Of a DNA stretch of 64,000 bases, positions 1 to 64,000 are shown in pieces. Both the position numbers and the translations under genes were made by a program. Positions within the stretch are counted from its first letter, which is position 1; the number at the start of each line of letters is the position of its first letter. Source of the stretch: Ramlibacter lithotrophicus. GTDB lineage: Bacteria; Pseudomonadota; Gammaproteobacteria; Burkholderiales; Burkholderiaceae_C. Below the pieces are notes generated by a model, which worked only from the letters and a program-made list of their open reading frames with translations, did not search any database and was not told where the DNA came from. The stretch covers positions 124,001 through 188,000 of the forward strand of contig NZ_VTOX01000005.1 in NCBI RefSeq assembly GCF_012184415.1, read 5' to 3'.

Positions 1-179
1 GCACCTTGCTGTCGCGCGAGCAGTACCTGCACGACGTGGAGCGGCTGGGATACGTCGATGGCCGCCTCACCCCGGCCAGCACCATGACGGCCGAAGACGT
101 CGCGGTGTGGACCGAGGCGATCCCGGCGCGACAGGCCGAGGCCGGTGCCACGGACGGAAAGGTCTCGCCGCTGGTCTAG
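1..179 (+). CDS. 3' end of an unrecognised protein (partial)
   Basis: An open frame runs in from the left edge and ends at a TAG at 177-179, giving about 58 C-terminal residues (…LLSREQYLHDVERLGYVDG…). The tail is polar, with no membrane segment and no motif I recognise. The stop overlaps the stop of the convergent kinase-like gene on the other strand by four bases. Codon use fits the rest of the window, so I take it as the real end of a gene, but I cannot name a family. Confidence 0.55.
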   Translation, partial: TLLSREQYLHDVERLGYVDGRLTPASTMTAEDVAVWTEAIPARQAEAGATDGKVSPLV

Positions 180-679
180 GGCCGGCCGGCCACAGCCTGC
201 AGGACCACGTCCGCGGCGCGCCCCGGATCGAGGGTCGCCGTATCAAGCAGCAGCGCCTCGCCCGCAACCGGTTCGAACCGCATGCCCCGCACGGCCTCCC
301 ACGACGGCAGCACCTGGCCCGCGATGTCGCTCGTGCGGGTCGCGAGCCGCCGCCGGTGCTCGGCGGCGTCCGAGCACACGACGTGGACCATGAGGCAGCC
401 GCGGCCCGCCTCGGCCGCCACCCGCGCCCACTGCCGCCGGCTCGCCGCGACCGGGTTGACGCAGTCGGCGACGACGGAAAGGCCGCGGCCCAGGTTATCG
501 GCGGCGACGCCATACGCCACCTCATAGCCTGCGGCGCCCACGTCGGACATGCTGCCGCTGGCGACGAGCGCCCGTTCGATGGTGTCGATGCGCAGATGCA
601 CCGCGCCAAGACGCTCCGCCAGCAGGCGCGCGATCGTGGTCTTGCCGGTACCGGGCAGGCCGGTGAGCGCGATGAGCAT
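176..679 (-). CDS. P-loop kinase-like AAA_33 family ATPase
   Basis: A 167-residue soluble protein that opens directly with a nucleotide-binding P-loop (GLPGTGKT, residues about 7-14), the pattern of small AAA_33/zeta-toxin-like kinases that phosphorylate small molecules or nucleosides. A conserved-looking ARLLAERLGAVHLRIDTIERAL helix-strand pair follows, and an Arg-rich stretch near residues 105-120 (HRRRLATRTSD) could be the lid that contacts ATP phosphates. The start was placed at the Met just before the P-loop strand; an upstream in-frame Met would add 19 residues of low-complexity sequence. Substrate unknown. It stands alone, tail to tail with the partial gene at the left edge. Confidence 0.75.
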   Translation of the reverse strand: MLIALTGLPGTGKTTIARLLAERLGAVHLRIDTIERALVASGSMSDVGAAGYEVAYGVAADNLGRGLSVVADCVNPVAASRRQWARVAAEAGRGCLMVHVVCSDAAEHRRRLATRTSDIAGQVLPSWEAVRGMRFEPVAGEALLLDTATLDPGRAADVVLQAVAGRP

Positions 680-778
680 GCACCATTGTGAGCTGTGCCC
701 GCCACTGCGGCGCCCACGGGGATTTCCCGTGGGCACGGCGCGGCCGGCTCAAGCACAATCCGGGGCTTTCGCATCGCC

Positions 779-1666
779 ATGACCTTGCTGCTTCGCCGCG
801 CCCTCCTCGCCTCGGCCCTTGCCGCCCTCGCCTTCGCCGGGACCGCCCGCGCGCAGAACCCCATGGTGCGCGTGCACACGACGGCCGGCCCCATCGACAT
901 GAGCCTGCTGGCCGCCGAGGCCCCGCGCACGGTGGCGAACTTCCTCGCCTATGTGCGCGGCGGCGACTACACCGACGTGTTCTTCCACCGCAATGCATGG
1001 CTGGCGACGATGCCGCCGGTGCCGTTCGTCATCCAGTCCGGCGGCTACCGCTGGCCGGAGGGGACCTGCTGTCCGACGGTGGCCTCGCGCGGCGCCATCG
1101 CCAACGAGTTCAGCGCGGCGCGCTCCAACGTGGTCGGCACGGTGGCCATGGCCAAGATCGGCGGCGATCCCGACAGCGCCACCAGCCAGTGCTTCATCAA
1201 CATGCGCGACAACGCGGCCAACCTGGACACGCAGAACGGCGGCTTCACGGTGTTCGCGCGCGTCACCGCGCCGACCCTGGCGACCGCCAGCCGCATCGCC
1301 GCCCTGCAGCCGGTCAACGCACCCCCGTTCACCGAGCTGCCGGTGACCGGCTGGCAAAGCGGCACGCCGATCCAGCGCCACAACGTCGTGCGGATCACCG
1401 CCGTGACGGAATTCCCCGCGCAGCAGAGCGCGAGCGACCGCATCTTCAACTACCTGGAAGCGATGTACCCGCAATACACCGTGCCTTCGCAAGGCGTGTC
1501 GGGGGAAGCGCTGGGCTATCTGTTCCGCCACTACGGCGGCAGCGACGTCTACGTGGGCACGAAGGACGGCAAGGTCTGGTACCTGACGCCGGCGCAGGCA
1601 GGCAGTCCTGGCGAACTCGGCACCGTCGCCGACTGGCTCGCGGCGGCGCAGGCGGCAGGGTACTGA
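779..1666 (+). CDS. Periplasmic cyclophilin-type peptidyl-prolyl cis-trans isomerase
   Basis: A 295-residue protein with a clear Sec signal peptide (LLRRALLASALAALAF, cleavage near ARAQ). The cyclophilin domain (about residues 28-195) shows the family blocks: PRTVANFLAYV near the start, then FFHR, FVIQSGGY, NEF, GTVAMAK, SATSQCFINM and FTVFARV. It should assist proline isomerisation of exported proteins. Unlike the usual bacterial PpiA/PpiB of 160-190 residues, it carries about 90 extra C-terminal residues rich in aromatic residues (YLEAMYPQY, YLFRHYGG) with no domain I know. Catalytic activity is not certain, because the canonical Arg-Phe pair is only partly kept (FFHR). Confidence 0.85.
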   Translation: MTLLLRRALLASALAALAFAGTARAQNPMVRVHTTAGPIDMSLLAAEAPRTVANFLAYVRGGDYTDVFFHRNAWLATMPPVPFVIQSGGYRWPEGTCCPTVASRGAIANEFSAARSNVVGTVAMAKIGGDPDSATSQCFINMRDNAANLDTQNGGFTVFARVTAPTLATASRIAALQPVNAPPFTELPVTGWQSGTPIQRHNVVRITAVTEFPAQQSASDRIFNYLEAMYPQYTVPSQGVSGEALGYLFRHYGGSDVYVGTKDGKVWYLTPAQAGSPGELGTVADWLAAAQAAGY

Positions 1667-1681
1667 GTCGAGCGACGGCGC

Positions 1682-2092
1682 TCAGCGCGCCGGCTTGACG
1701 AGCGGCCAGCCGCGGCGGGCCCATTCCGACATGCCGCCCGCGACGTAGCGCACGTGGCCGTAGCCGCGCTCGCGCAGCGCCCGCAAGGTGGCACTCGACC
1801 GGTTCTGCGTGTTGCAGATCAGCAGCACCGGCTTCTTCGGATCCAGCGGAATCTCCGCCAGGCGGGCGCCCAGCTGGCGCATCGGCAGCAACCGCGCGCC
1901 CGGCGCGACGCCGGTCGCGTGTTCCTGGGGCTCGCGGATGTCGATCAGGATCGCGCGGCCGGCCTCGTGCTCGGCCCGCGCGGCCTCCAGGCTCACCTGG
2001 TCGGGATCGCCCGCCGCGACCGCGGCGCCGCACGCGACCAGGGCGACCAGCAGGGCGAGGGCGCCACGGCGGGCGGCGAATGATCGGATCAT
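1682..2092 (-). CDS. Exported rhodanese-like protein
   Basis: A 136-residue protein with a signal peptide (residues 1-27, ending AAVAAGDP) and a single rhodanese domain. The active-site loop is LLICNTQNRSS, with Cys as the predicted sulfur carrier. The DIREPQEHATG segment and the C-terminal GGMSEWARRGWP are standard for single-domain rhodaneses of the PspE/GlpE type. It would move sulfane sulfur to a thiophilic acceptor such as cyanide or a thiol, here in the periplasm. It is convergent with the cyclophilin gene, 15 bases between the stops. Confidence 0.85.
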   Translation of the reverse strand: MIRSFAARRGALALLVALVACGAAVAAGDPDQVSLEAARAEHEAGRAILIDIREPQEHATGVAPGARLLPMRQLGARLAEIPLDPKKPVLLICNTQNRSSATLRALRERGYGHVRYVAGGMSEWARRGWPLVKPAR

Positions 2093-2190
2093 GGGCAAGG
2101 ACTCCAGCGGGGGGGCGCGCCGGCAGGCGCACACTGTGGGGAGTATACGCAGCGGCGTCGCTTGCCCGTCGCCTGGCCCCACGCCAACCT

Positions 2191-2751
2191 TCACCGGCGC
2201 AACTGCTCCCAGTCGCCGGCCTTCATGCCCACGTCCACCAGGTAGCGCACGTGCACCTCGTTGGCAGCCGTCCACAGGAAGAGCCGCTCCTCGATGAAGA
2301 ACATGTGGCGCGAAAAGCTCATGTCCCGCACGACGTCGCCGGCCCTCAGGTCCGCGCTGGCGGCGAGGGCCGCCATCAGCAGCCGGCACTCCGAGGGCTG
2401 CTCGCGTCCCACGTACTCGGCGAACAGCGCGGCGCGGGCATCCTCCGTCACTTGCACGCGCTCGGCCTCGAGGTCAGGCCCCAGGCGCGCGGCCGGCGCC
2501 TCGTCCAGCAGCAGCGAAATCGTGGCGTTGGCGTGCGGGTCGACCAGCAGCAGGCGCTGCTCGACGCGCCAGACGCGATCGGTGAGCCTGAGGTCCGCGA
2601 CCAGGTCCCCGGCGCAAGGCAGCTTGCCGGTGGCCTGCAGCGGCTCCAGGGTGAACATGGTGCGGGGCCGGTCCCAGCCCGGGCCGAGCTGCGCCCGCAA
2701 GGCGGCGGCGGCGGCGGCCGTGAACGCGACGGCCACGCGGAGGTAGGGCAT
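2191..2751 (-). CDS. Hypothetical protein
   Basis: A 186-residue protein I do not recognise. The N-terminus is an Ala-rich segment (VAFTAAAAAALRAQLG) too weak to call a membrane anchor. The rest alternates acidic and hydrophobic stretches (LVADLRLTDRVWRVEQRLLLVDP; VHVRYLVDVGMKAGDWEQL) consistent with a soluble alpha/beta fold. No Cys pairs or metal motifs are visible. It lies 22 bases downstream of the receiver-only response regulator on the same strand, so the two may be co-transcribed and functionally linked, but nothing in its sequence proves that. Confidence 0.6.
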   Translation of the reverse strand: MPYLRVAVAFTAAAAAALRAQLGPGWDRPRTMFTLEPLQATGKLPCAGDLVADLRLTDRVWRVEQRLLLVDPHANATISLLLDEAPAARLGPDLEAERVQVTEDARAALFAEYVGREQPSECRLLMAALAASADLRAGDVVRDMSFSRHMFFIEERLFLWTAANEVHVRYLVDVGMKAGDWEQLRR

Positions 2752-2772
2752 CGTTGGTCCCCGTCGACGGGA

Positions 2773-3168
2773 TCACCCCCGGCCGCCGCCGGGGCGGCCG
2801 AGCAGCTGGTCGAGCGCCCCCACCAGCGCATCGAGGTCGACCGGCGCCGTCATGTACGCGTCGGCCCCGGCCTCGCGTGCGGTCAACTTGTCCTGCTCCG
2901 TCACGTAGATCGCGGAAACCTGCACGATCGGCAGCGACGCGGTGCCGATGTTGGCGCGCAGCAGCCGGCACACTTCGAATCCCAGCAGGTCGGGCAGGTG
3001 GACGTCGAGCACGACGGCAGATGCGTACTCCGCCAGCTCCAGCGCCTCCGCGCCGGCGGCGGCCTCGATCGTGCGGAAGCCGGCGGCCCGCAACGCACGC
3101 GCGGTCGCGTAGCGGCTCGGCTCATGGTCGTCCACCACCAGGACGCAGTACTCCGCACGTTCAATCAT
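2773..3168 (-). CDS. Single-domain response regulator (receiver only)
   Basis: A 131-residue stand-alone receiver domain. The acidic pair (VVDDHEPS), the phosphoacceptor Asp (VVLDVHLPD, about residue 54) and the Ser of the switch position (VQVSAI) are present. The usually invariant Lys of the last loop is missing: the protein reads YMTAPVD where families have Y-x-x-KP. There is no output domain, so it would act by protein-protein contact in a phosphorelay. A start 13 codons upstream (3207) is also open; the chosen Met gives the normal receiver N-terminus. No kinase gene is adjacent. Confidence 0.85.
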   Translation of the reverse strand: MIERAEYCVLVVDDHEPSRYATARALRAAGFRTIEAAAGAEALELAEYASAVVLDVHLPDLLGFEVCRLLRANIGTASLPIVQVSAIYVTEQDKLTAREAGADAYMTAPVDLDALVGALDQLLGRPGGGRG

Positions 3169-3393
3169 CGAGGCCTCGACGATACCGTGTGCTCGACCGG
3201 GCGTCACATGCCGACCGACGCGTAGGGACTTTGCGGCCCCCCGGGCTGCGAGGTGAGACGTTTGTCACGGTAGCGTGGGCCCGCGGCCAGCGCATGCCGC
3301 GGCCCATTAGGGAAAAGGCGTAGCCGCGAGGCGCCATTTCCGCACGGCGGCCGGGTCGGCGGCCACCACACTGCAGACAACCAGTTCCCCCCG

Positions 3394-3747
3394 ATGTCTG
3401 CCGTCACCGCCACGCTCGCCACCTGGGCCCGCCGCACCCGGTCTTCTTTCGCCCCGCTCGCGTGGCTCCCCTCGCGGCCGGCGCCCCTGCGGGACGCCGT
3501 CGCCGAGGCCGTGGCGGAAAACGGTCTCGTCTACCGGCTCAAGCGCTGGCCCGACCTGCCGAGCGCGGCGCGCACTGCCGACGTCCTGCGCCTGCTGTCC
3601 GTGATGAGCCATCGCCCCGTGAACCGGCGCTGGATGCTGTCGTACAGCCGCCTCGACGCCGAGCATGTGGACGCGCTGCTGCGGCGCCTGGTAGACCGCG
3701 GCGACGTCGACGTGATCGACGCGTCCGGCTTCCCGGTTCAGGCGTGA
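3394..3747 (+). CDS. Small hypothetical protein
   Basis: A 117-residue basic protein without a recognised domain. It has two likely helical regions: an amphipathic stretch around residues 30-50 (PLRDAVAEAVAENGLVYRLKRW) and a C-terminal helix-turn resembling a small winged-helix-like tail (EHVDALLRRLVDRGDVDVID). The last ten bases overlap the last ten of the convergent CNNM/CorC gene. Function unknown; coding is supported by normal codon bias and the absence of a better frame. Confidence 0.55.
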   Translation: MSAVTATLATWARRTRSSFAPLAWLPSRPAPLRDAVAEAVAENGLVYRLKRWPDLPSAARTADVLRLLSVMSHRPVNRRWMLSYSRLDAEHVDALLRRLVDRGDVDVIDASGFPVQA

Positions 3748-5054
3748 GATTCGCCGGCCGGCAGTGACGGCACGGGGGCCCGGGGGCGGGCGACGACCTT
3801 GTCGATCCGCCGGCCGTCGAGCGCCGTGACCTCGAACAGCCAGTCGCCGCACTCGATCTGCTCGCCCGCCGCCGGCAGGCTGCCAGAGACCGACATCAGC
3901 AGCCCGGCGACGGTGTTGTAGCGGCCCCTGTCCTCCTCCGGCAGTTCGCGGATGTCGAGCCGGGCCTTCAACTCGGAGATCGGCATGGTGCCATCGAGCT
4001 CCCAGGCGCCGTCCTCGCGCTGCGTCGCCCAGGCATCGGCGGCGACGTCGGACTGCAGCTCGCCGGTGATCGCTTCCAGCAGGTCGTGCGGCGTCATCAG
4101 CCCCTGCACCACGCCGTATTCGTCGACGACGAACACGATGCGGCCGGATTTCTCGCGGAACTGTTCCAGCAGGTCGGTCCCCGACAGCGTCTCGGGCACG
4201 AACACGGCGGGCGTGGCGATCGCTTCGACCCGGGTGGAGTCGTCCGGCCCCAGCGCCAGCAGGCGCGAAACGCTGACGACGCCGACGACGTCGTCGAGCG
4301 AGCCACGGCAGACCGGATACCAGGAGTGGGCGCCTTCGCGCCCCACTTCGCGCAGGCACTCGCCGATGGTCTGCTGGCCCTCCAGCCACTCGATGTCGGA
4401 GCGCGGCACCATCATCGACGTGAGCGGCCGGTCGTCGAGGCGGAACAGGTTGCGCACCATCTGGTGCTCGTGCTCCTCGATGACGCCGGCGTCGACGCCT
4501 TCCTCCAGGCTGTGGGTGATCTCCTCCTCCGTCATGCCGCGGCCCTGCGTGGTGTCGATCCCGAGGACCTTGAGCACCGCCTGGGTGGAAGTCGTGAGCA
4601 GCGCGACGAAGGGACCCGCGGCGCGCGAGAGCCAGCTCATGGGACGCGAGATCCAGCGCGAGACGGCCTCCGGATGGACCTGCGCGATCCGCTTGGGCAC
4701 CAGTTCGCCGAAGATGATGGTGACGTAGGTGATCACGGCGACCACGATGCCGGTGGCGAGATAGCCCGATGCGACCACGCCCACGCCATACCCCTGCATC
4801 CAGCGGGCCAGCGAAGCGCTGAACGCGGCCTCGCCGACGATGCCGTTCAGGATGCCGATCGAGGTGATGCCGACCTGCACGGTGGACAGGAAGCGGGTCG
4901 GATGGTCCATCAGGCGCAGCGCCGCGGCGGCGCCCTCGTCGCCCGCCTCGGCCAGGGCGGCCAGGCGCGCCTTGCGGCTGGAGGCCAGCGCCATCTCCGA
5001 CATCGCGAAGATCCCGTTCAGCACCGTGAGCAGCGCGATCAGCAGGATTTCCAT
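3738..5054 (-). CDS. CNNM/CorC (HlyC-type) membrane protein with paired CBS domains
   Basis: A 438-residue inner-membrane protein of the family called hemolysin-related or CNNM/CorC, proposed to move or regulate Mg2+ (and Co2+). Residues 1-190 form the CNNM (DUF21) membrane domain with about four hydrophobic segments and the conserved FAMSEMAL and IFGELVPKRIA motifs. A CBS pair that binds adenine nucleotides follows (about 205-330, with MVPRSDIEWL and VFVVDEYGVVQGLMTPHDLLEAI), then the CorC_HlyC domain (about 345-425). Length and order match full-length members. It is divergent from apaH, 24 bases between the starts. Confidence 0.9.
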   Translation of the reverse strand: MEILLIALLTVLNGIFAMSEMALASSRKARLAALAEAGDEGAAAALRLMDHPTRFLSTVQVGITSIGILNGIVGEAAFSASLARWMQGYGVGVVASGYLATGIVVAVITYVTIIFGELVPKRIAQVHPEAVSRWISRPMSWLSRAAGPFVALLTTSTQAVLKVLGIDTTQGRGMTEEEITHSLEEGVDAGVIEEHEHQMVRNLFRLDDRPLTSMMVPRSDIEWLEGQQTIGECLREVGREGAHSWYPVCRGSLDDVVGVVSVSRLLALGPDDSTRVEAIATPAVFVPETLSGTDLLEQFREKSGRIVFVVDEYGVVQGLMTPHDLLEAITGELQSDVAADAWATQREDGAWELDGTMPISELKARLDIRELPEEDRGRYNTVAGLLMSVSGSLPAAGEQIECGDWLFEVTALDGRRIDKVVARPRAPVPSLPAGESHA

Positions 5055-5078
5055 CGTTCAGGGAGAGAATCGGCCACC

Positions 5079-5912
5079 ATGGGACTTTACTTGATCGGTG
5101 ACGTGCAGGGCTGCGATGCCGCGCTGCACCAGTTGCTGGAGAAGATCGGTTTCTCGCCGAGCCGCGACCACCTCTTCCTGCTCGGTGACCTCGTCAACCG
5201 CGGGCCCGATTCCGCCGCCGTCCTGCGCCGCGCCATGCGGTACGGCGATGCCGCCACGACGCTCCTGGGCAACCACGACCTGAGCCTGCTGGCCATCGCC
5301 CATGGGCAGCGCCCGCCACACCGCAACGACACCCTCGACGAGGTGCTCCTCGCCCCCGACCGCGAGGCCATGCTGGAGTGGCTGCGCTGCCAGCGCATGG
5401 CGGTGCACGCGCACGGACTGCTGATGGTGCATGGCGGCGTGCTGCCCCAGTGGGACGTGGCGCGGACGCTGGCGCTCGCCCGCGAGGTGGAGACCGTGCT
5501 GCGCGGCCGGGAGCTGGTGGACTTCCTTGCGCAGATGTACGGCAATCACCCGGATCGATGGGACGACGGCCTGGCGGGCGCAGACCGGCTGCGCGTGATC
5601 GTGAACGCGCTGACGCGCCTGCGCTTCTGCACGCCCGCCGGCGTGATGGACCTGCGCGCGTCCGGCCGTCCCGAGCAACCGCCGCCCGGGATGCTGCCAT
5701 GGTTCGACGTACCTGGCCGGCGCACGGCCGATGCGACGATCGCCTTCGGCCACTGGTCGACGCTCGGTCACGTGCGCCGGCCCGACATCATCGCGATGGA
5801 CACCGGCTGCGTGTGGGGCGGCTGCCTGAGTGCGCTGCGGCTGGACCCGCAGGGCGGCGCCCACGAGTTGATCCAGGTGCAGTGCGAGCAGTCGCAGGTG
5901 CCCGGGAAGTGA
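5079..5912 (+). CDS. apaH: Symmetrical bis(5'-nucleosyl)-tetraphosphatase ApaH
   Basis: A 277-residue metallophosphoesterase that cleaves Ap4A to two ADP. The signature blocks are all there: IGDVQGC, LGDLVNRGPDS, LGNHDL, HGGVLPQWD and FGHWSTLG. Metal ligands come from these Asp, Asn and His residues. Length is normal for ApaH (about 270-280). The ATG chosen starts at MGLYLIGDVQG, giving the usual short N-terminus. It stands alone between the divergent CNNM/CorC gene and convergent rhlE. Confidence 0.95.
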   Translation: MGLYLIGDVQGCDAALHQLLEKIGFSPSRDHLFLLGDLVNRGPDSAAVLRRAMRYGDAATTLLGNHDLSLLAIAHGQRPPHRNDTLDEVLLAPDREAMLEWLRCQRMAVHAHGLLMVHGGVLPQWDVARTLALAREVETVLRGRELVDFLAQMYGNHPDRWDDGLAGADRLRVIVNALTRLRFCTPAGVMDLRASGRPEQPPPGMLPWFDVPGRRTADATIAFGHWSTLGHVRRPDIIAMDTGCVWGGCLSALRLDPQGGAHELIQVQCEQSQVPGK

Positions 5913-5960
5913 GGACTCGCGTGCCCGAGGCGCTCCGGGATGCGCCGCCGGAGGAACGAA

Positions 5961-7388
5961 TCACCCGGCCTTGAACAGCGCGGGCAGTTTCCGCCTGGTC
6001 TTGATGTTGGCCGAGACCCGGCTGGTGCTCGCCTGCTTCGCGCCCGCTTCCCACGCCGGGGCCTCTTGCGTCGACGGCGGCTGGTACGGCTGGTCGAAGA
6101 ACGGATCCTTCGGCTGGGCCGGCGGGCGCGGGTCGCGTCGCGGCCGGTCGCGTGACGGGCCGTCGAGCACGTCGCGCGGATCGCCGACCTCGCCGGCTTC
6201 GCGCCAGGCGCGGCGGCCGTCGTTGATCCGCCCGCGCGGCCGCTCGTCCTCGAACTCCATCGGCTCCAGCTCGATCTTGCGTTTGAGCAGCTTCTCGATG
6301 TCGCCGACCAGGCGCGTGTCGCTGCCCGAGACGAAGGTCACGGCCAGGCCGCTGGCACCGGCGCGGCCAGTGCGGCCGATGCGGTGCACGTAGTCCTCGG
6401 CGTTGAACGGCACGTCGAAGTTGAACACGGCGGGCACGTCCTTGATGTCCAGGCCGCGCGCGGCGACGTCGGTCGCCACCAGCAGGTCCACCTTGCCCTG
6501 CTTGAACGCATCGAGCGCCTTCAGTCGCTCGTCCTGGCTCTTGTCGCCGTGCAGCGCCGTGGTGTTCAGGCCTTCCCGCTCGAGGGAGCGGGCCAGCCGG
6601 GCGCAGCCCAGCTTGCTGTTGACGAACACGAACGCCTGGGACAGGCCGCGCTGGCGCACGATCTGCTTGAGCGCGCGGCGCTTGTCGTCGTCGGTCACGC
6701 TGTAGAAGTGCTGTTCGACGGTGGACGCTTCCTGGTTCGGGCGCGCCACCTCGATGGTCACCGGATCCTGCAGGTAGCTGTTGGCCAGCCGCTTGATCTC
6801 CGGCGAGAAGGTGGCCGAGAACAGCAGCGTGGTGCGCTGCTTCGGCAGGAACGAGAGGATGCGCTGCAGGTCCGGCAGGAAGCCGATGTCGAGCATCCGG
6901 TCCGCTTCGTCGAGCACCACGTATTCGACCTGGTTCAGGACGGCGTTCTTGGCTTCGATGTGATCGAGCAGGCGACCCGGCGTCGCCACCAGCACCTCCA
7001 CCCCGCGCTTGAGTTCGGCGGTCTGCGGCTTCATGTCGATGCCGCCGAACACGACCGCGCTGCGCAGGTTCGTGTACTTGGCGTAGAGCTTGACCTGCTG
7101 GGCCACCTGGTCGGCCAGCTCGCGCGTGGGCAGCAGCACCAGCGCGCGCACCGGGTGCCGGGCCGGCGACGTCGACGTGTTCTCGTGCTTCATCAGGCGC
7201 TGCAGCAGCGGCAGGGCGAACGCCGCCGTCTTGCCGGTGCCGGTCTGGGCCGCGCCCATGACGTCCTTGCCGGTGAGGACGACCGGAATCGCCTGGGCCT
7301 GGATCGGGGTCATGGACTCGTAGCCCATTTCGGCCACGGCGCGGGCCAGCGGCTCAGCCAGCGCGAGTTTCGAGAAGGATGCTGTCAT
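5961..7388 (-). CDS. rhlE: DEAD-box RNA helicase RhlE
   Basis: A 475-residue ATP-dependent RNA helicase. Motifs in order: Q motif (TPIQAQAIP), I (AQTGTGKT), Ia (PTRELADQ), II (DEAD), III (SATF), IV-VI (ATDVAARGLDI and HRIGRTGRAG). The two RecA-like domains end near residue 375, followed by a basic, Arg/Pro-rich tail (DRPRRDPRPPAQP) typical of RhlE proteins, which bind structured RNA and act in ribosome and mRNA metabolism. The start MTASFSKL was preferred to a Met seven codons upstream because it gives the standard N-terminal Q-motif spacing. Confidence 0.93.
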   Translation of the reverse strand: MTASFSKLALAEPLARAVAEMGYESMTPIQAQAIPVVLTGKDVMGAAQTGTGKTAAFALPLLQRLMKHENTSTSPARHPVRALVLLPTRELADQVAQQVKLYAKYTNLRSAVVFGGIDMKPQTAELKRGVEVLVATPGRLLDHIEAKNAVLNQVEYVVLDEADRMLDIGFLPDLQRILSFLPKQRTTLLFSATFSPEIKRLANSYLQDPVTIEVARPNQEASTVEQHFYSVTDDDKRRALKQIVRQRGLSQAFVFVNSKLGCARLARSLEREGLNTTALHGDKSQDERLKALDAFKQGKVDLLVATDVAARGLDIKDVPAVFNFDVPFNAEDYVHRIGRTGRAGASGLAVTFVSGSDTRLVGDIEKLLKRKIELEPMEFEDERPRGRINDGRRAWREAGEVGDPRDVLDGPSRDRPRRDPRPPAQPKDPFFDQPYQPPSTQEAPAWEAGAKQASTSRVSANIKTRRKLPALFKAG

Positions 7389-7464
7389 GTCAACCCCGTA
7401 TTGTCGCACCCGCGGGCGGGGGCGGCCGCAAAGGGCTTTTCGCCCTTGCCGGGGCGCCGGCCGC

Positions 7465-7490
7465 CGCCGTCCTGGCGCGGCCGGACGGCG
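7465..7490 (-). terminator. Possible stem-loop after the metallopeptidase gene
   Basis: Eight-base perfect inverted arms (CGCCGTCC and GGACGGCG) with a 10-base loop lie immediately after the stop of the YpfJ-like gene. No T-run follows on the minus strand, so as an intrinsic terminator it is weak. Confidence 0.35.
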
Positions 7491-8366
7491 CTAAAGCTGC
7501 CGGCTGGCGAAGGTATCGCAGGCCTTGACGCTGCCGGTCTTCAGGCCCGTGGCAAACCAGCGCTGGCGCTGCTCGCTGGTGCCGTGCGTGAAGCTGTCGG
7601 GCACGACGGCGCGTCCCGCCGACTGCTGCAGGGCGTCGTCGCCGATGCGCGCCGCCGCGTTCATCGCTTCCTCGACGTCGCCCTGCTCGAGGATCTGCCG
7701 GGCGTTCTGGGCATGGTGGCCCCACACGCCGGCAAAGCAGTCAGCCTGCAGTTCCATCCGGACGCTGAGCGCGTTGGCGTCGGCCCGGCTCACCCGGGAG
7801 CGCATGCCCTCGACCTTGCGCGTGATGCCCAGCTGCTCCTGGACGTGGTGGCCGACTTCGTGGGCGATGACGTAGGCCTGCGCGAAGTCGCCCGGCGCGC
7901 CCATGCGGTTCTTCAGCGTCTCGTAGAACGAAAGATCGATGTAGACCTTCTGGTCGGCCGGGCAGTAGAACGGCCCCATGGCGCTCTGGCCCGAGCCGCA
8001 GGCGGTCGCCACCGCGCCCCGGAACAGGACGAGCTTGGGCTCGGTGTAGGTCGCACCGCCCTGGCTGAACAGCTGCTTCCAGACGTCCTCGGTATCGGCC
8101 AGCACGACGGAGACGAACCTGGCCATCTGGTCGTCCGCGGGCGGGCGCTGCGCCGGCGCCTGCTGCACCTGGGGCGCCGGGCCGCCGCCGCTCAGGATGC
8201 TGAGGATGGTGAGCGGATTGATGCCGAAGATCGCTCCGCCGACCAGCGCGATCACGATCGTACCGATGCCGATGCTGCGGCCGCCCAGGCCGAAGCCTCC
8301 GCCGCCGCCGCCGCTGCGACGCACATCCTCGACGTTGCCCGATTCGCGGTTGCCTTCCCAGCGCAT
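7491..8366 (-). CDS. YpfJ-family neutral zinc metallopeptidase
   Basis: A 291-residue membrane-anchored protein of the YpfJ/KPN_02809 family. The cytoplasmic N-terminus contains a Gly-rich run, followed by one transmembrane segment ([16 protein letters not shown], about residues 32-48) and a low-complexity Pro/Gln linker. The peptidase-like domain carries HEVGHHVQ, the HExxH zinc motif with Glu as general base, and [12 protein letters not shown] downstream. Family members are predicted zinc peptidases with no firmly established substrate. The gene is monocistronic and convergent to nothing; it is read away from the PHP gene. Confidence 0.88.
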
Positions 8367-8549
8367 GGTCGTTCTCCTTGTCAGCGCCAGGCGCTGCGAT
8401 GCGGATGAGGCTGATCCTAGCCCGCGCGCCGCTGCCGCGTAGGTGGAAAACGCCGCATCTTGGCCAGCGTCCTGTCCTACGGCGTGCGCAGCCGAAGGGC
8501 TTTGCGCGACGACGCGGCTGCGTGCGCCCGGCGCGCCTAGAATCCGCAA

Positions 8550-9401
8550 GTGCCTACTCTCAATGCCGACCTGCATTGTCATTCCGTCGTCTCCGACGGC
8601 ACCCTGACCCCCGAGCAACTGGCCGAACGCGCCGCCGCCAACGGCGTGGCGCTGTGGTCCCTCACCGACCACGACGAGGTCGGCGGCCAGCAGCGCGCGG
8701 CCGCGGCGGCCCGGGCCAGCGGCATGCGCTACGTCACCGGAACCGAGGTGTCGGTCACCTTCGCGGGCGAGACCGTGCACATCGTCGGCCTGGGCTTCGA
8801 TGCCGACGACGAGGCGCTGCGGGCCGGCCTGCGCGCGACCCGCGGCGGGCGCGGCGCACGCGCCAGGGAGATGTCGGAGCAGCTCGCCGCGGCCGGGATC
8901 GAAGGCGCCTACGAAGGCGCCCTCAAGTACGTCGGCAATCCGGAACTGATCTCGCGCACCCACTTCGCGCGCTTCCTGGTGGAGGCCGGCGTGTGCCGCG
9001 ACACGGGCGAGGTGTTTCGCCGCTTCCTCACCGAAGGCCATCCGGGCTTCGTGCCGCACCGCTGGGCCGGCCTGCGCGACGCCGTGCGCTGGATCACCGG
9101 CGCCGGCGGCATCGCCGTGATCGCCCATCCGGCTCGCTACCGGTTCACCGCCAACGAGGAATATGCGCTCTTCAGCGAATTCAAGGCCCATGGCGGGCAA
9201 GGTGTCGAGGTCGTGACGGGCAGCCACACCGTCGCGGAGTACGCGCGCTATGCCGACACCGCCCGCGAGTTCGGCCTGGCCGCCTCGCGCGGGAGCGACT
9301 TCCACAGCCCCGGCGAGAGCCACACCGACCTCGGCCAGTTGCCACCCCTGCCCGGCGCCGTCACGCCGGTGTGGGACCTGCTGGCCGACCGCATCCGGTG
9401 A
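8550..9401 (+). CDS. PHP-domain phosphoesterase (RNase AM / YciV type)
   Basis: A 283-residue PHP-fold metal-dependent phosphoesterase. Metal-binding motifs are clear: [27 protein letters not shown] and RGSDFHSPG. This arrangement matches the YciV/RNase AM (Rnm) group, which removes nucleotides from the 5' ends of RNA and 3',5'-bisphosphates. The start is a GTG at 8550, leaving only MPTLN before the first motif. The stop overlaps the GTG start of the following exporter by four bases, so translation is probably coupled. Confidence 0.88.
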
Positions 9402-10291
9402 GGCGGTCGCAACGCGCGCTGGCCGGCATCGCCCTGGCCGTGGGGGCCTGCGCCTGCTTCGCGGCGCTGGACACCACCACCAAGTACGTGAGCCTCTCCG
9501 TGCCGCTGCTGATGGCGCTGTGGTTCCGATATGCGTTCCAGGCCGTCGCGACCACGCTGGTGGTGCTGCCCTTGCGCGGCTCCGCCGTGCTGCGGACCGA
9601 GCATCCCCGGTTCCAGCTGCTGCGCGGGGTGCTGCTGCTCACCAGCAGCCTGCTGGCGTTCGCCAGCCTCATGTACATGCCCGTGGGCGAGTTCACCGCC
9701 ATCGTCATGATGGCGCCGCTGGCGATCACCCTGCTGGCGGCCACCGTGCTCAAGGAACATGTCTCGCCGCTGCGCTGGACGCTGGTGGCCGGCGGCTTTG
9801 CCGGGACGCTGGTGATCATCCGCCCCGGCGGCGAGGCGTTCCACTGGGCCAGCCTGCTGCCGGTGGGACTGGTGGTCACGAACTCCTGGTTCCAGGTGCT
9901 CACCAGCCGCATGGCACGGACCGAAGACCCGATGACCATGCACCTGTACACCGGCTGGGTCGGGACGTTGCTGGCGTCGATCGCGCTGCCGTTCGTCTGG
10001 ACGTCGCTGCCATCGTGGTGGCTGTGGGCCGGCCTGTGCTTCATGGGCGCGCTGGGCGCCATCGGCCACTTCCTGCTGATCCTGGCCTACCAGCGGGCCG
10101 CGGCGGCCACGCTCACGCCGTATCTCTATACCCAGATCGCGTTCGCCATGCTGGGCGGCTGGCTGGTCTTCTCGCACGTGCCCGACGGCTGGTCGCTGCT
10201 GGGGATGGCCGCCATCGCGGTATGCGGCGCCGGCGGCGCCTGGCTGACGGTGCGGGAAAGCCGGGTCGTGATGGAGCCGATCGAAGCGTGA
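9398..10291 (+). CDS. EamA/DMT-superfamily inner-membrane exporter
   Basis: A 297-residue protein with about ten hydrophobic helices arranged as two EamA repeats, typical of the drug/metabolite transporter superfamily. Recognisable blocks are [10 protein letters not shown] in helix 1, [14 protein letters not shown] in the first repeat and [18 protein letters not shown] in the second. Substrate cannot be read from sequence; relatives export amino acids, nucleobases or drugs, or are RhaT/RarD-like. GTG start at 9398 inside the stop of the PHP gene (GTGA overlap) indicates a two-gene operon. Confidence 0.87.
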
Positions 10292-10349
10292 TGGCCGGCT
10301 TCCGCGCCCGTGGTAGTTTCGGGGGCCGCCGGCACCGGCGCTGATCCCC

Positions 10350-10985
10350 ATGGCCCAGTACTTCGAAGTGCACCCCGAGAACCCGCAGCCGCGGTTGCTG
10401 CGGCAGGCCGTCGCCCTGCTCGAACGCGGCGGCATCGTCGCCGTTCCCACCGACTCGAGCTACGCCCTGGCCTGCCACCTGGACGACAAGAGTGCGGTCG
10501 ACCGGCTGCGCCAGATCCGCGGCGTCGACGAGCGCCACCACCTCACGCTGCTGTGCCGCGACCTGAGCGAGCTGGCCACCTACGCCCGGGTGGACAACCG
10601 TCAGTACCGGCTGCTCAAGAGCGGCACGCCGGGGCCGTTCACCTTCATCCTGGAAGCCACCCGGGAGGTGCCGCGCCGGGTGAGCCACCCCCAGCGCAAG
10701 ACGATCGGCCTGCGGGTGCCGGACCACCGGGTGCTGCAGGAACTCCTCGCCCTGCACGGCGGGCCGTTGCTGGCGACCACGCTCATTCCGCCGCAGGCGA
10801 GCGAGCCGCTCAAGGACGGCCGGGAGATCCGCGACCGCTACGAGAAACTGATCGCCGCCGTGGTGGACGCCGGCGCCTGCTCGTCGGAACCTACCACGGT
10901 GATCGACCTCACGCCGATGGGGACCGGCGGCGAAGCCGTCGTCACCCGCCGTGGCCGCGGCGACCCGGCCGCGCTGGGGCTGTAA
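10350..10985 (+). CDS. YciO/TsaC-family Sua5-YrdC domain protein
   Basis: A 211-residue protein with a single YrdC-like domain (TDSSYALAC, DERHHLTLLCRDLSEL, PGPFTFILEA, RKTIGLRVPDH). YrdC proteins bind ATP and RNA; TsaC/Sua5 makes threonylcarbamoyl-AMP for tRNA t6A. The sequence follows the YciO branch (HPENPQPRLL start), which in E. coli is not the main t6A enzyme, so I do not call it tsaC. The gene is followed after 58 bases by the M50 protease and then trpS, an order commonly seen in Burkholderiales. Confidence 0.85.
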   Translation: MAQYFEVHPENPQPRLLRQAVALLERGGIVAVPTDSSYALACHLDDKSAVDRLRQIRGVDERHHLTLLCRDLSELATYARVDNRQYRLLKSGTPGPFTFILEATREVPRRVSHPQRKTIGLRVPDHRVLQELLALHGGPLLATTLIPPQASEPLKDGREIRDRYEKLIAAVVDAGACSSEPTTVIDLTPMGTGGEAVVTRRGRGDPAALGL

Positions 10986-11043
10986 CCACGAGTCGCGGCC
11001 GGCGGCCGACGTGCCGCCTGACCCGTCTGAGACAATCCGAACC

Positions 11044-11712
11044 GTGGATATCAACAACCTCGTCCAAACCGTCCTGATCTATGCGCTGCCGGTGCTGTTC
11101 GCCATCACGATCCACGAGGCGGCGCATGGCTACGTGGCGCGGGCCCTGGGCGACAACACGGCGTATGCGATGGGCCGGGTGACGCTCAACCCGATCAAGC
11201 ACGTCGACCCGATGGGCACCATCCTGATGCCCCTGCTGCTGTATTTCGCGACCAAGGGGGCTTTCCTCTTCGGCTACGCCAAGCCGGTGCCGGTGAACTT
11301 CGGCCACCTGCGGCATCCCAAGCGCGACATGATCTGGGTGGCGCTGGCCGGGCCGGCCTCCAACTTCCTGCAGGCGATCCTCTGGGCCGTGGCGTACACG
11401 GTCCTGGTCGGCAGCGGCGTCACCGAGCGCTTCTTCCTGGAGATGTGCAAGGCCGGCGTGCTGGTCAACCTGGTCATGTGGGCCTTCAACCTGTTCCCGC
11501 TGCCGCCGCTGGACGGCGGACGGATCCTGGTCGGGCTGCTGCCGCGGCGGCTGGCGTGGTCGTTCAGCCGGATCGAGCCGTGGGGCTTCTTCATCGTGCT
11601 GGGCCTGGTGCTGGTCGGCATCGTCGGCACGTACTGGCTGCGGCCGCTGATCGGGCTCGGCTACGTCATCCTCGATTTCCTGCTCACCCCCCTCACCGCG
11701 TTGTTCACCTGA
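11044..11712 (+). CDS. Site-2 protease family (M50) membrane metallopeptidase
   Basis: A 222-residue polytopic membrane protein with about five hydrophobic segments. The zinc motif is HEAAH (residues about 20-24) in helix 1, and the third metal ligand lies in FNLFPLPPLDGGRI, the NPDG-like motif of this family. Members cut substrates within the membrane; this short form lacks PDZ domains. It starts at a GTG (MDINNLVQTV) without a strong ribosome-binding site. Its TGA overlaps the ATG of trpS by one base. Confidence 0.9.
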   Translation: MDINNLVQTVLIYALPVLFAITIHEAAHGYVARALGDNTAYAMGRVTLNPIKHVDPMGTILMPLLLYFATKGAFLFGYAKPVPVNFGHLRHPKRDMIWVALAGPASNFLQAILWAVAYTVLVGSGVTERFFLEMCKAGVLVNLVMWAFNLFPLPPLDGGRILVGLLPRRLAWSFSRIEPWGFFIVLGLVLVGIVGTYWLRPLIGLGYVILDFLLTPLTALFT

Positions 11713-12998
11713 TGGCTGCTCCCGTGCGTTTCCTCACCGGCATCACCACCACCGGCACCCCTCACCTGGGCAACTACGTCGGCGCCTTCCGCCCCGCGGT
11801 GGAAGCCAGCCGCCGCCCGGGCACCGAGAACTTCTATTTCCTGGCCGACTACCACGCGCTGATCAAGTGCGACGAGCCGGCGCGGGTGCAGCGCTCGACG
11901 CTGGAGATCGCGGCGTGCTGGCTCGCCGTCGGGCTGGACCCGGAGCGCGTGCTGTTCTACCGCCAGTCCGACATTCCCGAGATCCCCGAGCTCACCTGGC
12001 TGCTGACCTGCGTCACCGGCAAGGGCCTGCTCAACCGGGCGCACGCGTACAAGGCCGCGGTCGACAAGAACAACGCCGGCGGCCTCGACCCCGATGTCGA
12101 CGTGACGGCCGGCCTCTTCATGTACCCGGTGCTGATGGCGGCTGACATCCTGATGTTCAAGGCGCACAGGATCCCCGTGGGCCGCGACCAGGTGCAGCAC
12201 GTCGAGATGGCGCGCGACATCGCCAATAGCTTCAACCACCTGTACGGCGACCTGCTGGTCCCGCCCGAAGCGCAGATCGACGAGACCGTCGCCTTGCTGC
12301 CGGGGCTGGACGGCCGCAAGATGAGCAAGAGCTACGACAACCACATCCCGCTGTTCGCGCCGCGCGAGCAGTTGCGCAAGCTGATCGCCGGCATCGTCAC
12401 GGATTCGCGCGCGCCTGGCGAGCCCAAGGAGGTGGAGGGCTCGGCGCTGTTCCAGATCTACGAGGCGTTCGCCTCGGTGGAGGAAACGCAGCGGCTGCGC
12501 CAGGCTTACGCGGACGGCATCGCCTGGAGCGAGGCCAAGCAGACGTTGTTCGACCGCATCGACGCCGAGATCGCGCCGATGCGCGAGCGCTACGAAGCGC
12601 TGGTCGCCGAGCCGGCGCGCATCGAGCGCATCCTCAAGGCGGGCGCCGCGAAGGCGCGTGCCATCGCCACCCCGTTCATGGCCGAACTGCGCCACGCGGT
12701 GGGGCTGCGCAACCTGGGCGCCGCTGCGTCGGCGCCGAAGGCGAAAGCGGCCAAGGCGGCGACGCCAGCCTTCAAGCAATACCGCGAGGCCGACGGCAAG
12801 CACTACTTCAAGCTGGTCGATGCGGCCGGCCGGCTGCTCGCGCAAAGCACCGGCTTCGAATCCCCGCAGGACGCGGGCCGCGCCGTGGCCCGCCTCAAGC
12901 GCGAAGGGCTCGCGCCGGGCGAGCCGCAACTCCAGCTTGCCGAGGGCGTGGCCGCCGACCAGGTGGCCGCCGCGCTGCGCCAGTTCGCGGCCGATTGA
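11712..12998 (+). CDS. trpS: Tryptophanyl-tRNA synthetase with C-terminal extension
   Basis: A 428-residue class I synthetase that charges tRNA-Trp. The HIGH-like motif is TPHLGNYVG and the KMSKS loop is GRKMSKSYDN. The catalytic and anticodon-binding parts end near residue 335, the normal TrpS length. A further region of about 85 residues follows an Ala/Lys linker (APKAKAAKAA) and reads KHYFKLVDAAGRLLAQST with GFESPQDAGRAVARLKREG. That pattern looks like one YegP/DUF1508 repeat. It is translationally coupled to the M50 protease gene. Confidence 0.94.
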   Translation: MAAPVRFLTGITTTGTPHLGNYVGAFRPAVEASRRPGTENFYFLADYHALIKCDEPARVQRSTLEIAACWLAVGLDPERVLFYRQSDIPEIPELTWLLTCVTGKGLLNRAHAYKAAVDKNNAGGLDPDVDVTAGLFMYPVLMAADILMFKAHRIPVGRDQVQHVEMARDIANSFNHLYGDLLVPPEAQIDETVALLPGLDGRKMSKSYDNHIPLFAPREQLRKLIAGIVTDSRAPGEPKEVEGSALFQIYEAFASVEETQRLRQAYADGIAWSEAKQTLFDRIDAEIAPMRERYEALVAEPARIERILKAGAAKARAIATPFMAELRHAVGLRNLGAAASAPKAKAAKAATPAFKQYREADGKHYFKLVDAAGRLLAQSTGFESPQDAGRAVARLKREGLAPGEPQLQLAEGVAADQVAAALRQFAAD

Positions 12999-13053
12999 CG
13001 CGCGGCCGCGGGGCACCCGGCGCGCCCATGTTCAGAGTTATGCTTTCTTTCTT

Positions 13054-13677
13054 ATGACCGCTGAAAACAAAACCCCGAAGCCCATGGTCCTGTACGTCAT
13101 CGACGACCATCCGCTGATGCGCGAGGCCGTCGTGATGCTGTTGCGGCGGCTGCGTCCGGGCTCGACGGTGATCGAACTCGAACGGCTGGGCGGCATCGAA
13201 TCGGCCGTGCGGCAGAACGGCCAGCCGGACCTGATCTGCCTGGACCTGAAGCTGCCGGACACCACCGGCACCTCCGGCATCCACGAGCTGAAGAAGCGCT
13301 TTCCCGAGGCGCCGCTCGCCGTGCTCTCGGCCTCGCCGGCCGCCGACGCGGAAGAGGGCTGCATCGAGGCCGGGGCCGACATCTACATCGAGAAGTCAGC
13401 CGGGGCGCAGGAGATCGCCAGCGCGCTGCGGGCGCTGCTCAGCGCCGACGGCGGGTTCGAGGAACTCGCGCCGAACGACAACAAGCTGTCCAAGCGGCAG
13501 AAGCAGCTGATCGTGATGCTCGACCGCGGCCTGTCCAATCGCGAGATCGCCGACGAACTCGGCATCAGCGAGCACACGGTGAAGGTCCACCTGTGGCGGC
13601 TGTTCCGGCGCCTGGGCGTCAAGAGCCGCACCCAGACGATCCACTACGCCCGCACTCACGGCATGCTGACCAGCTGA
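13054..13677 (+). CDS. LuxR/NarL-family response regulator
   Basis: A 207-residue two-domain regulator. The receiver (residues 10-130) has the acidic pair in VIDDHPLMREA, the phosphoacceptor in ICLDLKLPD and the conserved Lys in IYIEKSA. A GerE-type helix-turn-helix follows (about 145-205: LSKRQKQLIVMLDRGLSNREIADELGISEHTVKVHL, in two helices). It is convergent with the histidine kinase gene and overlaps it by 22 bases, so the two are a probable pair. The start MTAENK is chosen; MVLYVIDD at 13084 is an alternative. Confidence 0.9.
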   Translation: MTAENKTPKPMVLYVIDDHPLMREAVVMLLRRLRPGSTVIELERLGGIESAVRQNGQPDLICLDLKLPDTTGTSGIHELKKRFPEAPLAVLSASPAADAEEGCIEAGADIYIEKSAGAQEIASALRALLSADGGFEELAPNDNKLSKRQKQLIVMLDRGLSNREIADELGISEHTVKVHLWRLFRRLGVKSRTQTIHYARTHGMLTS

Positions 13678-15071
13678 GCCACGCTGGCGGCCGCGCGGTC
13701 GGCGGCCTGCCGCGCGTCGGTCGGCGCGAGCCGCAGCCGGAACACGGTGCCGCGGCCGGGACGCGACGCCAGGTCGATGGGGTGGCCGAGGATCGCCGAC
13801 AGCCGCGCCACGATGTACAGGCCCAGCCCGAACCCGTCCTCGGTCCCGCCGTGCGCGGGCACCTTGTAGAACTCGCGGAAGATCTCGCGCTGGTGCACCG
13901 GTGCGATGCCGACGCCGGTATCCCACACCTCGATGCGGCAGCCGCCGCTGCCGGCCCGCGAAGCGAGCAGCAGCCCGCCGCGCTCGGTGTACTTGATGGC
14001 GTTGGACAGCAGGTTGCCGACGATGCGCCGCAGCAGGATCGGATCGGAAAGCACTCTTCCCGGCGTGGCGTGGACCCGGAACTGCAGACCCCGCGCCTGC
14101 GCCAGCGGCCGGTACTGCAGCTCGAGGTCGTGCACCAGTTGCGCCAGGTCGACCGGCTCGATGTTCAGCTTGATCTTGCCCGAGTCGAGCCGCACCAGGT
14201 CGAACAGCGAATCGAACAGCGCGTTCACCGCCTTGGTCGACTCGACGATCTTCGGCGCCAGTTCGTGCACCAGCTCGGGCTCGCTGCCGAGCCAGTCGGC
14301 GTACAGGCTCAGCGCATGCACCGGCTGGCGGATGTCGTGGGCGGCGCTGGCGAGGAAACGGTTCTTGATCTCGACGGCATCGAGCGCCGCCTGCGTCTGC
14401 CGCGTGAGCGACTCGATCAGCTGGTTGTTGCGGAACTGCAGCTCGAAATTGCGCCGGTGCGTCATGTGCAGCCGCAATCCCGCCTCGCGCAGCACCTCCC
14501 AGAAGATCAGCAGCAGCGCGATGATCCAGTAGTGGTAATAGGGACCGCGGAACTGCAGCTCGGCGCCGACCCGCCAGAGCATGACGGCAAGCGCCGTGAG
14601 GGCCAGCGTGTCGAGATACGCGCGCAGCGTCGCGAGGTGCGTCGACAGCGCGTTGATCGAGAACATGGCCAGGCCCGCGAGCAGGAGCCAGCAGATGAAC
14701 TGGTCGGCCAGCGACGAGCGGTCGAAGTACAGCAGCGTCGAGGAGCCCCAGACCATCGCGCTCACCGGCCACAGGAAGCGGTACCGGGCGAAGAACGCCA
14801 GGTGTTCGGCCGCGCCGAGCGGTGCCACGTCGCGCACGTACCGCCGCATCACCGCGAAGCGCACGCCCGCCAGCGCCAGGGCGCAGGCGGACCACAGGGC
14901 CAGGGCCGACCAGGCGACGTCGCTCCACAACACGCCCACGATGATCGGCACCAGGAAAAGCCCCAGCAGCTGCGTCGTCCGCGCCGTGCGCAGCAGGCTG
15001 CGCACCAGTTCCGCTTCGACCCACTGGGCTTCCGCGGGGGTCGCGACGGCGGCAGGCAGATCGGGTTTCAT
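13656..15071 (-). CDS. Membrane sensor histidine kinase
   Basis: A 471-residue kinase with five or six transmembrane segments in its first 190 residues and no large periplasmic loop, suggesting a membrane-sensed signal. The HisKA box is FLASAAHDIRQPVHAL (His about residue 243), a variant H-box seen with NarL-type partners, followed by HATPase motifs (NLLSNAIKYTERGG, WDTGVGIAP, GFGLGLYIV). Its 3' end overlaps the 3' end of the LuxR-type regulator by 22 bases, so the pair is arranged tail to tail rather than as an operon. Confidence 0.9.
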   Translation of the reverse strand: MKPDLPAAVATPAEAQWVEAELVRSLLRTARTTQLLGLFLVPIIVGVLWSDVAWSALALWSACALALAGVRFAVMRRYVRDVAPLGAAEHLAFFARYRFLWPVSAMVWGSSTLLYFDRSSLADQFICWLLLAGLAMFSINALSTHLATLRAYLDTLALTALAVMLWRVGAELQFRGPYYHYWIIALLLIFWEVLREAGLRLHMTHRRNFELQFRNNQLIESLTRQTQAALDAVEIKNRFLASAAHDIRQPVHALSLYADWLGSEPELVHELAPKIVESTKAVNALFDSLFDLVRLDSGKIKLNIEPVDLAQLVHDLELQYRPLAQARGLQFRVHATPGRVLSDPILLRRIVGNLLSNAIKYTERGGLLLASRAGSGGCRIEVWDTGVGIAPVHQREIFREFYKVPAHGGTEDGFGLGLYIVARLSAILGHPIDLASRPGRGTVFRLRLAPTDARQAADRAAASVAQLVSMP

Positions 15072-15117
15072 GCCCGCAGTCTACCGAGCCGGCGGAGCCG
15101 GGCCGCGCGCTTTCGGG

Positions 15118-15405
15118 TCAGCCCGAACCGCCCTCGCCGCCGGCATCCGGTTCGCCGCGGGCTCGCCTTGCGCGCGCCGGCTGCGCGGCGGCGCCTCCCA
15201 CGGGTCCGCGGCCACCGCGGGACGGCGGCACCTTGCCGTGCTCGTCGGGCGCGTTGCCGCCGGCGACGGGTTCGCGCTGGCGCTCCGGGTCCACCGACGC
15301 GAAGCCGCGGTTGACGGAGCCGGGCCGCGTCGCGACCGGGCGCGGCCTCCCCGCCGCGGCGGACCCGCCCCGCGAACCGCCCTGCCTCTCAGACACCATG
15401 TGCAT
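15118..15405 (-). CDS. Degenerate KGG-type stress-induced protein
   Basis: A 95-residue, Gly/Arg/Pro-rich, probably disordered protein. It contains RGFASVDPERQRE, the hallmark of KGG (YciG/GsiB-like) stress proteins, where it normally continues IASKGG. Here the following residues read PVAGGNAPDEHGKV, so the repeat is degenerate. The second member of the family in this window (21747-21974) keeps the motif. The gene starts inside the end of rpoN (17-base overlap, or 11 if the second Met at 15399 is used), implying co-transcription with rpoN. Confidence 0.7.
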   Translation of the reverse strand: MHMVSERQGGSRGGSAAAGRPRPVATRPGSVNRGFASVDPERQREPVAGGNAPDEHGKVPPSRGGRGPVGGAAAQPARARRARGEPDAGGEGGSG

Positions 15406-16810
15406 CTCCTTTCCCGGCGCCGGCGGCCCGGCCGCGCCGCCGTTCGGCCGGCTCGATCCTGAGCAACTGGCGGTACTTCGTGACCGTGCGCCTGGCCACC
15501 TGCAGCCCCTGGCGGGAAAGCTCGGCCGCGATCTCCACGTCCGACAGCGGCCGCCCTGGCGTCTCCGCGGCGATCATTTCCTGGATCAGCCCGCGGATCG
15601 CCGTCGGCGAACATGCGCCGCCGCCCGCGGTGGCCAGCCCGCGCGAGAAGAAGTACTTCAGCTCGAACACGCCGCAGGGCGTGGCCATGAACTTGTTGTT
15701 GGTGACCCGAGAGACCGTCGACTCGTGCACGCCGACTTCCCTGGCGATCTCGCGCAGCGCCAGCGGCTTCATCGCCATCGCGCCGTATGCCAGGAAGTGC
15801 TGCTGGCGCCCGAGGATGGCCCGCGCCACGCTCAAGATCGTCGAGAACCGCTGTTCGACATTGCGCACGGTCCAGCGCGCCTCCTGCAGATGCGCGCCGA
15901 GCTCGGCGTGGCGCGGCTCGCGGTGCCGCTGGAACAGTTCGACGTAGCTGCGATTGAGCTTCACGCGCGGCACCACGGCCTCGTTGAGGGTGGCCACCCA
16001 CTCGCCGCGGATCTTGCGCACGATGATGTCGGGCGTCACGTACTGCACCGCCGGCTCCGAGAAACGCCAGCCCGGGTGCGGATCGAGGCGGCGGATCGCG
16101 GCGCAAGCGTTTTCCACGGCCGCGGGCGGCTGGCCGAGGCGCCGGGCCAGCGCGCGCAGGTCGCCGGCGGCGAGCGCCTGCAGGTGCTGCGCGAGGATTC
16201 TTTCGGCCAGGCTGCGCGTGGCCCCGGGAGGTGCCGTGCGCAGCTGCAGTTGCAGGCATTCGGCCAGGTCGCGCGCGCCGACCCCCGCGGGATCGAGCGC
16301 CTGCACGAGGCGCAGCGCGATCGTCAGTTCCTCCGGCTGCGGCGGCGGCGCCAGCCGCAGCGGATCGGCCGTCTCCGCGAGCGGCATGCGCAGGTAGCCG
16401 TCGTCGTCCAGCGACTCGACGACGGCGCTCGCCAGCGCCAGGTCGCGCGGCGACAGCGGCAGCACGTGCAACTGCCCCAGCAGGTGGCCTGCCAGCGACG
16501 TGCGCGCCTCCAGCGTGTCGAACAGCGCGCCATCGGCATCCGCATGCCGCAGGCGACCCGGGCTGCCGACACCCCAGAGCTCGGCATGAGACGGCGGCGG
16601 CAGCGCCGGCTCGTCGGTCGCGGCATCGTCATCGACGCCCGGCGGCACGTCCTCCTGCTCCAGGAACGGGTTGGTGTCGAGGGCGTCGCGCACCACCTGG
16701 GCGAAATCCTGCGACGACAGCTGCAACAGCCGCACCGCGCGCTGCAGCCGCGGCGACAGGGCGGGTTGCAGGCTGGCGATCGTCGATGCGTGCAAGCTCA
16801 GGGAATGCAT
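15389..16810 (-). CDS. rpoN: RNA polymerase sigma-54 factor
   Basis: A 473-residue sigma-54. Region I is the N-terminal SLSLHASTIASLQPALSPRL block that contacts activators. The core-binding domain spans about 120-300, and the C-terminal DNA-binding part has a helix-turn-helix (REIAREVGVHESTVSRV) and the RpoN box ARRTVTKYR. It directs transcription from -24/-12 promoters and needs an NtrC-class AAA+ activator, one of which is encoded nearby (20180-21535). It is not beside lptB and hpf, the usual context of the housekeeping copy, so this may be a second rpoN. The start MHSLSL gives the standard N-terminus. Confidence 0.93.
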   Translation of the reverse strand: MHSLSLHASTIASLQPALSPRLQRAVRLLQLSSQDFAQVVRDALDTNPFLEQEDVPPGVDDDAATDEPALPPPSHAELWGVGSPGRLRHADADGALFDTLEARTSLAGHLLGQLHVLPLSPRDLALASAVVESLDDDGYLRMPLAETADPLRLAPPPQPEELTIALRLVQALDPAGVGARDLAECLQLQLRTAPPGATRSLAERILAQHLQALAAGDLRALARRLGQPPAAVENACAAIRRLDPHPGWRFSEPAVQYVTPDIIVRKIRGEWVATLNEAVVPRVKLNRSYVELFQRHREPRHAELGAHLQEARWTVRNVEQRFSTILSVARAILGRQQHFLAYGAMAMKPLALREIAREVGVHESTVSRVTNNKFMATPCGVFELKYFFSRGLATAGGGACSPTAIRGLIQEMIAAETPGRPLSDVEIAAELSRQGLQVARRTVTKYRQLLRIEPAERRRGRAAGAGKGDAHGV

Positions 16811-17094
16811 GTGCGGGTTCCGGTTTCGCGTGATTGTTTCCGCGCCGGCGCCGCACCGGTGCCTGCGAATGCAACGCCATGTCGGCTGCGCAACGGCCCG
16901 GTGCTGGTCACGCCTGAAGGCTTTCGTGACACCGGCGCCGTGTGTGGTGCGAAAAATGTGGCACCCGCCGCCCGCAGCGCAGCGCCGGCGCGGCCAAACC
17001 GGGGCATCGGTCTCGCGTGGCGGAACGATTTGCCGCAAGAGCTGGCTGCGGGGGCCACGCATCGGCCAGCCGGTCCTTACAAAAGGTTGCCTCC

Positions 17095-20085
17095 ATGGCC
17101 CGCCCGACCTCCTGGCCGGTTACGCTCCGCTTCTTGCGCCCCATGAGCCTGCTGCCACGTCTGAAATCCCGGCTGGAGCGGGTCTGGCCGACCGCGTCGC
17201 TGCGCACGTATCTCTTTGCGGTGATGCTGCTGGCGACCCTGCCGATGGCCGTGTTGATGAGCGTGCAGCGCGTCGCCGAAATCCGGGGGCAGCAAGCCCG
17301 CATCGAGGAGGAGCTGGCGGGATCGGCCGCTGCCCTGGCCGCCTCGGTGGATCGGCAGCTGCGGTCCTCCCTGGAGGGCCTGGAGGTGCTCGCGCAGTCG
17401 GAGTTGTTCCAGCAGGGCCGCATCGCGGCGCTGGGACGGCTGCTCCATGGGCGGCCCCGCGGCGACTGGGACAGCGTCTTCCTGCTGGACCGCCAGGGGA
17501 CGGTGGTGCTCGACACCGGGCAGCCACGCGAGAAGGCGGCTTCCGAGGTACTGCGCCGCCTGCACGGTCAGGTCCTGCGCGGCGAGGCAGGTGTTTCCGG
17601 GCTGTCGGAGCAGGCGCCGGCCGGTCGCTGGACCGCGGTCGCCGTGCCGATCGTCCAGAACGGACAGGTGCGCTACGTCCTCGGCGCGCGCATGGATGAA
17701 AGCGTCTGGCAGTGGTTGAGCACCACCGCCCGTCGGCCGGGGGCGGCAAAGGCGGCGGTGTTCGACGCGCAAGGGCGGCTGCTCGGCGCGTCGACCGCTT
17801 CCGTGCCGCGCGGGGCGGCCCTGCCCCGGGACGCGGCCGCGGAAATGGCCCGCGCTCCCGCGGGCGTGCACCGCTCCAGCGACGTCGATGGCAGCGCGGT
17901 GTATGCCGCCTGGCGCACGGGCGCCCTGTCGGGCTGGCGCGTCCGCGTCTCGGTGCCCGCGGCCCCGATCGACGCCGCCGACCGGCGCGCGATCGGCACC
18001 GCCCTGGCCACCAGCGGCGGCAGTCTCCTGCTCGGGCTGCTGCTGGCCGCGCTGGTCGCGCGGCGGGTGGCGCAACCGTTGCGGCAGCTTGCCGCGGCCG
18101 GCGGCGCGGGGCTGCCGGACCATGTGGCCGTGCGCGAAATTGCCTCGCTGCGCGAAGCGCTCAGGGCCGCGCGCGAGCAGGATGCCGCCGGCCACGCCGC
18201 GCTGCAGGCCAAGGCGCAGGAATTCGAGACGCTCTTTGCCAGCAGTCCGGTGGCCATGGCCTTCGCGCAGGATCCCGCCTGCCGCGCCATCGCCCGCAAC
18301 GCGGCAATGGACGCGTTGCTCGGGCCGCCCGGCGCCGCAGCAGCCGACGGTGTCCGCATGTTGCATCAGGGACGCGAGCTGCCGCCGGCCGAGCAGCCGC
18401 TGCAGCTGGCCGCCGCGCTGGGCGAGACGATCGCCGGCCTGGAACTGGAGCTGCCGGCGCCGGGACAGCCCTCGACCTTTGTCATCGCGCACGCCGTGCC
18501 CCTGCGCGACGCGCGCGGGCGGCCGCGGGGCGCGCTCAGTGCGTTCGTCGACATCAGCGAGCGCAAGCAGGCCGAGGAGCGCCTGCGGGCCACCGACCGC
18601 CAGATGGCCCTGGCGCAGGAGGCGGGGCACGTCGGCTTCTTCCACTACCTGTTCGACGCCGACCGGCTGTCCTGGACGCCGGGGCAGTGCAAGCTGTTCG
18701 GCATCGAAGCGCTGCCGGTGGGCCGCCTGGCCGACTGGCTGGGCCGCGTGGCCGAGGAGGATCGCGAGCGCGTCGAGCGCGAGTTCTGGACCGCCTGCGC
18801 CCTGCGGCGGGAAAAGGAAACGCTGAACTACGGCGTGCGCCGGCCGGACGGCAGCCTGCGCTGGCTGTCGAGCCGGGTGATGCTGCAATACGATGCCTCC
18901 GGGCGGGCGGCGCGGCTCGTCGGCGTCACCCTCGACGTCACGGACCAGGTGACCACCGAGCGCGAGCGCGCGCAGCTCATCGAGCGCGCCGTGGCGGCGC
19001 AGCAGGAGGCCGAAGCAGCCAGCCGGGCCAAGGACGAGTTCCTCACCATGCTCAGCCATGAGCTGCGCAATCCGCTCAGTGCGATCTCGGCCGCGGTCGA
19101 CGTGCTCGAAACGGCCCCGTCCGACAGCCAGGTGCTGGCCGAAGCGCGGCAGATCATCGCCCGCCAGACCCGCAACCTGGCCCACATGCTCAACGACCTG
19201 CTGGACGTGGGGCGCGTGATCGCCGGCAAGATCCTGCTGGCACGGCAGCCGGTGGACCTGGCGGCACTGGTGCAGCGCGTCGACGAAACGCTGGCACTGA
19301 CGGGGGAGGCGGCCGGGCACCCCCTGCACCTGCGGCTGCAGCCGGTCTGGGTGGACGGCGACCCGGTGCGCATCGAGCAGGTGGTGACCAACCTGGTCAC
19401 CAATGCGATCAAGTACACCCCCGCGGGCCGGCCGATCCGCGTCGGCGTCGGCCGCGAGGGCGAAACGGCCGTGCTCGAGGTGCAGGACGCCGGGATGGGC
19501 ATTCCGCCCGCGCTGCTGCCGCGGGTGTTCGACCTCTTCGTGCAGGGCGAGCGCGGCCTCGACCGGCGCGCAGGCGGGCTCGGCATCGGGCTCACGCTCG
19601 TGCGCCGGCTGACCGAACTCCACGGTGGCACGGTGGAGGTGCAGAGCTCGGACGAAGGCAGCCGGTTCACCGTCCGGCTGCCCGCGATCGCCGTTCCCGA
19701 GTCGCGCAAGGACGGCACCGAGCCCCGCGCCCGCCGGCGCAACGTGCTGGTGGTGGAGGACAACGGCGACGTGCTGGCCGCGCTGCGCGCCAAGCTCGAG
19801 CTGGACGGCCACAGCGTCAGCACGGCGGCCGACGGCGTCGAGGGCCTGCAGTGCCTGCTGCGGCTCAAGCCGGAGGTGTCCATCGTCGACATCGGACTGC
19901 CCGGCCTGACCGGGTTCCAGCTGGCCCGCCACGCCCGCGCCGCCGGGTATGCGGGCAGAATGATCGCGATGTCGGGTTACGGCGCGGAGCGCGATGCCCG
20001 CGAGGCGCTGGTGGCCGGCTTCGATGCCTTTCTGGTCAAGCCGGTCGATGGCGCCCAGTTGCGAGCCAGTCTCGGTGCCGAATGA
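17095..20085 (+). CDS. Hybrid sensor histidine kinase with periplasmic sensor, PAS domains and receiver
   Basis: A 996-residue membrane kinase. TM1 is at about 37-57 and TM2 at about 302-325; the roughly 240 residues between form a periplasmic Cache-like sensor (helical start EEELAGSAAALAASVDRQL, then VFLLDRQGTVVLDTG). After TM2 come two PAS-type regions (about 370-500 and 510-630), HisKA with LSHELRNPLS, HATPase (NLVTNAIKYTPAGR, GLGIGLTLVRRL) and a C-terminal receiver (VVEDNGDV, IVDIGLPG, LVKPVDG). It lies 94 bases upstream of the NtrC-class regulator on the same strand, so it may be its input kinase. MSLLPRL at 17143 is an alternative start. Confidence 0.9.
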   Translation: MARPTSWPVTLRFLRPMSLLPRLKSRLERVWPTASLRTYLFAVMLLATLPMAVLMSVQRVAEIRGQQARIEEELAGSAAALAASVDRQLRSSLEGLEVLAQSELFQQGRIAALGRLLHGRPRGDWDSVFLLDRQGTVVLDTGQPREKAASEVLRRLHGQVLRGEAGVSGLSEQAPAGRWTAVAVPIVQNGQVRYVLGARMDESVWQWLSTTARRPGAAKAAVFDAQGRLLGASTASVPRGAALPRDAAAEMARAPAGVHRSSDVDGSAVYAAWRTGALSGWRVRVSVPAAPIDAADRRAIGTALATSGGSLLLGLLLAALVARRVAQPLRQLAAAGGAGLPDHVAVREIASLREALRAAREQDAAGHAALQAKAQEFETLFASSPVAMAFAQDPACRAIARNAAMDALLGPPGAAAADGVRMLHQGRELPPAEQPLQLAAALGETIAGLELELPAPGQPSTFVIAHAVPLRDARGRPRGALSAFVDISERKQAEERLRATDRQMALAQEAGHVGFFHYLFDADRLSWTPGQCKLFGIEALPVGRLADWLGRVAEEDRERVEREFWTACALRREKETLNYGVRRPDGSLRWLSSRVMLQYDASGRAARLVGVTLDVTDQVTTERERAQLIERAVAAQQEAEAASRAKDEFLTMLSHELRNPLSAISAAVDVLETAPSDSQVLAEARQIIARQTRNLAHMLNDLLDVGRVIAGKILLARQPVDLAALVQRVDETLALTGEAAGHPLHLRLQPVWVDGDPVRIEQVVTNLVTNAIKYTPAGRPIRVGVGREGETAVLEVQDAGMGIPPALLPRVFDLFVQGERGLDRRAGGLGIGLTLVRRLTELHGGTVEVQSSDEGSRFTVRLPAIAVPESRKDGTEPRARRRNVLVVEDNGDVLAALRAKLELDGHSVSTAADGVEGLQCLLRLKPEVSIVDIGLPGLTGFQLARHARAAGYAGRMIAMSGYGAERDAREALVAGFDAFLVKPVDGAQLRASLGAE

Positions 20086-20179
20086 AGGGTTGCTGACGCC
20101 GGGTTACAGCGGCGCACCGGCCGGGCACCAATAATGGCCATGGCCCGGCTGAAACCGGACCGTGGGAGCAGACGCAGGG

Positions 20180-21535
20180 ATGCACGACATGGGACACGCA
20201 CTGATCGTCGAGGACGATGCCGACTCCGCGCGGATGGTGGCGGCGCTGGTCGGCAACGAAGGCTTTTCAGCGGCGACGGCCCGGTCGCTGCGTGACGCGC
20301 GCCGCCAGATCGCCCTGCAGCAGCCCGACCTGTTGCTCCTCGACCTGCGGCTGCCCGACGGCAACGGGATGTCCCTGCTGGACGAACACGAACTGGTCGG
20401 CAAGTCCGAGGTCGTCCTGATGACGGGGCACGCGAGCCTCGAAACGTCGATCCAGGCGCTGCGCTACGGCGCGGCCGATTACCTCATCAAGCCGGTCAGC
20501 GCCAAGCAGTTGCAGGGCATCCTGTCGCGCGTGACGCGGCCATCGGTGCTGCGCACCGAGGCCGACGAACTGCAGCAGGACCTGCAGCGCACCGGGCGCT
20601 TCGGCCACCTGGTGGGCCGGACCGAGCCGATGCAGCGCATCTACGAGCAGATTGCCCGCGTGGCGCGCACGTCGGTGACGGTCTTCGTCACGGGCGAGAG
20701 CGGCAGCGGCAAGGAACTGGTGGCTCGCACCGTGCACGACCTGAGCCGCCGCCGCAACAAGCCGTTCCTGGCCGTCAACTGCGGCGCGATCTCGCCGAAC
20801 CTGATCGAAAGCGAGATCTTCGGCCACGAGCGGGGCAGCTTCACCGGGGCCGAGCGGCAGCACCACGGCTTCTTCGAGCGAGCCCATGGCGGCACGCTGT
20901 TCCTGGACGAGATCACCGAGATGCCGCCGGCGCTTCAGGTGAAGCTGCTGCGCGTGCTGGAGACCGGGACAGTCATGCGCGTGGGCTCCACCACGCCACA
21001 GGAGACCGACGTGCGGGTGGTCGCGGCAAGCAACCGCGACCCGGCGCAGGCGGTGGCCGCCGGGGCGCTGCGCGAAGACCTGTTCTATCGGCTCAACGTG
21101 TTCCCGATCGAGACGCCGCCGCTGCGCGACCGGCGCGGCGACCTGCCGCTGCTGGTGGACCACTTCCTCAAGGAGATCGGCGCGCGCGAAGGAGGATTCA
21201 AGCGCGCGTCCGCCGCGGCCCTGGACCGGCTGGCGCAGTACCGGTGGCCCGGGAACGTGCGCGAGCTGCGCAACGTGCTGCAGCGCGCGTACGTGATGAC
21301 CGCGGGCGCCGAGATCGGCGACCAGTGGCTGCCGCGCGACGTGCTGGTCGATCCGGTGTCGGGCGGCGATGGCAGCACCTTGCAGGTGCCGGTGGGTACG
21401 CCGCTCGCGGCGGTGGAGCGCCAGTTGATCCTGGCCACCCTGGAGCACTACGGCAACCAGAAGGAGCGCACGGCCGCGGCGCTGGGCGTGAGCCTCAAGA
21501 CTCTTTACAACCGCCTCAAGGAATACGGGTCCTGA
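20180..21535 (+). CDS. Sigma-54-dependent response regulator (NtrC class)
   Basis: A 451-residue activator with three parts. The receiver (1-120) has EDDADSAR, LLDLRLPD and LIKPVSA. The AAA+ domain (about 140-375) has Walker A GESGSGKE, the sigma-54 contact loop GSFTGA (Ser for the usual first Ala), Walker B GTLFLDEI and the arginine-finger region. A C-terminal Fis-type helix-turn-helix follows (KERTAAALGVSLKTLYNRLKEY). It should open -24/-12 promoters with sigma-54. The ATG at 20180 is chosen; ATG at 20189, eight bases after CAGGGA, is equally possible, and a GTG lies at 20162. Targets plausibly include the KGG gene just downstream. Confidence 0.93.
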   Translation: MHDMGHALIVEDDADSARMVAALVGNEGFSAATARSLRDARRQIALQQPDLLLLDLRLPDGNGMSLLDEHELVGKSEVVLMTGHASLETSIQALRYGAADYLIKPVSAKQLQGILSRVTRPSVLRTEADELQQDLQRTGRFGHLVGRTEPMQRIYEQIARVARTSVTVFVTGESGSGKELVARTVHDLSRRRNKPFLAVNCGAISPNLIESEIFGHERGSFTGAERQHHGFFERAHGGTLFLDEITEMPPALQVKLLRVLETGTVMRVGSTTPQETDVRVVAASNRDPAQAVAAGALREDLFYRLNVFPIETPPLRDRRGDLPLLVDHFLKEIGAREGGFKRASAAALDRLAQYRWPGNVRELRNVLQRAYVMTAGAEIGDQWLPRDVLVDPVSGGDGSTLQVPVGTPLAAVERQLILATLEHYGNQKERTAAALGVSLKTLYNRLKEYGS

Positions 21536-21683
21536 AGGGCCGGCGCGCGGCGCGGTGGGCACCGGCCAAAGGCACCGACGTTCCCAGCCGTTACCGCAAC
21601 TTTTACCTGTCGAGCGCACCGCGCGCTCCTGCGGGCCGCGAGTTCCCGAGGCGGCGCTTCGCGATCGCCGCCGCGCCGAAACA

Positions 21684-21697
21684 GGCACGGACCTTGC
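21684..21697 (+). promoter_or_regulatory. Sigma-54 (-24/-12) promoter of the KGG gene
   Basis: The sequence GGCACGGACCTTGC matches the sigma-54 consensus (GGCAC-G-N4-TTGC) in every conserved position, with exactly 10 bases between the GG and GC pairs. Transcription would start near 21709, giving a leader of about 38 bases before the KGG start codon. It sits 150 bases after the NtrC-class activator gene. Confidence 0.82.
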
Positions 21698-21746
21698 CAG
21701 TATCCGGACTCTCTTCGTCCTTCATTCACTCATTGAAAGGCTTCCG

Positions 21747-21974
21747 ATGACCCTGCAAGACCAGAACACAGCGCGCAACGAGAAGGACAGCAGCGCGCCG
21801 CGGCGCAGCCTGCGCGGTTTTGCCGCCATGGATCCCAAGCGCCAGCGCGAGATCGCCAGCCTCGGCGGCCGGGCCGCGCACCAGAGCGGCCATGCCCACG
21901 AGTTCACGAGCGAGGAAGCGCGCGCCGCGGGCCGCAAGCGGCACGCGCGCAGCGGCCCGACCGAACAGCGGTGA
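21747..21974 (+). CDS. KGG-type stress-induced small protein
   Basis: A 75-residue hydrophilic, probably disordered protein with the KGG family signature: RGFAAMDPKRQREIASLGG, followed by RAAHQSGHAHEFTSEEARAAGRKR. Relatives (E. coli YciG, Bacillus GsiB) are induced by general stress or starvation and resemble LEA/hydrophilin proteins. A good ribosome-binding site (GAAAGG) lies six bases before the ATG. A near-perfect sigma-54 promoter precedes it, which is unusual for this family, whose members are normally under sigma-S or sigma-B. Confidence 0.88.
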   Translation: MTLQDQNTARNEKDSSAPRRSLRGFAAMDPKRQREIASLGGRAAHQSGHAHEFTSEEARAAGRKRHARSGPTEQR

Positions 21975-22095
21975 CGGCCGTGGGCGGGCGCCTGCGGTCG
22001 TAGGAAACGTCGCGCCGGCGCTGGCCCATGCCACTGACAGGCGGGCTGCCGGCAGGACTTTAGGATGCATGAAGTCCCCTGCCAGGAGCCCCCCG

Positions 22096-22437
22096 ATGCA
22101 CCACGAGACCGCCGCGCACGCGGCCACCAGCGAGTCGCGCGCGCGCGACAAGCTTGCCCTCACCCAGGCCTGCAGCGCACTGTGGGTCGCCACGCTGTCG
22201 CTCATGACCGCGTTCATGCAGACCGCCGCGCCCGTCCATCGCCATCTCATCGCCCGCAAGATCGCCAGGAACCTCGCGCTGCTGCGCGCGGAAGAAGCGG
22301 TGTTCAGCGCCGAGTGCCGGATGATCTTCGACAACCTTGCGCAACGCTGGTCGGCCAAGGCGGACCAGCTCGCCCCCGAGCAGGAGCGGCCGCGCGAGCA
22401 GGCGGGACTGCGGGCCGCCATCGCGAAGCTGCACTGA
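22096..22437 (+). CDS. Hypothetical helical protein
   Basis: A 113-residue protein of no family I know. The sequence is Ala-rich and largely helical. A central segment (ALWVATLSLMTAFMQTAAPVH, residues about 33-53) is hydrophobic enough to be a membrane helix or a packed core helix, flanked by charged helices (HLIARKIARNLALLRAEEAVF and WSAKADQL). The ATG has a Shine-Dalgarno-like CAGGAGC eight bases upstream. Clustering with stress genes (KGG, Kbp) suggests but does not show a stress role; the helical pattern is weakly phasin-like. Confidence 0.6.
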   Translation: MHHETAAHAATSESRARDKLALTQACSALWVATLSLMTAFMQTAAPVHRHLIARKIARNLALLRAEEAVFSAECRMIFDNLAQRWSAKADQLAPEQERPREQAGLRAAIAKLH

Positions 22438-22535
22438 CCCGTCGTTGTGGGGGCCGGCCTACACGCCGCCCTGACGCCGTCCGACGCAGAGCCGGCTGCC
22501 GCGTTTGCACACTCTGGACGGCATCAGGAGTCCAC

Positions 22536-23066
22536 ATGTCCCTCTTCAGCTTCATCCGCGACGCGGGCGAAAAACTGTTCAAGAAACCCGACGCGACGGC
22601 GACGGCCCAGGCGCCCGCTCCGGCTGCGGCCGCACCGTCCGCGCCCGCGGCGTCACAGCGCGAGAGCGTCGACGTGCTCAACGCCCGCGCCGGCGACGCC
22701 ATCGAGGCCTATGTCGCGCAGCAGAACCTCGGCATCCAGGCGCTCGACGTCAAGTACGACGGCGCGACCGAGACCGCCACCATCAGCGGCAACGCGCCGT
22801 CGCAGGAGGCCGCCGAGAAGGCCGTGCTGTGCTGCGGCAACGTGGCGCACGTGTCCAAGGTCGACAACCGCCTCACGGTGCCGCAGGCGGCCGAGACCGC
22901 GCAGTTCCACGACGTGGCCAAGGGCGACACCTTGTCGGCGATCGCGAAGAAATACTACGGCGACGCCAACAAGTACAACGCCATCTTCGAGGCGAATCGC
23001 CCGATGCTGTCGCATCCGGACAAGATCTATCCCGGCCAGAAGCTGCGGATCCCGAAGCTCACCTGA
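22536..23066 (+). CDS. BON-LysM protein Kbp/YgaU
   Basis: A 176-residue protein built like the K+-binding protein Kbp (YgaU): a BON domain (about 52-115, IEAYVAQQNLGIQALDVKYDG onward, through VDNRLTVP) and a C-terminal LysM domain (FHDVAKGDTLSAIAKKYYGD… YPGQKLRIPKLT). Kbp binds potassium and stabilises cells under salt stress in E. coli. The N-terminus (MSLFSFIRDAGEKLF) is the standard family start; this copy has an extra Ala/Pro-rich linker of about 20 residues before BON. CAGGAG lies five bases upstream of the ATG. Confidence 0.92.
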   Translation: MSLFSFIRDAGEKLFKKPDATATAQAPAPAAAAPSAPAASQRESVDVLNARAGDAIEAYVAQQNLGIQALDVKYDGATETATISGNAPSQEAAEKAVLCCGNVAHVSKVDNRLTVPQAAETAQFHDVAKGDTLSAIAKKYYGDANKYNAIFEANRPMLSHPDKIYPGQKLRIPKLT

Positions 23067-23075
23067 CGGGCAGGT

Positions 23076-23567
23076 GTGTCCAGCCTCGCGTCGTACTACC
23101 TCGCCTCGCTGGGCGCCGCTCTGCTCGTGATCGCGGTCGCGAGCGGCCTGATCGCACGGCGCGTGCGGCGCGGGCAACGCCGGTTGCAGGCCATGGCCTT
23201 GCTGGCCGCGCTCGGACGCTCCACCGACTGGGTCGCGGCGCAGGGCCGTGCGGTCTGCTTCCAGGCCGCCACCGACCTGGACGACCAGAGCCTGGACGAA
23301 ATCCGCTCGCTGCAGCGGCAATGGTTTCCCGAACTCGATGCGCCGGCCGCCGAGCTCTTCAGCGTGCACGGCAAGCTGGCCGCACTGCTGCGAATCCACG
23401 AGCGGCTGCGCGCCCAGGATCCCGAAGCGTGGCTGGACGGTGCTTACGACGCAGCGTTCATGGCGTTGTGGCGCGAGCACGGCGCGATCGTGCAAACGAT
23501 GGAGCGGCAGCTCGTTCCCGCCGCGAGGACGGCGGCGGCGCTGCGGCAACACACCTTCCCGGCCTGA
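23076..23567 (+). CDS. Hypothetical membrane-anchored protein
   Basis: A 163-residue protein with one N-terminal transmembrane segment (SYYLASLGAALLVIAVASGLIA, residues about 6-27) followed by a basic stop-transfer (RRVRRGQRR) and a helical cytoplasmic domain with no recognised motif (LDEIRSLQRQWFPELDAP; ALLRIHERLRAQDPEAWLDGAYDAAF). It starts at a GTG ten bases after the stop of the BON-LysM gene, so the two are probably one transcript. No function can be assigned. Confidence 0.62.
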   Translation: MSSLASYYLASLGAALLVIAVASGLIARRVRRGQRRLQAMALLAALGRSTDWVAAQGRAVCFQAATDLDDQSLDEIRSLQRQWFPELDAPAAELFSVHGKLAALLRIHERLRAQDPEAWLDGAYDAAFMALWREHGAIVQTMERQLVPAARTAAALRQHTFPA

Positions 23568-23725
23568 GCTCGCCAGTGAGCTGGACGCCGCAGGCGACGG
23601 GTACACGACCTTGACGCCCTACGGCTGTAGGACGGCGCCGCATCCTGCGCTCCAGGGCTCGGCGGCAAGCCGCCCCGTTCGGCGCTGCCAGCATAATCGG
23701 CTTCCTTCAAACGGACCACCAGCCT

Positions 23726-25630
23726 GTGCTCAGCCCCATGCGAGCGGTCGACCCCGCCGACGGCCGCTTCCAGTTGCTCGTCGAAGCCGTCGTCGACTAC
23801 GGCATCTTCATGCTCGACCCCGAGGGACACGTCCTGTCGTGGAACTCGGGCGCGGAAAAGCTCAAGGGCTACCAGCGCGATGAGATCCTGGGCCGGCATT
23901 TCTCGGTGTTCTACCCGCCCGAGGTGGTCGCCGCCGGCTGGCCGCAAGAGGAGCTTCGCCGTGCCACGGAATGCGGCCGGTTCGAGGACGAGGGCTGGCG
24001 GTTGCGCAAGGACGGGTCCCGCTTCTGGGCCAACGTCGTCATCACGGCGCTGCTCGACGGCAACGGCCGGCTGACGGGTTTCGCCAAGATCACTCGCGAC
24101 CTGACGGAACGGCGCGAGCACGAGAACGCGCTGCGGCAGAGCGAGGCGCGGTTCCGGCTGCTGGTCGACAGCGTCCGCGACTACGCCATCTTCATGCTCG
24201 ACGTGGACGGCAACGTCCGCAGCTGGAACGCTGGCGCGCAGGCCCTCAAGGGCTACGCTGGCGACGAGATCATCGGTCGGCATTTCGGCAGCTTCTACAC
24301 GCCCGAAGACCAGGCGGCGGGCAAGCCGGCCGCCGTGCTGGTCGCGGCCCGCCAGCACGGGCGCACCGAGCAGGAAGGCTGGCGGCTGCGCAAGGACGGT
24401 TCGCTGTTCTGGGCCAACGTGGTCGTCACGGCGATGCGCGACGAGCGCGGCGAGCTGATCGGCTTCGCCAAGGTGACGCGCGACATGACGGACCGGCGAC
24501 GGCTCGAGGAACTGGAACGTTCCAGCCGCATGATGAGCCAGTTCCTGGCGATGCTCGCGCATGAGCTGCGCAACCCGCTGGCGCCGATGCGCAACGCCGT
24601 CACGCTCATGCAGCTGGAGCCGACGGCCAGCCCCGCCCTGCGCAATGCGCGCGACATCCTCGACCGCCAGCTCACGCACGTCACGCGGCTGGTGGACGAC
24701 CTGCTCGACATCGGGCGGCTCACCACCGGCAAGATCCGGCTGCAGCGCGAGGACGTCAGCGTGGCCGACCTCGTGGCCCGTGCCGTCGAAACGGCGCGCC
24801 CGCTGATCGAGGCGCGCCGCCATACCCTGTCGATCGAGCTGCCGTCCCAGCCGGTGCACGTCGAGGCCGACCCCACGCGGCTGTCGCAGATCATGCAGAA
24901 CCTGCTGGTGAACGCGGCCAAGTACACGCCCGACGGGGGCCGGGTGTCGGTGAAGGCGCATGCGGCGGACGGCTTCGTCACGATCACGGTCACCGACAAC
25001 GGCCGCGGCATCGCCCACGGCGACCTGCAGCGCATCTTCGAGCTGTTCGCACAGGGCGACAACGGCACGCCCAACGACAGCGGCCTCGGCGTCGGGCTCA
25101 CCCTTGCCCGTTCGCTGGCCGAGATGCACGGCGGCCGGCTCGACGCGGAAAGCCCGGGCCCCGGCCAGGGCAGCACCTTCCTGCTGCGGCTACCGCTCGG
25201 GCAGCATCAGGAGCGGCCTGCCGGCGAGGCGTCGTCGACGTTCAGGGTGCTGGTGGTCGACGACAACCGCGACTCCGCGGACAGTGCCTGCGCGATCATC
25301 CGGATGCTGGGGTACGACGCGGAATGCGCCTACGACGGCACGGGCGCCCTGGCCGCCGCCGCGCGCTGGCGGCCGGACATTGTGCTGCTCGACCTGGCGA
25401 TGCCGGGGCTGGACGGCTACAAGACGCTCGGCCGGCTGCGGGCGCTGCCCGCGATGGAACAGGCGCACGTCGTGGCGATGACGGGGTACGGCAGCCAGGA
25501 AGACCGGCGGCGCACCACCAGCGCGGGATTCGACGGGCACCTCACCAAGCCGGTCGAGCTCGCCGCGCTCACCAGCCTCATCGACTCCGTGCGCAGGAGC
25601 ACCGAGCAGGCGAAGCCATTGGCGCCGTGA
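23726..25630 (+). CDS. Soluble hybrid histidine kinase with two PAS domains
   Basis: A 634-residue cytoplasmic kinase without membrane segments. Two PAS domains repeat almost the same sequence (about 15-125 and 140-255; each has YGIFMLD or YAIFMLD, then SWN.GA..LKGY, IxGRHF and RLRKDGS.FWANVV), indicating internal duplication. They are followed by HisKA (LAHELRNPLAPM), HATPase (NLLVNAAKYTPDGG, GLGVGLTLAR) and a receiver (VVDDNRDSA, LLDLAMPG, LTKPVEL). Start is a GTG at 23726; an ATG four codons later (23738) would serve as well. No dedicated partner is adjacent. It is followed by a strong stem-loop. Confidence 0.9.
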   Translation: MLSPMRAVDPADGRFQLLVEAVVDYGIFMLDPEGHVLSWNSGAEKLKGYQRDEILGRHFSVFYPPEVVAAGWPQEELRRATECGRFEDEGWRLRKDGSRFWANVVITALLDGNGRLTGFAKITRDLTERREHENALRQSEARFRLLVDSVRDYAIFMLDVDGNVRSWNAGAQALKGYAGDEIIGRHFGSFYTPEDQAAGKPAAVLVAARQHGRTEQEGWRLRKDGSLFWANVVVTAMRDERGELIGFAKVTRDMTDRRRLEELERSSRMMSQFLAMLAHELRNPLAPMRNAVTLMQLEPTASPALRNARDILDRQLTHVTRLVDDLLDIGRLTTGKIRLQREDVSVADLVARAVETARPLIEARRHTLSIELPSQPVHVEADPTRLSQIMQNLLVNAAKYTPDGGRVSVKAHAADGFVTITVTDNGRGIAHGDLQRIFELFAQGDNGTPNDSGLGVGLTLARSLAEMHGGRLDAESPGPGQGSTFLLRLPLGQHQERPAGEASSTFRVLVVDDNRDSADSACAIIRMLGYDAECAYDGTGALAAAARWRPDIVLLDLAMPGLDGYKTLGRLRALPAMEQAHVVAMTGYGSQEDRRRTTSAGFDGHLTKPVELAALTSLIDSVRRSTEQAKPLAP

Positions 25631-25647
25631 CGCGGCGCCGTCCCGCA

Positions 25648-25669
25648 AAGGCCCGCAGTTGCGGGCCTT
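25648..25669 (+). terminator. Stem-loop terminator after the PAS hybrid kinase
   Basis: Arms AAGGCCCGCA and TGCGGGCCTT form a GC-rich hairpin followed by TTCTGTG. It lies 18 bases after the kinase stop. It is the first of three near-identical hairpins in this intergenic region (25648, 25824, 25999) and, being symmetrical, could work on both strands. Confidence 0.7.
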
Positions 25670-25683
25670 CTGTGCCTGAAGGA

Positions 25684-25809
25684 GGGTCGGATTGCGCGGC
25701 GCGGGCTCACCCGCTCGGCGGCCCGCCGGGCCCGCTGCGCGTCCGTCACGGCCGTCCCGCGGCCGTGCCGAACGAACCGACTCGGCGCCGTCGGTTCTTC
25801 ATCCGACCC
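25684..25809. repeat. Palindromic repeat unit, copy 1
   Basis: A 126-base element with 9-base inverted ends (GGGTCGGAT and ATCCGACCC) and internal palindromes, including GAACCGAC…GTCGGTTC and an ACGGCCG/CGGCCGT pair. The second copy, 176 bases further on, is nearly identical. The left end equals the first bases of the tRNA-Ser T-arm as read on the plus strand (26038-26046). Confidence 0.8.
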
Positions 25810-25823
25810 GTCCGCAAAACGCG

Positions 25824-25845
25824 AAGGCCCGCGGTTGCGGGCCTT
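25824..25845. terminator. Second copy of the stem-loop between repeat units
   Basis: AAGGCCCGC…GCGGGCCTT hairpin with a GGTT loop and a TTCTGTG tail, the same design as at 25648 and 25999. It separates the two palindromic units and may be a non-functional by-product of the tandem duplication. Confidence 0.55.
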
Positions 25846-25859
25846 CTGTGCCGGGAGGA

Positions 25860-25984
25860 GGGTCGGATTGCGCCGCGCGGGCTCACCCGCTCGGCGGCCC
25901 GCCGGGCCCGCTGCGCGTCCGCTGCGGCCGTCCCGCGGCCGCATCGAACGAACCGACTCGGCGCCGTCGGTTCTCATCCGACCC
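25860..25984. repeat. Palindromic repeat unit, copy 2
   Basis: A 125-base near copy of the unit at 25684-25809, with the same GGGTCGGAT/ATCCGACCC ends and internal hairpins, differing by scattered substitutions and one-base indels. Together with the three hairpins it fills the roughly 400-base gap between the kinase gene and the tRNA; I see no gene in that gap. Confidence 0.8.
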
Positions 25985-25998
25985 GTTCCGCAAACGCG

Positions 25999-26020
25999 AA
26001 GGCCCGCAAGTGCGGGCCTT
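25999..26020 (-). terminator. Stem-loop terminator of the serS / tRNA-Ser transcript
   Basis: Arms AAGGCCCGCA and TGCGGGCCTT nine bases beyond the CCA end of the tRNA on the minus strand. A GC-rich stem directly after a tRNA is normal; here it is the third copy of the hairpin repeated across the region. Confidence 0.65.
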
Positions 26021-26028
26021 CTATGTTT

Positions 26029-26118
26029 TGGCGGAGAGGGTCGGATTCGAACCGACGGTACGTTTGCACGTACACCGGATTTCGAGTCCGGCGCATTCGA
26101 CCACTCTGCCACCTCTCC
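26029..26118 (-). tRNA. tRNA-Ser (anticodon CGA)
   Basis: Read on the minus strand, the gene folds as a class II tRNA. The acceptor arm GGAGAGG pairs with CCTCTCC, then comes discriminator G and an encoded CCA. The anticodon stem CCGGA/TCCGG has loop CTCGAAA (anticodon CGA, reading UCG). A long variable arm is built on GTACGTGC/ACGTAC, and the T-arm carries GGTTCGAATCC. The long variable arm and the G discriminator are serine identity elements. It lies 36 bases downstream of serS on the same strand. Confidence 0.95.
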
Positions 26119-26154
26119 AGGTGTTCGGATTCGCGTGGTGCGAAGCCCGCTATT

Positions 26155-27471
<1,317 letters not shown>

Positions 27472-27497
27472 CTAAGTGGCGGCCCGGGCCGCGAAAC

Positions 27498-28436
27498 TCA
27501 CGACAGGCTGGCGGGATCCAGGTTGGCGCCGCACACGACCAGGCAGACGCGCTCGTCCGCCGCCGGCCGGTAGGCACCCGACTGCAGCGCCGCCAGTCCG
27601 AGCGCCGCCGCCGGCTCGACGGACAGCTTGAAGTCCTTCCAGAGCGTCAGCTGCGCCTCGCGGATCGCCGCGTCGGGCAGCAGCAGCGAGTCGGCGACGT
27701 GGGCCTGCGTCACCTCCCACGCGATGGCGCCGATGCGCCTGGCGCCCAGCGAGTCCGCGGCGACGCCGCTGACGGCGACGTCCACCGGCGCGCCGGCCCG
27801 GCGCGCGGCGTGCAGCGTCGGTGCCAGCTCCGGCTCCAGGGCGACCACGCGCGCCTCACGTTCGAACCATGACGCAATGCCGGCGATCAGGCCGCCGCCG
27901 CCGACGCTGACCAGCACGCTGTCGGGGCGTCCGCCGTCCTGGTCGATCTCGCGTGCCAACGTGCCGGCGCCGGCCACCACCTCCGGCTGGTCGTAGGCAT
28001 GCGTCACCAGCGCGCCGGTGCGGCGCTGCCGCTCCATCGACGCGTCCAGCGCCTGGGCGTAGGCGTCGCCGCCAACCACCACGTGCGCGCCGAGTTCACG
28101 CAGCTTCGCCTGCTTGGCCGGACTGCAGACCGTCGGGACGAACACTTCGCAGCGAACGCCCAGGCGGCGCGCGGCGGCCGCGGTGGCAATCCCCGCATTG
28201 CCGCCCGATGCAACGACGACCCCGCTCGCGGGAATCGGGTTGGCCAGCAGGCGATTGAGCATGCCGCGCGCCTTGAAGCTGCCGCTGGCCTGCAGGTGCT
28301 CCAGCTTCAGCCAGACCTCGGCGCACGCGACGCCGAGCGCCGCTCCGGGCAGCTTCCACAGCGGCGTGCGGCGCAGGAACGCGCCTTCGTGCGGCGCGAA
28401 GCGCGCCGCCGCCGCCTCGATGGCTTGCCGGCTCAC
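27498..28436 (-). CDS. PLP-dependent threonine/serine dehydratase-like enzyme
   Basis: A 312-residue fold-type II PLP enzyme. The Schiff-base Lys is in [10 protein letters not shown] (about residue 53), the cofactor phosphate loop in VGGGGLIAG (about 183), and an SGGNAG block binds substrate. Catabolic threonine dehydratases and serine racemases look like this; there is no C-terminal ACT domain, so it is not the biosynthetic isoleucine enzyme IlvA. Exact substrate is uncertain. It starts at a GTG that overlaps the stop of ispH (GTGA), placing it in the slpA-ispH operon. Confidence 0.85.
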
Positions 28437-29377
28437 AGCTTCAGGCCCTTGGGCAGCGGGAACTTGATGGTTTCCTCCACGCCTTCCATCCGCCGCACGG
28501 TGATCGCGCCGAAGTCGCGGATGCGGGCGATCACCTCCTGCACCAGCACTTCCGGGGCCGAGGCGCCGGCGGTGATGCCGACCCGGGCGCGCCCTTCGAG
28601 CCATTCAGGCCTCAGCTCTCCGGCGTTGTCCACCATGTAACTGGGGACGCCCAGCTTGCCGGCGAGCTCGGCCAGGCGATTGCTGTTGGAACTGGTGGGA
28701 CTGCCCACCACCAGCACCACGTCGACCTGCGGCGACATCATCTTCACCGCGTCCTGCCGGTTCTGCGTGGCATAGCAGATGTCCTGCTGCTTGGGCTGGC
28801 GCACGTTCGGGAAACGCCGGCGCACCGCCGCCGTGATCTCCGCCGCGTCATCGACCGACAGCGTGGTCTGCGTCACCACGGCGAGCTTGTCGGCCTGCGC
28901 GGGCTGGATGCGCGCGACGTCGGCCACGTCCTCCACCAGGTGGATGCCGCCGTCGAGCTGGCCCATCGTGCCTTCCACCTCGGGATGGCCCTTGTGGCCG
29001 ATCATGATGAACTCGTAGCCCTCGCGCGCCAGCTTGGCCACTTCCACGTGGACCTTGGTGACCAGCGGGCAGGTGGCGTCGAAGATCGAGAAGCCGCGCG
29101 CCTGGGCCTCGGCCTGCACGGCGCGGCTCACGCCATGGGCGGAGAAGATCAGCGTGGCACCCGGCGGCACCTCGGAGAGCTCGTCGATGAAGATCGCGCC
29201 CTTGGCCTTGAGGTCGCTCACGACGAAGGTGTTGTGCACGATCTCGTGGCGCACGTAGATCGGCGGCCCGAACTTCTTCAGCGCCCGCTCCACGATCTCG
29301 ATCGCCCGGTCCACGCCGGCGCAGAATCCGCGCGGCTCGGCGAGCAGGACGTCGAGCTGCCTGGGGTCCTGGCTCAT
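28433..29377 (-). CDS. ispH: 4-hydroxy-3-methylbut-2-enyl diphosphate reductase
   Basis: A 314-residue iron-sulfur enzyme of the MEP isoprenoid pathway that yields IPP and DMAPP. The three cluster Cys lie in [10 protein letters not shown] (about residue 18), [11 protein letters not shown] and the [13 protein letters not shown] region; the substrate loop is [11 protein letters not shown]. Length matches E. coli IspH (316). It overlaps slpA by four bases (ATGA), the classical slpA(fkpB)-ispH arrangement, and overlaps the downstream dehydratase gene. Confidence 0.96.
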
Positions 29378-29835
29378 AGCACGCCGATCACGTGGACTTC
29401 GAAGGTGACCGGCTGGCCGGCGAGCGGGTGGTTGAAGTCCAGCAGCACGGCGCCTTCCTCGCCCGCGCGGACCTCCACGACCGCGCCGGCGTAGCGGCCC
29501 TGGCCGTCGGGGGTCGCAAACTGCACCACCTCGCCCGCTTCATACTGCTCGGCGGGGTCGCCCTCGCCCTGCAGGAGCTTGCGCGACACCCACTGCACCA
29601 GGCCGGGATTGCGCTCGCCGAAGGCCTCGCCGGCCGGCAGTTCGAAAGTGGCGCGCGTGCCTTCCTCGAGGCCCAGCAGCCGCTGCTCCACGGCCGGGGC
29701 GAGTTCGCCGTTGCCCAGGGTGAGCGTCGCGGGCTGGCCGCCGAAGGTATCGATGATGTCGCCCCGCGGTCCGGCCAGCCGGTAGTGCAGGGTCAGGAAG
29801 GAGCCCGGCTGAACCCGGTGCGCGTTGGAGGCCAT
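29374..29835 (-). CDS. slpA: FKBP-type peptidyl-prolyl isomerase SlpA (FkpB)
   Basis: A 153-residue SlyD-like FKBP with chaperone activity. The FKBP core starts at [20 protein letters not shown], the insert-in-flap domain lies in the middle, and the end is [23 protein letters not shown], a hallmark of SlyD/SlpA proteins. It lacks the His-rich metal-binding tail of SlyD. First gene of the slpA-ispH-dehydratase operon; divergent from radC with about 100 bases between them. Confidence 0.93.
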
Positions 29836-29938
29836 GTCAGTCCCGATAAACTGGGCCCTATTGTAGAAAGCTGCCCCGCCGCACCGGCCGCCGTGCCGCC
29901 ATACCCATAGCCGCCGGCGGGCGCCGTGCGCCGCCACC

Positions 29939-30652
29939 ATGCCGATGAAAGAGCTCCCTGCCGACGCCCGCCCGCGCGAGAAGCTGCTGGCGCGCGGCCC
30001 CGGCGCCTTGAGCGACACCGAGCTCCTGGCGCTGCTGCTGCGCACCGGCACGCCCGGCCGCGGGGTGCTGCAGATGGCGCAGGAGCTGCTGGCCGAGCCC
30101 GTCATCGGGAACGGCGGGGAACGCCGCGGCGGCTTCGGCGGAATCGCCGGCCTGTTGCACGCCGAGCTCGACGACCTCAAGCGCGTCAAGGGCCTGGGTG
30201 GCAGCGCCAAGCGCGCCGAGCTGGCCGCGGTGCTGGAACTGGCACGCCGGGCCGTGGCGCAGCAGTTGCAGCAGCGCGAGATCTTCAGCTCGCCGGGCGC
30301 CGTGAAGCAGTACCTGCAACTCACGCTGGCCGGGCGGCCGCACGAGGTGTTCGCCGTGCTGTTCCTCGATGCGCAGAACCGGCTGGTCGCTCTGGAGGAG
30401 CTGTTCCGCGGCACGCTCACGCAGACCAGCGTCTATCCGCGCGAAGTGGTGCAGCAGGCGCTCCACCACCGCGCCGCGGCCGTGGTGCTGGCCCACAACC
30501 ACCCGAGCGGCACCGTCCAGCCTTCGCGCGCCGACGAAGCGCTCACCCAGACCCTGAAGGCGGCGCTGGCCCTGGTCGACGTGCGCGTGCTCGATCACGT
30601 GATCGTGGCCCCCGGCGGCGCCCTGTCGATGGCCGAACACGGCCTCATCTGA
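29939..30652 (+). CDS. radC: RadC-family JAB/MPN domain protein
   Basis: A 237-residue protein with an N-terminal helix-hairpin-helix part (about 15-95, [19 protein letters not shown] and the LKRVKGLG hairpin) and a C-terminal JAB1/MPN metalloprotease-like domain carrying LAHNHPSG, the RadC signature with the zinc-binding HxHP-x(7)-D pattern. Despite the name, a role in DNA repair is not established; a deubiquitinase-like fold with unknown substrate is the accepted description. It lies eight bases upstream of the Smr gene, likely the same operon. Confidence 0.93.
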
Positions 30653-30660
30653 AAGCGGCG

Positions 30661-31317
30661 ATGAAGTCGAAATCGCTCAAGGACCTGCAGCACATCCAGC
30701 AAAAGCTCGCGGAGCAGCAGAAAGTGGCGGCCGCGCAGGAAGCGGCGCGCCAGGAGGCGGAGCGCCGCGCGCACGCCGAGCGCACGCTGTTCATCCGCGC
30801 CGCCGGCCAGGTGCAGCCGATCCGGCGCCACGGGCGGGTGGACCTGGCGCCCGACCAGCCAGCGCCGCTGCCGGTGCAGCAGCAGCTGGACGATCAACGG
30901 GTGCTGCGGGAAGCGATCAGCGACGAATTCGACGCCGCCACGCTGCTGGACATCGACGACGCGCTCAGTTTCCGGCGCCCGGGGGTGGGGACGGACGTCA
31001 CCCGCAAGCTGCGCAAGGGCGAATGGAGCATCCAGGGCGAAATCGATCTGCACGGGCTGCGGCGCGAGGATGCGCGCGAGGCGCTGGCCGGCTTCATCCG
31101 CGAGGCGCACCGCCGCGGCTGGCGCTGCGTGCGCGTCGTGCACGGCAAGGGACTGGGCTCGCCCGGCAAGACGCCGGTGCTCAAGAGCAAGGTGCAGGGC
31201 TGGCTGGTCCAGAAGAACGAGGTGATGGCGTTCGTGCAGGCGCGTGGCGACGAAGGCGGCACCGGCGCGCTGGTGGTGCTGCTCAAGCCGAGCCCGGTGG
31301 CGGCGGTGCGGGGGTGA
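30661..31317 (+). CDS. Smr (MutS2 C-terminal) domain protein
   Basis: A 218-residue protein with an N-terminal charged coiled coil (residues 1-50, KDLQHIQQKLAEQQKVAA and similar) and a C-terminal Smr domain (about 115-205) with the DLHGLRREDAREAL and VVHGKGLGS motifs. Smr domains are nucleases or RNA/DNA-binding modules; the stand-alone type (E. coli SmrA/SmrB-like) cuts mRNA at collided ribosomes in SmrB. Start eight bases after radC; it ends before a large inverted repeat. Confidence 0.9.
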   Translation: MKSKSLKDLQHIQQKLAEQQKVAAAQEAARQEAERRAHAERTLFIRAAGQVQPIRRHGRVDLAPDQPAPLPVQQQLDDQRVLREAISDEFDAATLLDIDDALSFRRPGVGTDVTRKLRKGEWSIQGEIDLHGLRREDAREALAGFIREAHRRGWRCVRVVHGKGLGSPGKTPVLKSKVQGWLVQKNEVMAFVQARGDEGGTGALVVLLKPSPVAAVRG

Positions 31318-31351
31318 AAGCGGACAGCCGCACGCGATACCAAACCCAACA

Positions 31352-31459
31352 GCCGAACGCAGAAGCCGCAAAGGAAACGCAGAAGCCGCAGAATGAATTC
31401 AAGAACTGCTCTTGAACCTTCTGCGGCTTCTGCGAAATTTCTGCGGCTCTTGCGTTCGG
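31352..31459. terminator. Long imperfect inverted repeat between convergent operons
   Basis: Two arms of about 42 bases (31352-31393 and 31419-31459) built on a repeated AACGCAGAAGCCGCA unit face each other around a loop that itself contains TTCAAGA…TCTTGAA. The structure lies between the smr stop and the frdD stop and is more AT-rich than its surroundings. It is best read as a bidirectional terminator or an inserted palindromic element. Confidence 0.7.
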
Positions 31460-31474
31460 TCGTTGGAGTTCGGA

Positions 31475-31843
31475 TCAGAACCCGATCGCCAGCAGCTTCC
31501 AGGCCGCGACCACAGTGATCGCGAAGGCCCCGCCGTAGCAGACGGTCTTGGCGGCCAGGCCCGTGGGGATGCCCAGGTCGTGCAGGCTGTGGTAGATGCG
31601 GTGCATCGCGTGGTACGAGAACAGCCAGATCAGCGCGAACAGCAGTCCCTTGCCGAACCAGTGCTGCGAGAACGCCAGCACGCGCTCGTACGACAACAGG
31701 TTGGGCCCGAACGGCCAGCCGAGCGGCGCGGCGATGCCGGTGACGAACACCAGCGCCGTTCCGAACAGCGCCGACAGCATGCCGCCGCCGCCGAACATCA
31801 CCCAGAAGATCGGCGCCCTGGATCGCTTGAGGTTCGCGTTCAT
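31475..31843 (-). CDS. frdD: Fumarate reductase membrane subunit D
   Basis: A 122-residue membrane anchor with three hydrophobic segments. It aligns by eye with E. coli FrdD through RSRAPIFWVMFGGGGMLSA, then LLSYERVLAFSQ and YHAMHRIYHSLHDLGI. With FrdC it anchors the FrdAB dimer and forms the quinol site. The E. coli-type FrdC/FrdD pair carries no haem, unlike succinate dehydrogenase anchors. Start overlaps the frdC stop by four bases (ATGA). Last gene of the run; the inverted repeat follows. Confidence 0.93.
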   Translation of the reverse strand: MNANLKRSRAPIFWVMFGGGGMLSALFGTALVFVTGIAAPLGWPFGPNLLSYERVLAFSQHWFGKGLLFALIWLFSYHAMHRIYHSLHDLGIPTGLAAKTVCYGGAFAITVVAAWKLLAIGF

Positions 31844-32250
31844 GCCCGCACCCCCCACACCAGTGCCAGCACCAGCACCGTCGCGACGATCGTCACGACG
31901 TAGCCGGTGCGGGTGATCGTCGAGCCCTCGACGCGATGGCCGCCCACGAACATCAGCGGCATGGTCTTGGGCATGATGTCGAACCAGCTCTTGGCGTGCA
32001 CGATCATCGAGGCGAGCAGCACCAGGTGCAGCAGGATCGAGCCGGGCGTCTTCAGCGCCGCGAGCCAGCCGTTGAACGCCTCGGCGCCCTGCGACAGGCG
32101 CACGACGCCGACCATGAGGATGATCGCGTAGACCAGCACCGCCAGCGCCGTGACTTCGCGGATCATGTACTTGACGAAGAACGGATCGCGCCGCCACCAG
32201 CCCTGCATCGGGCGGACATAGCCCCTGCGCAACGTGGCCCTGTGGTTCAT
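31840..32250 (-). CDS. frdC: Fumarate reductase membrane subunit C
   Basis: A 136-residue membrane anchor with three transmembrane segments, recognisable as FrdC by YVRPMQGWW near the start, FFVKYMIREVTA, and LASMIVHAKSWFDIMPK in the second hydrophobic region. It forms the quinol-binding membrane part with FrdD. The E. coli-type sequence argues for quinol:fumarate reductase rather than succinate dehydrogenase. It overlaps frdB and frdD by four bases on each side. Confidence 0.94.
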   Translation of the reverse strand: MNHRATLRRGYVRPMQGWWRRDPFFVKYMIREVTALAVLVYAIILMVGVVRLSQGAEAFNGWLAALKTPGSILLHLVLLASMIVHAKSWFDIMPKTMPLMFVGGHRVEGSTITRTGYVVTIVATVLVLALVWGVRA

Positions 32251-32999
32251 GTCGTAGCTCCCTTCGGAGACAGGAATCGGAGGAAGAAGTCCTTGGCGCT
32301 GTTCACCTTGTTCTGGTTCACGGCGTTGGCGGGGTCGACGTGCTTGGGACAGACCTCGGAGCAGTAGCCCACGGCGGTGCAGCCCCACACGCCCTCTTCC
32401 GCGTTGACGATCTTCATGCGCTCGGCGCGGCCGCCGTCGCGCGAGTCGGCGTTGTACCGATGCAGCAGCGCCAGCACGCCGGGCCCGGTGAAGTCCGGAT
32501 TGAGCCCGAACTGCGGGCAGGCCGCGTAGCACAGCATGCAGTTGATGCAGGAGCTGAACTGCTCGAACTGCTCCAGCTGCTCGGGCGTCTGCAGGTACTC
32601 GCCCTGGGAGAGCTCGCGCTCCTCCTTCGGGATGATGTACGGCTTGATGCCTTCGAGCTTGCTCACGAACTCGCCGACCGAGACGACCAGGTCGCGCTCG
32701 ATCGGGAAGTGCGCCAGCGCCTCGACCCGCACCGGCCCGGGCAGCAGGTCGCGCAGGAACGTGGAGCACGACAGCATCGGCTTGCCGTTGATCATCATGC
32801 CGCAGCTGCCGCAGATGGCCATCCGGCACGACCAGCGGAACGTCACCGACCCGTCGAGTTCGTCCTTGATGTACTGCAGGCCCTGGAGCACCGACATGTC
32901 GTTCGTGAACGGCACGTAGTAGCTCTGCCAGACCGGCTTGTCCTCTTCCTCCGGCCGATAGCGCAGGACCTGGATCTCGATTCTCTGGGCTTCAGGCAT
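32247..32999 (-). CDS. frdB: Fumarate reductase iron-sulfur subunit
   Basis: A 250-residue electron-transfer subunit. The [2Fe-2S] cluster ligands are in CRMAICGSCGM plus a further Cys in MLSC (about residues 58-78); the [4Fe-4S] motif is CINCMLCYAACP (about 149-160) and the [3Fe-4S] ligands lie in CTAVGYCSEVCPKHVDP (about 206-222). Electrons pass from quinol through these clusters to the FAD of FrdA. The start overlaps the frdA stop by eight bases. Confidence 0.95.
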   Translation of the reverse strand: MPEAQRIEIQVLRYRPEEEDKPVWQSYYVPFTNDMSVLQGLQYIKDELDGSVTFRWSCRMAICGSCGMMINGKPMLSCSTFLRDLLPGPVRVEALAHFPIERDLVVSVGEFVSKLEGIKPYIIPKEERELSQGEYLQTPEQLEQFEQFSSCINCMLCYAACPQFGLNPDFTGPGVLALLHRYNADSRDGGRAERMKIVNAEEGVWGCTAVGYCSEVCPKHVDPANAVNQNKVNSAKDFFLRFLSPKGATT

Positions 33000-34791
33000 G
33001 GGCGGCCTCCTTGGCTTTCCGGTCGGCTTCCTCGCCCGCCGCGCCGTACGCGCGCGTGCCGGGCTGCGAGGTGGTGATCTTCACCGGGCCGTAGTCGATG
33101 CGCGGCGCCGCGTCCGCGCCCTGGTAGTACGCGAGCGAGTGCTTCAGGAAGTTGACGTCGTCGCGCTGCTCGTAGCCGTCGAGCCGCTGGTGCGACCCGC
33201 GCGACTCGCGCCGATTGAGCGCCGAGTGCGCCATCGCCTCGGCCACGTCGAGCAGGTAGCCCAGCTCGATCGCCAGCAGCCATTCGGTGTTCCAGCCCTT
33301 GGACTTGTCGTCCAGCCGGATGTTCTTGTAGCGCTGCTTCAGCTCGGCGAGCTTGTCGCAGGTGGCCTGCATGGTCTGGGCGGTGCGGTAGATGCCGCAG
33401 CCGTCTTCCATGCTCTTGGCCATCTCCTTGCGGATGGTGGCCAGCCGCTCGGTTCCTTCCATGCGGGTCACGATGCCGGCCGCACGCGCCTGCGCGTCGA
33501 GCGCGAGCTTCATGATCCGGTCGCCGTTGGCGTGCGGGGTGCTCTTGGCGAAGGCGGCTGCCTCGACGCCGGCCACCTTGCCGAACACCAGCAGTTCCGT
33601 GAGCGAGTTGGAGCCGAGGCGGTTGGCACCGTGGATCCCGACGCTGGAGCATTCGCCCGCGGAGTACAGGCCGGCGACGCCGGGCGCGGCCGTGGCGCCG
33701 TCGGCCGCGATGCCGCCCATGGTGTAGTGCACCGCCGGCAACACCGGAATGCACTGCCTGGCCGGATCGACGCCGAGGTACTCGACGGCCAGTTCGTAGA
33801 TCTGCGGCAGCCGTTCGCGCAGCTTCTTCTCGCCCAGGTGGCGCAGGTCGAGGTGCACGTACGAGCCCCAGCGCGGGTCGGACAGCGTGCGGCCCTTCTG
33901 CTTCTCGTGCCAGATCGCCTGGCTCAGGCGGTCGCGCGGGCCGAGTTCCATGAACTTGTTGCGCGGCTTGTCCTCGGCCGGGCCGAGGCCGTAGTCCTGC
34001 AGGAAGCGGTAGCCGTCCTTGTTCAGCAGGAACCCGCCTTCCCCGCGGCAGGCCTCGGTGAACAGCAGGCCGGTGACGGGCATGCAGGTCGGGTGGTACT
34101 GCACGAACTCCATGTCGCGCAGCGGCACGCCGTGGCGGAAGGCCATGGCCATGCCGTCGCCGGTGACGATGCCGCCGTTGGTGTTCTCGCGGAACACGCG
34201 CCCGGCGCCGCCGGTGGCGATGATCACCGACTTGGCCTGGATCAGGCGAAACTCGCCGGTGGCGATCTCGATCGCGACCACCCCTTGCACGCGGCCCTGG
34301 TCGACCACCAGGTCAAGGCAGAAATGCTCGTCGAAACGCCGGATCGAGGGGTACTTGATCGACGTCTGGAACAGCGTGTGCAGCATGTGGAAGCCGGTCT
34401 TGTCGGCCGCGAACCACGTGCGTTCGATCTTCATGCCGCCGAAGGCGCGCACGTTGGCGTGGCCGTCGGCCTTGCGGCTCCACGGGCAGCCCCAGTGCTC
34501 CATCTGCACCATTTCCTCGTGGGCCTGACCCACGAAGTACTGCACGACGTCCTGCTCGCACAGCCAGTCGCCACCGGCGACGGTGTCGTGGAAGTGCGCC
34601 TCCAGGCTGTCGTGCGCCTGCGTCACGGCCGCCGCCCCGCCCTCCGCCGCCACGGTATGGCTGCGCATCGGGTAGACCTTGGAGATCAGCGCGATGCTGA
34701 GCGTGGGGTCGGCCTCGGCGACAGCGATCGCCGCTCGCAAGCCGGCGCCGCCGGCGCCGACGATCGCGACATCTGCCTTGAATGTTTCCAT
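32992..34791 (-). CDS. frdA: Fumarate reductase flavoprotein subunit
   Basis: A 599-residue FAD-containing catalytic subunit that reduces fumarate to succinate. Visible are the Rossmann start (DVAIVGAGGAGLRAAI), the His that binds FAD covalently (SHTVAAEGG), the substrate region (QYHPTCMP) and HGANRLGSNSLTE near the FAD. Length is close to E. coli FrdA (602). It follows rquA after eight bases and leads frdBCD. Alone FrdA resembles SdhA, but the FrdC/FrdD partners fix the assignment. Confidence 0.94.
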   Translation of the reverse strand: METFKADVAIVGAGGAGLRAAIAVAEADPTLSIALISKVYPMRSHTVAAEGGAAAVTQAHDSLEAHFHDTVAGGDWLCEQDVVQYFVGQAHEEMVQMEHWGCPWSRKADGHANVRAFGGMKIERTWFAADKTGFHMLHTLFQTSIKYPSIRRFDEHFCLDLVVDQGRVQGVVAIEIATGEFRLIQAKSVIIATGGAGRVFRENTNGGIVTGDGMAMAFRHGVPLRDMEFVQYHPTCMPVTGLLFTEACRGEGGFLLNKDGYRFLQDYGLGPAEDKPRNKFMELGPRDRLSQAIWHEKQKGRTLSDPRWGSYVHLDLRHLGEKKLRERLPQIYELAVEYLGVDPARQCIPVLPAVHYTMGGIAADGATAAPGVAGLYSAGECSSVGIHGANRLGSNSLTELLVFGKVAGVEAAAFAKSTPHANGDRIMKLALDAQARAAGIVTRMEGTERLATIRKEMAKSMEDGCGIYRTAQTMQATCDKLAELKQRYKNIRLDDKSKGWNTEWLLAIELGYLLDVAEAMAHSALNRRESRGSHQRLDGYEQRDDVNFLKHSLAYYQGADAAPRIDYGPVKITTSQPGTRAYGAAGEEADRKAKEAAHA

Positions 34792-34799
34792 TATTGGCC

Positions 34800-35531
34800 T
34801 CAACGGACGAGGACCAGCTTCTGGTACAGCCCGCCGTAATAGGTTTGTTTGGTGATGGACGCCGGGGCCAGGTGCGCGGGCAGGAACGCCTGCACCTCGT
34901 TCTCCCACAGGTCCATCGCATAAGGTTCGAGCTTGCGGAACACACCCGTCATCAGCAGGCGCAGCGGATGCCAGCGCACCGGCAGGTGGTAGTCGACGAT
35001 CACGATCCGGCCGCCCGGGCGCACCACGCGCATCGCTTCCGCGAGCGTGGCGCGGCGCACCGCTTCCGGCTGCTCGTGCAGCAGGAAGAACAGCAGCACC
35101 TGGTCGTAGGAGGCATCGGGACACGCCAGCGCGGAAGAATCGCCCTGCAGCAGCACGATCCGGTCGTCCGCCGGCAGCTTGGCCGCCAGGTTCTTCAACT
35201 GCACCGGCAGGATGTCCACCACGTCCAGGCTCGCGCCGGGCGCCAGCCGCCGCGCGAGGCGCGGCGTCAGGTTGCCGTAGACGCAGGCCAGTTGCAGCGT
35301 CTGGCCGGTCACGCTCTCACCCAGTTCGGCGAGGGCCGCGTCGCGCAGCCGCCCATAGTTGCCGAACAGGATGAGGTTGACCAGCCATTCCCGCTCGAAC
35401 ACATGGACGGCGTTGGGGTGGACGTACGCCCACCAGTAGACCTGTTCCAGGTACTTCGGGATGGGCAATGTCCGGGCCGGGGCCGAGGCCGGGCCTCGGA
35501 ACCCGGCGTCGGCGACTGCGGGCGGCGGCAT
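34800..35531 (-). CDS. rquA: Rhodoquinone biosynthesis protein RquA
   Basis: A 243-residue methyltransferase-like protein. The N-terminal signature YWWAYVHPNAVHVFEREW, then WLVNLILFGNY, is characteristic of RquA, and the usual glycine motif I of class I methyltransferases is replaced by LACVYGNLTPR. Other family blocks are VVDILPVQLKNL, LLFFLLHEQPE and IVDYHLPVRWHPLR. In studied bacteria RquA converts ubiquinone to rhodoquinone, the low-potential quinone that feeds fumarate reductase, using SAM as amino donor. Its place directly upstream of frdABCD fits that role. It lies 31 bases after the small cytochrome c gene. Confidence 0.9.
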   Translation of the reverse strand: MPPPAVADAGFRGPASAPARTLPIPKYLEQVYWWAYVHPNAVHVFEREWLVNLILFGNYGRLRDAALAELGESVTGQTLQLACVYGNLTPRLARRLAPGASLDVVDILPVQLKNLAAKLPADDRIVLLQGDSSALACPDASYDQVLLFFLLHEQPEAVRRATLAEAMRVVRPGGRIVIVDYHLPVRWHPLRLLMTGVFRKLEPYAMDLWENEVQAFLPAHLAPASITKQTYYGGLYQKLVLVR

Positions 35532-35562
35532 GGATCGTGGCGTCCGCTGTGGGGGCAGGCGC

Positions 35563-35889
35563 TTACTGCGCGAGGATGAACTTGATCAGGTTGGGCAGCG
35601 AGCCCTTGTCCTTCACGGCCTTGTGGTCCTCTTCGCTGCCGTCGTCCATCTTGACCTTCGGGCTCTTGGTCAGGAAGTCGGTCAGCTTGGCTTCGGCGTC
35701 GGCCTTGCCCTTGTACTTGGCGGCGACCTTCTGGTACGACGGACCCTTCTTGGACTTGTCGACGGCATGGCACTTCGTGCAGCCGTCGCCCTTCAGGACC
35801 TTGTTGGCGGCATCCGCGTCCTGCGCGACGGCGGGCAGCGAGAACGCCAGGGCGGCAACTGCGGTGGAAAGGAGGGGGAGGACTTTCAC
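35563..35889 (-). CDS. Small periplasmic monohaem cytochrome c (copy A)
   Basis: A 108-residue class I cytochrome c with a signal peptide (residues 1-22, ending PAVAQD) and one haem site, GCTKCHAVDK. The conserved GP after the haem and a KYKGKADAE block follow. It starts at a GTG with AGGAG eight bases upstream, which decides the start. It is clearly paralogous to the gene at 47097-47426 (shared CHAVDK, KYKGKADAE and SP.V blocks). It is the first gene of a run with rquA and frdABCD and probably shuttles electrons in the periplasm. Confidence 0.9.
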   Translation of the reverse strand: MKVLPLLSTAVAALAFSLPAVAQDADAANKVLKGDGCTKCHAVDKSKKGPSYQKVAAKYKGKADAEAKLTDFLTKSPKVKMDDGSEEDHKAVKDKGSLPNLIKFILAQ

Positions 35890-35966
35890 TTTTTGAGCTC
35901 CTGTAGTGAAGGTTGAGACTGTCCTGTGTGACGCGAGAATGGTGCGCCCGCCCCCCGGGAGCGGCG

Positions 35967-35980
35967 TTGACAAAGGTCAA
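35967..35980 (-). promoter_or_regulatory. FNR/Anr-like box upstream of the cytochrome c-rquA-frd operon
   Basis: TTGACAAAGGTCAA is a dyad matching the FNR consensus TTGAT-N4-ATCAA except for C/G at the inner positions. Flanking bases extend the symmetry (GCGG/CCGC). Its centre is about 85 bases from the start codon of the cytochrome gene; at -41.5 it would place the transcript start near 35932. Confidence 0.7.
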
Positions 35981-36062
35981 CCGCTCCGGGAACAGCCGGG
36001 TTCGCGCAGCAGCCAATTCGGTGTAGGTAGCGCATTGGTCCACACCGCCGAGGGCGCCCAGG

Positions 36063-36096
36063 AAAAAAGGCCAGTGGGCTCGCGCGCACTGGCCTT
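36063..36096 (-). terminator. Rho-independent terminator after mtrB
   Basis: On the minus strand GGCCAGTG and CACTGGCC form a perfect 8-base stem with a 10-base loop, followed by a run of six T. It lies 40 bases after the mtrB stop and separates the mtr genes from the frd operon. Confidence 0.85.
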
Positions 36097-36135
36097 GCAT
36101 CGGACCGCGGTTTCCACGGCGGTACGGCCGGGGAG

Positions 36136-38352
36136 CTACTGCCAGCGCCGCGTGTACGTGAGGCCCAGGAAGCTGACGTTCTGCAGCGTCTTGTAGTTCA
36201 GCGTCGTACCATCCGAATACACGAACGGAACGCCGTTGTAGTTCCAGGCCCAGTCGGTCCAGCGCGAGCGCTGGTGCCCGACGTCCAGCCGCACCGCCGA
36301 CTGCTTGTCGATGGCGTACTTGGCGAACAGGCGCAGCTGCGTCTGGCGGAACACGATGTCGGGCAAGCCGCCGGTGGCGCCCAGCAGCGCCGCGCTGCCC
36401 AGGTCGGCACTCGCATCGAGCGTCTGGCCGTACTTGCTGCGATCCTGCAGCCAGCTGACATTGCCGCCCACCTCCAGCTTCTGGACGGTCCCGGTGACGC
36501 CCACCCCGAACATCGTCGCCGTGTTGTCCAGGGCCAGGAAGGCGCCGCCGGGGCGGACCTGGTCGAGCTCCTGCCGTCCGCGCGAGACGAACCCGTTCAC
36601 GTTCCAGTTGTCGTTGATCGCGTAAGTGGCATCCACGTCGACCTGGTCCATGTCGGACCGGCGCACGCCATAGGCGCTCGGCATGTCGTAGCGGTCACGG
36701 CCGAATTCGGCGCCGGCCTGCAGCGACAGCGCCTCGGCCGGCTGCCAGTCGGCGCTCACGCGCACCTTCTCGCGCCGGCGGTCGGCGAGGTTCACCGGGA
36801 ACACGCCGTTCTGGAAGAACAGCACGGAGGCCGGATCGGCTTCCTCGGTGACACCACGGCCGCCGACGTCGCGCAGCCAGTGCGAGCCATCGCGGCGGCT
36901 GCCTTCCAGCGCCACGGCGCCGCTCAGCGTCTCGGTCATGCGGCGGCGCAGTTCGGCCTTGAGCCCGGTCTCCTCGGTCTTCAGCCGCAGCGCGGTGATG
37001 CCGGAGGTGGCGCTGGTCTCGGTGAAGGTGCGGCGATCGACCTGGTTGAACGTGCCGCTCAGGGTGCCCTTGGTCTGCGGCGTGAACTGGTAGCCTGCGG
37101 CGAGGCGCCCGCGCAGCGTCGACAAGGGGTACTGGCGGTTCGTGAAGCCGTTGGCGAAGGAGCCGGTGCCGACCAGTCCGTACTGCGCCAGCGGCGTGCT
37201 GTCGTCGCGGTACTCGTAGCGCAGGCTGCCGTTCACCGACAGCTTGGGCAGCGGGCGCGAACTGAGGCCCACCTGCGCCAGCGTCGTGGACACCTTGCCG
37301 CCCAGGTCGCTCACGCCTGCCGGTGCGGCAAAGCCGGCGGCGGCGAAGTTCTGGTGCTGCGTGGCGCGCGAATAGGCCAGCTTGAAATTGGCTCGCGTGG
37401 TCTGCGAGAACGCGTAGGCGCCCGTGAGATCGACCTGGTGCGCCTGGTTGTCGGGCGGCAGCGCCACGGGCTGGTTCAGCACGCCTTGCAGGCCCGTCGT
37501 GACCGGCAGCAGCGCGCCGAGCGGGTTGTAGAGACTGCCGGAGACGCCAGGCACGAGGGCGCCGAGGCTGTTGCGGTAGAACGAGCCGTAGTAGCCAAGC
37601 GAGAGGCTGAACCTCTGGGCCGCGTACGTGAGACGCGCTTCCGCCTGGCTGTGGTTGGCGTCGATCGGCTCGGGCAGCATCAGCACGGCCGAGCCGACCT
37701 CGGCGCTCGTCGTGCCGCGGCAACCCGGTGCGACGAACGTCGGGCACGCCATGCCGATGCCGAACAGGCGCGAGCCCTCCTTGTTCTCGGTCGAGAGGCT
37801 GGCATCGAACTGCAGCCGGTCGGAGATCACCTTCTGGAAACCGAGGCCAAGGCTGGTGCGCTTGACCTTGAGGTCGACGTCGCCGCCGGTGCCGGGTCCG
37901 CCGGGCAACGGAACGACGCGCGGCGCGAAGGAGCCGGCGTCGACCAGTCCGGTATCGGGGACGAACGGGTCGTATCGCCGCAGTTCGCCATAGCGCGCGG
38001 AGAACGACCAGTCGCCCTGCCGCTTCCACAGGACGTCCAGCTCCCGATTGTTGGTCAGCAGATCGCTGCCGGAGAAGCGCGCGAGCGTCCCGGCCTTGTC
38101 GTCGCGTCGGTAGTAGTCGACACCGAACACGCCGAAGACAGTGCTGCCGGGGCGCAGGCCGCGATACTGGTCATACAGCGAACGGTCGTCGCGGCCTTCG
38201 TTGATGAAGCCGATGCCTGCGCTGACGGAGCCGTCGACGACCTGCGCCTGTTCCTTGTCCTGCGCAGCCGCGGAACCGAAGGCCGCCAGCAAGGCGAGGG
38301 TCAGGAGGGTGGGACGGGCCCGGAGGGTGGGGACGAGGGTTTTCGTGCTCAT
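36136..38352 (-). CDS. mtrB: MtrB/PioB-family decahaem-associated outer-membrane porin
   Basis: A 738-residue outer-membrane beta-barrel with a signal peptide (ending GSAAAQDK) and long alternating strands through a C-terminal aromatic residue region (LTYTRRWQ). Content and genetic order after the decahaem MtrA identify it as the MtrB/DmsF/PioB family: a barrel that holds MtrA and lets electrons cross the outer membrane. The length compares with about 700 in Shewanella MtrB. The CxxC seen near the N-terminus of some Shewanella MtrB proteins is absent. Last gene of the island's mtr run. Confidence 0.9.
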   Translation of the reverse strand: MSTKTLVPTLRARPTLLTLALLAAFGSAAAQDKEQAQVVDGSVSAGIGFINEGRDDRSLYDQYRGLRPGSTVFGVFGVDYYRRDDKAGTLARFSGSDLLTNNRELDVLWKRQGDWSFSARYGELRRYDPFVPDTGLVDAGSFAPRVVPLPGGPGTGGDVDLKVKRTSLGLGFQKVISDRLQFDASLSTENKEGSRLFGIGMACPTFVAPGCRGTTSAEVGSAVLMLPEPIDANHSQAEARLTYAAQRFSLSLGYYGSFYRNSLGALVPGVSGSLYNPLGALLPVTTGLQGVLNQPVALPPDNQAHQVDLTGAYAFSQTTRANFKLAYSRATQHQNFAAAGFAAPAGVSDLGGKVSTTLAQVGLSSRPLPKLSVNGSLRYEYRDDSTPLAQYGLVGTGSFANGFTNRQYPLSTLRGRLAAGYQFTPQTKGTLSGTFNQVDRRTFTETSATSGITALRLKTEETGLKAELRRRMTETLSGAVALEGSRRDGSHWLRDVGGRGVTEEADPASVLFFQNGVFPVNLADRRREKVRVSADWQPAEALSLQAGAEFGRDRYDMPSAYGVRRSDMDQVDVDATYAINDNWNVNGFVSRGRQELDQVRPGGAFLALDNTATMFGVGVTGTVQKLEVGGNVSWLQDRSKYGQTLDASADLGSAALLGATGGLPDIVFRQTQLRLFAKYAIDKQSAVRLDVGHQRSRWTDWAWNYNGVPFVYSDGTTLNYKTLQNVSFLGLTYTRRWQ

Positions 38353-38360
38353 GCTCGGCC

Positions 38361-39335
38361 TCAGCGGAAAAAGAGCCGCGGCGTCGGGTTGGTCGCCGAG
38401 GGGTTGTTCGTGCCGTGCACCTGCGTGTGGCAGTTCATGCAACTGCGTCCCTGCCACATGTTGACCACGTTCTTGCCGCTGCTCGTCGCGCCGATCGCGG
38501 ACGAAAGCTGGCCCGGAGCGGCCGGCGGGAACACGCCCGGCTGTCCGCCCACCGCACCGACGCCGCCCGCCACGTGCGGGGTGTGGCACTGCTGGCACAG
38601 GACCGGGGCGCGCGCCTTCAACATGCCTTGTACGGTGCTGCCGTGCGGGTTGTGGCAGATGGCGCAGTCCTCGTTGACAGGCTCGTGCCCGAACACGAAC
38701 GGGCCGCGCTTTTCGGCGTGGCAGCTGTAGCAGGTCGCGTTGATGCTGTCGCGCTTGGCCAGCTTCGGGCCCGCGGAGCCGTGCACGTTGTGGCAGTCGG
38801 AACAGGTCATCTTGCCTTCCGGCACCGGATGGTGCGAGGGCTTCGCGATCTGCGTGCGCTGCTCCTTGTGGCAGGTGATGCACATCTCCGCCTCGCTCTT
38901 CCTGGCGAGGATCTTGTCGTGGTTGGCATGGATCTTGTGGCAGCTCGAGCAGGCCAGGTCGGCCGTCTCGTGCTGGCTGCCGCCCCACATGGCGCGCCGG
39001 AAGTCCTTCTGGTGGCAGGTCAGGCAGGCCGCGTTGCGTTCGCCGACCGGGGTCGGGGCGGCCTTGGTGAACATGATGTCCGGCGGCGGCCGCTTCGCGA
39101 CGTTCGCCGGCTTCTTCACGTGCGTCGGGCTCGCCCCGTGGCAGGTGATGCAGGTCGGCGTGCGCGAGTCCGTGGCCACCGCGTGCGCGCTGCGGCTCAT
39201 GTCCGGCATGTCGTCCGCATCATGGCACTCGATGCACGCCTCCGACGCCGCGGCGTCGCGCGGCGCGCCCATTGCGATCCCGGTCAGGCCGAACAGGCCC
39301 AGGGCGATGACCGCCATCGCTCGCTTGATTTGCAT
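38361..39335 (-). CDS. mtrA: MtrA/DmsE-family periplasmic decahaem cytochrome c
   Basis: A 324-residue secreted protein with a signal peptide (FGLTGIAMGAPRD) and exactly ten CXXCH haem motifs (CIECH, CITCH, CLTCH, CSSCH, CITCH, CSDCH, CYSCH, CAICH, CQQCH, CMNCH) spread evenly from residue about 34 to 305. Shewanella MtrA has 333 residues and ten haems in the same pattern. The protein forms the electron wire inside the MtrB barrel. It lies eight bases upstream of mtrB and 79 downstream of the first mtrC-like gene, so these probably form one operon. Confidence 0.94.
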   Translation of the reverse strand: MQIKRAMAVIALGLFGLTGIAMGAPRDAAASEACIECHDADDMPDMSRSAHAVATDSRTPTCITCHGASPTHVKKPANVAKRPPPDIMFTKAAPTPVGERNAACLTCHQKDFRRAMWGGSQHETADLACSSCHKIHANHDKILARKSEAEMCITCHKEQRTQIAKPSHHPVPEGKMTCSDCHNVHGSAGPKLAKRDSINATCYSCHAEKRGPFVFGHEPVNEDCAICHNPHGSTVQGMLKARAPVLCQQCHTPHVAGGVGAVGGQPGVFPPAAPGQLSSAIGATSSGKNVVNMWQGRSCMNCHTQVHGTNNPSATNPTPRLFFR

Positions 39336-39414
39336 TCGATCTCCTCGGGCCAGCGGCCCTCTCAGGCGATTCGCCGGCGCCCGTCCCTCCCGGCCGGGCG
39401 CCGGACCGTGTTTC

Positions 39415-42018
39415 CTACTTCTGCCCGTGCACGATGTCCACGCCCATGAAGACCCCTGGGGCATGGCAGTCGCGGCACGTCTCCGGCGTCTGCAGCGACT
39501 GCGCCTGGGTGCGGTCGCCGAAGGAGGCGTTGCCGAAACTGGTGACGTGGCCGATCGCCTTGGGCGAGTCGTGGCAGGCGGTACAGGTGGCGGCCTGCGG
39601 CGAGACCACCAGCCAGCGCATCGGATCGGTGACGCCGGCCGGCTTGGCCACGACGGAGCCGACCTGGCCGCGGTCGATCATCCACGACTTGTTCACGTGG
39701 CACGAATCGCAGTTGAGGCCAACCTGCGGGTAGGCCACCTCGGCCGCGTAGTTCTCCGCGGCCGCCACGGCCGCCCCCGTGTAGCCACGGGCGCGAGCGG
39801 CGTTGGTGACCATCTCGGCGATGGTCTCGAACGTGCTGCCGGCGGCCACGGCCGTGCCGGCCGTGATCACGACCGTCGACGTTCCGCTGATCGTCACGCG
39901 CTGGTCGGCGAAGAACGTGCCAGCGGTGGTCAGGGCGCCGGCGTCGTTGAAGGCGCCCTGCACCGGGTTGCCGTGCGTGAACGGGAAGGTCCGCTTCGAG
40001 TTGCCGTGGATCCCGTGGATCATGCGCTTGAACTGGTAGGACTCGTTCAGAGCCAGGCCATTGGTCATGACCGTGGAGGACATGCGGTTCGGGTCATGGC
40101 ACAGCGCGCAGGCTTCCACGGTGTTGCGGGCGCCGCCGTGGAACGCATTGATCAGCGTGTTGGATCCGGAGGTGGTGCCCAGCGCGCCGTGGCAGACGTT
40201 GCACTTCTCGTTGGAGACGACCTGGCGCCGCGGCGTGAGCGTGCCGGTCAGGGCCACGTCGGCGTAGGTGTTCTGCACGACGACGTTGATCAGCTCGCGC
40301 GGAGCGACTTCCGGCCGCGGGTCGGTCGCCGCCTTCACCTGCAGGCGCGGCTCCTTGATCTGGCCGATCGTCAGGACGCGGCCGGTGCCCTGCACGACAT
40401 GCGTGGCCGTATCCGCCGGCAGCGGGATCGAGATCGTGTAGTGGTTGCTGCCATCGTTCGTCCCCTTGTAGGCGAACACGTTGGCGCCGCTGCCGCCGTT
40501 GTTGTACGACGTGAACTCGGTCACCCCGAGCGGCTGGCCGGCCATGCTCGGATACGCGACGTACAGGCGCAGGTTGCCGAACTTCGTGTTGCTGGAGCAG
40601 GCGGTGGTGGCGCCGCTGCCCGTGCAGTCGGAAGTCACCAGGTTGTAGGCCGTGCCGTTGGCCGGGTTGGACAGGAAGTACCTGACGGTGACCGCGCGCG
40701 CCGCCGCATCGTAGACGGCGCTCTCGATGTTCATCTTGTACAGCGCGCCGTTTTCCTCGTTCTGGTTCCAGTGCACGCGCTCGGGCGAGATCGCGTTGCC
40801 CGGCACGTGGCAGCCCTGGCAGGCGCTGCTGGGCATCTGGGTGGCCGCTGCGTTCGGGTCGCGGTTGCCGTTGAGCACGAAGTGGGTGTTGTACCAGTCG
40901 GAACCCGGATTGGCGGCATGGCAGGTCAGGCAGGCGTCGCGGCTGACGCGGGTCTTCCAGTTGTCGCCCTGCGGCGTCTTCGGGTTGGCGCCGGTGTGGC
41001 ACGCGGTGCAGTTGCGCAGGTCCTGCGGGAAGCCGACCTCGGAGTAGTCGTGCATGCCGTTGCCGTAGCCCCAGATCACGTAGCGCTCCCCGCCGCGGCC
41101 GGCCTCGAGCTCGCGCTCGAGCAGGCGTCCGGCGTGGATCTTGTGCACCATGGTGGACAGCGTCAGCACGTTGCCGCTGTTGGCGTCGGTCGTGCCCGGG
41201 TTGTGGCACAGCACGCAGTACTGGACATCGACGCGCCCGCCGCCATGGATGGCGAGACGTTCGTGACAGCCGTTGCACTGCGTGACGTCGGCCATGACGC
41301 GTGTCTGCGACGGGTCGGTCACCGGGACGGAATTGCCGGCGGCATCGAACTTGAAGTCGTAATACGGATTGACCCGCACCACTTCGCCCGCCGCGTTCGT
41401 GTACGACAGCTGCAGGGCGATCCTGTGGGTGCGGTCAGGCTCGAACGCGACGCCGCTGGTCTGCGCCGGGTTCCTGATGTCGGTGCGGAACGTGTATGTG
41501 TAGTAGCCGTCAGGATTCAGCACGAGCTGCTGCGCCGCCAGGGCGGGATCGGTCTGCTTGCTGTCGGTCGTCGCCTGGCGCGCGCTCGCGAGCACCGGGC
41601 GCCCGTTCGGACCTACCGTGGCGGTGGCGTTCTCCGTGCGATAGATGTAATTGACCCACTGGTCAGGGTTGCCGCTGGTACCTGGAACCAGCTTGGCGAT
41701 CGCGACGCTGATGTCGGCGAGCTTCAGACCAGTGACTGCGCGCGCATTCGAAAAAACCGCGAAATTCACCTTGGGTGCGCCGCTCGCGACGCTGACCGCC
41801 GGCACGCCCGCCTGCTGCACGACGGCGAAGGATGCGGATGAGTTGGTCGCGGTGTCGTTGGCCGCCGAGGCCGCCGCGCTGGCGATCGCCTGGCTGACCG
41901 CCGACCCGCTGGGCGGGGTGGGGCTCACTGGCGTGTCGCCGCCGCCTCCTCCGCCGCCGCACCCCGCGATAGCAAGCGCGAACATCAGCGCTGCACTCCA
42001 GTGAACCCACTTCTTCAT
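39415..42018 (-). CDS. OmcA/MtrC-family surface decahaem lipoprotein (copy 1)
   Basis: An 867-residue lipoprotein (lipobox LAIAGC, Cys about residue 20, then a Gly run) with ten CXXCH motifs. Five lie at about 249-402 and five at about 607-849, separated by a beta-rich domain of about 200 residues and preceded by another, the four-domain layout of MtrC/OmcA. It would accept electrons from MtrAB and pass them to external acceptors such as metal oxides or humics, or work in reverse. It is longer than Shewanella MtrC (671). It shares a promoter block with copy 2 upstream. Confidence 0.93.
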   Translation of the reverse strand: MKKWVHWSAALMFALAIAGCGGGGGGGDTPVSPTPPSGSAVSQAIASAAASAANDTATNSSASFAVVQQAGVPAVSVASGAPKVNFAVFSNARAVTGLKLADISVAIAKLVPGTSGNPDQWVNYIYRTENATATVGPNGRPVLASARQATTDSKQTDPALAAQQLVLNPDGYYTYTFRTDIRNPAQTSGVAFEPDRTHRIALQLSYTNAAGEVVRVNPYYDFKFDAAGNSVPVTDPSQTRVMADVTQCNGCHERLAIHGGGRVDVQYCVLCHNPGTTDANSGNVLTLSTMVHKIHAGRLLERELEAGRGGERYVIWGYGNGMHDYSEVGFPQDLRNCTACHTGANPKTPQGDNWKTRVSRDACLTCHAANPGSDWYNTHFVLNGNRDPNAAATQMPSSACQGCHVPGNAISPERVHWNQNEENGALYKMNIESAVYDAAARAVTVRYFLSNPANGTAYNLVTSDCTGSGATTACSSNTKFGNLRLYVAYPSMAGQPLGVTEFTSYNNGGSGANVFAYKGTNDGSNHYTISIPLPADTATHVVQGTGRVLTIGQIKEPRLQVKAATDPRPEVAPRELINVVVQNTYADVALTGTLTPRRQVVSNEKCNVCHGALGTTSGSNTLINAFHGGARNTVEACALCHDPNRMSSTVMTNGLALNESYQFKRMIHGIHGNSKRTFPFTHGNPVQGAFNDAGALTTAGTFFADQRVTISGTSTVVITAGTAVAAGSTFETIAEMVTNAARARGYTGAAVAAAENYAAEVAYPQVGLNCDSCHVNKSWMIDRGQVGSVVAKPAGVTDPMRWLVVSPQAATCTACHDSPKAIGHVTSFGNASFGDRTQAQSLQTPETCRDCHAPGVFMGVDIVHGQK

Positions 42019-42102
42019 CTTTTGCTCCTGGATCGGACGGACCGATCAAATCGGGGCCGCAGCTGCCGGCCCCACACTTCTCCGGGATGGACCCGTCAAG
42101 GG

Positions 42103-42168
42103 ATTCTCCGGGAGCGGACCGCGATGCGAAATCGGAAGGCGCTCAAGATTGTCCTAGGAATAATCTGA
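42103..42168 (-). promoter_or_regulatory. Promoter block of mtrC copy 1 (shared motif)
   Basis: This 66-base block is similar to the one at 45116-45181. On the minus strand it reads TCAGA-N2-ATTCCTAGG, then AAT-N-TTGA and TTCCGAT, and 45 bases after CCTAGG it has GAGAAT, a possible -10 element. Proximal edge is 85 bases from the start codon. The rest of 42019-42341 holds only the terminators of copy 2 and no gene. Confidence 0.6.
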
Positions 42169-42259
42169 TCCGTGTAGCTGCGATGGCGGATGCGTAGCGC
42201 GCCGCCAACATTCCGGGATGCGCCGGTTTCCGGATCGGACCGACCAAGCCTTCGAAAAG

Positions 42260-42313
42260 CACGAAGCCGCCCCAGGCGGCTCCGTGCCAAAAGGAAACCG
42301 GCCCGCGGGCCGG
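42260..42313 (-). terminator. Two tandem terminators after mtrC copy 2
   Basis: On the minus strand, CCGGCCCGCGGGCCGG (42298-42313) is followed by TTTCCTTTT, and then a second hairpin, CACGGAGCCGCC with its complement (42260-42286), is followed by CTTTTCG. They separate mtrC copy 2 from copy 1, which therefore needs its own promoter. Confidence 0.8.
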
Positions 42314-42341
42314 CTCCTCTCATGTCACCCGCGGAGCGGGA

Positions 42342-44963
42342 TCACTTGTACGCATGCGCCTTGTCGACACCAAGTGCGGTACCCGGTGCGTGGCAGCCTT
42401 CGCAGGCTTCGAACACCTTGCCGCCGTACAACAGGTCGTTCTGCGTGAAGTTGCCGAACGCGCCGCCGCCGATGTTCTTGACGTGCGTCTGCACCGACTT
42501 CGCATCGTGGCAGGTCGTGCAGGTGGCCACCTTCGGCGAGAGCACCATCCAGTCGAGCATGTTGGTCTTGCCGGTCGGCTTGAACACGACGGTGCCGAGC
42601 ACGCTCTTGTCCTGCTTCCAGGAGTCGTTCACGTGGCAGTTCGAGCAGGACTTGAGGGCGCCCGGATAGGCGACTTCGGCCGTGAAGTTCAGCGTCTCGC
42701 CAGGGTACTGGTCGGCGCAGGTTGCCACGCCGATGCTCGGGGCACCGGCCGTCTTGCTCGTGCCGTCCTTGTTGTATTCACCGCCGAGTTTCATGCAGTG
42801 CGTGAACGGATAGTTGCGCTTGGCGACGTAGTGGATGCCGTGGACGAAGCGCTTGGCCTGGTAGGACTCGTGCAGGAACGACGAGGTCGCCGCGTTCGGG
42901 ATGGACGTCAGGCTGTCTCCGACCACGGGCGCCGTCGAGCCGTCCGCCATCAGCGTGTAGCTGCCCGCCTGGTTGGCGTTGTGGCAGATCGCGCAGCCGT
43001 CGGCGTTGTTGCGCACGCCCTTGTGGAAGCCGACCGTCTGCGAGGACATCGGCACGCCGAGGAACGCGTGGCAGTTGTTGCAGCTGTCGTTGCTGACGAT
43101 CGCGCGGCGCGGCGTCGAGGAGTTGGCGCCGGTGGCGATGTTGACGTCCTTGATCGCGTTCTTCACCGGCACATAGGCCAGGTCGGAGTTCTGCGTCGGC
43201 GGCACGGCACCGATCGGATTGCGGGTGACCGCATCCAGGCGGCGTTCGGCGACCGAGCCGATGATCATCACGCGGGCGTTGCCCTTCGAGCCGGCCGGGA
43301 TCGTCACGTCGGCCGTGTAGCGACCCGTCGCGTCCGCCACGCCGCGGTACGCAGCGTAGCTGGCCGAGGCGGTCACGTCGTCCAGCGTCACGCCGGCCAG
43401 GGTTTCCGTGGCGACGTAGACCGTGAACGTGCCGAACTTGTCCTGCGGCTTGCCGGGCACCGCCGGCGGGAACACCGCGTCCCAACGGTAGTTGGTGTTG
43501 CAACCGACGATGGAGGTGCCGGCGGAGTCCGTCGTGGCGGCGCCGGAGCAGCCTTCGCGCAGGTCGTAGGCCGCGCCTGTCTTCGGATTGACGATGGCGT
43601 ACTTCACCGACAGCAGGCCCGTCGCGGTGGCCGTGGCCGCTTTCTTCAGCGACACGCTCTCGATCTTCGCTTCGTAGTTCGCCGTGTTGGCCAGTTCCTG
43701 GACCCAGTGCACCTTGTCGGCGCTCAGCGGGCTGGAGGGACCGTGGCACGAGGCGCAGGTGGAGTTGCCGATGGCCGCGGCCGAGGCGCCCAGCTTGAGC
43801 GTCGTCACGTGGGTGGCGTAGAAGCCGCTGGTCGTGCCGGTCTGGTGGCAGCTCAGGCAGGCTTCCTTGCTCGGGACGCTCTTCCAGTTGTCGCCCTGCG
43901 GCGTCTTCGGGTTGGCTCCGTCATGGCAGGCCACGCAGTTGCGGATCGGCTGCGGGAAGCCCACCTCGCTGTAGTCGTGCTTGCTGTTGGAGTTGCCCCA
44001 GATGGTGTAGTTCTCGCCTTGCTCGTGCAGCAGCCGGCCGGCGTGGATCTTGTGCACCATCGTCGACAGCGTCAGCACGTTGCCGCTGTTGGCGTCGGTC
44101 GTGCCGGTGTTGTGGCACATCACGCAGTACTGCGTGTCGACGCGGCCGCCGCCGTGCAGCGCCAGCTTGTCGTGGCAGTTGTTGCAGGTGGCGATGTCGA
44201 CCATCTTGCGCGCGGTGGAGGCAACCGACTTGCCATCGGCGCCGACCGTGAAGTCGAAGTACGGATTCACGCGCACCAGCTCGCCGGCCGCGTTCTTGTA
44301 CGACAGCTGGATCGCGACGCGGTGCGTGCGATTGGGCTCGAACGCCACCCCGTTGGTGGAGTACTTGGTCGTGCCCGAAGTGGCCGTCCAGGCCGGATCC
44401 TTGAGGTCCGTGCGGAAGGTGTAGGTGTAGTAGCCGTCCGGGTTGTAGACCAGCTGCCCGGCGGCCAGGGTCGCGTCGGACTGCTTCGGATCGGTGGTGG
44501 CCTGCAGCGCCTGCGGCAGCACCGCGGCGCCGTTCGGGCCCACGGTAGCCGTGGCCACCTCGGTGCGATAGACGTAGCTCACCCACTTGTCGGGGTCGCC
44601 GTTGCTGCCGGGCACCAGTTTCGCGATCGCGAAGCTGACGCTGCCCAGCGCCACGCTCGACACCGGCTTGCCGTCGGAGAAGACGGCAAAGTTCACCTTC
44701 GCCGGGCTGGCGATGGTGAACGCCGGAACGCCGTTCTGCTGCAGCACGGCGAACGACGCGGTCGAATTGACCGACGTGTCGTTGGACGCCTGCGCACCGG
44801 CCGTCGCCAGCGCCTGAGCCACCGACGCCGCCGGCGGTGGCGGCGTGCCGCCATCGGGCGGTGGAGTGACGACGTCACCGCCGCCCCCGCCGCCGCACCC
44901 GCTCAACGCGAGGACCAGCGCGGCGAACGCCGCCGCGCTGCTGCGAACAAGAAATTTTTTCAT
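42342..44963 (-). CDS. OmcA/MtrC-family surface decahaem lipoprotein (copy 2)
   Basis: An 873-residue lipoprotein (lipobox LALSGC followed by a Gly run) with ten CXXCH motifs, five at about 261-406 and five at about 627-854. It is strongly similar to copy 1 throughout (for example GGRVD.QYCV.CHN.GTTDANSG and NPKTPQGDNWK), so the two are tandem paralogues. Differences concentrate in the N-terminal and middle beta domains, which could change the partner or acceptor. Its start is set by the signal peptide and a GGAG upstream. It has its own promoter block and double terminator, so it is transcribed on its own. Confidence 0.93.
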   Translation of the reverse strand: MKKFLVRSSAAAFAALVLALSGCGGGGGGDVVTPPPDGGTPPPPAASVAQALATAGAQASNDTSVNSTASFAVLQQNGVPAFTIASPAKVNFAVFSDGKPVSSVALGSVSFAIAKLVPGSNGDPDKWVSYVYRTEVATATVGPNGAAVLPQALQATTDPKQSDATLAAGQLVYNPDGYYTYTFRTDLKDPAWTATSGTTKYSTNGVAFEPNRTHRVAIQLSYKNAAGELVRVNPYFDFTVGADGKSVASTARKMVDIATCNNCHDKLALHGGGRVDTQYCVMCHNTGTTDANSGNVLTLSTMVHKIHAGRLLHEQGENYTIWGNSNSKHDYSEVGFPQPIRNCVACHDGANPKTPQGDNWKSVPSKEACLSCHQTGTTSGFYATHVTTLKLGASAAAIGNSTCASCHGPSSPLSADKVHWVQELANTANYEAKIESVSLKKAATATATGLLSVKYAIVNPKTGAAYDLREGCSGAATTDSAGTSIVGCNTNYRWDAVFPPAVPGKPQDKFGTFTVYVATETLAGVTLDDVTASASYAAYRGVADATGRYTADVTIPAGSKGNARVMIIGSVAERRLDAVTRNPIGAVPPTQNSDLAYVPVKNAIKDVNIATGANSSTPRRAIVSNDSCNNCHAFLGVPMSSQTVGFHKGVRNNADGCAICHNANQAGSYTLMADGSTAPVVGDSLTSIPNAATSSFLHESYQAKRFVHGIHYVAKRNYPFTHCMKLGGEYNKDGTSKTAGAPSIGVATCADQYPGETLNFTAEVAYPGALKSCSNCHVNDSWKQDKSVLGTVVFKPTGKTNMLDWMVLSPKVATCTTCHDAKSVQTHVKNIGGGAFGNFTQNDLLYGGKVFEACEGCHAPGTALGVDKAHAYK

Positions 44964-45115
44964 ACCTGACTCCATGGAAACACGACAAGCCTCTGACCGA
45001 ACCCGCTGTCCCGCGCCGCCAGTTGCTGGCGCGCCGCGGTCAATCCGAATCGAGTTCACTCCATCTCTTCGCGCTGTTCCGACCCACTGCGGGTCATGAT
45101 CCGAGCTGTGCAACG

Positions 45116-45181
45116 ATTCTCCCGAAGGGGGTCCGGCGCCGATATCGGAACCGCTTCAAAATTCACCTAGGAATCGTCTGA
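45116..45181 (-). promoter_or_regulatory. Promoter block of mtrC copy 2 (shared motif)
   Basis: Same arrangement as at 42103-42168: TCAGA-N2-ATTCCTAGG, AAT-N-TTGA, TTCCGAT, and GAGAAT exactly 45 bases beyond CCTAGG. In the 43-base core 30 positions are identical without gaps. It lies about 150-218 bases upstream of the start codon. I see no gene and no other clear signal in the 44964-45388 gap. Confidence 0.6.
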
Positions 45182-45388
45182 GGAGGGAACCTTGGCGCGA
45201 TCGCTACGCTCGAAGGGCGTTCGCTGCCAGTGAGTCGTGGTCCGCTGCAGGCATGGACAGCCTGGCCGCCCTGAGGGGCCAGGCGAGTCAGGGCAACGGC
45301 CGAGCGAGGCGCGACGCGAAAAAACCACTACCCGAGCGAAGCCGTCGGCCAATGGCCAGGAACGGCGGCGAACGGACGGCGGCCGCCG

Positions 45389-45637
45389 CTACGGGCGCAG
45401 CAGCGGCGTGATCAGCCCGCCGATCACGGTGGAGGCGGTGTAGAGCACCACGACGGCCGGCACGGCCGCCACCGCGGCCTTGATCATGAACCAGAACATG
45501 GTGCTGAACTTCATGTTGAGGTCCGCGACGTAGACGGGCAACGTGCGGACGGCGTCGGGCGACACGGCGCCGCACCGCGGGCAACTCGCGGCGGTGTCGC
45601 TGATGCTGGCCTTGCATTCGGGGCATTCGATGAGCAC
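45389..45637 (-). CDS. Small zinc-ribbon membrane protein
   Basis: An 82-residue protein with a zinc ribbon at the N-terminus (CPECKASISDTAASCPRCG, two CxxC pairs) and one C-terminal transmembrane segment (AAVAAVPAVVVLYTASTVIGGLI). Similar proteins are common but of unknown role. It is in the same direction as the NapC-like pair, 36 bases after the second, so it may belong to that transcript. It carries no haem motif. Assignment as coding is supported by the Cys pairs. Confidence 0.75.
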   Translation of the reverse strand: MLIECPECKASISDTAASCPRCGAVSPDAVRTLPVYVADLNMKFSTMFWFMIKAAVAAVPAVVVLYTASTVIGGLITPLLRP

Positions 45638-45673
45638 GGGAATTCCTTTCGAGGATCGGGGGATCGCGCCGTC

Positions 45674-46270
45674 CTAGTGACGCGCGGGCTCCTTCGCGAA
45701 CATCTCCTGCGGGCCGGGACCCTCAGGCTCCTTGTGCGACATCGCGAAGTGGCATTCGATGCAGGTCAACCCGTCGAGTCGCCCCTTTTCGTGGCGCTTC
45801 AGCGCCTTCTCGCTCTGCCTGTCGGGATCCATCTTGGCCGTGGTGTGGCAGTGGCGGCACTCCCTGGAGTCGTTCTCCTTCATGTATACCCACACGCGCC
45901 GGGCCAGCTCGAAACGCTTGGCCTCGAACTTCTCGGGCGTGTCGATCGACCCGGTAAAGTGGCCCCAGTAGTCGGCCCACAGGCCCAGCTTCGCCAGGTA
46001 GTTGGGCACGTACGCGTGCGGCACGTGGCAGTCGTTGCACGTGGCCCGCACGCCGCTGCGGTTGACGTCGTGCACCGCGCCCTTGTGCTCCTTCTGCAAC
46101 TGCTTCATCTCGTGGCACGAATCGGCACAGAACGCCTCCGAGTTCGCGTACACCATGAACGAGCCGACCGACGCGAACGCCACGGCGCCAAGCGCGAGGC
46201 CGGCGACCAGCACCAGCAGGCTGCCGGGGCCGGCGCCCCAGGACCGGAACTTGCGATAAAGCTTGAGCAT
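45674..46270 (-). CDS. NapC/NirT-family tetrahaem cytochrome c (copy 2)
   Basis: A 198-residue protein with one N-terminal membrane anchor (LLVLVAGLALGAVAFASVGSF) and four haem motifs: CADSCHEM (a CX3CH variant at haem 1), CNDCH, CRHCH and CIECH. NapC/NirT/CymA proteins oxidise membrane quinol and pass electrons to periplasmic partners. Length is close to CymA (187). It is a tandem paralogue of the gene at 46304-46927, 33 bases away. As CymA feeds MtrA in Shewanella, a similar role is the obvious inference here. Confidence 0.92.
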   Translation of the reverse strand: MLKLYRKFRSWGAGPGSLLVLVAGLALGAVAFASVGSFMVYANSEAFCADSCHEMKQLQKEHKGAVHDVNRSGVRATCNDCHVPHAYVPNYLAKLGLWADYWGHFTGSIDTPEKFEAKRFELARRVWVYMKENDSRECRHCHTTAKMDPDRQSEKALKRHEKGRLDGLTCIECHFAMSHKEPEGPGPQEMFAKEPARH

Positions 46271-46303
46271 CTCGGCTTCTCCTCGTGTTCGTGTGGCAGG
46301 CGC

Positions 46304-46927
46304 CTACAGGATCGCGCTGCGCGGGATCAGGCTGCGGTCGACCTCGAGCTCCTGCGGGCCGGGACCGCCCTCGGGCACCTTGTGCGTGATGCCGAAGTGG
46401 CAGTCGACGCAGGTGAGCTTCTCCCGCTTGGCCTTCGCGTGCCTGGCCACGGCCTGGGGCGACTGGCGGTCCGGGTCCATGTTCGCGGGGTTGTGGCAGT
46501 GGCGGCACTCGCGCGAGTCGTTGCCCTTCATGTAGGTCCAGACGCGCTGCGCCATCTTCGGCCGCTGGGCATCGAACTTTTCCTTGGTATCCACCGCCTT
46601 GGTCACGTGGTGGCTCCAGAGGTCGTTCAGCGCGCCCATCTTCGCGATGTAGAGGGGGATCGGCGAGTGCGGGACGTGGCAGTCGACGCAGGTCGCGCGC
46701 ACGCCCGTGCGGTTGCGGTCGTGCGACGACCCCATGTACTCCAGGTTGGAGTTGTTGGCCATCTCGTGGCAGCTGGTCGCGCAGAACGGCTCCGTGCTGG
46801 TGTAGACCATGGTCGTGCCGAACACGCTGAGGCCGGCCACCCCGAGGAAGAATCCGGCCACCAGGACCATGAAGGCCCGCTTTCCGGCGGCCCATCTGGC
46901 CAGCCTTGCAAGTGCTCTCGGGGGCAT
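46304..46927 (-). CDS. NapC/NirT-family tetrahaem cytochrome c (copy 1)
   Basis: A 207-residue membrane-anchored cytochrome with an N-terminal helix (FMVLVAGFFLGVAGLSVFGTTMV) and haem motifs CATSCHEM (CX3CH at haem 1), CVDCH, CRHCH and CVDCH. The His/Met pattern following haem 1 (CHEM) is as in NapC-type quinol dehydrogenases. It shares the RNRTGVRATC…DCHVPH and NDSRECRHCH blocks with copy 2. Having two NapC-like proteins may allow entry from different quinones or delivery to different partners. Confidence 0.92.
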   Translation of the reverse strand: MPPRALARLARWAAGKRAFMVLVAGFFLGVAGLSVFGTTMVYTSTEPFCATSCHEMANNSNLEYMGSSHDRNRTGVRATCVDCHVPHSPIPLYIAKMGALNDLWSHHVTKAVDTKEKFDAQRPKMAQRVWTYMKGNDSRECRHCHNPANMDPDRQSPQAVARHAKAKREKLTCVDCHFGITHKVPEGGPGPQELEVDRSLIPRSAIL

Positions 46928-47096
46928 GTTCGCTCCTTCGCTTCCGGGAGCGCGGGCTTCGGCGCGCGGGCATGCGCCCGCGGCGGGCGCCGGCGCTCGT
47001 GACTCTGGGCCGTGTGACGGCGCACGGCGCCGCCATGCAGCGGCGCCCGCGCGCGGGTCACGGGGCTACGGGCTTACGAGGCGCAGGGAACGGCCG

Positions 47097-47426
47097 CTAC
47101 AGCGACAGGATCCACTGCACCACGTTCTTGATCTCGGCAGCATCCTTGGTCTTGAGCGCGCGGTGCTCTTCCTTCTTGCCGTCGATCTCGACCATGGGAC
47201 TGGTGGTGAGGTGCTTGGTGAGCTTGTCCTCGGCGTCGGCCTTGCCCTTGTACTTCTTGGCCGTTTCCTTGAACGGAGGCCCGTCCTTCTTCTTGTCGAC
47301 CGCGTGGCACTTGAAGCAGTCGCTCTTCTTCAGCACGGCCTGGGCGCTGTCGGCGTCGGGCGCGGCCTGGGCGGCCAGGGCAGTCATCAGCCCGCAGCCG
47401 ATGGCCAGGGTGGTCAGCAACTTCAT
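47097..47426 (-). CDS. Small periplasmic monohaem cytochrome c (copy B)
   Basis: A 109-residue class I cytochrome c with a signal peptide (LMTALAAQAAPD) and one haem motif (DCFKCHAVDK). It is a close paralogue of copy A at 35563-35889, sharing KYKGKADAE, the GPP turn after the haem and the C-terminal WIL/FIL ending. It lies inside the island between the c/b fusion gene and the NapC pair, so it may carry electrons between these and MtrA. Start chosen at MKLLTTLAIG, ten codons after an upstream Met. Confidence 0.9.
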   Translation of the reverse strand: MKLLTTLAIGCGLMTALAAQAAPDADSAQAVLKKSDCFKCHAVDKKKDGPPFKETAKKYKGKADAEDKLTKHLTTSPMVEIDGKKEEHRALKTKDAAEIKNVVQWILSL

Positions 47427-47488
47427 ACAGCGTCTCCTTTGAAAAAATTCAAACACCTCGTTGCGTTGCCACCGCCCCGAAACCGCTG

Positions 47489-47523
47489 TGCCGGCACCTG
47501 CGCACGGGGCGCGGGTGCCGGCA
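47489..47523 (-). repeat. Inverted repeat after the c/b fusion gene
   Basis: TGCCGGCACC and GGTGCCGGCA form a perfect 10-base stem around a 15-base loop, 57 bases beyond the fusion gene's stop. There is no T-run, so it may be a factor-dependent terminator or processing hairpin. Confidence 0.45.
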
Positions 47524-47579
47524 GCGGCAGGGCGGATCCTGCTTGGACCGTGACTGTTCTTGTTAACGACCGTCCGCGA

Positions 47580-49616
47580 TCAACCTCCGAAGAAGAATCC
47601 GATGCCCACCAGCGTCAGCAGGGTCAGGCCGATGGCGATCAGCGTGAAGCCAAGGAGCTTCGACAGCCTCAGCCTCGTGGGCGACGGCGCGTCGACCAGG
47701 TGGCGTTCCAGCTCGCCGCTGGCGACCAGGCGCTGGTACTCCAGGGCGTGTTCCTTCTTGAACTCCTCGAGCGGCACGCTGCCCGTGAACATCACCACGT
47801 CGACCGGGAACTTGTCGGGGCGGAAGTGGTTGTTGAAGAAGTGCACCGTGAAGAGGAACACCACCGCCAGGAACGCCTCCTCGCCGTGGAAGATCGACGC
47901 CACGTTGAAGATCCAGCCGGGCAGGAAGCTGCCGAAGAAGCTGGGCAGCCACATCACCAGGCCGCTGACGCCGATGATCGTCACCCCCCAGAAGGGCGCC
48001 CAGTAGTCGAACTTCTCCCAGTACGTCCAGCGGTCGAAGGTCGGGCGCGGGCCCTTGCCGAAGAACCACCGGAACATGCCGATGATGTCCTCCAGGTCCT
48101 TCAGGTTCGGCACCATGGAGTTGGGGCCGAAGATCTCGAAGGTCTTCCACTGGCGCCCGATGCGGAACAGCATGTAGAACAGGTGCCAGAAGAAGATGCC
48201 GGCGAAGATCACGGCCGCGGTGCGATGGATCACGCCGGTGACCTGCGGGCCGCCGAAGAACTTCATGATCGCGGGCGCCCATGGCACGTCGGGATAGAAC
48301 AGCGGCATGCCGGTCAGGGTCAGCACCATCAGGCTCAGCGCGAACAGCAGGTGGGCGACGCGCCAGGTGGCGGTGAAGCGCTGGTACTGCTTGCCGTGCA
48401 GCTGCGCCGGCACCTCGTCGATGCGAACGTGCTGGTGGCCGCCGCCGCGGGCCTTGCGTTCCTTCCATTCCCGGTAGAACCACAGGATCGTGTGCAGCCA
48501 GAAGAACCCGAAGGTGCCGATCAGTAGGCCGCTCATGAGCTGCCACGCGGCCCACACCTGCGGATAGCGGTTGAAGTCGCCCGCGTCCGCGTGCGGCTGG
48601 AAGCTCGCGAAGCCCTTCGAAACGTCGGGCAGGCCCTTCTTCGGGTTGTGGCAGGAGCGGCAGGTCTCCAGCCGGTTGTCCGGATGCGCCTTCGATTCCG
48701 GGTTGTCGACGCGGACGATGTCGTGGCTGCCGTGGCAGTCGAAGCACTTGGCGGTGTAGGCGTAGCCGAGCGTGCTGACCTTGCCGTGGAACGTGTCCTT
48801 GTAGGTCTCGAACTGCTTGGTGTGGCACTCGCCGCACTGCGCCGTCACCGTGAGCTTGAAGGGGTCGCTGGAGGTGCCGGCCACCGCATGCGCCGTGTGG
48901 CAGTCCGAGCAGACGGCCGCATCGGCCAGCATCTTCTTGGCGTTCTCCTGTCCATGGACCGACTGCTGGTAGGTCTCCAGCTGGTCGGTGTGGCAGGTGC
49001 CGCAGTTGGCCGAGATGCCCAGGCGGAACTGCGTGTACTCGGGCGTGTTCTTCGCCGGGACGTTGAAGCTGTGCGTGTCGTGGCAGTTGGAGCACGAGGC
49101 GTTCGGCTTCGTCTTGTCGTCCGCGTTCGGGCGCGCGTGGAACGACTTGCGGTAGGCCTCGATGTTCCTGGCGACCACGCCCAGGCGCGGCCGCTCCTCG
49201 GTCCGGCCGCGCTTGACGGTCTGGTCCCAGAGATCCTGGTGGCACGACGCGCAGTCGACTTTCGCGAGGGGCTGGGCCGGGTCACGCGCGTGGACATTGC
49301 CCTTCTCGGCGTTGTCCTTGATGTCCGTGTGGCAGGCGACGCACTCCATCCGCGCGTGCACGCCGGCCTGGAACTTCTGCGGGTCGACGACGTGCAGCGC
49401 CCGCGGCTTGCCCGCGGGCGTCGGAACCTCCAGCTTGCCCTTCTTGCCGTCGTGGCAGGTCAGGCAGGTTGCGTTGTCGAGCTTCGCCTCAACCGCTGGC
49501 GCCGGGGACTGGGCAGCGGCTGGCGCCGCCAGTCCGCCCAGTCCGAGGCAGGCGAAGACCAGACCCGCGGAGACCGCGGCCCGGCGCAGGCGTGCAAAGT
49601 GGCCCTCGTGATGCAT
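47580..49616 (-). CDS. Nine-haem cytochrome c fused to a cytochrome b561-type membrane domain
   Basis: A 678-residue protein. A signal peptide (LGGLAAPAAAQ) leads into a periplasmic domain with nine CXXCH motifs from residue 51 to about 325 (CLTCH, CVACH, CASCH, CSNCH, CGTCH, CSDCH, CGECH, CFDCH, CRSCH). From about residue 362 there is a membrane domain with several helices carrying His candidates for b-type haem (WLHTILWFYREW, WRVAHLLFALS, VIHRTAAVIF, FFWHLFYM, TVHFFNNHF), like formate dehydrogenase gamma or b561 proteins. It looks like a one-piece quinol dehydrogenase. First gene of the island's minus-strand run, after the NarL-like regulator. Confidence 0.88.
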   Translation of the reverse strand: MHHEGHFARLRRAAVSAGLVFACLGLGGLAAPAAAQSPAPAVEAKLDNATCLTCHDGKKGKLEVPTPAGKPRALHVVDPQKFQAGVHARMECVACHTDIKDNAEKGNVHARDPAQPLAKVDCASCHQDLWDQTVKRGRTEERPRLGVVARNIEAYRKSFHARPNADDKTKPNASCSNCHDTHSFNVPAKNTPEYTQFRLGISANCGTCHTDQLETYQQSVHGQENAKKMLADAAVCSDCHTAHAVAGTSSDPFKLTVTAQCGECHTKQFETYKDTFHGKVSTLGYAYTAKCFDCHGSHDIVRVDNPESKAHPDNRLETCRSCHNPKKGLPDVSKGFASFQPHADAGDFNRYPQVWAAWQLMSGLLIGTFGFFWLHTILWFYREWKERKARGGGHQHVRIDEVPAQLHGKQYQRFTATWRVAHLLFALSLMVLTLTGMPLFYPDVPWAPAIMKFFGGPQVTGVIHRTAAVIFAGIFFWHLFYMLFRIGRQWKTFEIFGPNSMVPNLKDLEDIIGMFRWFFGKGPRPTFDRWTYWEKFDYWAPFWGVTIIGVSGLVMWLPSFFGSFLPGWIFNVASIFHGEEAFLAVVFLFTVHFFNNHFRPDKFPVDVVMFTGSVPLEEFKKEHALEYQRLVASGELERHLVDAPSPTRLRLSKLLGFTLIAIGLTLLTLVGIGFFFGG

Positions 49617-49697
49617 TGTTGGTTTTCCTGACTGCAAAAAAAGGCGCCGGGCACAAGGCGGCCCCGCACCGTTCCAAGAATCCCGACACCGCCTGCC

Positions 49698-49719
49698 CCT
49701 GGTCCGTGGCCGGACCAGG
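49698..49719. repeat. Perfect short dyad upstream of the c/b fusion gene
   Basis: CCTGGTCC and GGACCAGG form an 8-base dyad with a 6-base spacer, about 82-103 bases upstream of the fusion gene's start and downstream of the regulator's stop. It could be an operator or a terminator of the regulator gene; no T-run supports the latter. Confidence 0.4.
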
Positions 49720-49752
49720 TTCCCTGGCATGAACGGTGCGGGACGCCATGAG

Positions 49753-50400
49753 CTACTCGCGGACAGTGTCGAGCAGCTTGTGCTCGATAGCGTAACGCAC
49801 GAGTTCGACCTGACCGCCGAGGGTCATCTTGTCGAGGATGTGCGACTTGTGCGTACTGACCGTCTTGATGCTGAGCGACAGTTCGTCGGCGATGTCGGTC
49901 AGCGTGGCACCGCTGACGATGCGGCTGAAGATGCCGTACTCGCGGTCGGTGAGCCGGTCGTGGGGCAGCATGGCCCCGTCCTGCACCGGATGGCTCGCCA
50001 GCAGCTCGGTCACCCGCTGGCTGACGAACATGCGGCCGCCGGCCACGCGCCGCAGCGCCGAGAGCACCGTCTCGGGATCGGCGCGCAGCGAGAGATAGCC
50101 GGAGGCGCCGGCGCGGATCGCCCGCACCGCGTACAGCTCCTCGCGCTGCGGGCTGAACACCAGCACGGGCAGGCGGGGGCGCTCGGCCTTGATCATCTTG
50201 ATCAGTTCGAGGCCGCTGCGGCCGGGCATGCACAGATCCAGCATGACCAGTCCCCACTCGCGCTGCCGGATCATCGCCAGCGTCGCATGGCCGTCGGCGG
50301 CCTCGCCGGACACCGCGATGTCGGGCGCGCCGGCCACGAGGAACTTCAAGCCGAAACGCACGACCGGATGTTCGTTGGCTATCAGTACCTCGATCGTCAC
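49753..50400 (-). CDS. NarL/LuxR-type regulator with a degenerate receiver
   Basis: A 215-residue protein with a receiver-like domain (1-120) and a GerE helix-turn-helix (about 148-208: LTDREYGIFSRIVSGATLTDIADELSLS). The phosphoacceptor Asp is present (VMLDLCMPG), but the acidic pair reads NE (LIANEHPVVR) and the conserved Lys is replaced (GYLSLRADPE). It may therefore act without normal phosphorylation. It sits between the cytochrome island and the ccm operon, head to head with ccmA, and an FNR-like box lies about 100 bases upstream. It is the only regulator in the island, so it is a candidate for its control. Confidence 0.88.
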   Translation of the reverse strand: MTIEVLIANEHPVVRFGLKFLVAGAPDIAVSGEAADGHATLAMIRQREWGLVMLDLCMPGRSGLELIKMIKAERPRLPVLVFSPQREELYAVRAIRAGASGYLSLRADPETVLSALRRVAGGRMFVSQRVTELLASHPVQDGAMLPHDRLTDREYGIFSRIVSGATLTDIADELSLSIKTVSTHKSHILDKMTLGGQVELVRYAIEHKLLDTVRE

Positions 50401-50499
50401 TTGCCCTCCAAGGCCCTTACCACAATGTTCGTCACCGAGCCGCCGCGCGGGCCAGTCTCAGGGTGGTTGATAGTGTCTTGGCAGGGTGGCGGGGCACCG

Positions 50500-50513
50500 T
50501 TGATCTACGTCAA
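50500..50513. promoter_or_regulatory. FNR-like box between the regulator and ccmA
   Basis: TTGATCTACGTCAA matches FNR consensus TTGAT-N4-ATCAA at nine of ten half-site positions. For the regulator its centre would be -41.5 from a start near 50465, with CACTAT (50470-50475) as a poor -10. Toward ccmA, GATAAT at 50559-50564 would make it about -62. No other signal is obvious in the 50401-50786 gap. Confidence 0.65.
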
Positions 50514-50558
50514 CGGCAACGCGACAGTGCGACCGGGCGGGGGCCGGCGTGCTCTGGG

Positions 50559-50564
50559 ATAATG
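50559..50564 (+). promoter_or_regulatory. Possible -10 element for the ccm operon
   Basis: GATAAT differs from TATAAT by one base. It is about 225 bases before the ccmA start codon, and no good -35 lies 17 bases upstream, which would suit an activator-dependent promoter such as one helped by the FNR-like box. Confidence 0.35.
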
Positions 50565-50786
50565 CGCTGCCCCTGGCTGACGGGGGCGCCATGGTCCCTC
50601 GCGCCGACAGACGGGCCCATGAGGCGGGCCGGCACCAGAACAACAGCGCGCGTCCATGAGGGCCACCGTGCATTGCCTTGTGCACCGTGGCCTCCCGCGG
50701 CGATCCCGATGCGGTTGACATTCCTCAACGGGGTCGCGTCCGTCCTGTTGGAAACCACTGTTTGCCTCCCGACAATCGATCCGTCA

Positions 50787-51392
50787 ATGTTGAGCGCCCA
50801 CCAACTCACCTGTGTCCGCGGTGAACGCACCTTGTTCACCGGGCTCGATCTCGCCGTCGGAGCGGGCGAGTGGCTGCACGTGCGTGGCGGCAACGGCTGC
50901 GGCAAGACCAGCCTGCTGCGGCTGCTGGCCGGCCTCGCCAGCCCCGCGGCCGGTGAAATCCGGTGGTGCGAGCAGCCGGTCCGCGAGGACCTGCAGGCCT
51001 ACCACCAGGCCATGCTGTTCCTCGGCCACCAGGGTGCGGTCAAGGAGGAACTGACGGCGCTGGAGAACCTGCAGCTCGCCGCGGAACTCGACGGCGCGAC
51101 GCTGGACGACGACGAAGCCATCGCCGCGCTGCACCGGTTCGGCCTGAAGGGGCGCGAGCACCTGCCGGTGCGGTTCCTGTCGGCCGGCCAGAAGCGGCGG
51201 GTGCTGCTCGCCCGGCTGGTGACCCGCAAGGCGAAGCTCTGGATCCTGGATGAACCGTTCACGGCGCTCGACACGCGGGCCGTGGACATGCTCGGCGGGC
51301 TCGTCGGCGAGCACCTCGCCGCGGGCGGCATGGCGGTGGTCACCAGCCACCAGGCCATTCCGCTGGGCAACGGGAAGGCGATCGAGCTGTGA
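50787..51392 (+). CDS. ccmA: Haem exporter ATP-binding protein CcmA
   Basis: A 201-residue ABC ATPase of cytochrome c maturation System I. Walker A is GGNGCGKTS, the signature is RFLSAGQKRRV and Walker B is LWILDEPF. With CcmB it uses ATP to release holo-CcmE from CcmC. The start at MLSAHQLTCVRG is the standard CcmA N-terminus; longer in-frame starts upstream would add unrelated sequence. First of nine ccm genes, each overlapping the next by four bases. Confidence 0.94.
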   Translation: MLSAHQLTCVRGERTLFTGLDLAVGAGEWLHVRGGNGCGKTSLLRLLAGLASPAAGEIRWCEQPVREDLQAYHQAMLFLGHQGAVKEELTALENLQLAAELDGATLDDDEAIAALHRFGLKGREHLPVRFLSAGQKRRVLLARLVTRKAKLWILDEPFTALDTRAVDMLGGLVGEHLAAGGMAVVTSHQAIPLGNGKAIEL

Positions 51393-52054
51393 AGGCGATC
51401 CTGGCCGTCGTCCGGCGCGACCTGCTGCTCGCCATGCGCCGCAAGACCGAGGTGCTGACGGCGCTCTTCTTCTTCGTCATCGTCACCAGCCTGTTTCCGC
51501 TGGGGATCGGGCCCGAGACCGCGCTGCTGCGCAAGATCGCGCCCGGCGTCCTGTGGGTGGGCGCCCTGCTGGCCACGATGCTGGGGCTGCAGCGCATGTT
51601 CGCGGCCGACCATGCCGACGGGACGCTGGAGCAGATGGTGCTCTCGCCCAGTCCGCTGGGGCTGCTGGTGAGCGGAAAGAACATCGCCCACTGGCTGGTC
51701 TCGGGGCTGCCGCTCGTCGTGCTGGCGCCGATCCTGGGTATCCAGTTCGACCTCACTGCAGGGGAACTAGGAGTACTTATGTTGAGTCTGCTCCTCGGGA
51801 CCCCGGTGCTGTCGCTGGTGGGCTCGATCGGCGCGGCGCTGACGCTGGGGGTGCGCGGCGGCGGCGTGCTGCTGAGCCTGCTGGTCCTGCCCCTGTACGT
51901 GCCGGCGCTGATCTTCGGCGCCGGGGCGGTGCAGGCCTACAACTCCGGGCTGGGCGCCGCGGGCCATCTTTCGCTGCTGGCCGCGCTGCTCGTGATGGCC
52001 CTGTTTTTCGCGCCGTGGGCGACCACGGCGGCTTTGAGGATCGCATTGGAATGA
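51389..52054 (+). CDS. ccmB: Haem exporter permease CcmB
   Basis: A 221-residue inner-membrane protein with six hydrophobic segments. Family blocks: VVRRDLLLAMRRKTEVL at the N-terminus, HADGTLEQMVLSP in the middle. It pairs with CcmA. GTG start inside the ccmA stop (GTGA). Confidence 0.94.
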   Translation: MKAILAVVRRDLLLAMRRKTEVLTALFFFVIVTSLFPLGIGPETALLRKIAPGVLWVGALLATMLGLQRMFAADHADGTLEQMVLSPSPLGLLVSGKNIAHWLVSGLPLVVLAPILGIQFDLTAGELGVLMLSLLLGTPVLSLVGSIGAALTLGVRGGGVLLSLLVLPLYVPALIFGAGAVQAYNSGLGAAGHLSLLAALLVMALFFAPWATTAALRIALE

Positions 52055-52833
52055 GCCAGAGTGTCGTCACTGATCGCATCGAGCCGAACCGGGGCGTGAT
52101 CCACTGGTTCAGGTTCGCGAGCCCCTACAGCTTCTACCCCATGGCCGCGCGGCTCGAGCCCTGGTTCTGGATACTCGCCATCGCCTTCGGCATCGCCGGG
52201 CTGTGGGTAGGCTTCTTCGTCGCGCCCACCGACGCCCAGCAGGGCGAGGGTTACCGGATCATCTTCGTGCACGTCCCGGCTTCCTGGCTGTCGATGTTCA
52301 TCTACCTGGTCATGGCCGGCTGGGCCGCCGTCGGGCTGGCGCTGAACACGCGGCTGGCCGGGATGTGGGCCCAGGCGCTGGCGCCCACGGGTGCGCTGAT
52401 GGCCTTCCTGTCGCTGTGGACCGGCGCCTTCTGGGGCAAGCCGATGTGGGGCACGTGGTGGGTGTGGGACGCGCGGCTGACCTCCGAGCTGATCCTGTTC
52501 TTCCTGTACCTGGGCTTCATCGCCCTGCAGGCCGCGATCGACGACCCGCGCCGCGCCGACAAGGCCGGCGCCATCATCGCGCTGGTGGGCGCCATCAACG
52601 TGCCGATCATCTATTTCTCGGTGAAGTGGTGGAACACGCTGCACCAGGGTTCCTCGGTCTCCATGACCAAGGCCCCGTCCATGGCCATGACCATGTTCAC
52701 GGGGATGATCCTGATGGCGCTGTGCTTCTGGATGTACTCGATCGCCGTCGCGCTGCGGCGCGTGCGGGCCATCATCCTGGAGCGCGAGGCGCACACCGAC
52801 TGGGTGCAGCAGTTGCCGGAGGTGAAGGCATGA
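52051..52833 (+). CDS. ccmC: Haem handling protein CcmC
   Basis: A 260-residue six-helix membrane protein that attaches haem to CcmE. The WWD motif is [13 protein letters not shown]; the haem-ligand His residues are in FVHVPASW and [12 protein letters not shown] start overlaps ccmB stop (ATGA). The length is at the upper end for the family because of a 15-20 residue N-terminal leader before HWFRFASP. Confidence 0.95.
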
Positions 52834-53021
52834 TCTGGAGTTCGGCATCGGAGTTCTTCGCCATGGGCGGCTACGGACTCTACGTGTGGGGCAGCTTCGG
52901 CATGTGCGCCGTCGCGATGGCCCTGGAGCCGGTGCTGGTGGCGCGGCGGGAGAAGAGCATCGTGCAAAGCCTGCGCCGCCGCGCGCAGGCCAACAAGTTC
53001 GACAAGGAAGATCATCAATGA
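52830..53021 (+). CDS. ccmD: Haem exporter small subunit CcmD
   Basis: A 63-residue single-pass membrane protein: a short N-terminus ([17 protein letters not shown]), one helix ([13 protein letters not shown]) and a charged tail (RRREK-like). CcmD joins CcmC and CcmE and is needed to release holo-CcmE. It overlaps ccmC and ccmE by four bases each. Confidence 0.92.
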
Positions 53022-53470
53022 AGGCGTGGAAACGACGTGGCGCCATCGTCGTCGGTGGCGTGGCGGTGGTCAGCATCGCGGCGGCCCTGGTGCTCAACGC
53101 GCTGAACAGCAACATCGCGCTGTACGTGACTCCCAGCGAGGTCGCCGCGGGCAAGGCGCCGAAGGACTCGGCGTTCCGCATCGGCGGCATGGTCAAGGAA
53201 GGGTCGGTCCGCCGTGACAACCTGACGGTGCATTTCGTCGTGACCGACACCGCCAAGGAAGTGCCCGTCGCCTACACCGGTATCCTCCCCGACCTCTTCA
53301 AGGAGGGCAAAGGCGCGGTGGTGCAGGGCCGATTCCAGGGCGGCCAGTTCGCCGCGACCGAGGTGCTGGCCAAGCACGACGAGAACTACATGCCGCCGGC
53401 GGCGCAGCACGCCGTCGACCAGGCCCAGCGGGCGCAGAACGCCCAACCGGTGCAAGGGGCGGCCAAGTGA
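53018..53470 (+). CDS. ccmE: Haem chaperone CcmE
   Basis: A 150-residue periplasmic haem chaperone with an N-terminal anchor ([17 protein letters not shown]) and an OB-fold domain. The haem-binding His is in [11 protein letters not shown], the HxxxY motif of the family. It receives haem from CcmC and hands it to CcmF. The C-terminal Gln/Ala-rich tail is disordered. Confidence 0.95.
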
Positions 53471-55419
53471 TCCCAGAGCTCGGGCATTTCGCCCTCATCC
53501 TGTCCCTGTGCGTGGCCATCGTGCTGGGCACCTTGCCGCTGGTCGGCGCCCACCGCGGACGGCGCGAATGGCTCGTCCTCGCGCGCCCGGCGGCGCAGGC
53601 GATGTTCCTGCTGATCGCCGCCGCCATGGCGGCGCTGACCTGGAGCTTCTACGTCAACGACTTCTCGGTGGCGTATGTGGCCGGGCATTCCAACTCGCTG
53701 CTGCCCACGCCGTACCGGATCGCCGCGGTGTGGGGCGGGCACGAGGGCTCGCTGCTGCTGTGGGTCTTCATGCTGGCCGGCTGGACCGTCGCCGTGGCGC
53801 AGCGCTCGCGCACGCTCGACGAAGCGATGGTGGCGCGGGTGCTTGGGGTGCTGGGACTGGTCACCACCGGGCTGCTGCTGTTCGTCCTGCTGACGTCCAA
53901 CCCGTTCGACCGGCTGATCCCCGCCGCTCAGGAGGGCCGTGACCTCAACCCGCTGCTGCAGGACCCGGGCCTGATCTTCCATCCACCGCTGCTCTACATG
54001 GGCTACGTCGGCTTCTCGGTGGCTTTCGCCTTTGCCATCGCCGCCCTGCTCTCCGGCCGGCTCGACGCCGCCTGGGCGCGCTGGTCGCGGCCGTGGACGA
54101 CCACCGCCTGGCTGTTCCTGACCCTGGGCATCGCGCTGGGTTCCTGGTGGGCCTATTACGAACTGGGCTGGGGCGGCTGGTGGTTCTGGGACCCGGTGGA
54201 GAACGCTTCCTTCATGCCGTGGCTGATCGGCACGGCGCTGTTGCACTCGCTGGCCGTGACCGAAAAGCGCGGGAGTTTCCGCAACTGGACCGTCCTGCTG
54301 GCGATCGGCGCGTTCTCGCTCTCGCTGCTCGGCACGTTCCTGGTGCGTTCCGGCGTGCTGACCTCCGTCCATGCGTTCGCGACCGATCCCAAGCGCGGCA
54401 TCTTCATCCTCGCGCTGCTGGTGATCGTGATCGGCGCCTCGCTGACGCTGTTCGCCTGGCGCGCGCCGAAGGTCGGCCTGGGCGGCGCGTTCGGCCTGTT
54501 CTCGCGCGAGTCGCTGCTGCTGGTGGGCAACGTGCTGCTGGTGGTGGCCGCCGGCTCGGTGCTGCTGGGCACGCTGTACCCGTTGCTGGTGGACGCACTG
54601 GGCCTTGGCAAGATTTCGGTCGGCCCGCCCTACTTCAACGCCGTGTTCGTGCCGGTGATGGCGCCGGTGCTGCTGCTGATGGCCGCGGTGCCGCTGGCGC
54701 GCTGGAAGAACGCCGAGTTCCGCGAGATGGCCGGCAAGCTGTGGGGGCCGGCCGCGTTCGGCGTCGCCTGCGGCGTGGTCGTCCCGCTGCTGCTGGGCGG
54801 CTGGACCGTCCTCACCGGCGTCGGCATGTTGCTGGCCGGCTGGATCGGCGCCTCCACCTTCATGCAGGTCGCCAAGCGCCTGAAATCCGGAATGCCGCCG
54901 GCGTCCTTCTGGGGCATGCACCTGGGGCACCTGGGCGTTGCCGTGTTCGTGGTCGGCGTCACCCTCGTCGGCGGCTACCAGGAAGAAAAGGACGTGCGCA
55001 TGGAGCCGGGCGACGTCGCCACGGTCGGCGGCCACGAATTCAAGTTCATGGGCGTGCGCGACGTGCAGGGCCCCAATTACCGCGCTGCGCGCGGCGAGTT
55101 CCAGGTGAGCAGGAACGGCAAGCCGCTGCGCGCGCTGTTCCCCGAGAAGCGCAATTACGCGTCGTCCGGCATGCCGATGACCGAGGCGGCGATCGACCCC
55201 GGCGTCACCCGCGACGTCTACGTCTCGCTCGGCGAGCCGCTGGAGGGCAAGGCCTGGGCGGTGCGCGTGTACTACAAGCCGTTCGTCAACTGGATCTGGG
55301 GCGGCTGCCTGCTGATGGCGCTGGGCGGCCTGATGGCCGTGATGGACCGGCGCTACCGGCTGAAGGTGAAATCGGCGGCGGCGGCGGCCGACGCCAACCT
55401 GCGCGGGGCGGCGGCATGA
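53467..55419 (+). CDS. ccmF: Cytochrome c haem lyase subunit CcmF
   Basis: A 650-residue polytopic membrane protein with about 13-15 helices. The WWD domain is [19 protein letters not shown], with haem-ligand His residues in [25 protein letters not shown] (two blocks) and in LHSLAV. It ligates haem to apocytochrome CXXCH motifs together with CcmH/CcmI. GTG start within the ccmE stop. Confidence 0.95.
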
Positions 55420-55946
55420 AGGCGCGCTTCCTGATTCCGCTGGCGCTGTTCGTGGTGCTGGTCGGCTTCCTGGCCGTGGGCCTGCAGCGCGACCCGCGCG
55501 AGATTCCGTCGCCGTTGATCGAGAAGCCGGCCCCGGCGTTCAACGTGCAGCAGCTGGTGCTGGCGGACAAGAACTTCTCGCCGGCCGACATGAAGGGCAA
55601 GGTCTGGATGCTCAACGTCTGGGCCTCGTGGTGCGTGGCCTGCAAGGTGGAGCATCCGGTGCTGATGGACCTGAAGCGGCGCGACATCGTGCCGGTGATC
55701 GGGCTGGACTACAAGGACAAGCGCCCCGACGCGCTGAAGTTCCTGGCGCAGAACGGCGATCCGTACGACTTCTCGGCCATGGACGTCGACGGCCGGGTCG
55801 GCATCGACTGGGGCGTCTACGGCGTGCCGGAAACCTTCGTCATCGACCAGAACGGGATCATCCGCTACAAGCACATCGGCCCCGTGACGGCGGAAGCGCT
55901 GGACAAGACGATCCTGCCGATCATCGAGAAACTCAAGAGCCAATGA
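55416..55946 (+). CDS. ccmG: Thiol:disulfide interchange protein CcmG (DsbE)
   Basis: A 176-residue membrane-tethered thioredoxin-like protein. N-terminal anchor LALFVVLVGFLAVGL; active site WASWCVACKVEHP; cis-Pro in GVPETFVID. It reduces the disulfide of apocytochrome CXXCH sites (or CcmH) before haem attachment. Overlaps ccmF and ccmH by four bases. Confidence 0.94.
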   Translation: MKARFLIPLALFVVLVGFLAVGLQRDPREIPSPLIEKPAPAFNVQQLVLADKNFSPADMKGKVWMLNVWASWCVACKVEHPVLMDLKRRDIVPVIGLDYKDKRPDALKFLAQNGDPYDFSAMDVDGRVGIDWGVYGVPETFVIDQNGIIRYKHIGPVTAEALDKTILPIIEKLKSQ

Positions 55947-56407
55947 AACGCCTGTTGACACTGTTGCTGCTGGCGCTCGCGTTCGCGGGCGCCGGGGCCA
56001 AGGAAGCCGCGCCGCTGGCCGAGGATCCCGTGGTCGAAGCGCGCCTGCTGGCCATCTCCGAGGAGATGCGCTGCCTGGTCTGCCAGAACGAGTCGCTGGC
56101 CGGCTCGCGCGCGGAACTGGCGATGGACCTGCGCCGCGAACTGCGCACGCTGATCAAGCAGGGCAAGACGGACGCGGAGATCCGCGAATTCATGGTGAGC
56201 CGCTACGGCGACTTCGTGCTGTACCGCCCGCGCATCAGCCCCATGACGTACCTGCTGTGGGGCGGGCCGTTCCTGTTCATGGTGGTGGCCGTGGTGGTGC
56301 TGCTGGTCTACCTGCGGCGGCGCAACCGCGCTGTGGCGGGCGAGGTGCAACTGAGCCAGGAAGACGAGCGTCGCGCGGAGGCGCTGCTCAAGGGAGAACC
56401 GAAATGA
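55943..56407 (+). CDS. ccmH: Cytochrome c maturation protein CcmH (CcmL type)
   Basis: A 154-residue protein with a signal peptide, the redox motif MRCLVCQNESLAGS (family LRCxxCQ) in a three-helix periplasmic domain, and a C-terminal membrane anchor (FLFMVVAVVVLLVYL). It is the short, CcmL-like form; the TPR part is encoded separately as CcmI, unlike the fused E. coli CcmH. Confidence 0.94.
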   Translation: MKRLLTLLLLALAFAGAGAKEAAPLAEDPVVEARLLAISEEMRCLVCQNESLAGSRAELAMDLRRELRTLIKQGKTDAEIREFMVSRYGDFVLYRPRISPMTYLLWGGPFLFMVVAVVVLLVYLRRRNRAVAGEVQLSQEDERRAEALLKGEPK

Positions 56408-57618
56408 CCGCATTCATCGCGGCCGCCGCGGCCGCGGTCGCCATCGTGCTGGTGCTGCTGATGCGGCCCTACTTCGGCCGGCTCGCGCCGGGCCAGAGCT
56501 CGCGCGCCCAGCTCAACGCCGCCATCTACCGCGAGCAGTTCGCGAAGCTGGAGCAGGACCTGGGCGAAGGCACGTTGAGCCAGGCCGACTACGCGCAGGC
56601 GAAGGCCGAACTGCAGCGGCGCGTGCTGGAAGACACCGACGTGGCGGACCAGCAGTCCACCGTCGTCGGCGCGCCGCGCAAGACGATGATCGGCCTGGCG
56701 CTGGCCGTGCCGATCGTCGCCGGCGCGCTCTATCTGCAGATCGGCACGCCGGCGGCGATGGATCCGCTGGCCACGCAGGCGGCCGGCGCCGGTCATGGCC
56801 AGATCACCAGTCCGGAGCAGCTCGAGCAGATGGTGGCGGCCCTGGCCCAGAAGATGGAGCAGGAGCCCGGCAACAGCAAGGGCTGGGCCATGCTGGCGCG
56901 CTCGTACAAGGCGATCGGCCGCCCGGCCGACGCGCAGAAGGCCTTCGAGCGGGCTGGCTCCTTCATCGACGACGATCCCGAGATGCTCGCCAGTTACGCC
57001 GACGTGGTGGCGAGCAACGCGGGCACGCTGGCCGGCAAGCCGACCGAACTCATCGACAAGGCATTGCGGGTCGACCCCAACCATCCGATGTCGCTGTGGC
57101 TCAAGGGCACGGCGGACTTCGAGCAGAAGAAGTACCCGCAGGCCATCGCCACCTGGGAGCGGCTGGTGGCGATGCTGCAGCCTGGCTCGGACGACGCGCG
57201 CATGCTCGAAGGCGCGATCAACGATGCGCGTTCGAAGGCCGGCTTGCCGGCCGGCGCGGTGGCCGCGGCCCCCACCGGCGTCAACATCAAAGGCACAGTG
57301 GAACTCGATCCGGCGCTCAAGGCGAAAGCTTCGCCCGACGACGTCGTGATGGTGATCGCCCGCCGTCCGGGCACGCGGATGCCGCTGGCGGTGCTGCGCA
57401 AGCGCGCCGCCGAACTGCCGCTGCAGTTCACGCTGGACGACTCGCTGTCGATGGATCCCAGTTCGCGGCTGTCGTCGGTGCGTGAGATCGAAGTGGAGGC
57501 ACGCATCTCCAGGACGGGGCTGGCCAAGCAGGAGCCGGGCGACCTGCTCTCGCAAGCCCAGACCGTGAAGCTCGGCGCCGACGGGGTGGCCCTGCGGGTC
57601 GCCAAGGTGGTGCAGTAG
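56404..57618 (+). CDS. ccmI: Cytochrome c maturation protein CcmI
   Basis: A 404-residue protein with an N-terminal membrane part (helix 1 AAAAVAIVLVLLMRPYF; helix 2 MIGLALAVPIVAGALYL at about 100), a periplasmic TPR domain (about 140-280, with WAMLARSYKAIGRPADAQKAFERA) and a C-terminal beta domain (290-404). It is the chaperone that holds apocytochrome c C-termini for the CcmFH lyase. Last gene of the operon; a clear terminator follows. Confidence 0.93.
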   Translation: MTAFIAAAAAAVAIVLVLLMRPYFGRLAPGQSSRAQLNAAIYREQFAKLEQDLGEGTLSQADYAQAKAELQRRVLEDTDVADQQSTVVGAPRKTMIGLALAVPIVAGALYLQIGTPAAMDPLATQAAGAGHGQITSPEQLEQMVAALAQKMEQEPGNSKGWAMLARSYKAIGRPADAQKAFERAGSFIDDDPEMLASYADVVASNAGTLAGKPTELIDKALRVDPNHPMSLWLKGTADFEQKKYPQAIATWERLVAMLQPGSDDARMLEGAINDARSKAGLPAGAVAAAPTGVNIKGTVELDPALKAKASPDDVVMVIARRPGTRMPLAVLRKRAAELPLQFTLDDSLSMDPSSRLSSVREIEVEARISRTGLAKQEPGDLLSQAQTVKLGADGVALRVAKVVQ

Positions 57619-57648
57619 ACGCGAAGAGCGCGGGACGGAAACCGCTGG

Positions 57649-57677
57649 AGCCGGGCCCGTGGACCCGGCTTTTTCTT
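57649..57677 (+). terminator. Rho-independent terminator after ccmI
   Basis: AGCCGGG and CCCGGCT form a stem with an 8-base loop directly followed by TTTTCTTT, 30 bases after the ccmI stop. It closes the nine-gene ccm operon. Confidence 0.88.
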
Positions 57678-57684
57678 TGAGCGG

Positions 57685-58491
57685 TCAGCGCAGGCCGCGC
57701 AGCCGCTCCTGCAGCGTGGCGGCCGAGAGTTCGCCGACGCGGGTGGCGACCAGCGTCCCGCCGGCGTCGAAGAACAAGGTGGTCGGCAGGCCAGGCGCGG
57801 CGAACTTTGCGGGGACCTGCCCGGACTGGTCCAGCAGCACATTGCGCAGCGGCAACTGACGCGACTGCAACCAGGCGTGGACCCGGTCGCGCGGCTCGCG
57901 CACGTTGACGAAGACGAAATGCACCCCCGGATGGGCGGCCTGCGCCTGCTGCAGCACCGGCATCTCTCGCACGCACGGCGGGCACCACGTGGCCCAGAGA
58001 TTCACCACGACCGGCTTGCCGGCGAACGACGACAGGTTCACCGGCTCGCCCTTCAGCGAGACCAGGGCGAGCGCCGGCAGCTTCTGCCGGTCGCCCGCGG
58101 CGATCGAGAAGGCAAGCGCGCCCAGTCCCCACACGATGGCGCCCGCCGCCAGCCCGGACCAGAGCGCGTCGCGGACGTGGGGACGGCGCCATTGCCGCAC
58201 CAGCGCGAACAGCGCCGTGGCCGCGGCGCCCGCGACCGGCGACCAGCCGCCGTCCCGGATGTCCAGGACCGCCAGCGGTGACGCGAAATACTGTTCCCGG
58301 AACTGCCAGACGTAGGCGAGGCGCGCCGCCACGAAGCCGGCAGCCATGCTCTGCCACAGCAGGCCTTCCACTTCGGCGGCCGCCTCCCTGCCGATGCGCC
58401 AGCCGACGGCCAGCGCCGCCGCCATGGCGGCGAGCACCAGCAGCACGCCGTAGGGGATGGCCAGGGGCCCGAGTTGGAATGCGCCGCTCAT
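57685..58491 (-). CDS. TlpA-family thioredoxin fused to an Lgt-like membrane domain
   Basis: A 268-residue protein. Residues 1-130 hold four or five hydrophobic segments that resemble the start of prolipoprotein diacylglyceryl transferase (LGPLAIPYGVLLVLAAM; GFVAARLAYV). They lack the Lgt catalytic half, so activity of that kind is not expected. Residues about 140-268 are a TlpA/ResA-like thioredoxin domain with WATWCPPCVREMP and cis-Pro GLPTTLFF. It should be a membrane-tethered periplasmic thiol-disulfide reductase, plausibly helping cytochrome c maturation. Convergent with the ccm operon. Confidence 0.88.
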   Translation of the reverse strand: MSGAFQLGPLAIPYGVLLVLAAMAAALAVGWRIGREAAAEVEGLLWQSMAAGFVAARLAYVWQFREQYFASPLAVLDIRDGGWSPVAGAAATALFALVRQWRRPHVRDALWSGLAAGAIVWGLGALAFSIAAGDRQKLPALALVSLKGEPVNLSSFAGKPVVVNLWATWCPPCVREMPVLQQAQAAHPGVHFVFVNVREPRDRVHAWLQSRQLPLRNVLLDQSGQVPAKFAAPGLPTTLFFDAGGTLVATRVGELSAATLQERLRGLR

Positions 58492-58493
58492 AT

Positions 58494-58516
58494 ATCACTC
58501 ACATTTTATATATGGA
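58494..58516 (-). promoter_or_regulatory. AT-rich promoter-like stretch before the TlpA gene
   Basis: A 23-base AT-rich island in GC-rich DNA, reading CCATATATAAAATGTGAGTG on the minus strand, directly before the start codon. It contains TATAAA/TATATA -10-like sequences and a partial ATATA dyad with the start codon region. A very short leader or leaderless start is possible. Confidence 0.45.
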
Positions 58517-58554
58517 TGGAGTGAAGCGGGCCGGCCTTCGGCCGCACGGCGGAT

Positions 58555-58953
58555 TCAGCCCGGCGTGTTGCGCATCCAGTCGGCTGTCTGGAAGAACGCG
58601 GCGTTCAGGCGCTGGCGCAGCCCCTGCCCGACGCCGACGTCGGCCATCGCCTGGTCCATGCAGGCGAGCCATTCGTCGCGCTCCCGGGTGCCGATCGCGA
58701 ACGGCATGTGCCGCATGCGCAGGCGCGGATGACCGAAGCGCTCCACGTAGTGCTGCGGACCGCCGAGCCAGCCACAGAGGAACCAGAAGAGGTTCTGGCG
58801 CGCCCGCGCCAGTTCGGTGCCATGGGTGGCGCGCACCGCCGCGTAGCCCGGCTCGAGCTCCATCAGGTCGTAGAAGCGCTCGACCAGCGCCCTCACCTGC
58901 TCCTCCCCGCCGATCGCCTCGTACGGCGTGCGGGTCTCCTGCTGCATCGTCAT
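58555..58953 (-). CDS. Truncated haemoglobin, group II
   Basis: A 132-residue 2/2 globin. Proximal His is in FGHPRLRMRHMPF; the family blocks YEAIGGEEQVRALVERFYDLM, FWFLCGWLGGPQHYVERFGHP and REEWLACM-like (RDEWLACMDQAM) are all present. Group II globins bind O2/NO and are linked to NO detoxification or oxygen supply. Start at MTMQQ; MQQ two codons later is equally likely. It stands alone between the TlpA gene and the ABC permease. Confidence 0.94.
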   Translation of the reverse strand: MTMQQETRTPYEAIGGEEQVRALVERFYDLMELEPGYAAVRATHGTELARARQNLFWFLCGWLGGPQHYVERFGHPRLRMRHMPFAIGTRERDEWLACMDQAMADVGVGQGLRQRLNAAFFQTADWMRNTPG

Positions 58954-59036
58954 CGGCGCTGATTGTCACGATCTCCGCGCAGCCTTGCTCGCCCCGGAGT
59001 ATTCCGGTGCGGGCACCGGCACACGGCCATGCCCGC

Positions 59037-61553
59037 CTACTGCGGTGCCCGCCGCAGCGTTTCGACCACGGGCCGGTTCAGCACCTCGCGCAGGCCCCAC
59101 CACCCGGCGGCCAGCGCCAGCACGGCGCCAGCCAGGGCGCCGATCACGGCCACCCACGGCGAAGCCGTCCAGTCGAAGCCGAACGCATACCGTGCGAGGC
59201 CCCAACCCACGGCGCTCGCCACGAGGCTGGCGAGCAAGCCGGCCAGCAGGCCGACCCCGATCAGCTCCGCCCGCTGCACCTGCCGCAGCAGCGCGCTGCC
59301 GGCGCCGACGGCGCGCATGATGGCGAACTCGCGCGCCCGCTCCTCGCGCGTGGCCGTGACGGCCGCGAACAGCACCACGACGCCCGCCGCCAGCGTGAAC
59401 CCGAACAGGAACTCCACGGCCCGGATCACCTTGTCCAGCACGCCCTGCACCTGGTTGATGGTGCTGGTCATGTCCACGTTGGTGATGTTCGGGAAGGCGC
59501 GCACCAGCTGGTTGTCGAAGCCCTGGCGCTCGGGCGCGCGGAACGCTCCCATGTAGGTGACCGGCACCTCGGGCATCTCGCCGACCGGATACATCACGAA
59601 GAAGTTGGCGCGCATCGAGCCCCAGTCCACCTTGCGCAGCGAGGTGATCCTCGAGTCCAGCTGCATGCCGCCGATGTCGAAGCGCAAGGTATCCCCGAGC
59701 TTGAGCCCCAGGGTCTTGGCGATGCCTTCCTCGACGCTGACCGCGCCCCGCTCCTCGGGCCGCCACTGGCCGGCGACCACTTCGTTGTGCGGCGGCGGTG
59801 CGGCGCTATGCGACAGATTGAATTCGCGGTCCACCAGGCGCTGCGCGCGGTTCTCCACGTAGTCGTCCGGCGAAACGGGACGCCCGTTCACGGCCACGAG
59901 GCGCCCGCGGATCATCGGATACCAGTCGAACTGACGCACGCCGGCCTCGCGCAGCGTGCGCTGGAAGGCATCGCTCTGTTCCGGCATCACGTTGATGACG
60001 AAGCGGTTCGGTGCGTCGGGCGGCGTCGCCTTCTGCCAGCTCGCGATCAGGTCCGTGCGCAGCAGCACCAGCAGCACCAGCGCCAGCAGGCCCACCGCCA
60101 GCGCGCTCACCTGCACCACCGCGTAGGCGGGGCGGGCGGAGATCTGGCGCACGGCCAGCACCAGCCAGCGCGGCGCGGTGTTCTCGTTCACGACCCGCCG
60201 CAGCACCTTCACCGCCACCCAGCTCAGGCCGGCAAACACGACGACGGCGGCGCCGAATCCGCCGACCGCGATCGCACCCAGCCAGAGGTCGCTACTCGCC
60301 GCCAGCAGCAGGGCCGCGAAGCCGGCGATGCCCACGCCCAGCACGGCGGCCGACGCCGGCTTGAGGTTGCCGACGTCGCGCCGGATGACGCGCAGCGGCG
60401 GCACCTGCGCGAGCTGCAGCACGGGCGGCAGGCCGAAGGCAAACAGCAGCGTGAGGCCCATGCCGAGACCGAAGCCGACCGGCCACCAGCCGGCCGCCGG
60501 CAAGGCGGTCTCCACCAGGCCCGCCAGCAGCAGCACGAAGACGAAGTGCACGCCGTAGCCGATCGCCACGCCCACCAGGCTGCCGACGATGCCGACGAGA
60601 GCGAATTCGAAGGTGTAGGCGAACGCGATGGTGCGCTGGCTCTGGCCGAGCACCCGGAGCATGGCGCAATCGTCGAGATGGGCGGCGGCAAAGCCGCGGG
60701 CTGCCAGCGCGACGGCCACGGCGCTCAGCAGCGCGGCCAGCAACGCGACGAGATTCAGGAATTTCTCGGCGCGCTCGAGCGTCTGCTTCATCTCCGGCCG
60801 GCCGCCCTCGAGCGACTCGACGCGCACGCCGCGCACCGTCGGACTCTTTACCTCCTCGGCGGCCCACGCGACGAAGCGTGCCACCTGGGCGTCGCTGCCG
60901 GCGACGGCGAACCGCCAGGACACGCGGCTGGCCGGCTGGACGAGGTTGCTGGCCGGCAGGTCCGCCTCGTTGATCATCACCCGCGGCGCGAAATTCACGA
61001 ACCCGGTGCCGCGATCGGGCTCCAGCACGATCACGCGGGCGATGCGCAGGCGGATGTCGCCGAGCAGCAGCGGGTCGCCGGTCTTCAGGCCCAGCAATTC
61101 GAGCAGCGAGCGATCGACCCAGGCCTCGCCCGGCGCCGGAACGTCGCGGGTGCTGCTTGCCTTCGCCTCCGGTGCCGGGGCGGTCTGCAGGTTGCCGCGC
61201 AAGGGATAGCCCGCCGGCACCGCCTTCAGCGCCACCAGTTTGCTGGCGCCGCCCTGGGCGTCGGGCGCGCGCGCCATCGTCGGGAAGTTGAGGGTCGAGA
61301 TGCCGGCCAGCCCCAGCGACCTCGCCTTGTCCACGAAGGCGGGCGGCGTCGGGTTGTCGCTGGCGACCACTGCATCGCCGCCGAGCAGTTGCCGGGCGTC
61401 GCGCGCCAGGCCGCCCTTGAGCCGGTCGGCGAAGAAGCCGACGGCGGTGAGCGCCGCGACGGCCAGCACGACGGCGACCAGCAGCAGGCGCAGTTCGCCG
61501 GCGCGCAGGTCGCGCCACAGCGTGCGCCAGCCGAGCCCCCAGGCCGACGTCAT
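59037..61553 (-). CDS. FtsX/YbbP-family ABC transporter permease
   Basis: An 838-residue inner-membrane permease with two FtsX (MacB-like) modules. TM1 is near the N-terminus (LLLVAVVLAVAALTAVGFF), followed by a large periplasmic domain to about residue 245, a block of helices to about 480, a second periplasmic domain (about 490-700) and three last helices. This is the YbbP/LolE-like layout of the exporters encoded with YbbA ATPases and TesA. Here no ATPase is adjacent; it is instead coupled to fdhD (one-base overlap, ATGA-like). Start MTSAWGLG chosen; a much longer in-frame extension reads through fdhD and is not real. Confidence 0.9.
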   Translation of the reverse strand: MTSAWGLGWRTLWRDLRAGELRLLLVAVVLAVAALTAVGFFADRLKGGLARDARQLLGGDAVVASDNPTPPAFVDKARSLGLAGISTLNFPTMARAPDAQGGASKLVALKAVPAGYPLRGNLQTAPAPEAKASSTRDVPAPGEAWVDRSLLELLGLKTGDPLLLGDIRLRIARVIVLEPDRGTGFVNFAPRVMINEADLPASNLVQPASRVSWRFAVAGSDAQVARFVAWAAEEVKSPTVRGVRVESLEGGRPEMKQTLERAEKFLNLVALLAALLSAVAVALAARGFAAAHLDDCAMLRVLGQSQRTIAFAYTFEFALVGIVGSLVGVAIGYGVHFVFVLLLAGLVETALPAAGWWPVGFGLGMGLTLLFAFGLPPVLQLAQVPPLRVIRRDVGNLKPASAAVLGVGIAGFAALLLAASSDLWLGAIAVGGFGAAVVVFAGLSWVAVKVLRRVVNENTAPRWLVLAVRQISARPAYAVVQVSALAVGLLALVLLVLLRTDLIASWQKATPPDAPNRFVINVMPEQSDAFQRTLREAGVRQFDWYPMIRGRLVAVNGRPVSPDDYVENRAQRLVDREFNLSHSAAPPPHNEVVAGQWRPEERGAVSVEEGIAKTLGLKLGDTLRFDIGGMQLDSRITSLRKVDWGSMRANFFVMYPVGEMPEVPVTYMGAFRAPERQGFDNQLVRAFPNITNVDMTSTINQVQGVLDKVIRAVEFLFGFTLAAGVVVLFAAVTATREERAREFAIMRAVGAGSALLRQVQRAELIGVGLLAGLLASLVASAVGWGLARYAFGFDWTASPWVAVIGALAGAVLALAAGWWGLREVLNRPVVETLRRAPQ

Positions 61554-62422
61554 CACGCGACGGCGCGCAGCGGCGCGGGCCCGGCCAGTTCCGGCTGCAG
61601 CACCAGCCGCTGCGCGGCCGTGTAGCACAGGAAATGCTTGTTGGTCGCACGCCCGATCGCGCACAGGCCCAGGCGCTCCGCGATCTCGTGCCCCATCTGC
61701 GTGATGCCGCTGCGGGAGATGACGATCGGCACGCCCATCTGGGCCGACTTGATCACCATCTCGCTCGTGAGGCGCCCGGTCGTGTAGAACACGAAGGATG
61801 CCGGGTCGGCGCCGGCCAGCGGGCTGGCCGGGTCGTGCTGCTGCAGCCACAGCCAGCCCGCGATGGTGTCGATCGCGTTGTGGCGGCCCACGTCCTCGAC
61901 GAACAGCAGCATCTGCTCGCCGCGGAACAACGCGCAGCCGTGCACGGAGCCGGCCGACTTGTACGTGCTTTCCTGCAGCCGGATCGCATTGACGATGCCG
62001 TAGAGCTGGGCCTGCGTCATGGCGGCCTCGGGCAGCGCGATCGATTCGATTTCGTCCATGAGGCCACCGAACACGCTGCCCTGCCCGCAGCCGGTGGTCA
62101 CGACGCGGCGGGCGGTGCGCTCCTTGAGCCTGGCGATGCCGGCCCGCGTCTTCACGGCGGCCGCGCCCACGTCCCAGTCGACCGTGACCGAGCGGATGTC
62201 GGCCAGCGCGGGCACGAAGCGCTGGTTGCGCAGGTAGCCGAGCACCAGCCATTCCGGGTGCGCGCCGAGCGTCATCAGGGTCACCAGTTCGCGCTTGTCG
62301 ACGTACAGCGTCAGCGGGCGCTCGGCCGGAATCGGGATGCGGGCGCGCTCGCCGCGCTCGTTCACCGTCTCGATCTCACGCGTCAGCGGCGCACGGGCAG
62401 AGGTGAGTTCAGGCAGGGCCAT
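61553..62422 (-). CDS. fdhD: Formate dehydrogenase accessory sulfurtransferase FdhD
   Basis: A 289-residue protein that carries sulfur from IscS to the Mo-bis-MGD cofactor of formate dehydrogenase. Family blocks: ERPLTLYVDKREL, VEDVGRHNAIDTIAGW, GRLTSEMV and ISRSG. The Cys loop reads TTGCGQGS, with only the first of the two Cys (CxxC) found in E. coli FdhD. An upstream Met (62479) would extend it 19 residues; MALPEL is preferred. It lies downstream of the formate dehydrogenase genes but after a terminator, so it has its own promoter. Confidence 0.92.
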   Translation of the reverse strand: MALPELTSARAPLTREIETVNERGERARIPIPAERPLTLYVDKRELVTLMTLGAHPEWLVLGYLRNQRFVPALADIRSVTVDWDVGAAAVKTRAGIARLKERTARRVVTTGCGQGSVFGGLMDEIESIALPEAAMTQAQLYGIVNAIRLQESTYKSAGSVHGCALFRGEQMLLFVEDVGRHNAIDTIAGWLWLQQHDPASPLAGADPASFVFYTTGRLTSEMVIKSAQMGVPIVISRSGITQMGHEIAERLGLCAIGRATNKHFLCYTAAQRLVLQPELAGPAPLRAVA

Positions 62423-62488
62423 CGGTGCAGGCAAGGTGGGGGTCGGGCGCGGGCGCTCTTGGACAAACGGAACGCCCAAGGCTACAGC

Positions 62489-62517
62489 AAAAGGGCCGGC
62501 GCTGCCCCGCCCGGCCC
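62489..62517 (-). terminator. Terminator of the formate dehydrogenase operon
   Basis: GGGCCGG and CCGGCCC pair around an 11-base loop, followed on the minus strand by TTTTGC. It lies 26 bases after the small hypothetical gene and before fdhD. Confidence 0.7.
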
Positions 62518-62542
62518 CCGAAGGATCACGCCCCGGCGGTGT

Positions 62543-63043
62543 TCAGGGCTTCTTCTGCGGCGCCGTGGGCGCCGGCATCTGCCCCGAGTGCGGCTTCACG
62601 CTGGGCGGCGAGGCCGCGGTCCCGCTGGGCGAATGGGCACCCGCCGTCTCCAGCGGCTTTTGCTCCGGCGGGTTGTACGCGAACGGCCCCGGGTCCTGGC
62701 ACGGCGGCGGCGGAGTGGCCGCAACCGGGGTCCCCGCGGCGCTGGCACCCGCGGCCGGTGCCGCTGCGCCGCTGGCGCCCGCCTGCGGCGCCGCGGGGGC
62801 CGCGACCGGCATGGCCGTGCCCGCCGGCGCCGGCTTCGCCTGCTTCCCGGCGTTGGCCTTGTAGAGCGCCGCGACCCGGTCCTGCGACTTGCACAGCAGG
62901 AAACCGTCGACCTTCGCCTGCCATGCGGCCTTGGCGGCCGTTTCGGCGGCCTTGGCCTTGGTGGCGTCGTCGGGCGGCGGCAGCTTGGCGGCCACGACGC
63001 CGCAGGCGATGGCCAGGGTCACCGGAAGCAGAACTCGTTTCAT
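62543..63043 (-). CDS. Exported Pro/Ala-rich hypothetical protein of the fdh cluster
   Basis: A 166-residue protein with a signal peptide (VLLPVTLAIACGVVAA) and a short conserved-looking segment (KAAWQAKVDGFLLCKSQDRVAALYKA), followed by about 100 residues of Ala/Pro/Gly-rich low complexity that include CQDPGPFAYNPPEQ. Two Cys could form a disulfide in the periplasm. It is 20 bases downstream of the cytochrome b subunit of formate dehydrogenase and ends at the terminator, so it belongs to that operon; its function is unknown. Confidence 0.7.
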   Translation of the reverse strand: MKRVLLPVTLAIACGVVAAKLPPPDDATKAKAAETAAKAAWQAKVDGFLLCKSQDRVAALYKANAGKQAKPAPAGTAMPVAAPAAPQAGASGAAAPAAGASAAGTPVAATPPPPCQDPGPFAYNPPEQKPLETAGAHSPSGTAASPPSVKPHSGQMPAPTAPQKKP

Positions 63044-63063
63044 CGCTGTGTCTCCCGCCCGCT

Positions 63064-64000
63064 TCACGCCGGGCGAACGTTCTTGATGTCTTCGGGTGCA
63101 CCGCCGGCGGGGCGGCTGCGCTGCGCGGGCACGCGCCCGGCCTGGATGTCTTCGTACCAGTACGCGTGATGCTCGCGCGCCCATTCGTCGCCCACATAGC
63201 CGTTGCGCATCGCGCGGTAGGCGCCGCGCACGCCGACGGTTCCCAGGTAGATGTGCAGCGCCAGCACGGACATCATCAGGACGGCCGCGATCGAATGCAC
63301 CATGTGGGTCACCTGCATGGTCTGGCGGTCGTAGACAACGCCGGGAATCAGGTGGTCCATGACCAGGCCGGAGCCCACCGCGATGATGCCGAACAGGAAC
63401 GTGCCGAGCCAGAAGACCACCTTCTCGCCGGCATTGAACCGGTGCGACGGCAGTTCCTGGCCGTTCTTGCTCAACGTCCCGCCCATCTTCAGCAGCCATT
63501 TCAGGTCGCCGCGCTGGGGCAGGTTGTCGCGCACGAAGGCGACGATGATGATCACCAGCGAGACGGCGAATACCGGCCCGGCGAAGTTGTGCAGGTTCTT
63601 CAGCAGGTACGTCAGCCAGCCGTACAAGGTCAGCCCGAGCACCGGCAGCATGAAGAATTTCCCGAAGGCCATGACCAGGCCGGAAACGGCCAGGATCACG
63701 AACGCGATCGCGTTGGCCCAGTGCGCCGAACGCTCGAAGGCGGTGAACCGCTCGATGCGCGCGCCGCCGGCCTCGGTGTCGCTGTGCCCGATGGGCCCGC
63801 GCGCGAGGAACAGCAGCGCCAGCGCGCCCAGGACGATGAGGAACAGCGCGCCGCCGTAGGGAATGATCCAGTTGTTGCGGACCTGCCGCCAGGCTTCGCC
63901 GGCCGTGGTCAGGCGCGACCCTGGATACTGCACCGGCCCCTGGATCAGGACGCCGGCCTCCGGCGCCTGCGACCTGGGCAGGCTGGAGTAGCCCTCGATG
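63064..64000 (-). CDS. Formate dehydrogenase cytochrome b (gamma) subunit, 5' end outside the window
   Basis: At least 311 residues; the frame is open to the right edge, where it already reads EAGVLIQGPVQYPGSRLT before the first hydrophobic helix. The protein has four membrane segments with b-haem His candidates (FERSAHWANAIAF, LKNLHNFAGPVFAVS, MVHSIAAVLMMSVLALHIYLG). It anchors a periplasmic formate dehydrogenase and passes electrons to quinone. The C-terminus (EHHAYWYEDIQAGRVP) is typical of the Comamonadaceae-type fdhC/fdnI subunit. A GTG at 63933 is in frame but lies inside the gene. Confidence 0.9.
   Translation of the reverse strand, partial: IEGYSSLPRSQAPEAGVLIQGPVQYPGSRLTTAGEAWRQVRNNWIIPYGGALFLIVLGALALLFLARGPIGHSDTEAGGARIERFTAFERSAHWANAIAFVILAVSGLVMAFGKFFMLPVLGLTLYGWLTYLLKNLHNFAGPVFAVSLVIIIVAFVRDNLPQRGDLKWLLKMGGTLSKNGQELPSHRFNAGEKVVFWLGTFLFGIIAVGSGLVMDHLIPGVVYDRQTMQVTHMVHSIAAVLMMSVLALHIYLGTVGVRGAYRAMRNGYVGDEWAREHHAYWYEDIQAGRVPAQRSRPAGGAPEDIKNVRPA

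Follow-up and report, generated by a model that had tools for sequence, protein, structure and literature searches.

The extracellular electron transfer (EET) genes of the window, the whole 64-kb stretch of DNA analysed, adjoin genes for rhodoquinone synthesis and fumarate reduction, and we give a probability of roughly 0.5 to the reading that together they form a self-contained respiratory island, induced by anaerobiosis, that produces a low-potential quinol of its own for use either outside the cell or on fumarate. Many Burkholderiales have ubiquinone only, the potential of which matches iron oxides badly. Rhodoquinone is a rare membrane carrier of low potential and may drive electron export once oxygen is exhausted. 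In the scheme that we propose, low oxygen would lead an FNR/CRP-family regulator to switch on two putatively co-transcribed units, regulator-cbcL-cytB-napC2-napC1-zinc ribbon-mtrC2-mtrC1-mtrA-mtrB and cytA-rquA-frdABCD. RquA would turn part of the ubiquinone pool (+110 mV) into rhodoquinone (−63 mV; PMC9814641, PMC11707229), CbcL and the NapC pair may oxidise rhodoquinol at the inner membrane, MtoD-like monohaem cytochromes would carry the electrons to MtrA inside the MtrB porin, and MtrC1 and MtrC2 would pass them out to minerals, humics or an electrode, with FrdABCD as an alternative sink on fumarate. The core cluster is of a known kind, published for Rhodoferax ferrireducens (PMC6295460), and the locus is more informative in its genes for rhodoquinone and fumarate reductase. 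The combination of rquA, a fumarate sink and an Mtr conduit under matching FNR-type boxes offers a simple, testable answer as to the quinol from which the conduit of Rhodoferax and Ramlibacter draws its electrons. It bears on the suggestion that each of the two CymAs of R. ferrireducens may have a quinol of its own to oxidise (PMC6295460), and on whether other genes were gained along with a low-potential quinone, a question considered worth asking in PMC11707229.

Five genes on the minus strand, rquA and then frdABCD, directly follow the cytA end of the island. RquA (34800–35531) scored 298.8 bits against the NCBIfam equivalog model NF038261 for rhodoquinone biosynthesis (cut-off 175), and all four frd-type subunits were matched, comprising the flavoprotein FrdA (32992–34791; PRK09231, 1032 bits, cut-off 854; TIGR01176, 942 bits, cut-off 932.7), the iron-sulphur subunit FrdB (32247–32999; Fer2_3 and Fer4 domains), and the membrane subunits FrdC (31840–32250; PF02300, 142.5 bits, cut-off 24.2) and FrdD (31475–31843; PF02313, 131 bits, cut-off 25). 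R. ferrireducens has been reported to make rhodoquinone (PMC6529003). The genome contained no MenB over the cut-off, menaquinone absence being judged by MenB alone, with the futalosine route aside.

Two FNR-type boxes were predicted by sequence match in the 64 kb, against 0.05 expected, one ahead of the rquA unit and one ahead of the Mtr unit. Such boxes have the consensus TTGAY-N4-RTCAA, and class II promoters place them ~22 bp before the −10 element. The box of the rquA unit (TTGACAAAGGTCAA, 35967–35980, unstranded) lies 22 bp from a −10-like CACCAT on the minus strand, and its place and 22-bp spacing were kept in 7/7 cytA-rquA loci, where its half-sites rank with the longest stretches of invariant columns in a region whose mean column identity is 56%; the −10-like hexamers (CACCAT, CAACAT and CAATAT) match TATAAT at only 3/6 places. 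The other box (TTGATCTACGTCAA, 50500–50513, unstranded) is located ~100 bp upstream of a gene for a NarL/GacA-type response regulator (49753–50400, minus strand; best NCBIfam model PRK10651 NarL, 133.7 bits, below the cut-off of 250), and regulators 63–70% identical to it stand beside the cluster in three relatives (L162, L163 and L174). A box within 600 bp upstream was present in only 11 of the 30 EET-linked rquA loci. The two boxes suggest that both units may be under FNR/CRP-family control.

Co-occurrence of rquA with mtrB was pronounced in the genus (both in 13 genomes, rquA only in 1, mtrB only in 3, neither in 43; 60 genomes) and in the family (14, 6, 11 and 268, respectively; 299 genomes), with Fisher p values of 1.4e-9 and 3.6e-13 that ignore relatedness, rquA presence being counted only over the model cut-off. 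Accordingly scored, 11 of the 25 family genomes with mtrB had no rquA over the cut-off, one of these being G166, in which a truncated match lies at the end of a contig. Across the rest of the order, the two genes were independent (both 2, rquA only 13, mtrB only 17, neither 163; 195 genomes; p 0.44), so that rhodoquinone is no general need of Mtr systems, and a general rquA-Mtr link was rejected. At the level of neighbourhoods, an mtr, cbcL or napC gene adjoins rquA in 10/14 genus loci and 15/21 family loci, and 4/14 and 6/21 were unlinked to EET genes; loci found through NapC (L083, L085 and L089–L106) were left out of these counts of 14 and 21.

The same neighbourhoods allow another reading, in which rhodoquinone serves fumarate reductase only, CbcL and NapC use ubiquinol, and the Mtr genes stand beside rquA-frd because all of these are anaerobic functions that share one FNR-type control and travel together in one island. 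This reading, which we consider rather unlikely but deserving of weight, fits the presence of frdA beside rquA in 12/14 genus loci, as well as published descriptions of rquA in the vicinity of complex II and further respiratory genes (PMC5953543) and of frdABCD adjoining Group 4 mtrCAB (PMC8805035), for which haem precursor supply or two-way EET has been proposed (PMC8805035). However, seven EET-linked rquA loci (L028, L080, L082, L087, L088, L138 and L144) lacked an frdA within 6 kb, so that fumarate reductase need not be the sole reason for rquA. Two further loci, L162 and L085, also showed no frd but break off where their contigs stop and were left out of these seven, and L079 falls outside the set since frdABCD is present there. 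Among the 15 rquA loci in other families of the order, moreover, frd genes lay beside rquA in only 2 and EET genes in none; the EET link is therefore no general feature of rquA.

We regard as very improbable that the locus is an ordinary R. ferrireducens-type Mtr cluster in which the closeness of rquA-frd is inherited synteny in a few lineages, without functional meaning, even though the cluster type is already published (PMC6295460) and a single family showed the rquA link. Against mere synteny, the link occurs in two groups of RquA whose loci are arranged in opposite order: Ramlibacter loci carry rquA-frdABCD, in the window as cytA-rquA-frdABCD after mtrB, whereas Rhodoferax-type metagenome-assembled loci (L092, L093, L095 and L097, found through NapC) carry frdABCD-rquA after cbcL. 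In the rquA promoter, moreover, box and spacing are conserved while the flanks drift. On an RquA tree of 50 rows, which like the 30 linked loci includes L083, L085, L092, L093, L095 and L097, the label "linked" needed 7 changes, of which well-supported branches force at least 3, implying several gains or losses, although a single origin with losses is also compatible.

The conduit genes that the island would feed were those named in the initial annotation, and curated models agreed with its gene set (mtrB, mtrA, two mtrC, two NapC-like genes, two small cytochromes and a c/b fusion), all on the minus strand at 35563–49616. They encode an MtrB-type outer-membrane porin (36136–38352; PF11854, MtrB_PioB, 423 bits, cut-off 23; TIGR03509, 416.6 bits, cut-off 240) adjoining a decahaem MtrA (38361–39335; TIGR03508, 290 bits, cut-off 192) and two decahaem OmcA/MtrC lipoproteins, MtrC1 (39415–42018; TIGR03507, 543 bits, cut-off 209; matches to OmcA and MtrF structures) and its paralogue MtrC2 (42342–44963; TIGR03507, 486 bits, cut-off 209). 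MtrA and both MtrC contain 10 CXXCH each, and a lipobox, read by eye, is present in both MtrC, which are predicted to be at the surface. MtrA matched PDB 6r2q chain A (E 1.4e-62), which we take to be MtrA, the structure table giving another name. The total of 49 haem sites in the initial annotation stands (1+10+10+10+4+4+1+9), but the sites are not all CXXCH, as 47 CXXCH are joined by one CX3CH in each NapC-like protein; only one other CXXCH frame was found in the 64 kb when stop-to-stop frames of 50 codons or more were counted. Beyond the genes first listed, a zinc-ribbon gene lies inside the interval, and the NarL-type regulator, rquA, frdABCD and a divergent set of cytochrome-c maturation (ccm) genes lie just outside; the last is on the plus strand (50463–55416; ccmF, 53218–55416, CcmF_C 415.5 bits), with ccmA, ccmB, ccmC and ccmE named by eye from ORF translations and the ccmA start uncertain.

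Three kinds of gene are paired, as first annotated, but the pairs are old paralogues with no recent copies, the identities being 45% for mtrC1/mtrC2, 56% for napC1/napC2 and 46% for cytA/cytB. Recent tandem duplication was ruled out by this 45–56% identity and by the 73% identity of mtrC2 to a further copy on another contig (G000:C3); mtrC1 is the copy common to relatives having a single mtrC. Gene order, compared across relatives, was identical in one Ramlibacter contig; genes in relatives were named by BLAST to the window proteins (E up to 1e-5), a search that would miss more divergent neighbours.

Electrons would enter through two inner-membrane modules. One is the CbcL/MtrH-like fusion (47580–49616), containing nine CXXCH and a cytochrome b561-like membrane part (Ni_hydr_CYTB, 27.0 bits, just below the cut-off of 30.1), with a cbcL match at E up to 1e-50 in 16/299 family genomes, its own included; among 72,556 plasmid records, tblastn gave no cbcL match at E up to 1e-40. 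The other is the tandem pair of CymA-like quinol dehydrogenases NapC1 (45674–46270) and NapC2 (46304–46927), which passed Pfam NapC/NirT PF03264 (194.7 and 211.9 bits, cut-off 24.1) but scored below the NCBIfam napC_nirT cut-off (178.9 and 181 versus 310.6) and contain three CXXCH and one CX3CH each rather than the four CXXCH of a strict NapC/CymA definition. The CX3CH is the haem 1 motif (CADSCH and CATSCH), and an alignment of NapC2 with NrfH (2j7a) placed one extra residue inside it; the predicted structure of NapC1, with a mean pLDDT of 53.6, was set aside. Some relatives' clusters hold one module only, which is cbcL in L030 and L032, together with mtrC, mtrA and mtrB, and a lone NapC in L079 and L085, again with mtrC, mtrA and mtrB, and in L088, with mtrA and mtrB. 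The two parallel branches first suspected are therefore partly right, as two entry modules, and a full inner-membrane-to-surface route in a betaproteobacterium, also claimed at the outset, is well supported as a prediction from family membership and conserved gene order.

We tentatively propose, as a possibility somewhat short of an even bet, that rhodoquinol made by the island is what physiologically supplies electrons to the CX3CH NapC pair and to CbcL, which would give ubiquinone bacteria a menaquinone-free drive for EET, and that the CX3CH haem 1 next to the quinol site is part of this adaptation. Shewanella CymA works with menaquinone, and Mtr-type respiration there runs on menaquinol. 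The window shares with Shewanella the MtrA, MtrB and MtrC families and a NapC/NirT quinol dehydrogenase, and adds CbcL, two tandem CX3CH NapC, MtoD-like carriers and rquA-frd. R. ferrireducens T118, compared by description, has a single cluster in which two CX3CH CymA homologues (55.5% identical, the motif lying close to the membrane anchor) are likewise joined by CbcL/MtrH, mtrABC and other cytochromes (PMC6295460); as far as this comparison goes, the second mtrC and the gene order are the window's own. The betaproteobacterial Group 4 mtrCAB clusters of Baker et al. 2022 (PMC8805035) resemble the window in their MtoC/MtoD homologues, in ccmA-I in some and frdABCD often nearby, and Ramlibacter lithotrophicus RBP-2 is listed there with ccm adjacent; the main text of that paper names neither rhodoquinone nor a methyltransferase. 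Open PMC papers yielded none joining rhodoquinone, rquA and mtrB, and none on rhodoquinone together with extracellular electron transfer as a subject, judged by titles and abstract openings.

The small cytochromes do lie at both flanks, as first annotated, but a mirrored duplication is probably not the explanation, given that cytB-like and cytA-like genes have different neighbours in relatives. CytB (47097–47426) matched PF00034 at 36.6 bits (cut-off 21.3) and 4xxl (E 3.5e-27), presumably the MtoD structure, whereas CytA (35563–35889), which heads the rquA-frdABCD unit, barely passed PF00034 (21.6 bits, cut-off 21.3) and is linked to MtoD only via its 46% identity to CytB. A cytB-like gene precedes a NapC gene in 27/28 entries, some loci being entered more than once, and cytA-like genes precede cbcL, mtr genes or rquA. 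CytB is thus likely the partner of the NapC pair, judged by position in relatives, but the pairing is a tendency because four loci outside the 28-entry tally (L031, L033, L037 and L040) have a cytB-like gene before cbcL.

These MtoD-like carriers also invite the reverse direction of flow, in which Fe(II), a cathode or partner cells would feed the quinone pool through Mtr and CbcL/NapC for lithoautotrophy or fumarate reduction. RuBisCO is present in the genome, fitting lithotrophic electron uptake, MtoC/MtoD homologues have been hypothesised to act in uptake in Fe(II) oxidisers, and expression of mtrCAB has been reported for R. lithotrophicus when it grows on Mn(II) in a coculture (PMC8805035). 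However, R. lithotrophicus does not oxidise Mn(II) on its own (PMC9040806), a low-potential quinone would worsen uptake from high-potential donors such as Fe(II) and Mn(II), and FNR-type boxes would suit anaerobic reduction, making a mainly inward island improbable in our view. The apparent layout of the c/b fusion, nine c haems and then a b-type membrane part that scored just under its model cut-off, resembles that of Geobacter CbcL (PMC6295460) and of the MtoC of Fe(II) oxidisers.

The CX3CH motif is not unique to the island, an idea rejected after inspection of 90 of 93 NapC matches (three fragments from G065 and G246 were left out): the haem 1 motif was CX3CH in ten, of which eight belong to the tandem pairs of four genomes (the present one included) and two (L199 and L228) to another subfamily, and Photobacterium provided a further case. 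All 32 tandem NapC rows formed one clade (support 99/99) in a tree from a biased sample, as many loci were retrieved with a motif-containing pattern and the tree lacks L199 and L228. In CbcL, haem 5 is CXXCH here and CX3CH in 8/15 aligned relatives. The small zinc-ribbon protein (45389–45637; Zn_ribbon_3, 25.8 bits, below the cut-off of 27) has a hydrophobic C-terminal stretch by eye, and its gene follows napC1 in 14/14 betaproteobacterial loci that extend past napC1.

The cytochrome island, which runs on the minus strand in the order cytA, mtrB, mtrA, mtrC1, mtrC2, a zinc-ribbon gene, napC1, napC2, cytB and a CbcL-like fusion ending at 49616, had been closed in the initial annotation at cytA (35563-35889), one of its two small monohaem cytochrome genes; the next gene is rquA (34800-35531), which scored 298.8 bits against the RquA equivalog model (cut-off 175), and frdA, frdB, frdC and frdD come after it in that order. 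Upstream of the island lies a NarL-type regulator gene, followed by ccm genes in divergent orientation. The total of 49 c-type haem sites originally predicted was borne out by motif counts, as 47 CXXCH and two CX3CH, and the families of the named cytochrome and porin genes, all on the minus strand, were backed by Pfam and NCBIfam models; in the CbcL-like protein, the b-type part scored just below its model cut-off. Sequence searches with four of the proteins among solved structures returned 6r2q chain A, which we take to be MtrA, for MtrA, OmcA and MtrF for MtrC1, NrfH for NapC2, and 4xxl for cytB.

Parts of this arrangement have been published. The R. ferrireducens cluster, as described in the main text of PMC6295460, shares with the window a core containing two CX3CH CymAs and MtrH, and the Group 4 mtrCAB clusters in the main text of PMC8805035 resemble it in the adjoining frdABCD and ccm genes; a section of PMC5953543 describes rquA in the neighbourhood of complex II and further respiratory genes. 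Rhodoquinone is not mentioned in the main texts of PMC6295460 or PMC8805035, and among open PMC papers we found none joining rhodoquinone with Mtr-type electron transfer. The island is therefore a new member of a known cluster type, and its reading as a rhodoquinone-linked system is new and testable.

Genes, linkage and the FNR-type boxes described below are directly observed, and we infer the substrate, direction, location and regulation of the system. RquA would convert ubiquinone to rhodoquinone and, with potentials given as −63 mV for rhodoquinone versus +110 mV for ubiquinone in parts of PMC9814641 and PMC11707229, this conversion would allow electron donation by CbcL and NapC at a potential suited to iron oxides, and fumarate reduction by FrdABCD. 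Classical menaquinone synthesis appears unlikely in the host, because the best menB match in the genome (290 bits) falls below the cut-off of 342.7. Electrons might instead run inward, in a lithotrophic mode, which is possible because the genome contains RuBisCO (428.9 bits).

The proposed link between rhodoquinone and extracellular electron transfer (EET) was followed across genomes by counting rquA matches above cut-off together with mtrB (both, rquA only, mtrB only, neither; kinship ignored in all Fisher tests). The counts were 13, 1, 3 and 43 in 60 genomes of the genus (p 1.4e-9) and 14, 6, 11 and 268 in a family sample of 299 (p 3.6e-13), which overlaps the genus set in the window's genome and three others; in 195 genomes from the order's other families (200 searched) they were 2, 13, 17 and 163 (p 0.44). 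BLAST against the window's proteins was used to read the rquA neighbourhoods: 10 of 14 genus loci (8 with mtrB), 15 of 21 family loci and none of 15 loci outside the family had mtr, cbcL or napC genes close by, with unlinked loci L140 and L171 and outside-family loci L151, L156 and L183 at contig ends. In a tree of 50 RquA proteins, the EET-linked ones formed two main groups with unlinked ones, mostly from other families, between them, and the linked state required 7 changes, of which well-supported branches force no fewer than 3. One group has rquA ahead of frdABCD; the other, of Rhodoferax type, has it behind frdABCD, and four loci of this type carry frdABCD-rquA directly after cbcL. Given the two groups and their opposite gene orders, the rquA-EET association either arose repeatedly or was retained amid losses.

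Comparing gene order, as the initial annotation had proposed, found the window's order, cbcL-cytB-napC2-napC1-zinc ribbon-mtrC2-mtrC1-mtrA-mtrB-cytA-rquA-frdABCD, in one Ramlibacter MAG contig, of the same genus as the window (L090 and L165 being one and the same contig). Among other relatives, L091 and L094 carry the entry genes with mtrC-mtrA-mtrB and lack mtrC2, three loci (L030, L031, L032) have cyt-cbcL-mtrC-mtrA-mtrB only, and three (L079, L085, L088) combine a cyt-napC module with mtr genes. As some relatives carry a cbcL-type or napC-type entry alone, the window unites two inner-membrane entry modules on one conduit. Of 299 family genomes, 16 contain a CbcL homologue (E up to 1e-50), the window's own among them. 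A further locus, L084, looks like a decayed island: cyt-napC and rquA-frdABCD are separated there by an open frame (10005-10517) that resembles the C-terminal end of mtrB, and the remainder of mtrCAB was unrecognised.

The window's own genome has one MtrB match. It also holds two further MtrC-family decahaem genes on contig C3 (L041, 9591-12743; L042, 8684-11527), with no mtrA or mtrB recognised within the surrounding 20 kb, a third NapC with CX2CH near a multihaem Cytochrome_cB-family protein (L043, contig C1, 8070-11058), and a multihaem cluster whose open frames carry 9, 4, 11 and 7 CXXCH inside 10 kb (L044, contig C4, 8007-17861).

The window contains TTGAYNNNNRTCAA, a predicted FNR-type box, at two places where shuffles predict 0.05 occurrences, ~78 bp before cytA (35967) and ~100 bp before the regulator (50500), which would place the island under FNR-type control. 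The position of the cytA box is identical in 7 of 7 loci with the cytA-rquA arrangement. In their alignment (mean column identity 56%) the longest invariant runs include both half-sites of the box (GTCAA, TTGA) and the GGAG of the ribosome site, and 22 bp separate the box from a CACCAT-like hexamer. Among 20 further cases, chosen for a box before cbcL, cyt-napC, rquA or regulator, a [GC]ACACT or TACGCT hexamer stands 21-23 bp on in 11 and is absent in 9. A box lies within 600 bp upstream of rquA in 11 of 30 EET-linked loci versus 1 of 20 unlinked ones, and in 2.9% (261/9000) of random 600-bp windows from the EET-linked loci.

CX3CH, already noted for the R. ferrireducens CymAs in part of PMC6295460, stands at haem 1 in 10 of the 90 NapC matches inspected, from 93 listed in a scan of 399 family genomes; eight are the paired proteins of the four genomes with the tandem pair, and the remaining two (L199, L228) belong to another subfamily. 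The zinc-ribbon gene (45389-45637, minus strand) adjoins the tandem pair and follows napC1 in 14 of 14 betaproteobacterial loci whose sequence extends beyond that gene; our guess is that its product helps to mature the CX3CH haem of the NapC pair, perhaps as an assembly factor. L199 and L228 have SH instead of xM after the haem-1 CX3CH, so that the usual methionine would be missing. Photobacterium species (L104, L105, L106; around 9947-10642) have just one NapC whose haem 1 is CX3CH, encoded divergently to a 12-haem protein; in the tree it falls outside the betaproteobacterial clade. CbcL haem 5 is CX3CH (such as CGENCH) in 8 of 15 aligned relatives (L026-L032, L036) and CXXCH in the window protein, the difference being an insertion of one residue at a single fixed haem.
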